This document shows positions 1 through 45,181 of a stretch of DNA of 45,181 nucleotides, in pieces (positions within the stretch are counted from its first letter, which is position 1; each line of letters starts with the position of its first letter). The translations under genes were made by a program, and so were the position numbers. The notes beneath the pieces were generated by a model. The model searched no databases, was not told the origin of the DNA, and saw only the letters and a list, made by a program, of their open reading frames with translations. The stretch is from Bacteroidota bacterium. GTDB taxonomy: Bacteria > Bacteroidota > Bacteroidia > Chitinophagales > Chitinophagaceae. Location of the stretch: the NCBI GenBank assembly GCA_013285595.1, contig JABDHF010000013.1:1-45181 (forward strand), written 5' to 3'.

Positions 1-2
1 TC

Positions 3-1565
3 AGTACCTGGGCAGGTGACGGCATAAACGGTTTCGGGGGCGATGGAGGCCCGGCTACCAGCGCTGAGCTAGACTTTCCGACGGGCATAGCGATGGACAA
101 TTCGGGCAGTATTTATATTGCCGACCTGGGCAATTCAGTTGTTCGCAAAGTGGGCACCATACTGGGCCCTGCCGGCTTATGTGTTGGCCAAACCGCTACT
201 TTAACCGATATTAATACCGGCGGCACATGGAGCAGCAGCAACACTGCTGTGGCTACTATTGTTTCGTCTACCGGGCTGTTGACTGCTGTAGCTGCCGGGA
301 TCACCACGATTAGCTATACCCTTTCAGGCCATACCGCAACAACCTCATTTACTATTGCTCCTCCTCCGGGGCCGGTAAGCGGCACTTTAACGATATGCAA
401 TGGGTCTGTCACTACTTTAACTGATCCTGTTGCCGGTGGCACATGGACCACCGGTACACCCGGTGTAGCCTTCGTTTTAAGCCCGTCTTTCGGATCGGTT
501 GAGGGCGAGTCGGCCGGTGCTGCTACAATAACGTACTCAACAGCAGCAAATTGTTATGTAACGGCAACACTAAACGTTTTGGCGGCGCCAACGCCGGTAT
601 TCGGGCCGTTTGAGGTGTGTGCGGGATTGACCGCAATGTTCGAAGACGGTACTTTCGGGGGTACGTGGAGCAGCCACAATACTGCGGTGGTAACTATTAA
701 TGCCACAACCGGTGTGGCCACCGGAGTATCAGCTGGTTTTGCGGAAATAGTATACACCTTAAGCTCGGGCTGTACAGATTCTGATTTTGTTGAAGTAAGC
801 CCGGTGCCTGATGCGGGCACCATTGCCGGGGGGACATCTACATGCGTAGGCTCTTCAGTTCATTTAACCGATGGGGCCGGGTCGGCAGGGGGGTATTGGA
901 GCAGCGGCAGCGGAGGCTCTGTTGCCCAGGTAAACTTCTCTGGCACAGTGACCGGTATGTCAGCAGGTACAGATGTTATTTCCTATACCGTTTCGAATAG
1001 CTGCAGCGAAGTAACCGCCACCTATACGTTTACCGTTGATGGCTTCCCCAGCGCCGGAACAATAACAGGTGCAGACACAGTGTGCCTTTTTGGTTCAATG
1101 ACGCTGAGCGATGCTACCGGCGGCGGCACCTGGAGCAGCGGCAGTGGCACTATTGCCACCGTTACCAGCTCCGGCACCGTTTATGGCGCACTTGATGGCT
1201 CGGTCAATGTTATTTACACAGTTACCAATAGCTGCGGCAGCACAAGCACCGAATTTCCCGTATTGGTAGTTTCGAACGGGGCGTGCGGTGCATTAAGCGC
1301 AGGCAATGTGGCCAAGCCGGCAGCAGGACAAATGCTGGTGTTCCCTAACCCCAGCGATGGCACCTTCTCTATAAATGTATTGTCTGCTGTGAATGAGTCT
1401 GCAGATGTTGTTATCACCAATGCAGTAGGCGCAAGGGTAATGGAGTTTGCAGTGCCTGTTAATAAAGTGGTTCCGGTAACGATACGTGGACTGGGTATCG
1501 GTATGTACATTTTATCAGCAACTACAACTTCGGGCAAATACACAGCTAAAATAACGGTGGAGTAA
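3..1565 (+). CDS. NHL-repeat / Ig-like (Big2) protein with T9SS sorting domain, 5' truncated
   Basis: The reading frame is already open at the first bases, so the N-terminus and signal peptide lie outside the window; 520 residues are visible. The first ~45 residues hold an NHL beta-propeller unit (GFGGDGGPATSAEL, then GIAMDNSGSIYIAD and NSVVRKV). Five Ig-like Big2 repeats of ~75 residues follow, each with C..(T)..L.....GGTWSS....A.V...GTV.G...G...I.YT. The last ~75 residues are a T9SS type A sorting domain (VFPNPSDGTFS ... GMYIL). This predicts export and anchoring or release at the cell surface. Function is unknown; NHL propellers usually bind proteins or glycans. It ends 22 bp from the convergent MFS gene. 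A related NHL gene begins at 44735. Confidence 0.85.
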   Translation, partial: STWAGDGINGFGGDGGPATSAELDFPTGIAMDNSGSIYIADLGNSVVRKVGTILGPAGLCVGQTATLTDINTGGTWSSSNTAVATIVSSTGLLTAVAAGITTISYTLSGHTATTSFTIAPPPGPVSGTLTICNGSVTTLTDPVAGGTWTTGTPGVAFVLSPSFGSVEGESAGAATITYSTAANCYVTATLNVLAAPTPVFGPFEVCAGLTAMFEDGTFGGTWSSHNTAVVTINATTGVATGVSAGFAEIVYTLSSGCTDSDFVEVSPVPDAGTIAGGTSTCVGSSVHLTDGAGSAGGYWSSGSGGSVAQVNFSGTVTGMSAGTDVISYTVSNSCSEVTATYTFTVDGFPSAGTITGADTVCLFGSMTLSDATGGGTWSSGSGTIATVTSSGTVYGALDGSVNVIYTVTNSCGSTSTEFPVLVVSNGACGALSAGNVAKPAAGQMLVFPNPSDGTFSINVLSAVNESADVVITNAVGARVMEFAVPVNKVVPVTIRGLGIGMYILSATTTSGKYTAKITVE

Positions 1566-1587
1566 GAGACTGAATTTCGGGGAGAGG

Positions 1588-2871
1588 TTACGCCAGGTTC
1601 TCCGCTATAACTTCTTCGGCCTCATTGGCAACAACGGGCTTGCCGGCTATGGGCGGGGTTTTGGCAAGTGTGCGCGCACAGGCAATGGCTATTACAATAG
1701 CTATGATGCCCTGGCTAAGTACTGTGGCGGGAGCGCCGATGCGCTCAGAAATTGCCCCTACCATAACACTGCCAATTGGCATGATGCCTACTAAGGCCAT
1801 CAGCATGATGCCTATGACTCTGCCCCTGATGTAGGGCGCCGACTCTGACTGTACCACAATATTGCATACAGTAAACTGTGCCATAGTGCCAAACCCGGCT
1901 AACACGCAAAAAGCCATAGCCAGCGGGAAGCTCCTGGATTGTGAAAACCCGATGAGCCCAAATGCCATGATGAACGTGGCTATAAGTAAGAGCACCCTGA
2001 GGTTAGCGCCAGGCTTTCGCGTGCCGATGAAGATAGTGCCTAGCACTGCTCCGGCGCCTACAAAGCTGGTGATATAGCCAAACGTGGACGCGTTGCCCTT
2101 AAATATATCGCGGGCAAATACAGGTAACACGGTATTGTAGGGCAGTACAAGCAGGCTTACGATGGCCAGCATTATTATCAGCAACCCTATGCGTGGCGTA
2201 TCCCTGAGGTAAGTAATGCCTTCGGTAAGCTGGGCGCCTACTTTTTTGCCAGATGCTTTCTGTACATGTGCGGGCAGCTTCGTCATCAGCAGCACGGAAA
2301 CGATAACGGCGCCAAAGCTCGCAGCATTCAGCAAGAAGCAAACCGAAGCGCCAAACGCATTGAGCACTATACCTGCCAGCGCGGGGCCCAATAGCTGTGC
2401 CAGGCTGGCCATAGCAGTGGTGAGGGAAAGTGCATTGGGCAGATCCGCCTCATCGGTGATCACCTGGTGTATGAGCGACTGCCGGGCGGGAATGTCGAAC
2501 GCGTTAATGATACCCAATATGACACTCAGCACCAGTATCGCCCATACTACCATATGGTTGCTTACCACCAGGGCGGCCAGCAGCGTAGCCTGTATCATAG
2601 ATAATACTTGGGTGATCTTTATAACGCGGAATTTATCGTAGCGGTCTGCGGCTACGCCACCAGCCATAGACAGCAGGAATGACGGGAACTGCTCCGCAAA
2701 AATGGTGGCGCCTATCCAGAATGCGGAATGAGTAATGGTATAAATAACCCAGATAACCGCGGTGCGCTGCATCCATGTGCCGAACTGTGATACTGACCGG
2801 CCCGTAAAATAAAGGGCGTAGTTGGTACTCCGGAATGCTTTGAATAAAGGTATGTTGCTGATCTTTTTCAT
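1588..2871 (-). CDS. MFS exporter of the EntS-like (MFS_3) type
   Basis: A 427-residue, strongly hydrophobic protein with the spaced helices of a major facilitator transporter. The N-terminus (FRSTNYALYFTGRSVSQFGTW) and the loop GGVAADRYDKFRVI, which carries the MFS cytoplasmic loop 2-3 signature, match the MFS_3/EntS group of proton-driven exporters of siderophores, drugs or metabolites. It sits in the inner membrane. It follows the TetR gene on the same strand with a 54-bp gap that contains a second, degenerate copy of the TetR operator, so it is very likely the regulator's target. The substrate cannot be told from sequence. The ATG at 2871 begins MKKISNIPLFKAF, the usual start for this family. 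Confidence 0.88.
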   Translation of the reverse strand: MKKISNIPLFKAFRSTNYALYFTGRSVSQFGTWMQRTAVIWVIYTITHSAFWIGATIFAEQFPSFLLSMAGGVAADRYDKFRVIKITQVLSMIQATLLAALVVSNHMVVWAILVLSVILGIINAFDIPARQSLIHQVITDEADLPNALSLTTAMASLAQLLGPALAGIVLNAFGASVCFLLNAASFGAVIVSVLLMTKLPAHVQKASGKKVGAQLTEGITYLRDTPRIGLLIIMLAIVSLLVLPYNTVLPVFARDIFKGNASTFGYITSFVGAGAVLGTIFIGTRKPGANLRVLLLIATFIMAFGLIGFSQSRSFPLAMAFCVLAGFGTMAQFTVCNIVVQSESAPYIRGRVIGIMLMALVGIMPIGSVMVGAISERIGAPATVLSQGIIAIVIAIACARTLAKTPPIAGKPVVANEAEEVIAENLA

Positions 2872-2882
2872 TAAAACGGGTA

Positions 2883-2910
2883 TTTGACAAAAAAATAAGA
2901 AATGTCGAAA
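2883..2910. promoter_or_regulatory. Degenerate second operator half-sites upstream of the MFS gene
   Basis: TTTGACA (2883-2889) and TGTCGAAA (2903-2910) form an imperfect inverted pair. The right half matches the core of the perfect palindrome upstream of tetR (TTTTGTCGAAA); the left half lacks one C. It lies 12 bp upstream of the MFS start, inside the tetR-MFS gap, so it could be a weaker secondary site for the same regulator. This is inference from similarity. Confidence 0.45.
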
Positions 2911-2925
2911 ACTTGGTAAAAAAAT

Positions 2926-3546
2926 TTAACCTCTCAGCCATTTGACCACTACATCGGCCAGCATGCGTATGGCCACTTTCACGTCGTGCGGGTCATTGTG
3001 TTCGGTAATCTCGTTCCTGATACCGCGCAGGCCGCTGGATATAATGAACGCCAGCATGTCCTGCTCGGCAGGGCTGACAGCCCTTGCCTGGCCATCGGCA
3101 ACGGATGCTGAAAGCACCTCACGTATTATATTGCTTTCATGGTAAATGAGCCGTTTATGAAGTGTGCTTACTGCCGCCATATGGCCCGGCCTGTCGTCGG
3201 CATTTATAGAAGACCACATGGCTTTGAGCACCTGCTTCCACTCTTCAGAGGTTTTTAGCTTGGTAACACAGAAGGTGTGGATCTTCTGATCCAGCGTTAC
3301 TGCTTCTGAAACAGCTTTGCGGATATCCCTGGCCACATCGTTGGCTATCTGGCCCATAACTGCCTGGAATACCTCATCTCGGTTTTTGTAATAGTAATAG
3401 AGAGAACTTCTGCTGCGGCCGGTAGCATTGCCTATATCGTCCATAGTGACCTTGCCGGGGCCGAACTTTTTATAAAGGCGCAGGGCTACGCGCAGTATCT
3501 CTTCCTGCACAAGGGCATCATTGTCGGTAGTAGCTGTCTTTGCCAT
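2926..3546 (-). CDS. TetR/AcrR family transcriptional regulator
   Basis: A 206-residue regulator. Residues ~10-60 form the TetR helix-turn-helix (EEILRVALRLYKKFGPGKVTM, then DDIGNATGRSRSSLYYYYKN), followed by a variable all-helical ligand domain. The frame is open further upstream to 3651, but I place the start at the ATG at 3546: it gives the usual family length, and a TAnnTTTG promoter box and a palindromic operator lie just in front of it. It is the first gene of a two-gene unit with the downstream MFS exporter, the classic arrangement of a ligand-relieved repressor and its efflux pump. The inducer is unknown. Confidence 0.88.
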   Translation of the reverse strand: MAKTATTDNDALVQEEILRVALRLYKKFGPGKVTMDDIGNATGRSRSSLYYYYKNRDEVFQAVMGQIANDVARDIRKAVSEAVTLDQKIHTFCVTKLKTSEEWKQVLKAMWSSINADDRPGHMAAVSTLHKRLIYHESNIIREVLSASVADGQARAVSPAEQDMLAFIISSGLRGIRNEITEHNDPHDVKVAIRMLADVVVKWLRG

Positions 3547-3555
3547 ATTGCGCTG

Positions 3556-3563
3556 CAAAGGTA
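3556..3563 (-). promoter_or_regulatory. Bacteroidota -7 promoter box for tetR
   Basis: On the minus strand the sequence is TACCTTTG, an exact TAnnTTTG match, ending 10 bases before the ATG at 3546. This implies a leader of only a few bases. The operator at 3572-3600 covers the upstream part of the promoter, so bound repressor would block RNA polymerase. A TTTG lies upstream inside the operator at shorter than usual spacing. Confidence 0.6.
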
Positions 3564-3571
3564 CAGCGGTG

Positions 3572-3600
3572 TTTCGACAAAATAAATATTTTTGTCGAAA
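3572..3600. promoter_or_regulatory. Perfect palindromic operator, likely bound by the adjacent TetR
   Basis: Two perfect 11-bp arms, TTTCGACAAAA (3572-3582) and TTTTGTCGAAA (3590-3600), flank a 7-bp AT-only centre. The palindrome is 25 bp upstream of the tetR ATG and immediately upstream of the -7 box. Its size and symmetry fit a TetR-family dimer or pair of dimers. It predicts autorepression and co-control of the MFS gene. The binding itself is inferred. Confidence 0.75.
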
Positions 3601-3604
3601 TTTA

Positions 3605-4345
3605 TTTTCGTTTATTCCTTTGTTATGAAAATGCGGGTTATTGCGGGTCAATAATTGTGCGTGTTGGTTAGCCGGTCCGTAGCATCTCCTTGGCTGATCC
3701 TAGCGTTTTCTATAAAGCGGCAGGCCCAATGGACCAGATCGTCCTTTTTAATGGTTAATGCTTGTGGGGGCTGGTACGTATTTTGAGCGTAGTGCGCGTT
3801 GCTTTTTTTGTGCTTTTGATTTTTGGGTAAAAAAATAAGATGTTTGCCTGGAGCTGGTTTTAGTGTGTTTTTGGGGGAGCGTACCCTGTGTTTTTCACCT
3901 TGTTTCTTTGCTATGAAAACGAGGGTGCATGTTGATAATTGCGTGTGTTGTTTAGCCCGCTTCGGGGCATGTACGTGGTTGTCGTGCTGTTTTCTACAAA
4001 GCGGTGCTATTTTTTTATGCTTTTGATTTTTGGGTAAAAAAATAAGATGCTTGCCTGGAGCTGGGTTTAGTGTGTTTTTGGGGGAGCGTACCCTGTGTTT
4101 TTCACCTTGTTTCTTTGCTATGAAAACGAGGGTGCATGTTGATGATTGCGTGTGTTGTTTAGCCCGCTTCGGGGCATGTACGTGGTTGTCATGCTCTTTT
4201 CTACAAAGCGGTGCTGTGTTTTTTATGATTCTGATTTTTGGTAAAAAAATAAGATGCTTGCCTGGAGCTGGTTTTAGTGTGTTTTTGGGGGAGCGTACCC
4301 TGTGTTTTTCACCTTGTTTCTTTGCTATGAAAACGAGGGTGTATT
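3605..4345. repeat. 207-bp tandem repeat array, about 2.5 near-identical copies plus one degenerate copy
   Basis: A unit of exactly 207 bp repeats. Using the landmark GGGTAAAAAAATAAGATG, the T after the G-run falls at 3828, 4035 and 4242. The first two units are almost identical; the third is cut off near 4345. A diverged copy is recognisable at about 3605-3735 (CTTTGTTATGAAAATGCGGG matching CTTTGCTATGAAAACGAGGG, then TTCTATAAAGCGG matching TTCTACAAAGCGG). Because 207 is divisible by three, long frames stay open on both strands (a 245-residue Lys/His/Pro-rich one on minus, Cys/Phe-rich ones on plus). None has a recognisable domain, so I treat the array as non-coding. It abuts the tetR promoter region. 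Confidence 0.8.
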
Positions 4346-4558
4346 TGATCACTGTTTTCCCGGATGAAATGTTTAGATGCTCCACTGTAGAATTATGTAC
4401 AGGAAAATTAGTGCGTTTGAATGCGAGTTAGAACTTATGTGGGGGTTAGTTCTTTGACCTGGCCTGGTGAAGAGAATACCGGTTGCAAACGGGTGAACGA
4501 TAGGGAGACCTTGTTGTAACTACGAAGTCTTTGTTCTATTTTTATTCTTAAATATTTA
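4346..4558. other. Intergenic stretch with no recognised gene
   Basis: Between the end of the repeat array and the 4559 gene there are about 210 bases. No ORF with protein-like composition, hairpin terminator or exact TAnnTTTG box was found. AGTCTTTG near 4530 is the closest promoter-like string. The last 25 bases before the gene are AT-rich. Confidence 0.5.
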
Positions 4559-5050
4559 ATGCCTATGAGACGTGTTTTCATATTCTTGCTTGTTGTAGTT
4601 TGCAGTTATGTCTCTTTTGCACAAGACGCAGATTCGCGGCTTTGGGAAATAGCAAAAAGAGAGTACCCCGACGACGCAAGTATGCAGCGGTATGTATATA
4701 ATAATCAGAAAAGCGCCTATAGCTATATGGGGACTGTGAATGATGTGGAGCTGAGGCAATTTGCCGAAAGAGAATACCCGGATGACTATTCTATGCAGAA
4801 ATACGTTTATAATAATCAACTATCTGCCAAGAAATATATGAGTTCGGTGGATGATATGGAGCTGAAAGGTTTTGCCAAAAGAGAGTACCCGGATGACTAC
4901 TCGATGCAGAAATATGTGTACAATAACCAGGCATCGGCCAAGGAGTATATGAAGCATGCTACGAATACAAATGCAAAGAGCCATGCTTTACGGGAATACC
5001 CTAATGACTATTCGATGCAAAAGTACATTTATGACCGGGCGGCTTATTAA
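4559..5050 (+). CDS. Secreted protein with four 37-residue EYPDDYSMQ repeats
   Basis: A 163-residue protein. Residues 1-21 form a signal peptide (MPMRRVF, hydrophobic core, SFAQ). The mature part is almost entirely four tandem repeats of exactly 37 residues, with cores starting at residues 34, 71, 108 and 145. The core is REYPDDYSMQKYVYNNQ; copies two and three are identical, and copies one and four differ at a few sites. The x-P-D/N-D-x-x-MQ-x-Y core with aromatic and Gln positions resembles a short motif I remember from small bacterial proteins of unknown function (W/Y-P-x-D-Y-x-MQ ... QQ), but I cannot name a family. It is probably periplasmic or surface exposed, with no partner evident. 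The ATG at 4559 is chosen because it directly precedes the signal peptide. Confidence 0.8.
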   Translation: MPMRRVFIFLLVVVCSYVSFAQDADSRLWEIAKREYPDDASMQRYVYNNQKSAYSYMGTVNDVELRQFAEREYPDDYSMQKYVYNNQLSAKKYMSSVDDMELKGFAKREYPDDYSMQKYVYNNQASAKEYMKHATNTNAKSHALREYPNDYSMQKYIYDRAAY

Positions 5051-5127
5051 GATGAATCGGCTATGGCTGCTATGCTGCCACATAAAAATACAAATGATGC
5101 TATTGCCACGGCTATTGAACGGTGGGT

Positions 5128-5135
5128 TATCTTTA
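5128..5135 (+). promoter_or_regulatory. -7-like promoter box for the pirin gene
   Basis: TATCTTTA, one mismatch from TAnnTTTG, ends 16 bases before the ATG at 5152. It gives a short leader like those of other genes in this window. Confidence 0.35.
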
Positions 5136-5151
5136 GCTAAACTATACTAGA

Positions 5152-6120
5152 ATGAAACGTGGCACATTTATAAAAGGGTCTGCGATAATAGGGGCATCAA
5201 TTGCCTTTCCTAATATACTAAGGGCTGCCTCAGGGTTGATAGGCAGCGGGAAAGAACGCAAGGTATACCAGGTGATCAGCGCCAATAGAAATATGGTAGG
5301 CACGCTGCCGGTGCTACGCGCCTTTGCCGGCGACCATAATGACTATGTGTCGCCTTACGTGTTCTTTGATGAGTTTGGGCCGGTGCAGGTGGACCCCAGG
5401 CAAAAGCCGCTCCGCGTGGACGCCCATCCGCACGCGGGTATTATTCCCACTACTTACTTTTTATCGGGCAACGGGCACCACAGGGACAGCCTTAATTATG
5501 ACCTACAGATAGGTAAGGGCGATTTTATGATGTTCACCTCGGGCAGGGGCGCTATACATATGGAAGAGACAGGGCAGAAGCTGTATGACAATGGCGGGCT
5601 GTATCATGGTTTCCAGATATGGCTGAACATGCCGGCGAAGTACAAATCTGTTGACCCTGCTACTGCGGTGTTCAGGCCGGACAAAATTGGAAAGATCAGT
5701 GAGGATGACTTTTCTGCCAGCGTGGTTTTGGGTGAGTTGTTTGGCGTGAAGTCGAAAGTTCCTACAATGTTCCCGGTATTTTATTTTCATATTACTATGA
5801 GCGCGGGTAAAAAGCTGAGCATACCTACTGACCCGCAGCACAACGCATTTATCTACGTGATAAAAGGCAAGATAGAGACCGAAGGCCGCAAGGAGATAGA
5901 CCAGAACCAGGTGGCGCTGTATGAGCGTGGCGAAAGCGTGGTGAACCTCTACAGCCAGGGAGACACAGAAATACTGATGCTGGGCGGCAAGCCGCACAAC
6001 GAGCCAGTGTATGCCTACGGCCCCTTCGTAATGAACACCGAGGACGAGATAAAGAGGTGTATAAGTGATTACCAGTCGGGGAAAATGGGTAACCCTGAGG
6101 CGGTGGATGCAGGCAAGTAA
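5152..6120 (+). CDS. Pirin family cupin protein with N-terminal export-like signal
   Basis: A 322-residue bicupin of the pirin family. The four metal ligands are conserved: H92 and H94 in DAHPHAGI, H136 and E138 in GRGAIHMEE. These bind Fe or another metal in human pirin and bacterial YhhW, where quercetin 2,3-dioxygenase activity has been reported. Unlike most pirins it begins with a signal-like segment (MKRGTFIKGSAIIGASIAFP), similar to Tat-type leaders except that the twin arginine is KR. Export is therefore possible but unproven. The gene stands alone between the repeat protein and the restriction-modification cassette. The biological substrate is unknown. Confidence 0.85.
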   Translation: MKRGTFIKGSAIIGASIAFPNILRAASGLIGSGKERKVYQVISANRNMVGTLPVLRAFAGDHNDYVSPYVFFDEFGPVQVDPRQKPLRVDAHPHAGIIPTTYFLSGNGHHRDSLNYDLQIGKGDFMMFTSGRGAIHMEETGQKLYDNGGLYHGFQIWLNMPAKYKSVDPATAVFRPDKIGKISEDDFSASVVLGELFGVKSKVPTMFPVFYFHITMSAGKKLSIPTDPQHNAFIYVIKGKIETEGRKEIDQNQVALYERGESVVNLYSQGDTEILMLGGKPHNEPVYAYGPFVMNTEDEIKRCISDYQSGKMGNPEAVDAGK

Positions 6121-6287
6121 AAAGCCGCACCCCAGCCCTCTCCTAAGAGGTAAACACCTGGGTCAATTCCAGGCCAATTTGAAGAAACTCTCCTGCTGAA
6201 AACTCATTCCTTTTAACATAACTTCGTGGATTCCGGGAAAAAATATCCAAAATATATTTTCAACATTATTTGAAGGCTAAGGGACAG

Positions 6288-8186
6288 ATGAGATTTATTG
6301 GCAATAAGGAATTGATAACTTCAGAAATATTACAACTAATAGAACAAAAAGGGTTGCATAATAAACAACTAACCCTTTTTGATGCGTTTTGCGGAACGGG
6401 CGCCGTTGCCGATTCTTTAAAGAACTCATTTAAGCTTATAGCTAATGATATGCTGCAATGGTGTGTTATTTACACAAGAGGCAGAGTTTGTGCCCAAGAC
6501 TGCACCTTCGAAAAATTAGGCTATAATCCAGTTGATTTTTTTAATTCTAACAAAGAACGGATCAAAGGATTTTTTTACAAAAATTACTCGCCTGGAGCAT
6601 CCAGCCGGATGTATTTTACCCCTGAGAATGCCGGACGAATCGATTACTTCAGAACGACAATTGAAAAATGGAAAGATTCTAATGCCATTACTGAAAATGA
6701 ATATGCATATCTATTGGCTTGTTTAATTGAGTCTGTATCTGTAGTTTCAAATACGGCTGGTGTTTATGGCGCTTTTTTGAAAGCCTGGGATTCAAGAGCA
6801 CTTAAGGATATTGAATTCAAGAGTGTTGATTCAAAAGCTGTACCCTATAAAAATGCGGTTTTCTTCAATTCGAAGATCGAGGATATTGTTTCGGAGGTTA
6901 ATTGTGATATCTTATATCTTGACCCGCCGTATACGCAAAATCAATACGGGACGCAGTACCATTTATTGGAAACGCTTGTTTTATACGATAACCCGGACAT
7001 AAGCCCCATTACCGGTTCACGTAGTACAACTCCGATGAGGTCTGACTGGTCGAAAGACTATAAATCTCATATTTTGTTTGACAAAATACTGGCAAAAACC
7101 ACGGCTAAATATGTAATATTTAGTTACAGCAAAGATGGCTTTATGTCGAAGGGCTTTATTGAAGCCAGTTTAAAAAGGTATGGTAAGCCAGATACATACG
7201 TGTGTAAAACAATATCGTACAGAAAATACACCAACTTTAAATCGAGAGAGAAGCAAGACCATTTTGAATATCTTTTTTTTATAGAAAGAAAGACCGAAGA
7301 TGCGGTTGAATATGAATCTCCTTTAAATTATATAGGAAGCAAAGCCAAAATGATCTCCTCTATAAAGAGATATTCCCCGAAGCACTTTAATTCCTTTGTC
7401 GATGCCTTTGGTGGCGGCTTTAATGTTGGTATAAATATTAACGCAACAGCTGTAGTTTACAATGATATTAATCATTTTGTCAGCAACCTGGTTTCTTCGT
7501 TTAAATCTAATGATACGTACCAGTATATTCTGTACCTCAAACGAATAATTAAGAAATTTGGCCTTGAAAAAGAGAATGCGGATAGCTATGCTAAAGCAAG
7601 AGATCATTATAACTCACTCCCATTTGACAAGAGAGATCCGCGGCTATTGTATGCTGTTATCCTTTATGGCTTCAACCAACAAATCAGGTTTAACGGAAGC
7701 CATGACTTTAATAATCCAGTAGGTATGAGATGGTTCAATGATAAGGTATTGGAAAAGATGATCAGTTTTTCAAGGATAATTAAAGAAAAAAATATAATCA
7801 TAGAGAGTAAAGACTATACTGACCTGCTTTGTGAAATTGATAAAAACACCTTCACCTATTTAGACCCTCCGTACATGCTCACAAATGGATCCTATAACGA
7901 CGGTAAAAGGGGGTTTCATGGGTGGAACGCGGAGACAGAACAAAAGTTTTTCGATTTTGCTGATAAACTTAATGCTGAGGGTAAGCGATTTATGATCTCC
8001 TATGTTTTAGAACACAAAGGGCAATTTAATGAGCAGCTAAATGGGTGGATGATGAAGGGGGGCTATAATGTAATTAACGTGGATCCAATTCCCGGGAACA
8101 AGCGAAAAGAAATTCTAATCACAAATTATGATGCGTATGCCGATACCGCACTTTATAATAAAAAACAGGTTCCAGAAGAGGCTTGA
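6288..8186 (+). CDS. Type II restriction-modification adenine methyltransferase with two fused D12-class domains
   Basis: With the ATG at 6288 (a TTG at 6270 would add six residues) the protein has 632 residues and two complete N6-adenine methyltransferase domains. Domain 1 starts MRFIGNK, has the SAM-binding DAFCGTG at ~32-38 and catalytic DPPY at 212-215. Its middle (YSPGASSRMYFTPENAGRID, SNTAGVYGAFLKAWD) resembles the N-half of M.FokI. Domain 2 begins about residue 347 (NYIGSK), with DAFGGGF at ~372 and DPPY at 526-529. Two domains in one chain usually methylate the two strands of an asymmetric target, as in M.FokI (established); the target here is unknown. The stop overlaps the endonuclease start by 59 bp. 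Base composition is clearly AT-richer than neighbouring genes, suggesting horizontal gain. Confidence 0.88.
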   Translation: MRFIGNKELITSEILQLIEQKGLHNKQLTLFDAFCGTGAVADSLKNSFKLIANDMLQWCVIYTRGRVCAQDCTFEKLGYNPVDFFNSNKERIKGFFYKNYSPGASSRMYFTPENAGRIDYFRTTIEKWKDSNAITENEYAYLLACLIESVSVVSNTAGVYGAFLKAWDSRALKDIEFKSVDSKAVPYKNAVFFNSKIEDIVSEVNCDILYLDPPYTQNQYGTQYHLLETLVLYDNPDISPITGSRSTTPMRSDWSKDYKSHILFDKILAKTTAKYVIFSYSKDGFMSKGFIEASLKRYGKPDTYVCKTISYRKYTNFKSREKQDHFEYLFFIERKTEDAVEYESPLNYIGSKAKMISSIKRYSPKHFNSFVDAFGGGFNVGININATAVVYNDINHFVSNLVSSFKSNDTYQYILYLKRIIKKFGLEKENADSYAKARDHYNSLPFDKRDPRLLYAVILYGFNQQIRFNGSHDFNNPVGMRWFNDKVLEKMISFSRIIKEKNIIIESKDYTDLLCEIDKNTFTYLDPPYMLTNGSYNDGKRGFHGWNAETEQKFFDFADKLNAEGKRFMISYVLEHKGQFNEQLNGWMMKGGYNVINVDPIPGNKRKEILITNYDAYADTALYNKKQVPEEA

Positions 8187-9312
8187 TCTATACCAAAATA
8201 TTCTTACGGAAGACATCTTAACTGATGTATGCCGAAGAATAACCGGACGTGCAGAATTTACAGTTGCGTTTGACAATACTGGCTATAATAAGGGGCGTTT
8301 GGCAATATTAGAATACCAGGGAAATACAAGCTATATCTCCTTTTCTGAAACAGAGAACACGGGCAGGAATTCAAGTTTTCAGAGTTTCCCGAGTGCGCTG
8401 GTAAGCTATCATCGTGCAGGAAATCTAAACAAAGAAATTTATTTTTATTTTCTTCCTTCTGAGGGGAATAATGAAACGCCGTATTTCATCTTTATGTATC
8501 GGCTTATGAAAACAGCTGGAACGATATTATTGAACGAGGATCAGTATTTAGAAAATGACATCACCCCATTTAATTCGGTTTCGGATTTAATTGCTCAAAG
8601 AGATCTGAACAGAGGGAGAAATAGAGGGAATAGTTCGACCTATGTGACCGTTGATGAAGATGATACCGTGCAAATATTTGGTAAAACGTACGGTGCCAGT
8701 AAGTACGAAACAACATTATTGTGCCTGGCAATTTATGAAGTAAACAGTAAGGTAGAATTGTATGAGATCGGGGAAGGAGGGCTAAGAGAATTGCCTGAGC
8801 TGGCAAGGGAGGTAATTGTATCTCTTGGTATCAGGGTTATTACGTCAGATTTAGTCATTGAACGGGACCAGGAAGAATTTGAAAACAATGATAGCTTACG
8901 CTCCCCAACTTATATTTATAATCTTTTGGAAAAACTTGGAGAGAAGAAATGTTCATTATGTGATTGTGAGGTACCACAAATAATTCAAGGCGCTCATATT
9001 TGGCCCGTGGCAAGCATAAAGAGGCTGCGGGATATTAATCAAGACGCTAAACTTCAGTCGGCACTTGACGGCAATAACGGTCTTTGGCTTTGTAATAATC
9101 ATCACAAACTATTTGATATTGACTATCTCTATATCAATGAGGAAGGGGTAATAAAATACAAGTCAACTATTCCAAGAGGTTATGAAGAATATATTTGCGG
9201 CTTAACAGTAAAGCGGCAGATACCAGGCAATATAATGACAGCTAATTTTTTGCAATATCTCGAAAAACGAAACATCCGGCTAAATGAGAACGACTATAGC
9301 TTAGTTAGATAG
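8128..9312 (+). CDS. HNH-type restriction endonuclease partner of the double methyltransferase
   Basis: A 394-residue protein whose first 59 bp overlap the methyltransferase gene in another frame, implying translational coupling. The C-terminal third is an HNH domain of HNH_2 style: C275xxC278, AH290IWPVA, DGNNGLWLCNNHHKLFD (316-330), giving H290, N317 and H325/H326 as likely metal or catalytic residues and a Cys-based zinc knuckle. The first ~240 residues have no recognised motif and probably read the DNA target. Position directly after a modification enzyme supports a restriction role, but this is not proven. Starts at 8128, 8131 or 8137 are possible. It shares the AT-rich composition of the methyltransferase. 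Confidence 0.8.
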   Translation: MMRMPIPHFIIKNRFQKRLDLYQNILTEDILTDVCRRITGRAEFTVAFDNTGYNKGRLAILEYQGNTSYISFSETENTGRNSSFQSFPSALVSYHRAGNLNKEIYFYFLPSEGNNETPYFIFMYRLMKTAGTILLNEDQYLENDITPFNSVSDLIAQRDLNRGRNRGNSSTYVTVDEDDTVQIFGKTYGASKYETTLLCLAIYEVNSKVELYEIGEGGLRELPELAREVIVSLGIRVITSDLVIERDQEEFENNDSLRSPTYIYNLLEKLGEKKCSLCDCEVPQIIQGAHIWPVASIKRLRDINQDAKLQSALDGNNGLWLCNNHHKLFDIDYLYINEEGVIKYKSTIPRGYEEYICGLTVKRQIPGNIMTANFLQYLEKRNIRLNENDYSLVR

Positions 9313-9572
9313 TATTCAGAAAGTCGTCAAAGATGCTGAATGGTACTGCTTTGCTGACAGAGTACCGGGCCTATATCAGGATAAGATAAAGCCGTGTTAA
9401 TCTTCATGCAATAACATCTTAATTGGGATGTAAGGCGCTGATTAGCCTTTTACCTTCCTTTCACTTTGTACAATAATTTATACATTCAATTTTGTTAATG
9501 ATTTACTAATAATCCGTAAATTTAACTATCTGTTGATAAAAATCATTACTTCACCGCCCCAAATTAACTAGT
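9313..9572. other. Intergenic region between restriction cassette and glycosidase gene
   Basis: About 260 bases, AT-rich toward the right. A 30-residue open stretch at 9305-9400 (KDAEWYCFADRVPG, then LYQDKIKPC and stop) has the look of a protein C-terminus but has no start of its own; it may be a gene remnant. No terminator hairpin or exact TAnnTTTG box was found before the GTG start at 9573. Confidence 0.4.
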
Positions 9573-12500
9573 GTGAAAAAAATCATTTATTTTGTAATGT
9601 TATTTGTATGTCTTTGGCATACAGGTTATTCTCTTACTGCTATTACCGGCACTAAGAGTTTGTGCGCGGCGTCAACAACTGCATTGAGCGATGCAACCGC
9701 AGGGGGTACCTGGCACAGCGGCAATACTGCGGTGGCTACATTAACCAGCAGCTCGGGTACGGTGCATGGGGTGGCTGCGGGCACTGCTGTTATTTCTTAT
9801 ACCAAGTCGGGAGTAGTGGTGACTGCGGTGGTTACAGTGAATCCACTGCCTAATGCGGGGACCATTAGCGGTACTGCAACGGTGTGCACGTCGCACACTA
9901 CATTGCTTAGCAATGCTACGGCGGGTGGCGCATGGAGCAGCACGGCTACGGCAATAGCCACGGTGAACACTACAGGCACGGTATACGCGGTGGCTGCGGG
10001 CAATGCTACTATCAGCTACACACTTACCAATGGCTGTGGCACAAGAGCGGCTACGAAGGTGGTAACTGTGAGTGCACTGCCAGTGGCGGGGAGCATTACC
10101 GGCACTGCTACGGTATGCGCCGGGCATACCACAACGCTAAGCGACGCCGCGGGTAGTGGTGTATGGAGCAGTACGATAACCGGTATAGCTACAATCAATA
10201 CATCGGGCAAAGTAACTGCGGTGGCTGCGGGTACCACTATCATCAGCTATACTAAGACCAGCACATGTGGCGCAGTGGCTGCAACGGTTGTAGTAACGGT
10301 GAGCGCGGCGCCCGTTGCGGCAACCATATCGGGCGCATCTGCGGTGTGCGTAGCAGCTACTACGGCGCTCTTAGCATCGGCTGGTGGTGGCGTATGGAGC
10401 AGCTCTGCCACGAGTAATGCAGTGGTAGGAGCCACAGGTATTGTAACCGGGGTATCTACAGGGACGACCAACATAAAATATACAATCGCCAATACATGCG
10501 GGAGCACTGTAACTACTAAGGCTGTAACGGTGAATGGCCTGCCAAGCGCGGGCTCTGTAAGTGGCACAGCTAAGGCTTGCCCGGGTGCTACGGCTACTTT
10601 AACAGCATCTGTAAGCGGTGGTGCGTGGAGCAGCTCGGCAACGGGCATTGCAGTGGTGAATACAAGTGGGGTGGTGAGTGGTGTAACATCCGGCATTGCC
10701 ACTATCAGCTATACCTCTATCAATGGCTGCGGCAGTGTAGTGGCTACAAAGATATTTACAGTGAACTCTTTACCGGCTACCGGTGCTATTACTGTGCCTG
10801 GTATGGCATGTGTGGGCACCACGACTACGCTTACTGATGCCGGGATAACCGGCGGCAGCTGGAGCAGCGCTACTACTGCGGTGGCTAATATAAATCACTC
10901 TTCGGGTATACTTACGGGCGTATCTGTGGGTACGACTACTATCAGCTATACGCTGAGCAATACTTGCGGCAGCGCTGCGGCTACGGCCGTTGTTACTGTG
11001 GGCACATTACCTGTTGCGGGTGCTGTAACAGGCGCGGCGGCAACCTGCCTGCCGGGCACTATAGCGCTATCAGCTACCAGTGGTGCAGGTGGTGTGTGGA
11101 GCAGTGGGGAAATGGGCGTGGCCACGGTAAGTAGCGCAGGTGTTGCTAGCGGTGTATCTGCGGGTACTGCAAGCATCAGCTATACCTCTACGAATACCTG
11201 CGGCAGTGTTTCGGCAACAGCGGTGGTTACTATAAATGCAGTACCTGCGCCGGGCGCTATTACGGGTATTACTACCACATCGATAGGTGGCCCAGGTACG
11301 GCACTTAGCAATAGCCTGACGGGCGGTACATGGAACAGCACGACTACCGCGGTGGCAACAGTAAACGCCGGCGGTATAGTAACCGGAGTATCGGCAGGTA
11401 CTACTATGATCAGTTATACCGTTACCAATAGCTGCGGCACGGCGACGGTGACTACCGTGGTAACAGTTAGCGCAATAACCGTAGTTAGCACAGGCACGCT
11501 GATGCATGGCAAAATACCTATTGACGCTAACAGGTGGTACCAGCTGAACAACGTAAGTAATGGCCTGCAAGGGCTGTTTGACAGTGTGCTTGATGAAAGT
11601 GTAGAAACAGGATGGGGTAAGATACTGGACCAGTACGATGCTTACTACCCTGTAATGCCGGGTGAGCAGATAAATATTGACAGCATAAAATTTTATGATG
11701 GGGAAGGTACCAATGAAGATGATCCGTTTACGTTGTACTATATCGACTCGCTATGGAACAGGGTGCAGATAGCTACATTTGTTGGAAGCCGCTATAATAG
11801 CTGGGTAGGGCCAGACCCGACCTCGCTTGATAATTATAACCTGGCAGTGGCTGCACATAATGTGAAGTACCTGCTGATAAGGTGTACTGGCACGTACCCT
11901 AACGAGATGATGCTGTTTGGCTCTTACATAGCGCCTAATGCTGTGCCTGCGGTGCCGGCGAAAACGATAAGGCTGAGCCAGGAATTTGGCGTGAATGGCT
12001 TTGAATGGAACTTTGAAGACCCTAACGACCCGTCTATTGTTGACTCAGGCATGATGACCGCAGTAAAGAGCTTTACTGCAGTACGGCATTACCTGGACTG
12101 GGAAAAACTGGAGCCAACACAAGGGGGCTATACGTTTAACCCCGCACACGACGGCAGCTGGAATTATGACACCATGTATGCCCGATGCAAAACCGATGGT
12201 ATAGAAGTGCTGGCTGATATAAAAACACAGCCTGACTGGCTGATAGCCACTTACCCGCACAGCAAGCAGGATGCAGAAAACGTACCGGTGCCTTATGGCA
12301 GCGATTTTACGGCTCCGGCATCTTATATAAAGCAGGCTAAGGTGGCTTTCCAGTTTGCGGCGCGGTATGGATATAACCCGCTGGTGAGCTCATCATTGCT
12401 AAGCGTGGACCCTACTACAAGATGGACAGGCGACCCCGCGAATGTGGTGAAGAAAGGCCTGGGCCTTATTAAATACATAGAGTGTGATAACGAGCGCGAC

Positions 12501-13727
12501 AAATGGTGGAAAGGCAGAAATGCCTACCAGACAGGGCGTGAATATGCAGCAAATATGTCGGCATTCTATGATGGTAACCGGAATACTATGGGCCCGGGGG
12601 CAGGCGTGAAAAATGCAGACTCAACCATGAAGGTAGTGATGGGGGGCGTTGCATTGCCAAGCACCGATTACTTCAGGGGAATGATAGACTGGTGTAAAGA
12701 ATTCAGGGGTTATAATGCCGATGGGTCTGTGAACCTTTGCTGGGATGTGATCAACTACCACATATATCCGTGCGATGGCTCAACGCAGGGCCTGGCACCA
12801 GAAGTAGCCCATGCGGACTCTACAGCTATCAACTTTGTGCATGCGGCGCATATGTACGCAAAAGATATGCCGGTGTGGGTAACAGAAACGGGTTATGACA
12901 TAAACCAGGAAAGCTCGCTGAAAGCAATACCTATAGGCAGCAAGAGCGCACAGCAGACACAGGCCGACTGGAGCCTTAGGAATGCCCTGCTGTATGCACG
13001 GTGCGGGGTAGAGCGCACATTCTTTTACGAGATGTATGACGATGATACGAGCAACCCTACTAACTATGCTTCTTCAGGCTTTATTAACCCAGACCATTCG
13101 CGCAAGCCTGAGGCTGATTACCTATACCAGGCCAACAGGCTGATGGGGAACTACGCGTACCAGGAAACGATAAGCACGAACCCACTGGTAGACAGGTATG
13201 AGCTGGCAGGGCATTCGGCATATGTGCTGGTGAAGCCAACAGAAGATGGATCTTCGGTGGCTTATTCCTTGACATTGCCGGGCAGCCCGGCGGCGGTAAA
13301 TGTGTACCAGCCGGTGGCTGGCCAGGATAGCATGAGTGTAACCAGTATGGTGACAACCGGCAGCAGTGTATCGCTGACGGTTACTGAGACGCCGATGTTT
13401 GTGACTGTTGGCGCGCCGTTGTCTGGTGGCCGCCACTCAGCGCCTGCGAGTGTAGTGAATAATGTTTTCGCACAATCGGTGCTGGTATATCCAAACCCTG
13501 CTGCGGGCACTGTTAATTTGAGCATTGAGAATGATAAGGAAGGCGATGTAAGCGTGGCGCTGTATAATGCCGCGGGCGTTGCTTTTGGCAACTATTCATT
13601 TAAAAAGCAGCCAGGAAGGTTTGTGCAGACAATAGACATCAGTTCATTGGCCGGAGGAATATATTTTATGGATATAGCCTGTGCTGGCGATAAAACTATT
13701 AAGAAGATAATTAAGGTAAACCAATAA
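9573..13727 (+). CDS. Secreted clan GH-A glycoside hydrolase with eight Big2 repeats and T9SS sorting domain
   Basis: A 1384-residue exported protein starting at GTG 9573 with a signal peptide (residues 1-20). Residues ~24-635 are eight tandem Big2 Ig-like repeats of ~77 residues. Residues ~640-790 look like a discoidin/CBM-type beta-sandwich. Residues ~797-1195 form a TIM-barrel resembling clan GH-A enzymes (GH39/GH5-like): CDNE with E974 as likely acid/base and VWVTETGYD with E1105 as likely nucleophile. The order and ~130-residue spacing fit the clan. Residues ~1300-1384 are a T9SS type A sorting domain (VYPNPAAGTVNLS ... GGIYFMDI). The predicted role is cleavage of an extracellular polysaccharide; substrate and exact GH family are uncertain. 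No SusC/SusD genes are nearby. A terminator follows. Confidence 0.85.
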   Translation: MKKIIYFVMLFVCLWHTGYSLTAITGTKSLCAASTTALSDATAGGTWHSGNTAVATLTSSSGTVHGVAAGTAVISYTKSGVVVTAVVTVNPLPNAGTISGTATVCTSHTTLLSNATAGGAWSSTATAIATVNTTGTVYAVAAGNATISYTLTNGCGTRAATKVVTVSALPVAGSITGTATVCAGHTTTLSDAAGSGVWSSTITGIATINTSGKVTAVAAGTTIISYTKTSTCGAVAATVVVTVSAAPVAATISGASAVCVAATTALLASAGGGVWSSSATSNAVVGATGIVTGVSTGTTNIKYTIANTCGSTVTTKAVTVNGLPSAGSVSGTAKACPGATATLTASVSGGAWSSSATGIAVVNTSGVVSGVTSGIATISYTSINGCGSVVATKIFTVNSLPATGAITVPGMACVGTTTTLTDAGITGGSWSSATTAVANINHSSGILTGVSVGTTTISYTLSNTCGSAAATAVVTVGTLPVAGAVTGAAATCLPGTIALSATSGAGGVWSSGEMGVATVSSAGVASGVSAGTASISYTSTNTCGSVSATAVVTINAVPAPGAITGITTTSIGGPGTALSNSLTGGTWNSTTTAVATVNAGGIVTGVSAGTTMISYTVTNSCGTATVTTVVTVSAITVVSTGTLMHGKIPIDANRWYQLNNVSNGLQGLFDSVLDESVETGWGKILDQYDAYYPVMPGEQINIDSIKFYDGEGTNEDDPFTLYYIDSLWNRVQIATFVGSRYNSWVGPDPTSLDNYNLAVAAHNVKYLLIRCTGTYPNEMMLFGSYIAPNAVPAVPAKTIRLSQEFGVNGFEWNFEDPNDPSIVDSGMMTAVKSFTAVRHYLDWEKLEPTQGGYTFNPAHDGSWNYDTMYARCKTDGIEVLADIKTQPDWLIATYPHSKQDAENVPVPYGSDFTAPASYIKQAKVAFQFAARYGYNPLVSSSLLSVDPTTRWTGDPANVVKKGLGLIKYIECDNERDKWWKGRNAYQTGREYAANMSAFYDGNRNTMGPGAGVKNADSTMKVVMGGVALPSTDYFRGMIDWCKEFRGYNADGSVNLCWDVINYHIYPCDGSTQGLAPEVAHADSTAINFVHAAHMYAKDMPVWVTETGYDINQESSLKAIPIGSKSAQQTQADWSLRNALLYARCGVERTFFYEMYDDDTSNPTNYASSGFINPDHSRKPEADYLYQANRLMGNYAYQETISTNPLVDRYELAGHSAYVLVKPTEDGSSVAYSLTLPGSPAAVNVYQPVAGQDSMSVTSMVTTGSSVSLTVTETPMFVTVGAPLSGGRHSAPASVVNNVFAQSVLVYPNPAAGTVNLSIENDKEGDVSVALYNAAGVAFGNYSFKKQPGRFVQTIDISSLAGGIYFMDIACAGDKTIKKIIKVNQ

Positions 13728-13753
13728 GCATTTGCCAGTATGATTTCCTATAG

Positions 13754-13785
13754 TAGCCCCGTGTTTTGCGGGGCTATTTCTATTA
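13754..13785 (+). terminator. Intrinsic terminator after the glycosidase gene
   Basis: TAGCCCCG (13754-13761) pairs perfectly with CGGGGCTA (13769-13776) around a 7-base loop, followed by TTTCTATT. It lies 26 bases past the 13727 stop. The opposite strand has no T-run, so it serves mainly the plus-strand gene. Confidence 0.75.
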
Positions 13786-13793
13786 ATACATTG

Positions 13794-14744
13794 CTAACCT
13801 TTAACAACTCCCCGCCGATACAAAAGCCCTATTACGATACCACTAAGCAAGCCGCCTATGTGGGCCGCATTATCGGTATTGCCTTCCAGGCCATAGAGGA
13901 GGTTGAGTAACACGAAAAAGAGGATGCTGCGGAGCATTGTTTTTCGCAGGGTTTTCTGGATGTAGTTTGTGGTGAGGAGGGAGAGAAACACGCCGTACAT
14001 GCCGAAGATAGCCCCTGAGGCGCCTACACCTACACTGGCGGGATGCATGACAATGCTCATAAGCCCGGCGCATATACCGGTAAGTATGTAGGCTACGAGA
14101 AACCTGTACTTGCCTATCAATGGCTCGAGGAACATGCCGATGTAGAGCAGGGCGAATGTATTCATGATAATGTGCATGGCGCCAGCATGTAAAAACATAT
14201 AGGTTACCAGCCGCCACCATTCACCCTGTATTACAGCAGGGCCCAGGTTGCCGCCCCACAGGTAAAGCTGCATAGCTGTGGGGTGCATAAAAGAAATACC
14301 CGACAATATCATAGCCAGGAACACGAGCGCATTTGCATATACTAATATGGGGGTAACCTTGTAGCTTTTGGAAATTAGGAGCGCGCCATACTTTTCGCGG
14401 TGCATGGGGTGCAGGTTGCGGTCGGCAATTTTTACTTCGTTTATTGCTTGTGCAATTGCGCTTTGCAGGGCATCCAGATTTCTCTGTGCGTTCTGTTCAT
14501 CGTGATAATATTCGTTTGCAGGGCGGCTTTGCAGGCATGCTTTTCCCGGTGCTATTGTCGCTGTTATAATTTCGCCGGGAGCATCAATATTGGGGGTGAG
14601 GCACTCTATGCTATTACTGCTTATATATGTTACCTGCCAGTGCAGCTTTTCTATTGCTCTCCGCACTATAGCGAGATATTGCGGTGGGGTGAATTTATGC
14701 AGCGGTATTTCCCTGACCTCCATCTCTGCACATGCAACTTCCAT
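13794..14744 (-). CDS. Rhomboid family intramembrane serine protease
   Basis: A 316-residue protein with a soluble N-terminal part (~1-125) and a six-helix rhomboid domain. The catalytic dyad is visible: S243 in GASGAIFG and H295 in AAHIGG. The oxyanion-side motif H191xxxN195 (HIIMN) and the L1-loop WWR (176-178) are present. Such proteases cut transmembrane segments of client proteins in the inner membrane. An exact TAnnTTTG box at 14760-14767 supports the ATG at 14744; a second ATG lies 21 bases inside. No obvious substrate is encoded next to it. Confidence 0.9.
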   Translation of the reverse strand: MEVACAEMEVREIPLHKFTPPQYLAIVRRAIEKLHWQVTYISSNSIECLTPNIDAPGEIITATIAPGKACLQSRPANEYYHDEQNAQRNLDALQSAIAQAINEVKIADRNLHPMHREKYGALLISKSYKVTPILVYANALVFLAMILSGISFMHPTAMQLYLWGGNLGPAVIQGEWWRLVTYMFLHAGAMHIIMNTFALLYIGMFLEPLIGKYRFLVAYILTGICAGLMSIVMHPASVGVGASGAIFGMYGVFLSLLTTNYIQKTLRKTMLRSILFFVLLNLLYGLEGNTDNAAHIGGLLSGIVIGLLYRRGVVKG

Positions 14745-14759
14745 TCAAGAATATTTTTA

Positions 14760-14767
14760 CAAATGTA
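14760..14767 (-). promoter_or_regulatory. -7 promoter box for the rhomboid gene
   Basis: The minus-strand sequence TACATTTG matches TAnnTTTG exactly and ends 15 bases before the ATG at 14744, giving a leader of about 10 bases. Confidence 0.5.
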
Positions 14768-14843
14768 GGCGTATGGCAGACATGCCATTATCGGATAATA
14801 CTAAGATGGCATTAGTATTGCTGATAATGCGGGGTTACTTTGC

Positions 14844-15185
14844 TTATTTCTGCAATAGTTTAATCAAAGCAACAGCCTGGTTATATTCTTCATTTTTGGC
14901 GGCATATAAAAGTGTAATGGCTTTGTGGTCGCGGATGTCGGCGTGCAGTTCTGCCAGCGCTGCGGAACTATTTATTTCTTTATGATATTTCGTAACAAAC
15001 TCTTTCCATTTTTCAGGTTCGTGGTTGAACCATTTTCTCAGTTCATTAGAGGGTGCAATATCCTTTAGCCACTTATCTATGTGTGCATCTTCTTTTTTAA
15101 TGCCGCGCGGCCATAGCCTGTCTACCAGTATACGGTAGCCGTCATCCTTTGCCACAGGCTCATAGACTCGTTTGATCCTGATCAT
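14844..15185 (-). CDS. DUF488 family protein (YeaO-like)
   Basis: A 113-residue protein with the family signature near the N-terminus: RIKRVYEP, then RILVDRLWPRGIKKED and DKWLKDIAPS, and later LRKWFNHEPEKW and ITLLYAAKNE. Length and motif order fit the YeaO branch of DUF488. Its biochemical function is not established. It is cytoplasmic, with no signal peptide. It stands 88 bp downstream of the alpha/beta hydrolase gene on the same strand and may have its own promoter. Confidence 0.85.
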   Translation of the reverse strand: MIRIKRVYEPVAKDDGYRILVDRLWPRGIKKEDAHIDKWLKDIAPSNELRKWFNHEPEKWKEFVTKYHKEINSSAALAELHADIRDHKAITLLYAAKNEEYNQAVALIKLLQK

Positions 15186-15274
15186 AAGCTTTCAAACAGG
15201 TTTTATACAGTAACTATCGCACAAAAATCATGCAAATAACTTGATTAGGCAAAACAAGGCTTAGACAGCCCGTT

Positions 15275-16126
15275 TTACACAGGCAAAAACTCGTTTATAG
15301 CGGCTACTATTTCCTTTGCCCCTTCGCCGTAGAGCATGGTTTGGTGGTTGCCGTCTACGCCTTCATACGTGGCATGGGGCATCATTTCTACGGTTTCTTT
15401 GGCTATATAGTCGGGCAGCAACGGTTCGCCCATGGTATAGTTATCCAAGGCGTTTATGAGCAGGGTATGCTGCTTTATTTGCGGTATGGTTGTTTCCCAG
15501 TCTACGGTGCTTAGCGCTAACGATTTTTCTGTTATCGCCATAAGATTGGCGCGTGGTGTTACATGTCCTTTCGGCAGGTCTTCCACGTCGGCACGGTAGT
15601 AGCTGAGCATTGCTGGATCCCAGAAGGTGAGGTAGGGCGCCTTTTTTACGTGCTCTATATATGCATTAAAGCTATGGTAAGTAGCCTCGAGCCGCGATAT
15701 TGCTTTCGACAGCATTTCTACTGCCTTTGGGTTCATTGCTTTTGCGGCATCCATTATCACCAGCCGCTCTACCACATCAGGATAGTTAGCGGCCAGATAA
15801 AAAGCCATGTACCCGCCAAAGGAGTGGCCACCCAGGTATATTTTCTCTTTCCCCAGGTGCTTTATCAGACCTAGTATGTCCTGCACATGCTCTTCCACTG
15901 TATAGCAAAATGCGGGCTTATCGCTGAGTCCGTTACCGCGCATATCGGGGCATATCACGTGGTAGCGTTCACCAAGGCCATCGGCCATCAAGCCATCGAA
16001 GGCGTGGCCATTAGCTGTGAGGCCGTGCAGCAGCAGCAACATAGGGCCGTCGCCGCCGTGGTCTACATAATTAAGGTTGATATTATTTACTGGTACTAAA
16101 TGCTCTTCATCGTGAAGTTGCGCCAT
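15275..16126 (-). CDS. Alpha/beta hydrolase
   Basis: A 283-residue classical alpha/beta hydrolase. The oxyanion-hole HG is at LLHGL (~31-36), the nucleophile S102 in GGHSFGG, and the C-terminal His is about H261 (DGNHQTMLYGEG). DMRGNGLSDKP matches the cap-proximal loop common in esterases, C-C bond hydrolases and epoxide or dehalogenase relatives. No signal peptide is present. It is 30 bp downstream of the 3-hydroxybutyrate dehydrogenase gene and probably co-transcribed. A role on a 3-hydroxyacyl ester is possible from context only; the substrate is unknown. Confidence 0.85.
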   Translation of the reverse strand: MAQLHDEEHLVPVNNINLNYVDHGGDGPMLLLLHGLTANGHAFDGLMADGLGERYHVICPDMRGNGLSDKPAFCYTVEEHVQDILGLIKHLGKEKIYLGGHSFGGYMAFYLAANYPDVVERLVIMDAAKAMNPKAVEMLSKAISRLEATYHSFNAYIEHVKKAPYLTFWDPAMLSYYRADVEDLPKGHVTPRANLMAITEKSLALSTVDWETTIPQIKQHTLLINALDNYTMGEPLLPDYIAKETVEMMPHATYEGVDGNHQTMLYGEGAKEIVAAINEFLPV

Positions 16127-16156
16127 GAAAAAAGTTGAGGATTAGATAAATGAAAA

Positions 16157-16927
16157 TTATTGCGCCGTCCAGCCAGCATCTACAGGCATAGCTATACCGG
16201 TAATGGTTTTGGCGTCGTCGCTGGCAAGGAACAGAGCCGTTTGCGCTAACAACTCTATGGGTATGAATTCTTTTACCGCATGGCGCTCCAGGAACACTTT
16301 TTCAATGACTTCTTTTTCGGTCATGTTGTGTGCCTTTGCCTGAGCTGGTATCTGCTGCTCTACCAGTGGGGTATCTACATAGCCGGGGCATATGGCATTG
16401 CAGGTAATTCCGTATGGGGCGCCCTCAAGCCCCATGGTCTTGGTAAAGCCTACTATGCCATGTTTAGCTGCCACATACGCGCTCTTGAACTCCGAAGCAC
16501 GTAACCCATGAGCTGAAGCTATATTGATGATGCGGCCAAATTTCTGTGCCTTCATTGCAGGCCAAACTGCTTTAGTAACATGAAATGCTGCCGACAGGTT
16601 TACTGCAATGATAGCATCCCACTTTTCATCGGGGAATTCATCTATAGGCGCTACAAACTGGATGCCGGCATTATTAACCAGCACATCTATAGTGCCGAAA
16701 GTCTTAATAGCATTGGCCACCATAGTGCGGATGGCATCGGGCTGCATGAGGTTGGCAGGAGAAAATGTGTGGGCTATTTTGTACTGATCAGCGACCTGCT
16801 GTGCTATTTCTGCGCCGTTTGGCTCCAGGCCGTTGAAAGCAACGTTGTATCCTTTTTCTGCAAATGCTTTTGCTATTCCCAGGCCTATACCGCTGGTGCT
16901 GCCTGTTATTAAGATCGTTTTTGACAC
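16157..16927 (-). CDS. D-3-hydroxybutyrate dehydrogenase (SDR family)
   Basis: A 256-residue short-chain dehydrogenase. The NAD-binding TGSTSGIGLGIA is at 8-19 and NNAG at 85-88, with the catalytic triad S138, Y151 and K155 in NIASAHGLRASEFKSAYVAAK. The segment ASAHGL...KSAYVAAKHGI.GFTK and the long lid region (EQQIPAQAKAHNMTE) are characteristic of bacterial D-beta-hydroxybutyrate dehydrogenases, which interconvert 3-hydroxybutyrate and acetoacetate with NAD. It is cytoplasmic. It leads a likely two-gene operon with the alpha/beta hydrolase. An exact promoter box lies 15 bases upstream. Confidence 0.88.
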   Translation of the reverse strand: MSKTILITGSTSGIGLGIAKAFAEKGYNVAFNGLEPNGAEIAQQVADQYKIAHTFSPANLMQPDAIRTMVANAIKTFGTIDVLVNNAGIQFVAPIDEFPDEKWDAIIAVNLSAAFHVTKAVWPAMKAQKFGRIINIASAHGLRASEFKSAYVAAKHGIVGFTKTMGLEGAPYGITCNAICPGYVDTPLVEQQIPAQAKAHNMTEKEVIEKVFLERHAVKEFIPIELLAQTALFLASDDAKTITGIAMPVDAGWTAQ

Positions 16928-16941
16928 AGTAAAAATTTTGG

Positions 16942-16949
16942 CAAACTTA
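16942..16949 (-). promoter_or_regulatory. -7 promoter box for the hydroxybutyrate dehydrogenase operon
   Basis: The minus-strand sequence TAAGTTTG is an exact TAnnTTTG match, ending 15 bases before the ATG at 16927. Confidence 0.5.
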
Positions 16950-17113
16950 GTGCTTTATGATGCCAATGAATGGTTAATTTTTTGCAGGAGAAGTGGAGTT
17001 GAAGTGAAATTATAATAAAGAAACAGATAAGGAAGATCTAATTTGAGTCATTACGGGCTCAATACTTTTTCATTTATAAAGAGTCACCGATATTATTCTT
17101 TTCTTTACGCTCT

Positions 17114-18037
17114 ATGAGCAGTAACTTATCCATAGCCATACACGGTGGCGCAGGTACCATACTACGGAACACCATGACTCCGGAATTACAGCAGCAATAT
17201 GAAGCAGGCCTGCAACAGGCGCTGGATGCAGGTTACGGTATACTTGCAGCAGGTGGCAGCAGCCTCGATGCTGTGGAGGCTGCAGTAGTGTTGCTGGAGG
17301 ATTTTCCTTTGTTTAATGCCGGTAAGGGAGCTGTGTTCAACAATGTGGGTGGGCATGAGATGGATGCTTCGATCATGTATGGTAAAGGGCTGGAGGCCGG
17401 CGCTGTATGTGGCGTGAGCCATATAAAAAATCCGGTGAAGCTGGCACGGGCCATTATGGAGCATAGCGGCCATGTAATACTCTGTGGCGCAGGTGCAGAG
17501 CAGTTTGCAAAGCTGCAGAATATAGCTTTCGAAGACGATGCCTACTTCTATACGGAGCAGCGTTACCAGCAATGGCAGCAGGCACTGCTGGAAGATAAAG
17601 TGCAACTAGACCATTCTGATAAAAAATTTGGTACTGTAGGCGCGGTGGCACTAGACGTGCAAGGCAACCTTGCCGCAGCTACCAGCACGGGTGGTATGAC
17701 CAATAAAAAGTTTGGCAGGGTGGGCGATAGCCCGGTGCCTGGTGCGGGCACTTATGCCAACAATAACACCTGCGCTATCTCCTGCACAGGACATGGCGAG
17801 CTGTTTTTGCGGTGTGTGGTGGCTTACGATATTTCGTGCCTCGTGGAATATAGAGGTCTGTCGCTAAAGGAGGCCTGCGATACAGTGGTGTATGATAAAC
17901 TTGTAAAGATAGGCGGCGAAGGCGGCCTTATAGCTATAGACCGGTACGGGAATATAGAAATGCCTTTTAATAGTGAAGGCATGTATCGTGCCTGCAGGAA
18001 TAGTGATGGGCGAAATGAGGTACTTATCTATAGATAG
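17114..18037 (+). CDS. iaaA: Isoaspartyl peptidase / plant-type L-asparaginase (Ntn hydrolase)
   Basis: A 307-residue proenzyme. It begins SIAIHGGAGTI, the family N-terminus, and carries GTVGAVALD with T174 as the Thr that becomes the nucleophile after autocleavage, then TSTGGMTNKKFGRVGDSPVP and GTYANN, which shape the substrate pocket. The enzyme releases the N-terminal beta-linked Asp from isoaspartyl dipeptides. No signal peptide is present, so it is cytoplasmic. Cyanophycinase (19066-19941) and cyanophycin synthetase (20568-23189) lie nearby, so its likely physiological substrate is beta-Asp-Arg, the product of cyanophycinase. That link is inference from gene context and known cyanophycin catabolism; asparaginase activity is also plausible. 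Confidence 0.9.
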   Translation: MSSNLSIAIHGGAGTILRNTMTPELQQQYEAGLQQALDAGYGILAAGGSSLDAVEAAVVLLEDFPLFNAGKGAVFNNVGGHEMDASIMYGKGLEAGAVCGVSHIKNPVKLARAIMEHSGHVILCGAGAEQFAKLQNIAFEDDAYFYTEQRYQQWQQALLEDKVQLDHSDKKFGTVGAVALDVQGNLAAATSTGGMTNKKFGRVGDSPVPGAGTYANNNTCAISCTGHGELFLRCVVAYDISCLVEYRGLSLKEACDTVVYDKLVKIGGEGGLIAIDRYGNIEMPFNSEGMYRACRNSDGRNEVLIYR

Positions 18038-18091
18038 CCATTTTCTTCCCGCAGTTTTTTCACCTATTTTTATGCTTCCAAAGGTTGGCCT

Positions 18092-19051
18092 ATGAAGCGT
18101 GTATGGGTATATATTTTAGTGCTGTGTGTTGCCATATCAGCAATGGTGATCTCCTGCAAAAAAAGTAGCGATCAGGGTTCAAAAGTTTCTGACGCTGCTG
18201 CACTTAGCAGCCTGCTTGGTAGCCTGCATGCTGCTCCATACACGCTTAGTGTGCAGGCGGGTAAAGATGCAATAGTATATTGTGCGCGCAGCACCCGGCT
18301 TCATTTTTATCCTAATTCATTTAAAGATGGGGTTGGGCGCGCTGTTTCCTCCGGCACTGTAGCGGTAACAGTAACAGAGGTATACAATACCAGTGATCTT
18401 ATAAGCCACTACATAAACACCGGAACAACATATAGTTTATTTGGATGCAGCGGCGCGGTAAACATTGAGGCGTTAATAAATGGGCAGCCCGTTTATGCCG
18501 ACAGGTATAGCATTGGGTTTACGCAGCCTGAGGCATCGAATAAATCTGCGCAACTGTTTTACGGATATGTAGGTGCGGATTCACTGGTGTCATGGTCGCA
18601 GAACTATTTTCCTAATTCCGGCACATCAGCGGCATCTACCAGTATAGATGGTTCGGGCTCTAATTTTTACCGTTACCAGCTTGATTCCTGCACCAGCTTT
18701 AACTGGGTTTGCTGCGGGCGCCTTGCGATAAATACTGCGCCAAAAACAAATGTACAAATTGTGCTTCCTGACACCACTTTCAACGCTTTGAATACGCGGG
18801 TATTTATTGTGCTGCCCGATGATAAAATCATTGTAAGTGCCACGATCGCCTCGGCTGGCACCTTCACACTGCTTTCAGGAGCACTCGTGCCCACTGGCGC
18901 GTCGTACGAGATCGTAGTGCTGGCAGCAAAAAAGGGTGTTTATTATTATGCTCAGAGCACAGGTACTGTTACAGACGGGCTGACTTTACATCCGTCGTTA
19001 ATGGCTACTGCTAAAGAAAATATAATGTCTGCACTTGTGGCGCTCCGGTGA
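18092..19051 (+). CDS. Lipoprotein of unknown function
   Basis: A 319-residue protein with a lipoprotein signal peptide (hydrophobic 4-20, lipobox VISC with C22, then KKSS). The mature part begins with an Ala/Leu-rich segment and is then beta-rich (HFYPNSFKD.VG..VSSGTVAVTVTEVY). This resembles the N-terminal region of Bacteroidota surface lipoproteins with a ZU5/GAIN-like or carboxypeptidase-regulatory-like sandwich, but I cannot assign a family. It lies 54 bp after the isoaspartyl peptidase gene, same strand, and 14 bp from the convergent cyanophycinase gene. A functional link to cyanophycin is not shown by the sequence. Confidence 0.75.
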   Translation: MKRVWVYILVLCVAISAMVISCKKSSDQGSKVSDAAALSSLLGSLHAAPYTLSVQAGKDAIVYCARSTRLHFYPNSFKDGVGRAVSSGTVAVTVTEVYNTSDLISHYINTGTTYSLFGCSGAVNIEALINGQPVYADRYSIGFTQPEASNKSAQLFYGYVGADSLVSWSQNYFPNSGTSAASTSIDGSGSNFYRYQLDSCTSFNWVCCGRLAINTAPKTNVQIVLPDTTFNALNTRVFIVLPDDKIIVSATIASAGTFTLLSGALVPTGASYEIVVLAAKKGVYYYAQSTGTVTDGLTLHPSLMATAKENIMSALVALR

Positions 19052-19065
19052 TTTATCTCCCCTGG

Positions 19066-19941
19066 CTACTCCTTATCGTCTACCTCAATTTCGGCGCCTA
19101 CGAATTTCCTGGTCTCCAGGTTATATACGTCTCCCTTCGACATGATGTGCACGATGATATTTTCTACAGATATAGGCATGCCGAAATCAATATCGGCAAT
19201 ATTGTTATACTCAATATTCTTGCCGTCTATGATCACCACGCTGCCGGAACCAATAGCCTTTAGTTCGTGCCCCTGAGATACGATGACGCCTGTGTCTTCA
19301 CCAAGGCCAATACCTATAGCTCCGGGTTGTGCTGCTACAGCCTGTGCCAGCCGATTGAATCTGCCGCGCTGATCGAAGTGGGTATCTATGATCACATTTT
19401 GCAGCAAGCCGAGGCCTGTGGTTATTTTTACTTCGCCCTTCAGGTTGGCCAGTGCGGCGCTGCCTTCATAGATCATAGTATTGCTCATGGCCATAGCGCC
19501 TGCGCTGGTGCCTGCTATCAGGAAGTTGCCCTGCTGGTAGCGTTGTTTGAGCACGTCGAGAAAATCAGTTCCGCCGAAAATAGAAGAGAGTCGCAACTGG
19601 TTGCCACCTGAGAACATAATGCAGTTGCATGCCAGCAGCCGCTTCATATAGTCGGGCTGCGCTACATCTTCGCGGTTGCGGATGCGCATGTGGCCCACAT
19701 TCATACAACCCAGCTTTTCGAAAGCCTCTATATAGTTTTGCGCTACCTCATCTGGTATCGATGATGCAGTGGTTATAACCTCTACACAGGGGCCAGCGGC
19801 GCCTATAAGGCTCACTATATTTTTAAGTATACCTAATTCAAAAAAATTAAGACGGTTACGTTGTAAGATGCCTTTTTCAAGATCTGTGCCTTTATCTTCT
19901 GCGCCGCCAACAGCTACCAGATGCCCTAGGGGATATGTCAA
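19066..19941 (-). CDS. cphB: Cyanophycinase
   Basis: A 291-residue peptidase S51-type protein. The nucleophile S146 sits in AGTSAGAMAMS; FSGGNQLRL (110-118), DTHFDQRGRFNRL and GLGEDTG supply the other conserved pocket and catalytic residues expected for cyanophycinase. The start is a TTG at 19941: an in-frame stop lies two codons upstream, and MTYPLGHLVAVGGAEDKG is the proper family N-terminus. The intracellular type has no signal peptide, and none is seen. It cuts cyanophycin to beta-Asp-Arg dipeptides, which the neighbouring isoaspartyl peptidase could split. Cyanophycin synthetase is encoded divergently 0.6 kb away. Confidence 0.9.
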   Translation of the reverse strand: MTYPLGHLVAVGGAEDKGTDLEKGILQRNRLNFFELGILKNIVSLIGAAGPCVEVITTASSIPDEVAQNYIEAFEKLGCMNVGHMRIRNREDVAQPDYMKRLLACNCIMFSGGNQLRLSSIFGGTDFLDVLKQRYQQGNFLIAGTSAGAMAMSNTMIYEGSAALANLKGEVKITTGLGLLQNVIIDTHFDQRGRFNRLAQAVAAQPGAIGIGLGEDTGVIVSQGHELKAIGSGSVVIIDGKNIEYNNIADIDFGMPISVENIIVHIMSKGDVYNLETRKFVGAEIEVDDKE

Positions 19942-20042
19942 CTTTTACTCGATTTGGTGAAAAATGAAAGGTTGAAATTAGGGTATTTTGTACAATTGGT
20001 ATTTTGATGGTGAATTGTGTGTGGGTAAATAATATACAGGAT

Positions 20043-20483
20043 CTAAAAATTATAGGCTATCCCCACCTTGTTCTTCCCCGGAATAACCAGCCCAACATAG
20101 TCTTTTCGTATCCTGTGATTATGTATAGACCCGCCTATCACCATGCCCAGCCCAACAGGCGCCATAATAGCGCCAATGATCACCATAGCCCTGCCGCCCC
20201 TAGCTTCTGACTCTGCTGTGGGCAATGGGTCGTAGCTTCTTGCTTCCTGGGCGGAGGCATCAAGCTCTTCAAACAGGCCGGCGACAACAAGCAGGCCTCC
20301 TACAGTCATTGACAAGCCTCCCACAATGCACACAGGCCCCGGCCTGTAATGCCTGTGTGGAAACTGTGTTGCCAAAGGTGGTACAATTTGATCTTTTGGT
20401 AAGGTTACTGATGCAAAGGTTTGTGCATCAGCATTAGCTATTAGCACCAGGTTGATGGCAAGGCTGAAAAAGATAATTTTCAA
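20043..20483 (-). CDS. Small exported protein of unknown function between cphB and cphA
   Basis: The frame is open to 20627, but that would overlap cphA and lacks a sensible N-terminus. A TTG at 20483 begins a good signal peptide (KIIFFSLAINLVLIANADAQ) and is preceded by TATATTTA (20499-20506), a near-match promoter box; this gives 146 residues. The mature protein has two hydrophobic, glycine-rich segments (VCIVGGLSMTVGGLLVVAGLF and MVIIGAIMAPVGLGMVIGG) separated by a charged stretch, then a short soluble tail. It may be membrane inserted. No family was recognised. Its place between cyanophycinase and cyanophycin synthetase is notable, but a role is not demonstrated. Confidence 0.65.
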   Translation of the reverse strand: MKIIFFSLAINLVLIANADAQTFASVTLPKDQIVPPLATQFPHRHYRPGPVCIVGGLSMTVGGLLVVAGLFEELDASAQEARSYDPLPTAESEARGGRAMVIIGAIMAPVGLGMVIGGSIHNHRIRKDYVGLVIPGKNKVGIAYNF

Positions 20484-20567
20484 TAGCGTGTGTTTATATA
20501 AATATACAAAATATTGCAGTTCTACTTGAAAATCAGTATTTTGGTTAAGTAAAACAACTTCGCGGAG

Positions 20568-23189
20568 ATGAAAATACTGGAGATAAAAACAATGAGCGGG
20601 CCAAATTACTGGTCGGTGAGCAGGCACAAACTTATAGTGATGCTGCTGGACCTGGAGGATATGGAAGATAAGCCCACCAATAAGATACCAGGCTTCCTAG
20701 AGCGGCTGACAGCTTTAATGCCTACGCTATACGAACACCGCTGCTCTGAAGGTGTGCCCGGCGGATTTTTTCAGCGTATAACAGAAGGTACCTGGATGGG
20801 CCATGTGATAGAGCACATAGCGCTGGAACTACAAACACTTGCCGGTATGGATACCGGGTTTGGGCGTACGCGCGAAACGAAAGACTCCGGTGTATATCAT
20901 GTTGTGTTTTCTTACCAGGAAGCAAAGGCTGGTGTTTACACGGCAAAAGCTGCGGTAAAGATAGCCCAGGCCCTGGTAGATAACGAGCCTTATGACCTGG
21001 AAGCAGATATTCAGAACCTGCGCGAGATACGCGAAGACGAGCGCCTGGGGCCAAGCACAGGGTCTATAGTAGATGAGGCTATAAAAAGAAGAATACCCTT
21101 TATAAGGCTTAACCGGCACTCACTGGTGCAACTGGGTTATGGTATTAACCAATGCCGTGTGCAGGCTACCATAGCCAGTACTACCAGCAGCATAGCTGTG
21201 GAGATAGCCTGCGATAAAGAAGAGACCAAAAACCTGCTGGAAGCATCGGAAATACCGGTGCCGCGTGGCCGCATTATTTATGATGAGGAAGACCTGAAAA
21301 ATGCTATTGACAAGATAGGCTACCCAATTGTCACAAAACCTGTAAACGGGAATCATGGCAAGGGCGCTACGACCAATATACGCACCTGGGAAGATGCTGT
21401 GGCTGGGCTTGCCGCAGCAAAGGTTTATGGAAGGTCAGTGATCTGTGAAAAGTTTATTACCGGGCGCGATTTCAGGGTGCTGGTGATCAACTATAAGTTT
21501 GTGGCAGCGGCGCTACGCACCCCGGCGTCGATCACAGGCGATGGTGAGCATACCATACAGCAACTGATAGATATAATAAACAGCGACCCACGCCGCGGCT
21601 ATGGCCACGAAAAAGTATTGACTGCCATAAAGGTCGATGCTTTCACCATGGATATACTGGCGAAGAAAGAATATACACTGGATACCATATTGAAAAAGAG
21701 GGAAGAGCTATGGCTGAAGCCAACAGCCAACCTCAGCACCGGCGGCACGGCCACCGACGTAACGGAAATGGTACACCCCACCAATGTATTTATGTGCGAG
21801 CGTATAGCCCGTATCATAGGCCTCAACATTTGCGGTATAGATATCATGGCGTCTGACTTATCAACTCCATTAAGTGAGAGTGGTGGTGCGGTGCTGGAGG
21901 TTAATGCGGCGCCGGGCTTCCGTATGCACCTGGATCCTACCGAAGGTATTCCGCGCAATGTAGCAGAGCCGGTTATAGATATGCTGTATCCGCCGGGTTC
22001 GTCGGCACGTATACCGATCATAGCGGTATCTGGTACCAATGGTAAGACGACCACCACAAGGCTGATAGCGCATATTGTGAAGCAGATGGGGTACAAAGTA
22101 GGCTATACCACTACTGATGGTGTATACATACAAAACCAGATGATGATGAAGGGGGACTGTACAGGGCCGGTATCGGCAGAGTTTGTGCTGCGCGACCCTA
22201 CGGTAAACTATGCAGTGCTGGAATGCGCGCGTGGTGGTATATTACGTGCCGGGCTGGGCTTTCATAATTGCGATGTAGCCGTGGTGACCAATGTAGCTGA
22301 AGATCATATGGGCCTCGGTGGTATTGACACAATAGAAAAGCTGGCTAAGGTAAAGGCAGTAGCGGCGCATACGGTGTTCAAAGAAGGTTATGCAATACTG
22401 AATGCTGATGACGACCTGGTATATGAGATGCACAAAGACCTCGACTGCAAGGTTGCCTACTTCTCGCTGAAGGAAGATAGCATGCGCATAAAAAGACATT
22501 GTGCTAAGGGTGGTATTGCCGCCATTTATGAGCACGGTTATGTGACGATTCTAAAAGGCACCTGGAAAATAAGAGTAGAAAAGGTAACCAATATCCCGCT
22601 TACATTCTCAGGCATGGCGGAGTTTAATATAGCCAATGTGCTGGCGGCCACACTGGCTACTTACGTGCAGGATTTTAAAACGGAAGACATACGCCAGGCG
22701 TTGCAGACGTTTGCACCGTCGCCGGCATTCACACCGGGCCGTATGAATATGTTCCACTTCCGGAATTACTCTGTGATGATAGACTATGCACATAATACAC
22801 ATGGCCTGCTGGCGATAGGCAAATTTGTAAAATCGGTAGAGGCATCCGTAAAAGTGGGTATCATAGCGGGTGTAGGGGATAGACGTGATGAGGATATTAT
22901 ATCACTGGGCGAGGCTGCCGCACAAGTCTTTGACGAGATCATCATACGGCAGGATAAAAACCTTCGCGGGCGTACCGAGGAAGATATAATAGAGCTGATG
23001 ACAAGGGGTATACATAATATAGACCCGCAGAAAAAAATTGTAGTAATAAAAAAAGAAAGCGAGGCTATAGATTATGCATTCAGCAATGCCATAAAAGACA
23101 GCTTTATAGTGATCACCAGCGATGTAGTGCCTGATGCACTGGAGCAGGTGAAGCAGTATAAGGCAAAAGAGGATGGGGTGCTGATGTGA
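20568..23189 (+). CDS. cphA: Cyanophycin synthetase (CphA1 type)
   Basis: An 873-residue enzyme, the usual CphA1 length. It has the conserved N-terminal domain (MKILEIKTMSGPNYWSV, then GHVIEHIALELQTLAGMDTGFGRTR), an ATP-grasp domain (~210-475, with KPVNGNHGKG at ~257 and VLEVNAAPGFRMH), and a Mur-ligase-like domain with P-loop GTNGKTTTTR starting at 489, later DYAHNTHG and GVGDRRDEDI. CphA1 alternately adds Asp to the backbone and Arg to its beta-carboxyl group, using ATP. A TATTTTG string at 20537 is a promoter-like box 25 bases upstream. It is divergent from the small exported protein and ends at a strong hairpin. Together with cphB and the isoaspartyl peptidase it completes a synthesis and breakdown cycle. 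Confidence 0.95.
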   Translation: MKILEIKTMSGPNYWSVSRHKLIVMLLDLEDMEDKPTNKIPGFLERLTALMPTLYEHRCSEGVPGGFFQRITEGTWMGHVIEHIALELQTLAGMDTGFGRTRETKDSGVYHVVFSYQEAKAGVYTAKAAVKIAQALVDNEPYDLEADIQNLREIREDERLGPSTGSIVDEAIKRRIPFIRLNRHSLVQLGYGINQCRVQATIASTTSSIAVEIACDKEETKNLLEASEIPVPRGRIIYDEEDLKNAIDKIGYPIVTKPVNGNHGKGATTNIRTWEDAVAGLAAAKVYGRSVICEKFITGRDFRVLVINYKFVAAALRTPASITGDGEHTIQQLIDIINSDPRRGYGHEKVLTAIKVDAFTMDILAKKEYTLDTILKKREELWLKPTANLSTGGTATDVTEMVHPTNVFMCERIARIIGLNICGIDIMASDLSTPLSESGGAVLEVNAAPGFRMHLDPTEGIPRNVAEPVIDMLYPPGSSARIPIIAVSGTNGKTTTTRLIAHIVKQMGYKVGYTTTDGVYIQNQMMMKGDCTGPVSAEFVLRDPTVNYAVLECARGGILRAGLGFHNCDVAVVTNVAEDHMGLGGIDTIEKLAKVKAVAAHTVFKEGYAILNADDDLVYEMHKDLDCKVAYFSLKEDSMRIKRHCAKGGIAAIYEHGYVTILKGTWKIRVEKVTNIPLTFSGMAEFNIANVLAATLATYVQDFKTEDIRQALQTFAPSPAFTPGRMNMFHFRNYSVMIDYAHNTHGLLAIGKFVKSVEASVKVGIIAGVGDRRDEDIISLGEAAAQVFDEIIIRQDKNLRGRTEEDIIELMTRGIHNIDPQKKIVVIKKESEAIDYAFSNAIKDSFIVITSDVVPDALEQVKQYKAKEDGVLM

Positions 23190-23233
23190 TGAGGTAAATT
23201 AACATTCTCTGGAATAACTATAATCCCGACGTT

Positions 23234-23274
23234 AAAAAAGCTAAACCCTAGTATTATCAGGGTTTAGCTTTTTT
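23234..23274. terminator. Bidirectional intrinsic terminator
   Basis: Perfect 16-bp arms, AAAAAAGCTAAACCCT (23234-23249) and AGGGTTTAGCTTTTTT (23259-23274), enclose a 9-base loop. A/T runs on both sides let it work in both directions: after cphA (plus strand) and after the truncated HigB-like gene (minus strand). Confidence 0.88.
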
Positions 23275-23313
23275 GAGCTCTTTTTGCGGATGATACGGTG
23301 TTATTTTTACCGG

Positions 23314-23487
23314 TTAATTTATGCAGATTCCGGTTTCTGAAAGCCTCAAAATCTGAAGGAGCCTGTTGCCACTATCAATAACTTCCAGCATTATTTCAAT
23401 TCGAGTTATAAGATCTGCCGGCAACTTGTTGCCGTTGCCTTCCTCCCACAGCAGCCGTAACCCTTTATGCTGTATGCTTTTGATCAT
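23314..23487 (-). pseudogene. higB: Truncated HigB/RelE-family toxin remnant
   Basis: A 57-residue reading frame: MIKSIQHKGLRLLWEEG, then NGNKLPADLITRIEIMLEVID. This matches the N-terminal half of HigB-type ribosome-dependent mRNA interferases (typical start MIKSI/F.HKGL..L.E.G). A full HigB has about 90-95 residues; here the part normally reading G..LH.LKG and the C-terminal catalytic strand are replaced by RLSETGICIN and a stop. No HigA-like antitoxin follows on the minus strand. It is therefore most likely a decayed, inactive toxin gene. A palindrome like a HigA operator remains upstream. Confidence 0.7.
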
Positions 23488-23495
23488 ATAACTAT

Positions 23496-23521
23496 CGTAT
23501 GGTGTAAGGTTACGCTATACG
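23496..23521. promoter_or_regulatory. Imperfect palindrome upstream of the higB remnant, probable old operator
   Basis: CGTATGGTGTAA (23496-23507) and TTACGCTATACG (23510-23521) are inverted with 10 of 12 positions pairing, around GG. It starts 8 bp upstream of the HigB-like ATG, where a HigA antitoxin usually binds to autoregulate the operon. No antitoxin gene is in this window. Confidence 0.5.
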
Positions 23522-23603
23522 AACGATCTTTCGAAATTTGCTCAAATAAAAAATATGTCAAACTATATAATATATAATTACACATTCAATAATAACTATT
23601 CTC

Positions 23604-23611
23604 TATCTTTG
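23604..23611 (+). promoter_or_regulatory. -7 promoter box for the 23631 gene
   Basis: TATCTTTG is an exact TAnnTTTG match, ending 19 bases before the ATG at 23631. The preceding 60 bases are very AT-rich. Confidence 0.55.
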
Positions 23612-23630
23612 CGGCCCCTCAATACAGATT

Positions 23631-24254
23631 ATGAACACCCCACCCAATTTGATAACTTCATTAACCAGGCGGCCAGCTGACCCTTACAGGTTCAGGGGGG
23701 TATTGACTGCGGGAGAAGCCAAGCATCATATAATGCCATGGAGGGAATTAGAAAAAATAGGTATTGAGATACTAAAAGATAAGAAAAATAAGGCGGCGAA
23801 TGTCAACAGGATATTTGATGCTATTAATGACTCTGCCAAAGCCAGTATTCACCTTGGCCGCTCTTCCTCGATAAACTTTGTGGCTAATCTATTAGCAGAT
23901 AACCCCCGTGCCGACGATGTAGAAGTGTGGCTTGGTTTGATAGCTTGGTTGCCGGGCAATATTGTGGTAGGCCCGCTTCAGCACAGCAATGATCCGCTTA
24001 TAAAAAGGAGCCCGCGCCAGAGAGGCAATAACTGGGGAGACAAGTTTGATGAAGAAGCATTTGAACTGCTGCAAAAAGCAGATATAAAATACAGGCCACG
24101 CTGTAAAGCTATTCTTGACCTGAAAAACCGGTCGCTTCCACTTGATTGGAAAGCTAAGTTGCTTGCCCAGCTTGGTAAAGGCAGCTATGCAAAAGTAGGT
24201 AGCGACTGGCGAAGATTAGGGCTAAAACATTCAATGCCCCAGAAAAGGCGATAG
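23631..24254 (+). CDS. Protein with HHxxP motif, possible nuclease-like toxin; function unknown
   Basis: A 207-residue, basic, soluble protein without signal peptide or membrane segment. Two features stand out: AKHHIMPWREL (H32, H33, P36) and WLPGNIVVGPLQHSNDP (106-122). A doubled His before a proline followed by a downstream GN/H segment recalls HNH/AHH-fold nucleases and toxin domains in which HHI.P binds metal, but the match is weak and no family can be named. Residues ~135-207 are charged and probably helical. It has its own promoter box and is followed 25 bp later by the Spx/ArsC-like gene. No neighbouring immunity or antitoxin gene is apparent. Confidence 0.65.
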   Translation: MNTPPNLITSLTRRPADPYRFRGVLTAGEAKHHIMPWRELEKIGIEILKDKKNKAANVNRIFDAINDSAKASIHLGRSSSINFVANLLADNPRADDVEVWLGLIAWLPGNIVVGPLQHSNDPLIKRSPRQRGNNWGDKFDEEAFELLQKADIKYRPRCKAILDLKNRSLPLDWKAKLLAQLGKGSYAKVGSDWRRLGLKHSMPQKRR

Positions 24255-24279
24255 TGAAAACAAATACTACATTCAATCC

Positions 24280-24627
24280 ATGATCACCCTATACGGAATA
24301 AAGAATTGCGATACCATGCAGAAAGCTTTTAAATGGCTGGATGCAAAGAAGATCCGGTATTCATTTCACAATTACAAAGAAGCAGGTATAGATAAGGCGA
24401 CCCTTGAATTGTGGCTGAACCATTTTGCTGCAGATAAGCTCATAAATACAAAGAGCACCACCTATCGCGGCTTCACAGATGCCGAAAAAGCAGGCATAGG
24501 CAACAAGGCAAAAGCAATAATATCAATGATGAATAACACCTCTGTTATCAAGCGGCCGGTATGGGATCTTGGCAATGGCCAATTCTTTCTGGGGTGGGAC
24601 GAAGAAGAATTGAGTAAGCTGATATAG
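24280..24627 (+). CDS. Spx/MgsR/YffB-like member of the ArsC family
   Basis: A 115-residue thioredoxin-fold protein. It begins ITLYGIKNCDTMQKAFKWLD with a single active-site Cys at residue 10, and has VIKRPVWDLGNGQFFLGWDEEE near the end, typical of YffB and related ArsC-like proteins. Without the further conserved cysteines, true arsenate reductase activity is doubtful; a glutathione-linked reductase or regulatory role is possible. It is probably co-transcribed with the preceding HHxxP gene. It ends 8 bp from a convergent hydrolase gene. Confidence 0.85.
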   Translation: MITLYGIKNCDTMQKAFKWLDAKKIRYSFHNYKEAGIDKATLELWLNHFAADKLINTKSTTYRGFTDAEKAGIGNKAKAIISMMNNTSVIKRPVWDLGNGQFFLGWDEEELSKLI

Positions 24628-24635
24628 CCAGCGCT

Positions 24636-25790
24636 CTACTGCCTCGTTACCCTGTGCACAAAGCGCTCTATGGTGTACTTTGCCAGTTGGCCCGATGGGC
24701 TGTTTAACGAGTACTCACAGCCGTGCGTAGCCCATGGGGGGCCTAATAAGAGGTGTGGCACCTTGTTTTCTTCCAGCTTTTTATCCAGCATCTGGCTTAG
24801 TTCATAATTTACATGGGCATCATTTTGTCCATGTATCAGTAAAGTAGCCGGGCTGTGGGGGGTTACAAAGTTTATAGGCGAGCCATCAGCATATTGTTGT
24901 GGTACCTGTGTATCTGAGCCGCCTAAGAAATCTTCCATCACTTTCCTGGAGTCCATCACCAGCGGATTATCGGGGTGGTTGTATGCCCATTCCATATCGG
25001 TAGGGCCGTAAAGGCCTACCACGCCCTTTATACATGGGTCGTGCAATGTATAAGCAGACTCCAGCACAATATGACCACCCGCCGAACGGCCTAGCAACAC
25101 GAAATTATTGGTATCTATATTTAGTTCCGCAGCATGGCTTTTCAGGTAGGCAATGGCGGCCTGCATATCTTCTATTGGCGCCGGGCTCTTGTAGGTGGGC
25201 GCCAGGCGGTAATTGATGCTGGCTACATTATAGCCCTGCCGGGCCAGGTACCAGTCTATATCTGGCAATTCGTGGCTATTGCCGCTTTTCCACGAGCCCC
25301 CGTGGGCTATAACTATGCAGGGCTGCTTACCGGCCTGCTGCGCTTTGTAGAAATCAAGCGTAAGGTTTACGCCGGTATGCACAGCATAAGGGTACGTGGT
25401 ATAGCTGACCTTGTTATCGCCAATACCTGAGATCATTCGTGTGAAGCTATAAGGTGTAGGCTGCTGCAATCCCGTCAGTGTTGCACTGCCAGGGCCAAAA
25501 GCGTCCTCGAACTTCTGCTGCAGATCGTGTCCTATGCTGTAGGCCCCAGCTATGGGGTAAAGGAAAATGATAAAAGAGATCATGCAGAGTACCGCACCTG
25601 GCCCTTTATATTTTTTTGAAAAGAAAGTCCAGGCCATCAATGCTACGATAATGGAGAGAAACACCCATGGAAACTCTGTAACCATGATGGTGATATACCA
25701 GATATAGTGCGATGGGGTAGGAATAATAACCAGCAGCGAAAGAAGAGACAATAAAATAATGAGCACAAGGCGAACCATATTCAGCGCCAC
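24636..25790 (-). CDS. Membrane-anchored alpha/beta hydrolase (esterase/BD-FAE type)
   Basis: A 384-residue protein with three hydrophobic segments in the first ~100 residues (e.g. VRLVLIILLSLLSLLVIIP, VFLSIIVALMAWTFF, VLCMISFIIFLYPIAG). A catalytic domain follows, with HGGSWKSG as the oxyanion hole, GRSAGGHI holding the nucleophile Ser, and a late His in WATHGCEY. This layout fits lipase/esterases of the hormone-sensitive-lipase or BD-FAE group held in the membrane, with the active domain outside or in the periplasm. The start may be the GTG at 25790 or the ATG at 25778. Substrate unknown. Confidence 0.82.
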   Translation of the reverse strand: MALNMVRLVLIILLSLLSLLVIIPTPSHYIWYITIMVTEFPWVFLSIIVALMAWTFFSKKYKGPGAVLCMISFIIFLYPIAGAYSIGHDLQQKFEDAFGPGSATLTGLQQPTPYSFTRMISGIGDNKVSYTTYPYAVHTGVNLTLDFYKAQQAGKQPCIVIAHGGSWKSGNSHELPDIDWYLARQGYNVASINYRLAPTYKSPAPIEDMQAAIAYLKSHAAELNIDTNNFVLLGRSAGGHIVLESAYTLHDPCIKGVVGLYGPTDMEWAYNHPDNPLVMDSRKVMEDFLGGSDTQVPQQYADGSPINFVTPHSPATLLIHGQNDAHVNYELSQMLDKKLEENKVPHLLLGPPWATHGCEYSLNSPSGQLAKYTIERFVHRVTRQ

Positions 25791-25847
25791 AGCTTAAAAT
25801 ATGGCTTTCCGAAGATAGCCTAAAAGATGCAGCAATTGCTATGGCAG

Positions 25848-27311
25848 TTAATCCACCAGCATATTTCTCCGCACCCTACCCGCTATTTCTTTAAATCCTG
25901 CATCATTATGCAAACTGCTGAATGCAGGATCAGTAAGGAGCTGTGTTATATCGCTATAGCCCGCTTGTATAGCTTCCTGCAATGAAGAAAGTGCATGGCT
26001 GTTGTCTCCTTTTTCTGTCCAGTAAATGGCTCGCAGATAGCTGCAATCAGGGTTTTTTGGGTCTGCCAGTTTAAAGATGCGGATGTAGCCATCCGCATTC
26101 GCCAGGTCACCGCTTTTCAGCGCATGGTCTGAATACATGTAACATATAAAGCCAAGGTAGCTCAGCAGCCTGCGGTTCATCTGTGATCGTTGCAGCTGCT
26201 TTACATCTTTCGAGTTCTTATTCAGCCCGGCTATTTTGCCTGTCCACCATTGTTCATCATGTTGTGCAAATTCCTTTTGCAGTTCCTGCTGGCCATCTAT
26301 TTCTTCGGTTTGCAATTGTGCCTGCACCGTTATGGCACTTTTATATGCAGTGCTTGCACTTATCTCTTCTGCTTGTTTTTTATAAGCGGTTATGTCCGTT
26401 AGCCCTTCCAGTGCTTTAGCTATACCGGCAGATAATCTGTAGGCGCTGATCCAGTCACCCGTGGCCTTTGCAGTTGTAATACGAGTCGCAAGGTCTTTTT
26501 TCAGAGCGTTAACCAGGGTGTCATTTTTGGGTTGCAGGTGTTCCTTCATTGCATTTATTTGTAGCCAGAGTACTCCTGTCTCAAAGTCTGCAGCAGATGC
26601 CCAGCTATGTATGGCTGCGGCTGTTAGCAACTGGTGGTGAAAGCCGTTGTGCTCCAGTGTCTCGTCGAGCTGCTCCATTTCGGAAAGATTAAAGTCATAA
26701 GCCCCGGCTAAGCCCACATAGTCAAATTTGTTTTGTATTCCTTGTTGCGCTTGCGGAAAACCGGCTGCACAGCCTATCACACCAGCTATGCCTCCATCGA
26801 ATATCGCTACCGAGCTGGCAACGCGCGAGCCACCGGAGAAGCCAGATGTATAGATGCGTTTGGGGTCAATGTTTATCCGGCTTTGTACGTCCTGCATCAA
26901 GGCTTTCACTCCCGTCTCTGTTACAGGCCATGCTATTCCGTTTTTAGACGCGTTAGAACCAATAAGAACAAACCCATATCGCTCTGCTGTTTTCTTATAC
27001 ATGCTCACCGGCATCGCCCCGCGTGCATGGGCATCAAAGAAGAAGACACACGGCCACGGTTTTGCCGGATCGTAGTTTGCCGGCAGGTACAAGGCATAGT
27101 TTTGGCTATTATCTCGACAGGCAATGCTGTCTGCTATTTTCCCTTTTACCAGTTGTACATCGTATGCGGTTGTTTTAGCCACAGCCTGGGTATCTGCGCT
27201 CGTTGCCGCAGCGTTTTGTCCGCTCCCGGAATTGCACGAGCAGAACGACGATGCCATAAAGGCTAATAAAATAAGCACGGCTTTTTGCGATAGATTAATG
27301 TGGAGATGCAA
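25848..27311 (-). CDS. Lipoprotein with alpha/beta-hydrolase domain and helical-repeat C-terminus
   Basis: A 487-residue protein with a lipoprotein signal (VLILLAFMASSFCSC; C24 or C26). The domain at ~45-250 resembles PHB-depolymerase/esterase-like hydrolases: YALYLPANYDP, then FFFDAH and TSGFSGGSRVAS with the probable nucleophile Ser. The expected late catalytic His may be HHQL or HSW (~220-240). The remaining ~230 residues are helical with a TPR-like end (SYLRAIYWTEKGDNSHALSS, then LQEAIQAG). The TTG start at 27311 is supported by an exact promoter box at 27330-27337 and by the absence of an ATG before the lipobox. It is expected to sit in the outer membrane or periplasm. Confidence 0.78.
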   Translation of the reverse strand: MHLHINLSQKAVLILLAFMASSFCSCNSGSGQNAAATSADTQAVAKTTAYDVQLVKGKIADSIACRDNSQNYALYLPANYDPAKPWPCVFFFDAHARGAMPVSMYKKTAERYGFVLIGSNASKNGIAWPVTETGVKALMQDVQSRINIDPKRIYTSGFSGGSRVASSVAIFDGGIAGVIGCAAGFPQAQQGIQNKFDYVGLAGAYDFNLSEMEQLDETLEHNGFHHQLLTAAAIHSWASAADFETGVLWLQINAMKEHLQPKNDTLVNALKKDLATRITTAKATGDWISAYRLSAGIAKALEGLTDITAYKKQAEEISASTAYKSAITVQAQLQTEEIDGQQELQKEFAQHDEQWWTGKIAGLNKNSKDVKQLQRSQMNRRLLSYLGFICYMYSDHALKSGDLANADGYIRIFKLADPKNPDCSYLRAIYWTEKGDNSHALSSLQEAIQAGYSDITQLLTDPAFSSLHNDAGFKEIAGRVRRNMLVD

Positions 27312-27329
27312 GGATATTTATATATAAGG

Positions 27330-27337
27330 CAAATATA
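27330..27337 (-). promoter_or_regulatory. -7 promoter box for the lipoprotein hydrolase gene
   Basis: The minus-strand sequence TATATTTG is an exact TAnnTTTG match. It ends 18 bases before the TTG at 27311 and supports that start. It lies just downstream of the terminator hairpin of the response-regulator gene. Confidence 0.55.
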
Positions 27338-27343
27338 AAAAAT

Positions 27344-27365
27344 AAAGCCCCTCATCGGGGCTTTT
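27344..27365 (-). terminator. Intrinsic terminator of the response-regulator gene
   Basis: AAAGCCCC (27344-27351) pairs with GGGGCTTT (27357-27364) around a 5-base loop. On the minus strand it is followed by TATTTTTTAT and lies 23 bases after the stop at 27388. Confidence 0.75.
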
Positions 27366-27387
27366 CATATTGGTACTTACTAATATT

Positions 27388-27825
27388 TTATGCTTCTGCC
27401 AGGTTCAGGAATATATCTTCCAGCTTATCTGAGGTCAGGGGTTTGGAAATGAAATCGTGGACGATCTTATGTTTTCTCGCCCTTCTGATCTCATCCGGGT
27501 TCACTGAACTGCTGAGCATGATCACCTTGCATTTGCGGGTTTGCGGCAGTATTACTTTGTCAAACTCTTCAAGAAATTCGAGACCATCCATCATGGGCAT
27601 AGCGATATCCAGGAAAATAAGGTCCGGAAATTCCCGTGGATTGCTGGATAGGGTCTGCATCATATTGTCAAGCGCATTTTGTGCGCTTTCAAAAGTGGTG
27701 ATGCTGGCCTGGTACCCCGCTTTTTCTATGGTTTTTGCACTAACGAGATTGGAAATGGCATCATTATCCACAATAGATATGCGATTAATACGGTTTATGC
27801 TGGTGCCGTTGATGCTGTATCTCAT
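27388..27825 (-). CDS. Single-domain response regulator (REC only)
   Basis: A 145-residue protein consisting of one receiver domain. It has the acidic pair D20/D22 (SIVDND), phosphoacceptor D73 in LIFLDIAMPMMDG, S105/S106 at the switch position (IMLSSSV) and K128 in FISKPL. No output domain is present, so it should act through protein contacts or in a phosphorelay. I choose the ATG at 27825 over an upstream TTG at 27855 because a promoter-like box, TATCTTTA at 27844-27851, would overlap the longer form. No histidine kinase is encoded in the window. Confidence 0.88.
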   Translation of the reverse strand: MRYSINGTSINRINRISIVDNDAISNLVSAKTIEKAGYQASITTFESAQNALDNMMQTLSSNPREFPDLIFLDIAMPMMDGLEFLEEFDKVILPQTRKCKVIMLSSSVNPDEIRRARKHKIVHDFISKPLTSDKLEDIFLNLAEA

Positions 27826-27843
27826 TTCTGTATTTACTATCCG

Positions 27844-27851
27844 TAAAGATA
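27844..27851 (-). promoter_or_regulatory. -7-like promoter box for the response regulator
   Basis: The minus-strand sequence TATCTTTA is one mismatch from TAnnTTTG. It ends 18 bases before the ATG at 27825 and argues against the TTG start at 27855. Confidence 0.4.
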
Positions 27852-27934
27852 GCAAGAAATGGCATGGAAGATTATATTTATGTTAATATTTTTTTACCTA
27901 ATCCAATGAATCTGATAACATTATACTAACCAGA

Positions 27935-28606
27935 TCATTTTATTTTTTGACCGTCCAGGTATTGGAACCTAAGTGCGGACGAGTCTCTGAAAAGCCTGTG
28001 AATGTCTATAACCACGTTGTTACCCACCTCGAATGATTTCTCTACAATCATTTTTTCAATGTTGATGTTGTTATAAGGTGTCAACTCATCAGCATTCATA
28101 TATAGCCCTAGTGGCAATTTGCTCTTTCTCAGGTTAAAGAAGCTTTTTCTTCGCGTGTATAGTTCGTTATAGAAGTATAGTGATTTCTTAGACACATCGG
28201 TATAGCCGAGATAAGATGGGCCAAAGCCCACACATTGGTCGAACGCATTATACTTTAGCGAAAAATAAATGGTTATTGAGTCCCTGGGCATGGTGACCAG
28301 TTTTAAGATATATAGCTTCTGGTAAAATCCTTTAAAGGGTTTGTAGTGGAGTATATTCTTATCGTTTTGCGCATTCACTTCGGAATAGTCTATTACATAA
28401 TAACCTTCATACGGTTTCTCTTCAAAGGTTGTTTCGTAAATGTTTACAGAATCTATACGCACATTTTTATTAGTGATCAGTGGTATGGCCTGGTAAAAAG
28501 TGCTGTCAGCAAAGTTATCGCAACTGAACGGAATTATCCTCGGCGAGCATCCGTACGCCGTTGTCAATACCACTATCCAGAATAATATGTGCCTAAAAGC
28601 TGACAT
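27935..28606 (-). CDS. Lipoprotein of unknown function
   Basis: A 223-residue protein with a lipoprotein signal peptide (HILFWIVVLTTAYGC, C20). The mature part alternates charged and aromatic residues (YEGYYVIDYSEVNAQND, FKGFYQKLYILKLVTMP) and is probably beta-rich. No family was recognised. Its start overlaps the end of the preceding gene (28593-29570) by 14 bp, so the two are co-transcribed and may work together at the envelope. Confidence 0.75.
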   Translation of the reverse strand: MSAFRHILFWIVVLTTAYGCSPRIIPFSCDNFADSTFYQAIPLITNKNVRIDSVNIYETTFEEKPYEGYYVIDYSEVNAQNDKNILHYKPFKGFYQKLYILKLVTMPRDSITIYFSLKYNAFDQCVGFGPSYLGYTDVSKKSLYFYNELYTRRKSFFNLRKSKLPLGLYMNADELTPYNNINIEKMIVEKSFEVGNNVVIDIHRLFRDSSALRFQYLDGQKIK

Positions 28607-29570
28607 TGTTTATGTTATTATACACACCGCCTATAAAAAAATGCTGGTTATCGTTGTTAGGGTGTAGCGAGAAGCCCCCCTTCACATGAATAATATCCTG
28701 CAGGCCAAAATAGTACTCCTTCTTTTTCCTGTACGACCGGTCTTTGAGCGCTCCCATGGCGCCCACATCTATTCCATACCCTTTGGCAAGGAAGATCTTC
28801 ACATCATACATTGAGGTATTATAATTGGCTGGCTTAGGGTCATGTGTTCCTTCATTATACTGCAGGTTGTAATTAGGCATATAGATACCCAGCATGCTGC
28901 ACGCCTCAAATAGCAGTGGGCTATACCCGGTAAACTGATCAAAACTAGCCTCTACCGTGTTATAGGTGCTTTTGTAATTATTCGTGTTATGCACGAATAC
29001 CGACAATCCTCCCGTCCAGTACCTGTCCAGGTTATCGGCAAGAGGTATCAGGTAGAAAGGTGCGCCGCCATCATTGAAATAGTTGACCGTAAACTGAGGG
29101 AAGGAAAATGACAAGGAGCCATTTACCTGGTTGCGTTTATGATTATTCAGCACAAAATTACTGGTGAGCAGAAAGGCATAATCTTTATTGAGCAGCACGT
29201 TGTAATAAGAGCCATTGTCCATGGTGCGAAACAATTTGAAATACGGCAGGTCATTGGCGCCGGCGCCAAACGAAAATGAGTTAACAAGGTCTATCTGTAC
29301 GTCTGATACAAGTGGGTTTAGGTTGGCGCCTATTGACTTGGTATAGATACAAAATGAGGGCCCGTAATTAAGGATAAAATGCCCTTTGTAAACCCCATTG
29401 GCAGAAAAGCCGCAAAATACCTTTAGCCCGGGAAAGGCTGTGCTACCCTTGCTGTAATTAAAGGTAAGGTTGCAGCCAAAATTAAAATTCCCATGATACA
29501 CCCACCCATCCTGGCAGTACCCCATACACGTACCGGCCATTAATAACAAGAAAAGGAGCGCTCGTTTCAT
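28593..29570 (-). CDS. Exported beta-rich protein, possibly an outer-membrane barrel
   Basis: The frame is open from 29594, but the ATG at 29570 begins the signal peptide (MKRALLFLLLMAGTCMGYCQ), giving 325 residues. The mature protein is rich in Tyr, Phe, Asn and Gly with alternating patterns (FNFGCNLTFNYS, GHFILNYGPSFCIY, GSLSFSFPQFTVNYF), as in outer-membrane beta-barrels. The last ~70 residues (FLAKGYGIDVGAMGALKDRS, YYFGLQDIIHVKGGFSLHP, FFIGGVYNN) are distinctive. I cannot assign a family; an exported effector-type C-terminal domain is an alternative. It overlaps the downstream lipoprotein gene by 14 bp. Confidence 0.72.
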   Translation of the reverse strand: MKRALLFLLLMAGTCMGYCQDGWVYHGNFNFGCNLTFNYSKGSTAFPGLKVFCGFSANGVYKGHFILNYGPSFCIYTKSIGANLNPLVSDVQIDLVNSFSFGAGANDLPYFKLFRTMDNGSYYNVLLNKDYAFLLTSNFVLNNHKRNQVNGSLSFSFPQFTVNYFNDGGAPFYLIPLADNLDRYWTGGLSVFVHNTNNYKSTYNTVEASFDQFTGYSPLLFEACSMLGIYMPNYNLQYNEGTHDPKPANYNTSMYDVKIFLAKGYGIDVGAMGALKDRSYRKKKEYYFGLQDIIHVKGGFSLHPNNDNQHFFIGGVYNNINNVSF

Positions 29571-29679
29571 TATGGTATTAACGCGAAAGTTCACGATTTA
29601 TTTGCCCGTGCACACACCGAAAGTACTACATTTTAAAGCAAGAAAAACGTTACCTCAGAAAGTTTTGTGCTGTTGCCTG

Positions 29680-31209
29680 TCAGTGCATTTTATATACGCA
29701 TAGTATAGTGCTGTTAAGCACCTGGATAGAATACTCCACTTTTGGATATGGGAAATCTTCGGGATGCAGGCGGAAGGTTGTGATACGGTAATCGCCTGCA
29801 TGGTCAAGCATTGCTATCCGCTCACGGTCGCGTTTCTGAAGCATCATAATATTGTTAGCCAGCGGGTTCATGTCCCATTCTACATTTATTGTTCCGGTGG
29901 GGTATTGCTTAACTAAATATTCCAATGCCTGCTTATAGCTGCAACCCCAGTATTCAAGGTCATAATTTTTACGAAGGTATTCAGGCTTGTGCGATACAAA
30001 AGCATTAAAATATACCTGCTGAAAGGGATGGTTGCTGACCATAAACCAACCAATAAAGCCCACCTGTATGGCACAACAGGCTGCGGCTATAAATTTGAGC
30101 TTACTTTTCATTAAACCATTGATGCAATAGAGCGAAAGCAATACAAAAGATGGGTATACAAAATAAAGGTGGCGCCAGTCGTCGTAGATAACGGAATGGA
30201 ATACGACCACCGCTGCCACCGGGGCAAAAAAACAAAGAAGGTATAGCAGGAAATTACGGTCGGGGACATTTGTGATAAAATAAAAAGGGCGCCTGACCAA
30301 CTTTAAGATAAACCAGCCAATGCCACCAAAGCCGGTAAGAAGCCAGAACGGAGGATTGGAGATAAGGAACCAAACAGGAAAGTAGGTCCATGGCATTTGT
30401 GAAGAAGATATTACTACGCCACGGAATAGAATGTGGCCGTTCCACAAATTATAGTGAGCCAATGCTGCGTAACTCTCTGTAAAATGACGTACCGGCGCCT
30501 TCCATAGATAAGGCCATGAAATATAAAGAGCGCCGGAAAAAGCAATAATAAATACTGCAGCAAAGAACGTCACTAGTTGTATTTTTTCTCTCTTTACCAG
30601 GCCAGAGATAATATCGATCAGTAAGAATACGAGGATTATAGCCGCATACATAATGCCCATTACGCGTATGCCGGTAGCATATCCTGCAGCTATACCCAGC
30701 AATGCAAAATATATAGGTTTCTTTTTTGAAAAAGCAAGCTGGCAAAGCGCAAAAATGATAACGGACATAGACGAAAAGGGTAGGTCTTTGCTATTGAAAA
30801 ACGAGTGGGCATAAAGGCGTGGCGCAAAGGCCAGCATAATAAACCCTAAACAGGCGAGGAAACGATTGCCAAACAGCCGGTACACCAGTATGTACCCGGA
30901 CAACGCACTTACCAGGAAAAAAAGATGCGTGACCAGGTGGCGCATTAAATAGAGGTCGCGCGAGTCGGTGAGGTGCAGCCATTTTTCAACTTCATAAAGG
31001 GTAAGCTCGAATGCTGCGCCATGATGATCTGTCGCTTGGGTAAAAAGGCTTTGATCATTGTTAAATACATAATTATAATTGATCACGCCGGTCTCCCTCT
31101 GGATGGGCTCGTCCCAGGCCATGCCATAGTCCTGGTACACTAAAAGTGCAATGATAAATGCTAACAAAAAAAGCAGAATACCCGGTATATATGGTTGTAT
31201 TCTTTTCAT
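29680..31209 (-). CDS. Polytopic membrane glycosyltransferase (PMT/ArnT-like), copy 2
   Basis: A 509-residue protein with about ten hydrophobic segments and the acidic first-loop motif YQDYGMAWDEPIQRETG (D-E near residues 32-36) that marks GT-C lipid-linked-sugar transferases of the PMT/ArnT type. LYAHSFFNSKDLPF and the C-terminal NYDLEYWGCSYKQALEYL are shared with the upstream paralogue. Its ATG shares one base with that paralogue's stop (TAATG), so translation is coupled. It likely moves a sugar from a polyprenyl-phosphate donor on the periplasmic side; donor and acceptor are unknown. Confidence 0.8.
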   Translation of the reverse strand: MKRIQPYIPGILLFLLAFIIALLVYQDYGMAWDEPIQRETGVINYNYVFNNDQSLFTQATDHHGAAFELTLYEVEKWLHLTDSRDLYLMRHLVTHLFFLVSALSGYILVYRLFGNRFLACLGFIMLAFAPRLYAHSFFNSKDLPFSSMSVIIFALCQLAFSKKKPIYFALLGIAAGYATGIRVMGIMYAAIILVFLLIDIISGLVKREKIQLVTFFAAVFIIAFSGALYISWPYLWKAPVRHFTESYAALAHYNLWNGHILFRGVVISSSQMPWTYFPVWFLISNPPFWLLTGFGGIGWFILKLVRRPFYFITNVPDRNFLLYLLCFFAPVAAVVVFHSVIYDDWRHLYFVYPSFVLLSLYCINGLMKSKLKFIAAACCAIQVGFIGWFMVSNHPFQQVYFNAFVSHKPEYLRKNYDLEYWGCSYKQALEYLVKQYPTGTINVEWDMNPLANNIMMLQKRDRERIAMLDHAGDYRITTFRLHPEDFPYPKVEYSIQVLNSTILCVYKMH

Positions 31210-32753
31210 TACTTCATTTTATATACGCACATTATAGTGCTGTTGAGCACTTTAATTGAATATTCCTGAGGGTATGGATAATCTTCCGGGTGCAGGCGAA
31301 AGTCAGTAAGCATAAAGTCTGCGCCGTGGTCGGTGATCGTTATCCGCTTCCGGTCGCGGTCCTGCAGCATCATTATATTATTAGTAAGCGGCACATAGTC
31401 GCGGGCTATGCTTATAGTGCCGGGATATTGCTGCATAAGATGCTCCAATGCCTGCTTATAGCTGCATCCCCAGTATTCGAGGTCGTAATTCTTGCGCAGG
31501 AACTCTGGCTTGTGCGATACTAGATTATTAAAATAAACTTGCTGGTGAGGATGATCCCGGACCATAAAAACGCCTATCAGCACCACCTGTAAACTGCACA
31601 GCGGGATTATTATCCATTTTAGTTTTCCTTTTGCCAACTTATTTATAGTAAATAATGCAAGCATTACAAATGGAGGATAAATAAAGTAAAGGTGCCGCCA
31701 GTCATCGATATTCACACCGTGCAAAGCTATCATTGCGATTACAGGTAAAGAAAAGCAGGCGATATATAAACCAAAGTTGCGGTCGCTTGTATTTCGGAGG
31801 TACCTGGCAGGATGTTTGGCAAAGTCGGCCAACACCCAAACAATCCCAGCAAGGCCAGCCGCCAGCCATATCTCGGGCACTGTGATCCCGAACCAGACGG
31901 GCATGTAGCTTGCTGGAAGCTTATCGCCGGAATAGAACGCACCTTGGAATAATACTTTCCCCGGCCAGAATATACCAGCCAGAGAAGCAAAGGCATCTGC
32001 AAAATTATGAAACGGGCTTATCCATAAATACGGCCAGCAAATGTACAGCATCACGCAAAAGCTTGCTGTGAAGCTGAAGAAATTAACAACAACCGTTCCC
32101 TTTTTTTCTTTTATGGTAATGAGATCAAATAAGAAGAACATACCGGCAGACGGCACCAACAATATACCCATCGACCGTATACTGGTGGCATAAGCACAGG
32201 CAAAGCCTGCCAGCACATACCATAGCAGCTTATTCTTTTGAAAAGCTACCTGGCAAAAGAGCAGCGCTATCAAAAAAGCAGACAGGAAGGGAATGTCCTT
32301 TGAGTTGAAAAAAGAATGGGCATATAACCGGGGATGAAATGCCAGCATTATAAATGCCAGGCTTGCCAGCTGTTTACTGCCAAACATTCTATATGCCAAT
32401 ACGTACATGCAAAAAGCCGCAATGAGGAAAAAGAGATGTGTGGCAAAATGCCTGGAGAGATAGACATCGCGCATATCCGAAAGATGTAATGACCGTTCCA
32501 CGAATACCAACGGCAGCTCGAAACCTGTGCCCAGCCGTTTATCTATGTTGGCATTGATGGCGGTATCTCCCTTTGTTACGTAGTCGTAACTCATAACACC
32601 AAGATCTCTTTGCTCTGGCTCATCCCACGCAATACCATAATCCTGGTAGGTGAGCATGCCTATTAATACGGCTGCCAGGAACAGGATGACGCCGGGAAAG
32701 TACCATGTATTAATTGCAGATCCCGGAGATCTCTTTCCAATATTCTCATTCAT
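31209..32753 (-). CDS. Polytopic membrane glycosyltransferase (PMT/ArnT-like), copy 1
   Basis: A 514-residue GT-C type membrane protein, paralogue of the next gene. It shares the motifs YQDYGIAWDEPEQRDLG near the N-terminus, RLYAHSFFNSKDIPF in the middle, and VSHKPEFLRKNYDLEYWGCS near the end. The paralogues are collinear over their whole length and nearly identical in the C-terminal ~120 residues, indicating tandem duplication with divergence in the loops. The GT-C fold predicts use of a polyprenyl-linked sugar in the inner membrane. It follows the bi-domain oxidoreductase gene after 71 bp on the same strand. Confidence 0.8.
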   Translation of the reverse strand: MNENIGKRSPGSAINTWYFPGVILFLAAVLIGMLTYQDYGIAWDEPEQRDLGVMSYDYVTKGDTAINANIDKRLGTGFELPLVFVERSLHLSDMRDVYLSRHFATHLFFLIAAFCMYVLAYRMFGSKQLASLAFIMLAFHPRLYAHSFFNSKDIPFLSAFLIALLFCQVAFQKNKLLWYVLAGFACAYATSIRSMGILLVPSAGMFFLFDLITIKEKKGTVVVNFFSFTASFCVMLYICWPYLWISPFHNFADAFASLAGIFWPGKVLFQGAFYSGDKLPASYMPVWFGITVPEIWLAAGLAGIVWVLADFAKHPARYLRNTSDRNFGLYIACFSLPVIAMIALHGVNIDDWRHLYFIYPPFVMLALFTINKLAKGKLKWIIIPLCSLQVVLIGVFMVRDHPHQQVYFNNLVSHKPEFLRKNYDLEYWGCSYKQALEHLMQQYPGTISIARDYVPLTNNIMMLQDRDRKRITITDHGADFMLTDFRLHPEDYPYPQEYSIKVLNSTIMCVYKMK

Positions 32754-32824
32754 CTGTCAGGTATTTTTTCACAATCGGCAGGCACGTTTGCTTTACCAAA
32801 AAATAATGTTCAACCTCTTCCATT

Positions 32825-34939
32825 TCAGGCGTTCAATGATACCCATTCACGTTTTTGTAAGCTCTCTATTGCGGAGAAGCCGGCGAGCGTGGTATTTACA
32901 ATTTCGTCAAACGGTATTAGCGGCTTGCCACCTTGTTTCACGCGCTCTGTCAGTAATTTAAATTGCGCAGTATGGCCTTTGTCTACATTAGTTTTAAGCC
33001 GCGAGAAATTGCCGGTGCCAAAACCTTCGGTGAGCATAAAGTTATCGGTAATAATGGTGCGCTCCTGCGCATATATTTCTATGCGCTCTTTAGAGTAAGC
33101 CTTGCTGCCATTTGCAAAATAGTTGATCACGCCCGTGCTGCCGTTTTCATACTGCAGCAGTATGGACGCATTATCTGTATTGGCCTGGGGGTTCACGCCC
33201 ATAGCATTCATACATACCGCTTTTATTTTGCTGCCTGTGAGGAAGGTTATAAGATCCATATAGTGGCAAGCTTCACCCATTATGCGGCCACCGCCCACAT
33301 GCAGATCGTGTACCCATGAGTTGGCAGGTATATGCCCGGCATTCATGGTGGCTATTACATTCATAAGCGTATCACCGGCCAGTTGCTTTGCTTTTTGCAT
33401 ATGGGGAGAGAAACGCCTGTTAAAGCCTACTGTAAGTGTTTTTATCCCCGTATAGGCTGCGAGTATATCGGCAAGCTCTTCCCGGTTCAGCGCCAGGGGT
33501 TTTTCTACAAATACGTGTTTGCCTGCCTGAAGGCTCTCCACTACCATTCGGGCATGCTCATTGTGCCGTGTGGTGATCATCACCAGGTCTACAGCCGGAT
33601 CGTTGAGTATGCTTTTATAGTCTGTAGTGCTTTTTCCAATTTTATATTTCTTAGCAAGGGATGTACCTGTTACCCCCGATGCGCTGGCTATAGCATACAG
33701 TGGCGCATTGATAGCAGATAATGCTGGTAGCATGGTCATGCTGGTAAAATTCCCAGCCCCTATGATACCGATACCACCCTTGTCGGGTGTAAATATGCCA
33801 TCGCTTACGGTAACGGTGCCCGATGAATTACTCTCTTCAGGGTAAACGAGTATTGACGCTATAGATTCCTTGCTGCCAATATTGGCGTATATCTTATCAA
33901 AGTCGCCCAGGTTTACTCTCTCCGTTATCAGGGGGCTTACATCCAGCTTGCCGGTGGCTATGGTTTGCAGCACAGCCTTAAAATTCCGTTGCTCTGTCCA
34001 CCGCACATAGGGCAGTGGATAGTCGTGGCCTGCCTTTTCATAGCTATCGTCATACCTTCCCGGTCCATAAGAGCACGACACTTGGAAGGTGAGTTCTTTT
34101 TCATAAAAATCTGCCCTGCTGATATTGAGCCCTATCACACCTACCAGTATTATGCGGCCTCTTTTGCGGCTCATCTTTGCGGCTTGCGCTATCAGCTCAT
34201 CCGTTTTTGCAGAAGCTGTAATGATCACCCCATCCGCGCCTGCATGATCCGTAAGGCTGCTTACCTGCTTCACCACATCACCACCTTCGGTAGGGTTTAT
34301 GGCTATGATACCTTTTTTCTTTGCAATAGCCACTTTATTGGCATCTAGGTCTATACCTATCACCCTGCATCCGTTGGCTACCAGCAACTCGGCGGTTATC
34401 AATCCTATTAGCCCCAGCCCTATCACCACGATAGTTTCACCCAGTTGCGGGTCGCACAGGCGAAGTCCCTGTAATCCTATCGCGCCTATCACTGTAAATG
34501 CCGCTTCTTCATCGCTTACATTATCCGGTATATGTGCGCAAAGATTTTTTGGCACACACACATATTCCGCATGTGCCCCGTTCGATGCCACCCTGTCGCC
34601 AATGGTGTATTCCGTTACACCTTCGCCTACAGCTATCACCCTGCCTACATTACAATAACCAAGTGGCAACGGCTGCCCCAGTTTGTTAAATACAGCATCA
34701 AGCGTAGGCTTAAGGCCATCGGTCTTTATCTTGCCAAGTACCTGCTTCACCCTGTCCGGCTGCTGGCGGGCTTTTTGCAGCATACTGGCACGCCCAAACT
34801 CTACTAGCATACGCTCTGTACCCACAGATACCAGGCTGCGCGTTGTCTTTATCTGCACATGGCCCCGCTTCACCATAGGTGCAGGCACTTCTTCAAGTAT
34901 GGTTTCCCCTGTTTTAAAAGACTGGATGATCTGTTTCAA
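32825..34939 (-). CDS. Bi-domain oxidoreductase: zinc-type alcohol dehydrogenase fused to Gfo/Idh/MocA dehydrogenase
   Basis: A 704-residue fusion. Residues ~1-360 are an MDR alcohol-dehydrogenase-like domain (SLVSVGTERMLVEFGRASML, PLGYCNVGRVIAVGEGV, cofactor motif VVIGLGLIGLITAELL). Residues ~388-704 are a Gfo/Idh/MocA domain (GIGIIGAGNF, then HVFVEKPLAL with the EKP motif at ~480, and GGGRIMGEACHYMDLI with the catalytic-region His). Such fusions occur in polysaccharide and heparinase/GT clusters and are thought to act on nucleotide or lipid-linked sugars; the reaction is unknown. The TTG start at 34939 gives the family N-terminus MKQIIQSFKTGET and is supported by a promoter box 18 bases upstream. 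Confidence 0.88.
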   Translation of the reverse strand: MKQIIQSFKTGETILEEVPAPMVKRGHVQIKTTRSLVSVGTERMLVEFGRASMLQKARQQPDRVKQVLGKIKTDGLKPTLDAVFNKLGQPLPLGYCNVGRVIAVGEGVTEYTIGDRVASNGAHAEYVCVPKNLCAHIPDNVSDEEAAFTVIGAIGLQGLRLCDPQLGETIVVIGLGLIGLITAELLVANGCRVIGIDLDANKVAIAKKKGIIAINPTEGGDVVKQVSSLTDHAGADGVIITASAKTDELIAQAAKMSRKRGRIILVGVIGLNISRADFYEKELTFQVSCSYGPGRYDDSYEKAGHDYPLPYVRWTEQRNFKAVLQTIATGKLDVSPLITERVNLGDFDKIYANIGSKESIASILVYPEESNSSGTVTVSDGIFTPDKGGIGIIGAGNFTSMTMLPALSAINAPLYAIASASGVTGTSLAKKYKIGKSTTDYKSILNDPAVDLVMITTRHNEHARMVVESLQAGKHVFVEKPLALNREELADILAAYTGIKTLTVGFNRRFSPHMQKAKQLAGDTLMNVIATMNAGHIPANSWVHDLHVGGGRIMGEACHYMDLITFLTGSKIKAVCMNAMGVNPQANTDNASILLQYENGSTGVINYFANGSKAYSKERIEIYAQERTIITDNFMLTEGFGTGNFSRLKTNVDKGHTAQFKLLTERVKQGGKPLIPFDEIVNTTLAGFSAIESLQKREWVSLNA

Positions 34940-34957
34940 ATGTGGCTTAGGTTAAGG

Positions 34958-34965
34958 CAAAAGTA
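34958..34965 (-). promoter_or_regulatory. -7 promoter box for the bi-domain oxidoreductase
   Basis: The minus-strand sequence TACTTTTG is an exact TAnnTTTG match. It ends 18 bases before the TTG at 34939 and supports this unusual start codon. It may drive the run of minus-strand genes below it. Confidence 0.5.
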
Positions 34966-35099
34966 ATTATTATGACGGAACAGGGCATAATGACCGGTAA
35001 GCTAATTATGAATATTCCATTTGTTTAATGTAATTAATTGATTGCTATACAGGATCCGGCATTATTATTGCTGAAATTTCTATTAGAACCTTTCACATT

Positions 35100-35918
35100 A
35101 TGAGCAGGCGACTTTTATCCTATTTACTCTGTATTGCTGCAACACTGCTGTGCGTGGCTTCTTGTAAAAAGAAGCCTAAAGATAATACCACTACTACTCC
35201 AAAAAATACTTATGCCTCCCAAATAAAAGGGTCCTGGCTTTTGGCCGGACCTGGCTGCCTGGAAAACGGTAGCGACTATTCATGTAGCGGAGTATTTTCC
35301 TATTTTTCTTTTACAGCGTTAAACGATACCGAGATAGTCTGCTCTCTTTCCGATACATTAAAATACGTTTCTACCAATACAGATTCTCAGATAGTAACTT
35401 TTGTGGGTAATGCGGTATTTTATAAAAGCGTCTATTCAGAAACACTTATTTATCACTATTCAACTAATACAATTAACTATTCCTATAACTATAACGGAGC
35501 CTCCAGCGGGCAATATTTCGCTGGCAGTGGCAACTTGCAACCCATAAACTGGCCTGGTGCGTCAACGATAAAAAAGTATACAGATAATATAATAGGTACT
35601 AAGTTGTTATCGGGTACTTTATTCGATTCGATCTATATGCCATATACTAAGGACAGCACTGTGTTAATAAGCGACAGTGTCACATTTACATTGATCAACG
35701 ACTCTGTATTAAAATACAACAAAGATTATGCGCGTGTGGGAAATGACGAATTATATTTCAAGACACTAAACGAACAAACACAAACCATAGTCTTTGAGAC
35801 TCTTCATTCTCCTCTTGACCCCAAGGCCACTTTGACTTACAATTACGCAACCAACAAGATCACTCTGGAGCAGGCGTACAGCCTCTGGTATTTTAAGGGT
35901 TATATAAGACTCGAATAA
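35100..35918 (+). CDS. Lipoprotein of unknown function
   Basis: A 272-residue protein with a lipoprotein signal peptide (LLSYLLCIAATLLCVASC, C22, followed by KKKPKDNTTTT). After a Thr-rich linker the mature part begins YASQIKGSWLLAGPGC, a lipocalin-like opening (G-x-W) common in Bacteroidota lipoproteins, then repeated short beta-strands rich in Ser, Thr, Tyr and Asp. A lipocalin-like or calycin barrel is possible but unproven. It is the only plus-strand gene in the 27-40 kb interval, divergent from the bi-domain oxidoreductase and convergent with a GT4 gene. Confidence 0.75.
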   Translation: MSRRLLSYLLCIAATLLCVASCKKKPKDNTTTTPKNTYASQIKGSWLLAGPGCLENGSDYSCSGVFSYFSFTALNDTEIVCSLSDTLKYVSTNTDSQIVTFVGNAVFYKSVYSETLIYHYSTNTINYSYNYNGASSGQYFAGSGNLQPINWPGASTIKKYTDNIIGTKLLSGTLFDSIYMPYTKDSTVLISDSVTFTLINDSVLKYNKDYARVGNDELYFKTLNEQTQTIVFETLHSPLDPKATLTYNYATNKITLEQAYSLWYFKGYIRLE

Positions 35919-35946
35919 CCGGGTTTAGTTGTGATAATAAAGGAGA

Positions 35947-36954
35947 TTACAATAACACCTGCACCAATCTATCCACTTCATTCCTCGTCACAATTTCCGG
36001 AAATCGCAATTCTTCAGTCAATGCTTTAATCACCGCATTTGCAATAGCAACCTTATCATATGGGTCAAACGCCAGGCTTGGCTTTATCACATCATATACA
36101 TAAGGCAGGTCAGCTGCCAGCACCTTCATGCCGCTATCTACTGCTTCTACCAGTGGCAGCCCGAAGCTCTCAATTACTGATGGAAATATAAGATAAGGGC
36201 AGTTAAAATAAAGGTCGCGTGGGTCTAAGTACACATGGTTTACTATCCTTGCGCCACGGGCACTAAGTGCATTTACTCTTTCCATCAGTTGCGGCGCAGT
36301 ATCATCAATGGTGACATGTAACAAAGGTGTTTGGCCTTTTGCCAGTAGGTATTCCCAGGCGTTTAATAATGTAGGGTAATTCTTTTGCGGTGAAGGATTA
36401 CTGATAAACACAAACTCATCCTTTACCCGCTCACTGAACGGCTTATGCGGTACTTTATATTTCTGGTCGTCGTAAAATGGAATAGTTAGGCAATGTGCAT
36501 TGTCTTTCAGGCCAAGTGCAGTTAATTCCTGCACCATGTGGGCGGTCTGCACTATGTAGTAGTCTGTGTTACGGTTATAACGTTTTAAGAACAGATATTT
36601 TATATAAGTGCGCCAGTAGGTGCGGTTGAATTTTTGCCTCGGTGCTTCAAGTAATTTTTGGTTATGGAAGTAGGTATACACATGTGCTTTCAGCTTTACA
36701 GGCGGCGGGGTATTGGCAAAGCAAAATACAGTTGTGTAGGCGTTGCTGTTCCGTTTGTAAAACTTTATCCTGTCTCTGATACTGTTGTTGATGACCACAT
36801 AATTCTTATCGAGTGTGGCAGGTTTATCAAACCGTGGATCGAGCAGAAAGAAAAACTGATCCCGTTGAGGATGCGCCAGTATTTTTTCAATAAGGTATTG
36901 CAGCAATACTGCCCCGCCACCTTTATTGATAAACAATGCATCGATCAGTATCAT
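35947..36954 (-). CDS. GT4 family glycosyltransferase
   Basis: A 335-residue GT-B fold glycosyltransferase. The N-half begins MILIDALFINKGGGAVLLQYL with the glycine-rich acceptor-side loop. The C-half carries EFVFISNPSPQKNYPTLL and YLIFPSVIESFGLPLVEAVD, the GT4 E-x7-E nucleotide-sugar motif. It is cytoplasmic, probably associated with the membrane surface. Its ATG overlaps the previous GT4 gene by 4 bp (ATGA type), so the two are translationally coupled. The sugar is unknown. Confidence 0.88.
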   Translation of the reverse strand: MILIDALFINKGGGAVLLQYLIEKILAHPQRDQFFFLLDPRFDKPATLDKNYVVINNSIRDRIKFYKRNSNAYTTVFCFANTPPPVKLKAHVYTYFHNQKLLEAPRQKFNRTYWRTYIKYLFLKRYNRNTDYYIVQTAHMVQELTALGLKDNAHCLTIPFYDDQKYKVPHKPFSERVKDEFVFISNPSPQKNYPTLLNAWEYLLAKGQTPLLHVTIDDTAPQLMERVNALSARGARIVNHVYLDPRDLYFNCPYLIFPSVIESFGLPLVEAVDSGMKVLAADLPYVYDVIKPSLAFDPYDKVAIANAVIKALTEELRFPEIVTRNEVDRLVQVLL

Positions 36955-38033
36955 CCGTTATTATTTTCCAGTATCGACATCAGGCTGTCTGCCGCTATCT
37001 CAGGGCTTTGCATCTTTGATAGCTCGTAGCTTTTTCGGCTCATCAGTAGCAGTTCCACATCACTTTTAGCCATTATTTGCTGCAGTGCGGTTTTAAGTGC
37101 CTCTTTATCGCCGCTGTTAAATATATAGCCATTTTGTCCTTCCATCACCAGCGCATCTCCTGCGCCCACTGCATCAGAGCAGATTATAGGCAATCCGGCC
37201 ATGGTAAACTCATGTACCACCACCCCCCATGGCTCATACCTGCTGGGCAGGCAAAAGATACCCCAGTTGGTCGTATCTGCCGCCAGCTCTGCACCACTCA
37301 TAAATCGCTTTAGGCTGATGTGCGTTTGCAATGCTATCTGCACTTCTCCGGATCCTATCAGTGTAAGCTGCCAGTCATTCTTTGTTGCAGCCTTTACCTC
37401 GTTAAATGCCGCTACCAGCAAGTCTATCCCTTTAGACTCGGCAAATCGCCCGGCGAAAACAATATTGTGCGGATACTTGTTCTTTTTAATGGCTTTATAT
37501 TGTTCATACACATTGCCAAATATCGCGCTATCAGCGGTGAGCAGGTGGTTAATAATACGCTCAGGTGGATAGCCGATGTTGTGGGCAAACTCATATTGCC
37601 GTGCACCCGGCACCCAGAAATAGTCAAAATACCGCCTGTACAGCCGCCCGCCGAATAAAGCCGCTATTTTTTGCCTAAAACTTCCGTTCCACTGGTTATC
37701 ACTTCCCGTGACTATACGACACCTGCCGCGAAACTGCCGTACTACTTTCAGGTACAAATTATCCATACGGCCTACCACATAAATAATAGATGGGTTGCGG
37801 GCTTCAATAAACTTTTTCAGTGACGCAAGATCGAAACCAGACCGTTTATAGAAAATAATGCCTGCCTCATTCTCCGGAATAAATGGGGTCCGCTTTTTCT
37901 CGTCCCAGTATACACAGTCTACTACAGCCCCATGCTCACGCACTAAGGCCCGCATCACAGCAATGGTGTAAGGCATTACCTCTGAATAGAGGTACACAAT
38001 ATTTATCGCGGCTTTTGGTTCCAGGTACAGCAA
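36951..38033 (-). CDS. GT4 family glycosyltransferase
   Basis: A 360-residue GT-B glycosyltransferase. It starts INIVYLYSEVMPYTIAVMRAL and has NIVFAGRFAESKGIDLLVAA, the donor-site Lys region, and FCLPSRYEPWGVVVHEFTMA with the GT4 E-x7-E motif. The only start upstream of the first beta-strand is a TTG at 38033; the first ATG would delete that strand. It overlaps the next GT4 gene by 4 bp and follows another GT4 gene after 84 bp, consistent with one glycan-assembly operon. Confidence 0.86.
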   Translation of the reverse strand: MLYLEPKAAINIVYLYSEVMPYTIAVMRALVREHGAVVDCVYWDEKKRTPFIPENEAGIIFYKRSGFDLASLKKFIEARNPSIIYVVGRMDNLYLKVVRQFRGRCRIVTGSDNQWNGSFRQKIAALFGGRLYRRYFDYFWVPGARQYEFAHNIGYPPERIINHLLTADSAIFGNVYEQYKAIKKNKYPHNIVFAGRFAESKGIDLLVAAFNEVKAATKNDWQLTLIGSGEVQIALQTHISLKRFMSGAELAADTTNWGIFCLPSRYEPWGVVVHEFTMAGLPIICSDAVGAGDALVMEGQNGYIFNSGDKEALKTALQQIMAKSDVELLLMSRKSYELSKMQSPEIAADSLMSILENNNG

Positions 38034-38117
38034 AGAAACAAATAGTAACGATACCCACCAATACTCTGGAAATGAAGACTTGCTTACCTTAATTATTGCA
38101 ATATCAGTACTGAGGGA

Positions 38118-39104
38118 TTAACCTGCCAATGATTTATAAACCTCCATGTATTGCTTCGCGATCTCCCGGTAGTCATATTTTGCCGCATTCTGTCGGCCAC
38201 GGGCTACCAGTTCTTTATAGTAAGCTTTATCGGTTACCAGCTTTGAAAAGGCCTCGGCAATTTCTTCCGGTTTATCAGGGTTTACCAGCATAGCGGTATT
38301 GCCGGCTACTTCTTTCATAGCGCCTATATTGCTGGTCACTACTGGTCGCCCTACTGCCTGCGCTTCAATAATAGGCATGCCAAAACCCTCGTAAAAAGAA
38401 GCATTGAACAGTATATCGCAGGCTATATATCGTTCGTACACCTGTTCATCATTAAGGTTGTTATATATAGTGTGTGATATGTCGTAGTTCTTCAATCTTT
38501 CCAGCTCGTCGCGCGACGGCCAGCCAATAATATCCAGGTGATAATCAAATAGCTTCACCGCTTCAATAAGGTTGTCCAGGTTCTTATGCTTGCCAGTTCC
38601 CATCATCAGCACTATAGGTTTGGCATTTAATTTCCCTTTCGGCACAAACTGGAATATGGGCTTCACCGGGTTAGGTATTATCCTTATCTTATCTTCAGGA
38701 AAATGAAAGTACTCCATCAGCTTGTTCTTAGTGAATTTAGATACCACGGTCACTATCTGCACATTCTTTAGCGGCAATTTAAACCAAAATAGCTTGTAGG
38801 TAGCATGCTGTATAAAGCTGCGTTTTTTTAAGGTATCATAGTGCCCAAGGTCATGGACGGTAAGCACATTCTTTCTGCCCTTCAAGCCCATAGCCAGGAA
38901 GTTTACATCGCCGGTTATATGGTTGATGTCGCTTGCAAATTGCTCTGCCTTTCGTGTATTTTGTAGTCTTGATAGATTAGCCTCGCAATAAAACTCTTTG
39001 ATATCCGCCTCATTCTTCAGGCAGTCCTTTACCAGTTTAAATATACCTTCTATAGAAACACCGGTTTTTCTCGGCTCTCTGTAATAGAAGGTAATGGATA
39101 GCAT
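38118..39104 (-). CDS. GT4 family glycosyltransferase
   Basis: A GT-B glycosyltransferase of about 328 residues. It has LAMGLKGRKNVLTVHDLGHY in the N-half, IVLMMGTGKHKNLDNLIEAV at the start of the C-half, and FNASFYEGFGMPIIEAQAVG carrying the GT4 E-x7-E motif, followed by GRPVVTSNIGAMKEVAG. An ATG at 39119 is in frame, but a TATATTTG promoter-like box overlaps it, so I take the ATG at 39104 (MLSITFYYRE). It lies downstream of the NlpC/P60 gene on the same strand. Confidence 0.86.
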   Translation of the reverse strand: MLSITFYYREPRKTGVSIEGIFKLVKDCLKNEADIKEFYCEANLSRLQNTRKAEQFASDINHITGDVNFLAMGLKGRKNVLTVHDLGHYDTLKKRSFIQHATYKLFWFKLPLKNVQIVTVVSKFTKNKLMEYFHFPEDKIRIIPNPVKPIFQFVPKGKLNAKPIVLMMGTGKHKNLDNLIEAVKLFDYHLDIIGWPSRDELERLKNYDISHTIYNNLNDEQVYERYIACDILFNASFYEGFGMPIIEAQAVGRPVVTSNIGAMKEVAGNTAMLVNPDKPEEIAEAFSKLVTDKAYYKELVARGRQNAAKYDYREIAKQYMEVYKSLAG

Positions 39105-39108
39105 GAAG

Positions 39109-39116
39109 CAAATATA
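39109..39116 (-). promoter_or_regulatory. -7-like promoter box in front of the first GT4 gene
   Basis: The minus-strand sequence TATATTTG matches TAnnTTTG exactly and ends 4 bases before the ATG at 39104. If used, the transcript would be almost leaderless. The gap to the preceding gene is short, so chance occurrence cannot be excluded. Confidence 0.35.
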
Positions 39117-39137
39117 CAAAAGCGAGGCTGTGCAGCC

Positions 39138-39944
39138 CTAAGAATTAAGCGGGAAACGCTTCACCATCCTTAAATTATGCGTCCGTTTCTTTAGCGACAC
39201 GCTGACGATGCCGCCCTGGTCTATACGGTCTATTACCACCCGGCCTGCAGTATCGGTAGCGTGTATGATGGTCTGGTTATCTATGAGTATGCCCACATGC
39301 ACTATTTTGCCCTCTTTATTATCAAAGAAGGCCAGGTCCCCACACTGGGCATTTTGCAAAAAGTCTACAAGCGTTCCCTCCTGTGCCTGTTGTTTGGCAT
39401 CACGCGGCAACGAATAGTTACACAGTTTAAAGGCCATCTGTGTAAGCCCTGAGCAATCTATGCCTGCCATACTGCGTCCTCCCCATTGGTAAGGGGCATG
39501 CAGGTATTGCTTTGCTGCATTTACCAGTGCCTGGCAGTCGAGCGCAGCCTTTTTTACCTTTATTTTCTTTCCTTTAAATTTTGCCGATGTATTTCCCGGC
39601 CTCATTTTTCCACCTTTCAGCCAGGTAAGCTCGCTGCCTAGCGGCACCCACATTTCACCATCAGGGAATACCAGTTTGTCTTTATGGCTGGCTGCTACGT
39701 ATTTTACTTCTTTTGTATATTCTTTTTTTAGTATCAGTGCCAGTTGCGATTGCTTGCACCATCCGCGGTACCCATCCCGTTCCACCTGTATATATGCCCA
39801 GTCCTTGGTATCTACTTCTATTACCTCAGCTTTTTCGCCAAACAGCAGTTGGCTGGTTTGTTCGGAGGTGTGGTTTGGTTCCGCTCTCAGGGGCATTATC
39901 GGTACATTGCAATAGGCGTATGCCAGGGGTAGGATCATTTTCAC
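39138..39944 (-). CDS. NlpC/P60 family peptidase with N-terminal SH3-like domains
   Basis: A 268-residue cell-wall peptidase. The first ~130 residues form SH3b-like domains (IMPLRAEPNHTSEQTSQLLF, then WAYIQVERDGYRGWCKQSQL). The C-terminal NlpC/P60 domain has the catalytic Cys C164 in GGRSMAGIDCSGLTQ, His H216 in IVHVGIL and a third polar residue near H228 (IIHAT). It would cut gamma-D-Glu-diaminopimelate bonds in muropeptides. No signal peptide is visible, fitting cytoplasmic recycling enzymes of the YkfC type. The start is the GTG at 39944 or the ATG two codons later. A TACCTTTA box lies upstream at 39962-39969. Confidence 0.88.
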   Translation of the reverse strand: MKMILPLAYAYCNVPIMPLRAEPNHTSEQTSQLLFGEKAEVIEVDTKDWAYIQVERDGYRGWCKQSQLALILKKEYTKEVKYVAASHKDKLVFPDGEMWVPLGSELTWLKGGKMRPGNTSAKFKGKKIKVKKAALDCQALVNAAKQYLHAPYQWGGRSMAGIDCSGLTQMAFKLCNYSLPRDAKQQAQEGTLVDFLQNAQCGDLAFFDNKEGKIVHVGILIDNQTIIHATDTAGRVVIDRIDQGGIVSVSLKKRTHNLRMVKRFPLNS

Positions 39945-39961
39945 TCATTTATTTGCAGCTG

Positions 39962-39969
39962 TAAAGGTA
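39962..39969 (-). promoter_or_regulatory. -7-like promoter box for the NlpC/P60 gene
   Basis: The minus-strand sequence TACCTTTA is one mismatch from TAnnTTTG and lies 17 bases before the GTG at 39944. Confidence 0.35.
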
Positions 39970-40148
39970 ACACAGCTTTATTTTTATACTTTAGAAGTTT
40001 TAAACATTAGGTATTTATATGTATGGCAGCCGTCTTTCTTTACCGAAATGTTTCATTAACTTAGCACGCTAAAACCAAACCCAATAGTATTATTTTAATA
40101 TTAAATGTACATGGGGCATGACTAAACATATAAAAGCATCAAAAAATT

Positions 40149-41750
40149 ATGGAATCATCCGCGATTATAGCCGCTGTCGTTGCCGCGATAGGGGCCTTAT
40201 TAATAGGCATATTTCTTGGCAAAATGATCTTTGCCAAGAATACCAAGAAAGACCTTGAAGAAGCAGAAGCAGCAACAAAAAGGGCAGAAGCACAAGCTAA
40301 AAAAACACTGGAAGACGCCAACACACTGGCAGAAACAATTAAGGAAAAGAAGTTACTGGAAGCAAAAGAACATTTTTCTCAACTAAGAAGCACTCACGAA
40401 AAAGACGTACAGACGCGTACACAAAAACTGGTAGAGAACGAGAATAAGCTGAAACAGCAGGAACAGGGCCTGAAGGATAAAACCGCAGCCGTGCAGCGCC
40501 AGGTGCAGGAAAATGAGGAGCTTAAAACAAACCTGACCAGCCAGCTGGAAGTTGCTAAAATAAAGCGTACCGAACTGGACCGTCAGCATGAGGAGCACCT
40601 GAAGCGCCTGGAAAAGGTAGCAGGCCTCTCAGCAGAGCAGGCTAAGATAGAGCTGGTCGAGGTGGTGAAGGAAGAAGCCCGCACTCGTGCCATGGCACAT
40701 GTTAAAGACATCATGGAAGAGGCCAAGATCAATGCCTCTAAAGAAGCCAAAAAGATCATCATCCAGAGCATACAGCGCCTGGGCGCCGAAGTGACTATCG
40801 AGAATGCCATCACCGTATTCAACCTGGAAAGCGACGAAATAAAAGGCCAGATCATAGGCCGCGAAGGCCGTAACATCCGCGCGCTGGAAGCAGCAACCGG
40901 TGTAGACCTGATCATAGACGATACCCCTGAGGCAATAGTACTTAGCTGTTTCGATCCGCTACGCCGCGAGATAGCGCGCTTGTCGCTGCAGCGCCTCGTG
41001 CAGGATGGCCGTATACACCCAGCCCGTATTGAGGAAGTGGTGGAAAAGACCAAGAAGCAACTGGAAGATCAGATAATGGAAATAGGCGAGCGCACCATCA
41101 TAGAGCTGGGCGTTCACGGCTTGCATAAAGATCTTGTGCGCCTGGTAGGTAAAATGCGTTTCCGCTCATCTTACGGGCAGAACCTGCTGATGCACTCTAA
41201 GGAAACCGCAAACCTCTGTGGTATCATGGCGTCAGAGCTTGGCCTTGGCCAGAAAGTAGTGAAACTGGCAAAACGTGCCGGCCTGCTCCACGATATAGGT
41301 AAAGTACCTGATGAAGAAACAGAACTGAGCCACGCATTGCTCGGCGCCAAACTTGCTGAGAAAGCAGGTGAACATGCATCGATAGTAAACGCCATAGGCG
41401 CCCACCACGATGAAATGGAGATGCAGTACATCATATCGCCTATCGTTCAGGCTTGTGACGCCATAAGCGGCGCCCGCCCTGGTGCAAGGCGCGAGATGAT
41501 GCAAAGCTATCTGCAGCGCATAAAAGACCTGGAAAACCTCGCAATGGCATATACTGGTGTAGAAAAAGCCTACGCCATACAGGCAGGCCGCGAACTACGC
41601 GTAATGGTAGAAGCCGACAAGATCAGCGATGCCGACAGCGACCGCCTCTCTTTCGAAATAGCCGACAAGATCCAGAAAGAAATGCAATACCCCGGCCAGA
41701 TAAAAGTAACCGTGATACGCGAGTTAAGGGCTGTGAACATAGCGAGGTAA
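40149..41750 (+). CDS. rny: Ribonuclease Y
   Basis: A 533-residue endoribonuclease. An N-terminal membrane anchor (residues ~5-28) is followed by a long charged coiled coil (~30-205), a KH RNA-binding domain with the GXXG loop GREG at 237-240 ([20 protein letters not shown]), and an HD domain with H381-D382 ([12 protein letters not shown]). Domain order and length match RNase Y, which starts mRNA decay from the inner membrane. The gene stands alone after a 200-bp AT-rich upstream region. It is followed by a palindromic repeat and a terminator. Confidence 0.96.
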
Positions 41751-41756
41751 CACGTA

Positions 41757-41777
41757 GAGACGCAATGCTTGCGTCTC
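41757..41777. repeat. Short perfect palindrome of REP-like type
   Basis: GAGACGCAA (41757-41765) and TTGCGTCTC (41769-41777) pair perfectly around TGC, seven bases after the rny stop and preceded by GTA. From memory, strings of the form GTAGAGACGCAATGC with this complement recur between genes of Bacteroidota and cyanobacteria, so it may be a dispersed palindromic element. Only one copy was noticed in this window. Confidence 0.6.
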
Positions 41778-41796
41778 CATCCGCGAAAGAATTTAC

Positions 41797-41831
41797 AAAC
41801 TGCAATGGAGCGATCTGTTGCAGTTTTTTTT
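41797..41831 (+). terminator. Intrinsic terminator after rny
   Basis: AAACTGCAA (41797-41805) pairs with TTGCAGTTT (41818-41826) around a 12-base loop, continued by a T-run to 41831. Confidence 0.8.
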
Positions 41832-41870
41832 ATGGCTTTCCGTACAGATTTCGATATTAATAGAAACCCG

Positions 41871-41878
41871 TAACTTTG
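41871..41878 (+). promoter_or_regulatory. -7 promoter box for the toxin-antitoxin pair
   Basis: TAACTTTG is an exact TAnnTTTG match, ending 19 bases before the antitoxin ATG at 41898. Confidence 0.55.
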
Positions 41879-41897
41879 TAATGCAAATACTATTACT

Positions 41898-42134
41898 ATG
41901 GCAACGATGTCGCTTGATAAACAGATAAATCAATACCTGCCGCTCCTTGCAAACGAAGAAAAGCAATCAATTCTTAGTGTGATCATGTCATTTGTGAAAC
42001 TTCGCGAATCGTCTATCGCGAGGATCAGCATTGAACAATATAACAAAGAACTCGATGAAGCAGAGGCAGAAATGGACAATGGAGATTTCATTTCGCAGGA
42101 AGATGCAAAAAAACAAGCTGAATCGTGGTTTTAA
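41898..42134 (+). CDS. Antitoxin of a type II toxin-antitoxin pair
   Basis: A 78-residue protein, hydrophilic and acidic at the C-terminus. The N-terminal half (LDKQINQYLPLLANEEKQSI) is helical and may dimerise; the C-terminal half (YNKELDEAEAEMDNGDFISQ, EDAKKQAESW) matches the toxin-wrapping tail of antitoxins paired with ParE/RelE toxins, in which D/E-x-G-x-x-x-S-x-E-D is common. It overlaps the toxin gene by 10 bp. A DNA-binding fold is not obvious by eye. Confidence 0.82.
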   Translation: MATMSLDKQINQYLPLLANEEKQSILSVIMSFVKLRESSIARISIEQYNKELDEAEAEMDNGDFISQEDAKKQAESWF

Positions 42135-42430
42135 AGCAAATCAGGGTAAACTGGAATAAACGGGCTTTAACACAACTTGAAGAAGCTTGTAACTATATAA
42201 AGCAGGATTCAATAAAAAGCGCTATAAAAGTTAAGAACGATATTTTCAAAGCAACGGATTCTTTAGCTTTTCATCCCGAGAAACACCCGTTGGATAAATA
42301 CAAGAAAAATAACGACGGTAGTTATCGTGCCTTCACGCTGCACCATTACAGAATATCCTATAAAGTATTGCCTTCAGAAGTTAAGATATTACGTTTGCGA
42401 CATTCAAGTATGGAGCCTTTAGAGCACTAA
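42125..42430 (+). CDS. RelE/ParE superfamily toxin
   Basis: A 101-residue protein with the RelE/ParE pattern: an N-terminal strand and long helices (VNWNKRALTQLEEACNYIKQ), then HPEKHPLDKYKKNNDGSYRA and HHYRISYKVLPSEVKILRLR with the typical R-I-x-Y-K/R strand and final H-S. The GTG start at 42125 overlaps the antitoxin by 10 bp, in the usual antitoxin-first order. Members inhibit translation (mRNA cleavage) or gyrase; which of the two applies here is undecided. Confidence 0.85.
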   Translation: MVLKQIRVNWNKRALTQLEEACNYIKQDSIKSAIKVKNDIFKATDSLAFHPEKHPLDKYKKNNDGSYRAFTLHHYRISYKVLPSEVKILRLRHSSMEPLEH

Positions 42431-42441
42431 GCCAATTCCAC

Positions 42442-42915
42442 TTACCCTTTTGCAACAAACTCCGAAAACGGCCCAGCGCTTTTCCTCAGGATGTACTCAT
42501 CATACCCTCTTACTATATGGTCTTTTAATTCCCCTATCTTTTCAAATCCCAGCCGTTCATATAGCTTCTGCGCCTCCTTATTAAAAGACGAAACACACAT
42601 AAATACATTCGGTGAGATTTTTGAGATTCTTTCTTCGCTATGCATTAATAATGCCGTACCAATACCCTTATTCCTATGTTCAGGCTTTACGCAGATGGTT
42701 TGGATATAACCACGCAGCACCCCATACAATTGGATAACAACAAACCCTGCCAGCTCATCATCCACCATAGCTACATATACTTCCCTGTAATCTCCACGCA
42801 CACCTTTCATACATTGGTCAAGCGTAAAATTTAGCGTCACCCATGGCTCCGATGAGCACATCAGTTCTGCACATTCCGTCAATTTATCATCGTCTGTTGT
42901 TAGTATTATGTCCAT
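42442..42915 (-). CDS. GNAT family N-acetyltransferase
   Basis: A 157-residue acetyltransferase. The acetyl-CoA binding motif A is clear: TICVKPEHRNKGIGTALLMH, with the R/Q-x-x-G-x-G/A signature KGIGTA. The C-terminal KLYERLGFEKIGELKDHIVR is the typical motif B ending. It is cytoplasmic; the substrate (small amine or protein N-terminus) cannot be predicted. It stands alone and is convergent with the toxin gene, 11 bp away. Confidence 0.88.
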   Translation of the reverse strand: MDIILTTDDDKLTECAELMCSSEPWVTLNFTLDQCMKGVRGDYREVYVAMVDDELAGFVVIQLYGVLRGYIQTICVKPEHRNKGIGTALLMHSEERISKISPNVFMCVSSFNKEAQKLYERLGFEKIGELKDHIVRGYDEYILRKSAGPFSEFVAKG

Positions 42916-42981
42916 CTGTTTTCTTCTTAAAATTTATTTCACGACTTATCAACCAATCAACTATTTAACTAATCAACAAGT

Positions 42982-44367
42982 TTATATCACCCCCACCACC
43001 ACATTACTCTTATTCAGCAACTCTTCTATCTCTTTTTCCCGTCTTTGTATTTGTATACGTATAGGCGAGAACGTCCAGCTGGTGCGCAACCGCGACAGCC
43101 GGTCATCAGGCGGCAGGAAGATGAGCCTGCGCAGCCAGTTAAGCGGCGCAAAGTGCTTAAATACCTGCGATACCTTTATAAAATAAACCACCGTAGATCC
43201 ATCGCACCTGTCCAGCAGGTTAGCCAGTTCCTGAGGGTCTACCAGCGATGATATGCAGAGAACACTGCCACTCCGCGGATTGAAGTATTGGTTCAGCTCC
43301 TTATCCTTATGCCATGCGCTGTTGCTGATAATGCGCGCTGTTCGCTCATCCTCGGGCATCTGGTCCGGCATGTTAAACGATTGGTCGGGTATAAACCGCA
43401 TATCCCATTCTTTCTGAGACAGAGCATCATATATCGTCCACACATTGTTCTTGTAGTAGTTCAGCATTTCTTTCAGGTAGCCCTCACCCAGCCACTGCGC
43501 TTTCACCGGCGCATAAAACGAGGCGTAGAAATACAGGTGCGATGCATAAGGCTCATACAGCTCCGGCATGCGTACTACCAGCTCCCGGTTCTTGGCATAT
43601 ACCTTCCACACTATGCGGCGCACATCATCACCCGCCTCAAAGTCTTTATAGTTCAGGTGTTCACCCTCCACGCGGCGCAGCTGCTCTATGCGCACATCCA
43701 TAGTCTCTGTTTTCTTGGGGTATACTTCGGTATCGTAATTATCTGTAAGCATGGGCGGCTGGTAAAAATGCCCGCTCACCGGCTGTGCCGCTGCCAGCGA
43801 AAACAAGTGTAGCATATCCTGGAAATACAGGAATCCGCCCTTCAGGTCATACTCCTTAATATCCGGTAATCTAAGCCTGCTCCTGCCCGTTATAGCGCTG
43901 CGCTTAATGCTCTGTTCCTTCCGCTTGTTCGACATCATGCTGAAACGGTCCGTCATCACATTATCGTCGTAATAAAGCCTGCCTTTTACAAAGCCAAGTA
44001 TGGGCCGCACCGCGCCCTCCAGCCGGGCATTCAGGTATAGTCTGTTGCTCTTACCTTTTTTGGTTTCGGTAGTAAACGATACCTCCAGTTTATAGCCCTT
44101 CCGGCTGCGCAGCCACAGGTAGTAAAAGAAGCTCACAAATGTGCTCAGTACAGATAGCCCCACCAGCGCAACCAAAAACCACAACGCCATTTTACCCATC
44201 AGCATAATAAACGGCAGGAATGGGGCAGGGTCTTCACCTTTCGGTGTTGGCGTATACAGCAGCTTATAAGCTCCCCAGCCCGCAAATACACACAGTACTG
44301 TATTTAGGGTAAACGGGAAATACTGCCACCCATAGCGTATCCTCCATTTTATCTGCTTCCACTTCAT
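42982..44367 (-). CDS. DUF58 domain membrane protein
   Basis: A 461-residue protein with two N-terminal membrane segments (TLNTVLCVFAGWGAYKLLY and MALWFLVALVGLSVLSTFVS) followed by a cytoplasmic part. The DUF58 signature is YKDFEAGDDVRRIVWKVYAK at ~240-260, followed by NRELVVRMPE. DUF58 proteins often occur with MoxR AAA+ ATPases and VWA proteins; no such partner is encoded here. The protein is longer than many DUF58 members, with an extra C-terminal region (~290-461). A TACCTTGG string at 44399-44406 is a weak promoter candidate. Function unknown. Confidence 0.8.
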   Translation of the reverse strand: MKWKQIKWRIRYGWQYFPFTLNTVLCVFAGWGAYKLLYTPTPKGEDPAPFLPFIMLMGKMALWFLVALVGLSVLSTFVSFFYYLWLRSRKGYKLEVSFTTETKKGKSNRLYLNARLEGAVRPILGFVKGRLYYDDNVMTDRFSMMSNKRKEQSIKRSAITGRSRLRLPDIKEYDLKGGFLYFQDMLHLFSLAAAQPVSGHFYQPPMLTDNYDTEVYPKKTETMDVRIEQLRRVEGEHLNYKDFEAGDDVRRIVWKVYAKNRELVVRMPELYEPYASHLYFYASFYAPVKAQWLGEGYLKEMLNYYKNNVWTIYDALSQKEWDMRFIPDQSFNMPDQMPEDERTARIISNSAWHKDKELNQYFNPRSGSVLCISSLVDPQELANLLDRCDGSTVVYFIKVSQVFKHFAPLNWLRRLIFLPPDDRLSRLRTSWTFSPIRIQIQRREKEIEELLNKSNVVVGVI

Positions 44368-44734
44368 TGGGGAAATTCCAATTTACAAGGTCTAAATTCC
44401 AAGGTATGAAAATAACGCAAGCGTTCTGTATAAGTTGTTAATTTTAGCGATATAGAAATTGAATAAGCGTTAGTGCTTATTGTGATACTCGGGAGTGAAG
44501 AAGTAGTTTGTTTTTTCTAATGTATGTATTTCGTTAACGTATTGCCATGCGTTTTTATAAAATATGTTTCCTATCTTTAAAGTAGTAAAAGAAACAACAA
44601 AAAAAGAAGACCTTAATATTGTTTTTTCCCGGCCTTGTGGAATCATATACGCTGACATGAGTTGAACGCTGTATGAGAGTTGATTTATAAATTATCATTT
44701 CTAACAATTTCATTTCACTTGCAAAATCGCCTTT
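44368..44734. other. Divergent intergenic region, no gene recognised
   Basis: This 367-base AT-rich gap separates the DUF58 gene from the NHL gene. A 62-residue frame on the minus strand (44470-44658) has no protein-like features and is not called. TATCTTTA at 44572-44579 (plus strand) is a near-match promoter box; if used by the NHL gene it would give a leader of about 150 bases. No hairpin terminator was found. Confidence 0.5.
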
Positions 44735-45181
44735 ATGAAAAAGCACTACACTTTATTATTTACCGTTGCGCTGTTATTAGCTACAGGCAGTTCTGTAAAT
44801 GCACAGAGAGTTACCGTTACCTGGGCAGGCACAGCGCTCTCCGCTTTTAATGGTGAACAAAAGCCGGGTTATACCGCTAACATGGGCGACCCTAACGACG
44901 TGTGTATGGATGCCATGCACAACATCTATTATGTAGATGAAGACAATAACAGGATCCGGAAAATATCTGCCATAGATGGAGTTGTCACCACCGTTGCCGG
45001 AGGAGGTACCTCAATGGCAAATGGAGTACCTGCTTTAACCGCTGCTATCACTCCGGTATATATGTGCATAGACGCAGCCGGAAATCTGTATGTTTCTACC
45101 CTGGACAACCTGGTGCGCAAAATAGATGTGTCAACAGGATTAATAACCACCATTGCAGGTACTGGTACAGCAGGGTATTCG
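44735..45181 (+). CDS. Exported NHL-repeat protein, 3' truncated by window end
   Basis: The ATG at 44735 opens a frame that runs past the window end; 149 residues are visible. Residues 1-23 form a signal peptide (MKKHYTLLFTVALLLATGSS, then VNAQ). NHL beta-propeller units follow: DPNDVCMDAMHNIYYVDEDN, NRIRKISAIDGVVTTVAGGG and a second unit with MCIDAAGNLYVSTLDNLVRK. The sequence stops within TTIAGTGTAGYS, the usual linker to the next unit. The gene is similar in design to the partial gene at the start of the window and may also continue into Big2 repeats and a T9SS domain, which cannot be seen. Confidence 0.85.
   Translation, partial: MKKHYTLLFTVALLLATGSSVNAQRVTVTWAGTALSAFNGEQKPGYTANMGDPNDVCMDAMHNIYYVDEDNNRIRKISAIDGVVTTVAGGGTSMANGVPALTAAITPVYMCIDAAGNLYVSTLDNLVRKIDVSTGLITTIAGTGTAGYS

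What the first reader, a model, noticed from the sequence alone, without database searches (positions are those of the whole stretch)
17114..23189. Compact cyanophycin synthesis-degradation cluster in a Bacteroidota-like genome
Isoaspartyl peptidase, cyanophycinase (TTG start) and CphA1-type cyanophycin synthetase lie within 6 kb. The motifs seen (Thr nucleophile in GTVGAV, GTSAG, ATP-grasp plus Mur P-loop) support all three calls. It is known that CphB yields beta-Asp-Arg and that isoaspartyl peptidases split it. That the three act as one cycle here is inference. Cyanophycin is best studied in cyanobacteria and some Proteobacteria, so a self-contained N-storage module here is noteworthy.
Basis: partly seen in the sequence, partly recalled or inferred. 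Interest (0 to 1): 0.7.

Follow-up and report, generated by a model that had tools for sequence, protein, structure and literature searches.

The report
Bacterial cyanophycin storage gene cluster
A Bacteroidota bacterium carries, side by side, genes that look able to build a nitrogen-storage polymer (cyanophycin) and to take it fully apart again; clusters of this kind are already known, and this one is a well-conserved example in its genus.

Summary
The three gene calls are right. CphA scores 1259.9 bits against TIGR02068 (cut-off 850), with N, G and M catalytic residues kept. CphB scores 233.3 against TIGR02069 (cut-off 126.6), with its Ser/His/Glu and binding pocket kept. IaaA keeps its Thr nucleophile and Asp-binding residues. 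The host is a Flavipsychrobacter-like MAG, 59.6% complete.

It is not one operon: iaaA points right, cphB left, cphA right, and two other ORFs sit in between, with no hit at any of 80 cphA loci.

In its genus, 29 of 35 genomes carry CphA, CphB and this IaaA lineage; 5 carry none; 1 shows only a contig-cut CphA. A second IaaA lineage is found in 32 of 35, including the 5 without CphA. No IadA passes its cut-off in 60 relatives. This is good circumstantial evidence for one cycle.

Such clusters are published (PMC10206079), Bacteroidota included, so this is a new member of a known kind. The oddest find lies outside the window: a detached, conserved CphA M domain in 8 of 35 genus genomes.

The parts
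17114..18037 (+). iaaA: isoaspartyl aminopeptidase / plant-type asparaginase (Ntn hydrolase), 307 aa
   Evidence: PF01112 383.7 bits; NF007589 368.8 bits, below its cut-off of 567; best PDB match 2zak, E. coli; T174, R202, D205, T225, G226 kept in 34 of 34 cluster IaaAs
18092..19051 (+). ORF of 319 aa, lipoprotein-like by eye (MKRVWVYILVLCVAISAMVISCKKSS); probably an interloper
   Evidence: no Pfam or NCBIfam match; dispersed family with matches in 37 of 60 relatives; no hit of 40+ aa at any of 80 cphA loci
19066..19941 (-). cphB: cyanophycinase, peptidase family S51, 291 aa, TTG start
   Evidence: TIGR02069 233.3 bits, cut-off 126.6; PDB 7uqv and 3en0 cyanophycinases; S146, Q115, D186, H188, R192, R194, R197, E215 in 52 of 52 sequences; start codon
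19942..20567 (.). spacer between cphB and cphA, enlarged by the small ORF; in the other 14 canonical clusters of the genus the two model matches are 131-291 bp apart, here 651
20043..20627 (-). small ORF, start uncertain (probably near 20483, so that it does not run into cphA); apparent secreted or membrane protein; probably an interloper
   Evidence: no Pfam or NCBIfam match; weak matches in 8 of 60 relatives and two more in the own genome; no hit at any of 80 loci
20568..23189 (+). cphA1: cyanophycin synthetase, 873 aa, with N, G (ATP-grasp) and M (Mur ligase) domains
   Evidence: TIGR02068 1259.9 bits, cut-off 850; PDB 7lg5 matched over residues 1-862; catalytic residues of all three domains kept

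Best explanation
A complete cyanophycin storage cycle. CphA1 polymerises Asp and Arg with ATP: the G domain extends the Asp backbone, the M domain joins Arg to each Asp side chain, and the N-domain metal site cuts chains into primers so that no outside primer is needed. CphB cuts the polymer to beta-Asp-Arg, and the neighbouring IaaA splits that to Asp and Arg. Shown here from sequence: family membership, kept catalytic residues, gene order, and joint presence and absence in the genus. Inferred: enzyme activity, polymer in cells, primer independence, any shared control. IaaA probably also clears other isoaspartyl dipeptides.
For: Curated family scores over cut-off for CphA and CphB; PDB matches to studied enzymes; CphA C59-x19-H79-x-x-E82-H83, H267, R309, K499, T500, E558, D585, H586 in 81 of 81; CphB and IaaA residues. 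Order iaaA> <cphB cphA> in 15 of the 29 genus genomes that have all three (recounted) and in 29 of 80 named loci. In the genus 29 of 35 genomes have all three and 5 have none, while a second IaaA lineage is in 32 of 35, the 5 included. No IadA over cut-off in 60 relatives.
Against: No activity or granule data. Not an operon, and 13 of 29 genus genomes have the genes apart or on different contigs. G023 shows a contig-cut CphA without CphB or this IaaA, in an 85% complete assembly of about 760 contigs. IaaA is below NCBI's equivalog cut-off. Cluster-linked IaaAs are not one clade across the order. [quoted passage not shown] The own genome is 59.6% complete, so other enzymes may be missed.
Confidence: 0.85

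Rival explanations
1. CphA and CphB form the storage system, and the IaaA next to them is a general isoaspartyl peptidase whose place there carries no special role.
For: PMC10206079 found cluster-linked IaaA promiscuous, and the enzyme family is common outside cyanophycin users; here IaaA matches occur in 57 of 60 relatives. Cluster-linked IaaAs are not one clade over the order.
Against: Within the genus this IaaA lineage is found only in genomes with CphB and CphA (29 of 35 have all three), while a separate IaaA lineage stays in the 5 genomes without them.
Confidence: 0.12
2. The locus serves mainly to scavenge cyanophycin made by other bacteria such as cyanobacteria.
For: Some named relatives are lake or pond MAGs by their titles; scavenging loci with cyanophycinase, isoaspartyl dipeptidase and transporters are described in PMC10206079.
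Against: An intact cphA is present, CphB shows no signal peptide by eye, and no transporter family was matched by the ten proteins scanned at 15275-25790.
Confidence: 0.04
3. CphA makes a different polymer, for example with much Lys or another amino acid on the Asp side chains.
For: PMC10206079 notes that some CphA1 enzymes take up Lys at lower efficiency; the M-domain specificity of this protein was not examined.
Against: Full-length match to studied cyanophycin synthetases and a conserved cyanophycinase beside it.
Confidence: 0.06

Closest known systems
Clusters of cphA1, cyanophycinase and iaaA surveyed by Sharon and Schmeing 2023 (PMC10206079, parts 1-3 of 5 read)
   Same: The same three genes within the 5 kb limit used there; Bacteroidota with CphA1 and cyanophycinase were included in that survey.
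   Different: Here two extra ORFs interrupt the cluster. The genus also keeps a second IaaA lineage, and the paper calls the dipeptidase of Bacteroidota still undiscovered in many genomes.
Synechocystis UTEX2470 CphA1 (PDB 7lg5; PMC9262961 passages)
   Same: Full-length match (residues 1-862, 997.9 bits) and the Cx19HxxEH primer site.
   Different: No difference in the checked residues; activity untested.
Synechocystis CphB (PDB 3en0) and the 7uqv cyanophycinase
   Same: Ser/His/Glu and binding-pocket residues.
   Different: Thr at the Gln173 position, Ser or Thr in 52 of 52 sequences; PMC3235067 (passage) reports Thr there in the active CphEal.
E. coli IaaA / EcAIII (PDB 2zak)
   Same: Thr nucleophile and Asp-binding residues (residue list in PMC10206079).
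   Different: Below NCBI's equivalog cut-off for the E. coli type (368.8 against 567).

Membership tests
CphA1 cyanophycin synthetase | Full-length match to the curated model over its cut-off | tested here: met
   TIGR02068 1259.9 bits against 850; residues 2-864 on model positions 1-861 of 862
CphA1 cyanophycin synthetase | G-domain and M-domain catalytic residues both present (CphA2 lacks the M-domain P-loop, PMC9427784 passage) | tested here: met
   H267, R309, K499, T500, E558, D585, H586 equivalents in 81 of 81 sequences; T522 equivalent is Thr in 79 and Ser in 2 of 81 (which replaces a wrongly placed T522 row); E215 equivalent is Glu in the window, Glu in 65 and Asp in 16 of 81
CphA1 cyanophycin synthetase | N-domain Cx19HxxEH primer-making site (present in 83% of nr70, PMC9262961 passage) | tested here: met
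   C59, H79, E82, H83 in 81 of 81, with 19 residues between C and H in the window
CphA1 cyanophycin synthetase | Makes multi-L-arginyl-poly-L-aspartate | not testable with these tools
   needs expression and polymer analysis
CphB cyanophycinase | Over the cut-off of the cyanophycinase model and not of other S51 peptidases | tested here: met
   TIGR02069 233.3 against 126.6; PepE model 19 against 156
CphB cyanophycinase | Catalytic Ser/His/Glu and pocket Q101, D172, R178, R180, R183 (PMC3235067 passage; the numbers His174 and Glu201 are recalled) | tested here: met
   all present in 52 of 52
CphB cyanophycinase | Gln173 | tested here: not met
   Thr in the window; Thr in 21 and Ser in 31 of 52. 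Not treated as disqualifying, since CphEal has Thr there and is active (PMC3235067 passage)
IaaA isoaspartyl aminopeptidase | Thr nucleophile and Asp-binding residues (T179, R207, D210, S211, T230, G231 of EcIaaA, PMC10206079) | tested here: met
   T174, R202, D205, T225, G226 in 34 of 34; position 206 Ser in 29 (window included), Thr in 5
IaaA isoaspartyl aminopeptidase | Over the cut-off of NCBI's equivalog model for the E. coli type | tested here: not met
   NF007589 368.8 against 567; so a member of the family (PF01112 383.7 against 27), not shown to be the same equivalog
IaaA isoaspartyl aminopeptidase | Self-cleavage and hydrolysis of beta-Asp-Arg | not testable with these tools
   needs purified protein
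cphA1-cyanophycinase-iaaA cluster (PMC10206079) | Genes separated by no more than 5 kb | tested here: met
   all three within 17114-23189

The most novel reading that the evidence does not exclude
In this genus the cyanophycin cycle is gained and lost as a unit with its own IaaA lineage, and about a quarter of the genomes (8 of 35) add one more enzyme: a free-standing CphA M domain that joins Arg (or another amino acid) to Asp side chains in trans, for example to finish or edit under-decorated chains.
Probability: 0.25. Interest if true: 0.55.

Novelty: new member of a known kind. Interest (0 to 1): 0.3.

Why it matters
PMC10206079 says that the isoaspartyl dipeptidase(s) of Firmicutes and Bacteroidota remain undiscovered, because many CphA1 genomes there showed neither IaaA nor IadA. 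In this genus an IaaA lineage tracks CphA and CphB, and in some other families of the order an IaaA-family gene also sits beside cphB. That makes the last step of cyanophycin breakdown directly testable in Bacteroidota. Flavipsychrobacter stenotrophus strain RB1R16 carries the cphA (L056), but no cphB or iaaA hit lay within the 8 kb fetched on each side of it, and its whole genome was not searched by name. Otherwise the finding adds this genus to the list of probable cyanophycin users.

Tried and rejected
(1) That the 18092-19051 ORF belongs to the pathway: judged unlikely, not excluded. Its family is dispersed (matches in 37 of 60 relatives, 21-40% identity) and gave no hit of 40+ aa at any of 80 cphA loci. 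Against this dismissal, two family members in relatives lie near related genes: G016:C19, about 0.75 kb from the second IaaA, and G005:C416, about 1.6 kb from a cyanophycinase fragment. (2) That the small ORF at 20043 is a conserved part: no hit at any of 80 loci, weak matches in 8 of 60 relatives. (3) IadA as the last enzyme: 0 of 60 relatives over cut-off; 50 of 60 had only weak matches of at most 27.8 bits against a cut-off of 331.25. (4) A perfect match of the three genes in the genus, as printed (29, 29, 29): G023 turned out to hold a contig-cut CphA, 91% identical, so it is 29 with all three, 5 with none, 1 with CphA only. The 71% identity line for 'this IaaA lineage' was drawn after seeing the data; other hits of this kind in the genus are at 58-63%, with fragments at 65% and 52% (G023) and 70% over 102 aa (G018). 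The chance figure printed ignores shared descent and is not used. (5) One cluster-only IaaA clade across the order: not found, the label needs 7 changes and at least 3 are forced by starred branches. (6) The '17' for all three within 5 kb printed counts G007, whose two gene pairs lie on different contigs; the right number is 16 of 29, of which 15 canonical and G018 in another order. (7) Dipeptidase candidates beside cphB where no IaaA hit lay near: one search listed 17 ORFs at 10 loci; 8 of them, from 7 loci, were scanned. None was a clear candidate; L107 has a secreted M1 peptidase. (8) One row ('T522') sits one residue off; one search gives the right one.

Paper searches cover only the open-licence PMC library. 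One search (cyanophycin + Mur ligase + stand-alone) gave 0 papers; it is the only search behind any remark on the detached M domain. Papers: PMC10206079, parts 1-3 of 5 read; PMC9262961, PMC9427784, PMC3235067 and PMC10687191, passages only; all others, listings only. No structure was predicted and no fold search was run.
Full report
What is there. Searches place three ORFs as described: iaaA 17114-18037 (+), cphB 19066-19941 (-) and cphA 20568-23189 (+). Two further ORFs lie between them, at 18092-19051 (+) and 20043-20627 (-). CphA matches the curated cyanophycin synthetase model over nearly its whole length (1259.9 bits, cut-off 850) and CphB the cyanophycinase model (233.3, cut-off 126.6; PepE only 19). 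IaaA is a clear Asparaginase_2 protein (383.7 bits), nearest in the PDB to E. coli IaaA, but it falls below NCBI's equivalog cut-off for that enzyme (368.8 against 567).

Active sites. Against residue numbers in PMC9262961 and PMC9427784 (passages), CphA keeps the N-domain metal site (C59, 19 residues, H79, E82, H83), the G-domain H267 and R309, and the M-domain K499, T500, E558, D585 and H586; each is invariant in 81 of 81 sequences, that is the window plus 80 loci. The N-domain motif marks the primer-independent majority of CphA1 enzymes (fully present in 83% of nr70, PMC9262961). CphB keeps the equivalents of S132, Q101, D172, H174, R178, R180, R183 and E201 in 52 of 52 sequences; the Q173 equivalent is Thr here and Ser or Thr in all 52. 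PMC3235067 (passage) reports Thr at that place in CphEal, which is active. The numbers His174 and Glu201 are recalled. IaaA keeps T174, R202, D205, T225 and G226 in 34 of 34 cluster sequences; position 206 is Ser in 29 and Thr in 5. These correspond to EcIaaA residues listed in PMC10206079.

The host. The window lies in a MAG of 2.93 Mb, 146 contigs, 59.6% complete. F. stenotrophus RB1R16 carries a CphA 87% identical (L056).

Conservation. Over 60 relatives, cyanophycinase is over cut-off in 41, CphA in 40, and IaaA matches at E 1e-20 or better occur in 57. In the genus (own genome plus 34), CphA, CphB and an IaaA at 71% identity or more are all present in 29 of 35. Five (G008, G009, G026, G028, G030; four of them 99% complete, G026 57%) have none, and G023 has only a CphA cut by a contig end. 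A second IaaA lineage (76-100% identical to the own genome's copy) is found in 32 of 35, and the 5 genomes without CphA are among them. The two lineages separate cleanly in a 64-row tree (100/100). In a wider 89-row tree the genus paralogue stays one clade (100/99), but cluster-linked IaaAs of other families do not form one clade; some of its branches are long and their places unsure. So the tie between this IaaA and CphB is strong within the genus, and elsewhere other IaaAs may fill the role. No relative has an IadA over cut-off (0 of 60).

Gene order. In 15 of the 29 genomes (own included) the order is iaaA> <cphB cphA> at one place; G018 has another order; in the other 13 the genes are apart or on different contigs, partly through fragmented assemblies (recounted). 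Among 80 named loci picked by CphA, 50 have cphB within 5 kb, 33 have cphB and iaaA, 29 of these in the canonical order; of the 51 with at least 5 kb on both sides the numbers are 35, 24 and 21. Neither extra ORF of the window has a hit of 40+ aa at any of the 80 loci. The model matches of cphB and cphA are 131-291 bp apart in the other 14 canonical clusters of the genus and 651 here; by eye both ends of the short spacer are still present, with the small ORF between them.

How it most likely works. CphA1 builds cyanophycin from Asp, Arg and ATP; CphB cuts it to beta-Asp-Arg; IaaA splits the dipeptide. The synthesis and breakdown genes are divergent, which would allow separate control. All this is inference from families, residues and genome patterns. 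PMC10206079 found cluster-linked IaaA and IadA enzymes promiscuous, so this one probably also handles other isoaspartyl dipeptides.

Known or new. PMC10206079 (parts 1-3 of 5) already describes clusters of cphA1, cyanophycinase and iaaA (49 of 153 genomes with all three) and gives 86 Bacteroidota genomes with CphA1, all with cyanophycinase, 22.1% with IaaA and/or IadA. It also states that the dipeptidase(s) of Firmicutes and Bacteroidota remain undiscovered. This locus and its relatives suggest that in this genus, and in some other families of the order, it is an IaaA-family enzyme. That is a useful detail, not a new kind of system.

Something odder nearby. Seven same-genus genomes (G007, G010, G012, G014, G015, G023, G024) have an intact free-standing protein of about 416-421 aa that is 57-61% identical to the window CphA's M domain. 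K499, T500, E558, D585 and H586 equivalents are kept in 7 of 7, the T522 equivalent is Ser in 7 of 7, and 89 of the 119 columns invariant in 81 CphA M domains are kept. dN is far below dS in the 13 of 21 pairs where dS could be computed. The seven form one clade apart from 81 CphA M domains (100/100). The own genome has it in two pieces on contigs C10 and C50, the first running into unrelated sequence after about 176 residues. Among 298 genomes of the order (a sample, own genome included), no other match at E 1e-110 or better has an open frame shorter than 571 aa. All eight carriers also have a CphA, contig-cut in G023. Its role is unknown; an Arg-ligating helper is my guess.

Noticed in passing
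L186:1492-2739 (-), L187:2449-3714 (+), L192, L195, L196, L197, L198; own genome in two pieces, L193:190-930 and L194: Free-standing paralogue of the CphA M domain (about 416-421 aa) in 7 same-genus genomes plus two pieces in the own genome; catalytic residues kept, under purifying selection, one clade.
   Followed up: partly
L183:172-1014 (-) beside L183:1027-1947 (-); same arrangement in L184 (G059, G039): A divergent Asparaginase_2 protein (PF01112 261.4 bits; 33-34% identical to the window IaaA) lies 12 bp downstream of cphB in the same direction in G059: a candidate for a distant IaaA that surveys could miss.
   Followed up: partly
G036:C23:401349-403046 (-): A cyanophycinase-like stretch (78.4 bits, below cut-off) and an IaaA stretch (58% identical) both report an open frame of 663 aa, so probably one fused protein, in a genome without a CphA match at E 1e-60.
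   Followed up: no
L067:9725-11469 (= G024:C493); G003:C15:14215-15932: Two different cyanophycinases side by side on opposite strands, the second 39% identical to the window CphB in L067.
   Followed up: no
window 16157-16927 (-) and 15275-16126 (-): A 3-hydroxybutyrate dehydrogenase (TIGR01963 348.9 bits, cut-off 307.05) next to an alpha/beta hydrolase, just left of the cluster.
   Followed up: no
window 6270-9312 (+): D12-class adenine DNA methyltransferase and an HNH endonuclease protein in overlapping ORFs; looks like a restriction-modification pair.
   Followed up: no
window 28593-29594 (-): Weak match to Ntox23 (23.3 bits, below the cut-off of 26.2); not evidence of a toxin.
   Followed up: no
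G016:C19:15018-17722; G005:C416:8-3104: Two relatives of the window's 18092-19051 ORF lie near the second IaaA or a cyanophycinase fragment; may be chance.
   Followed up: no
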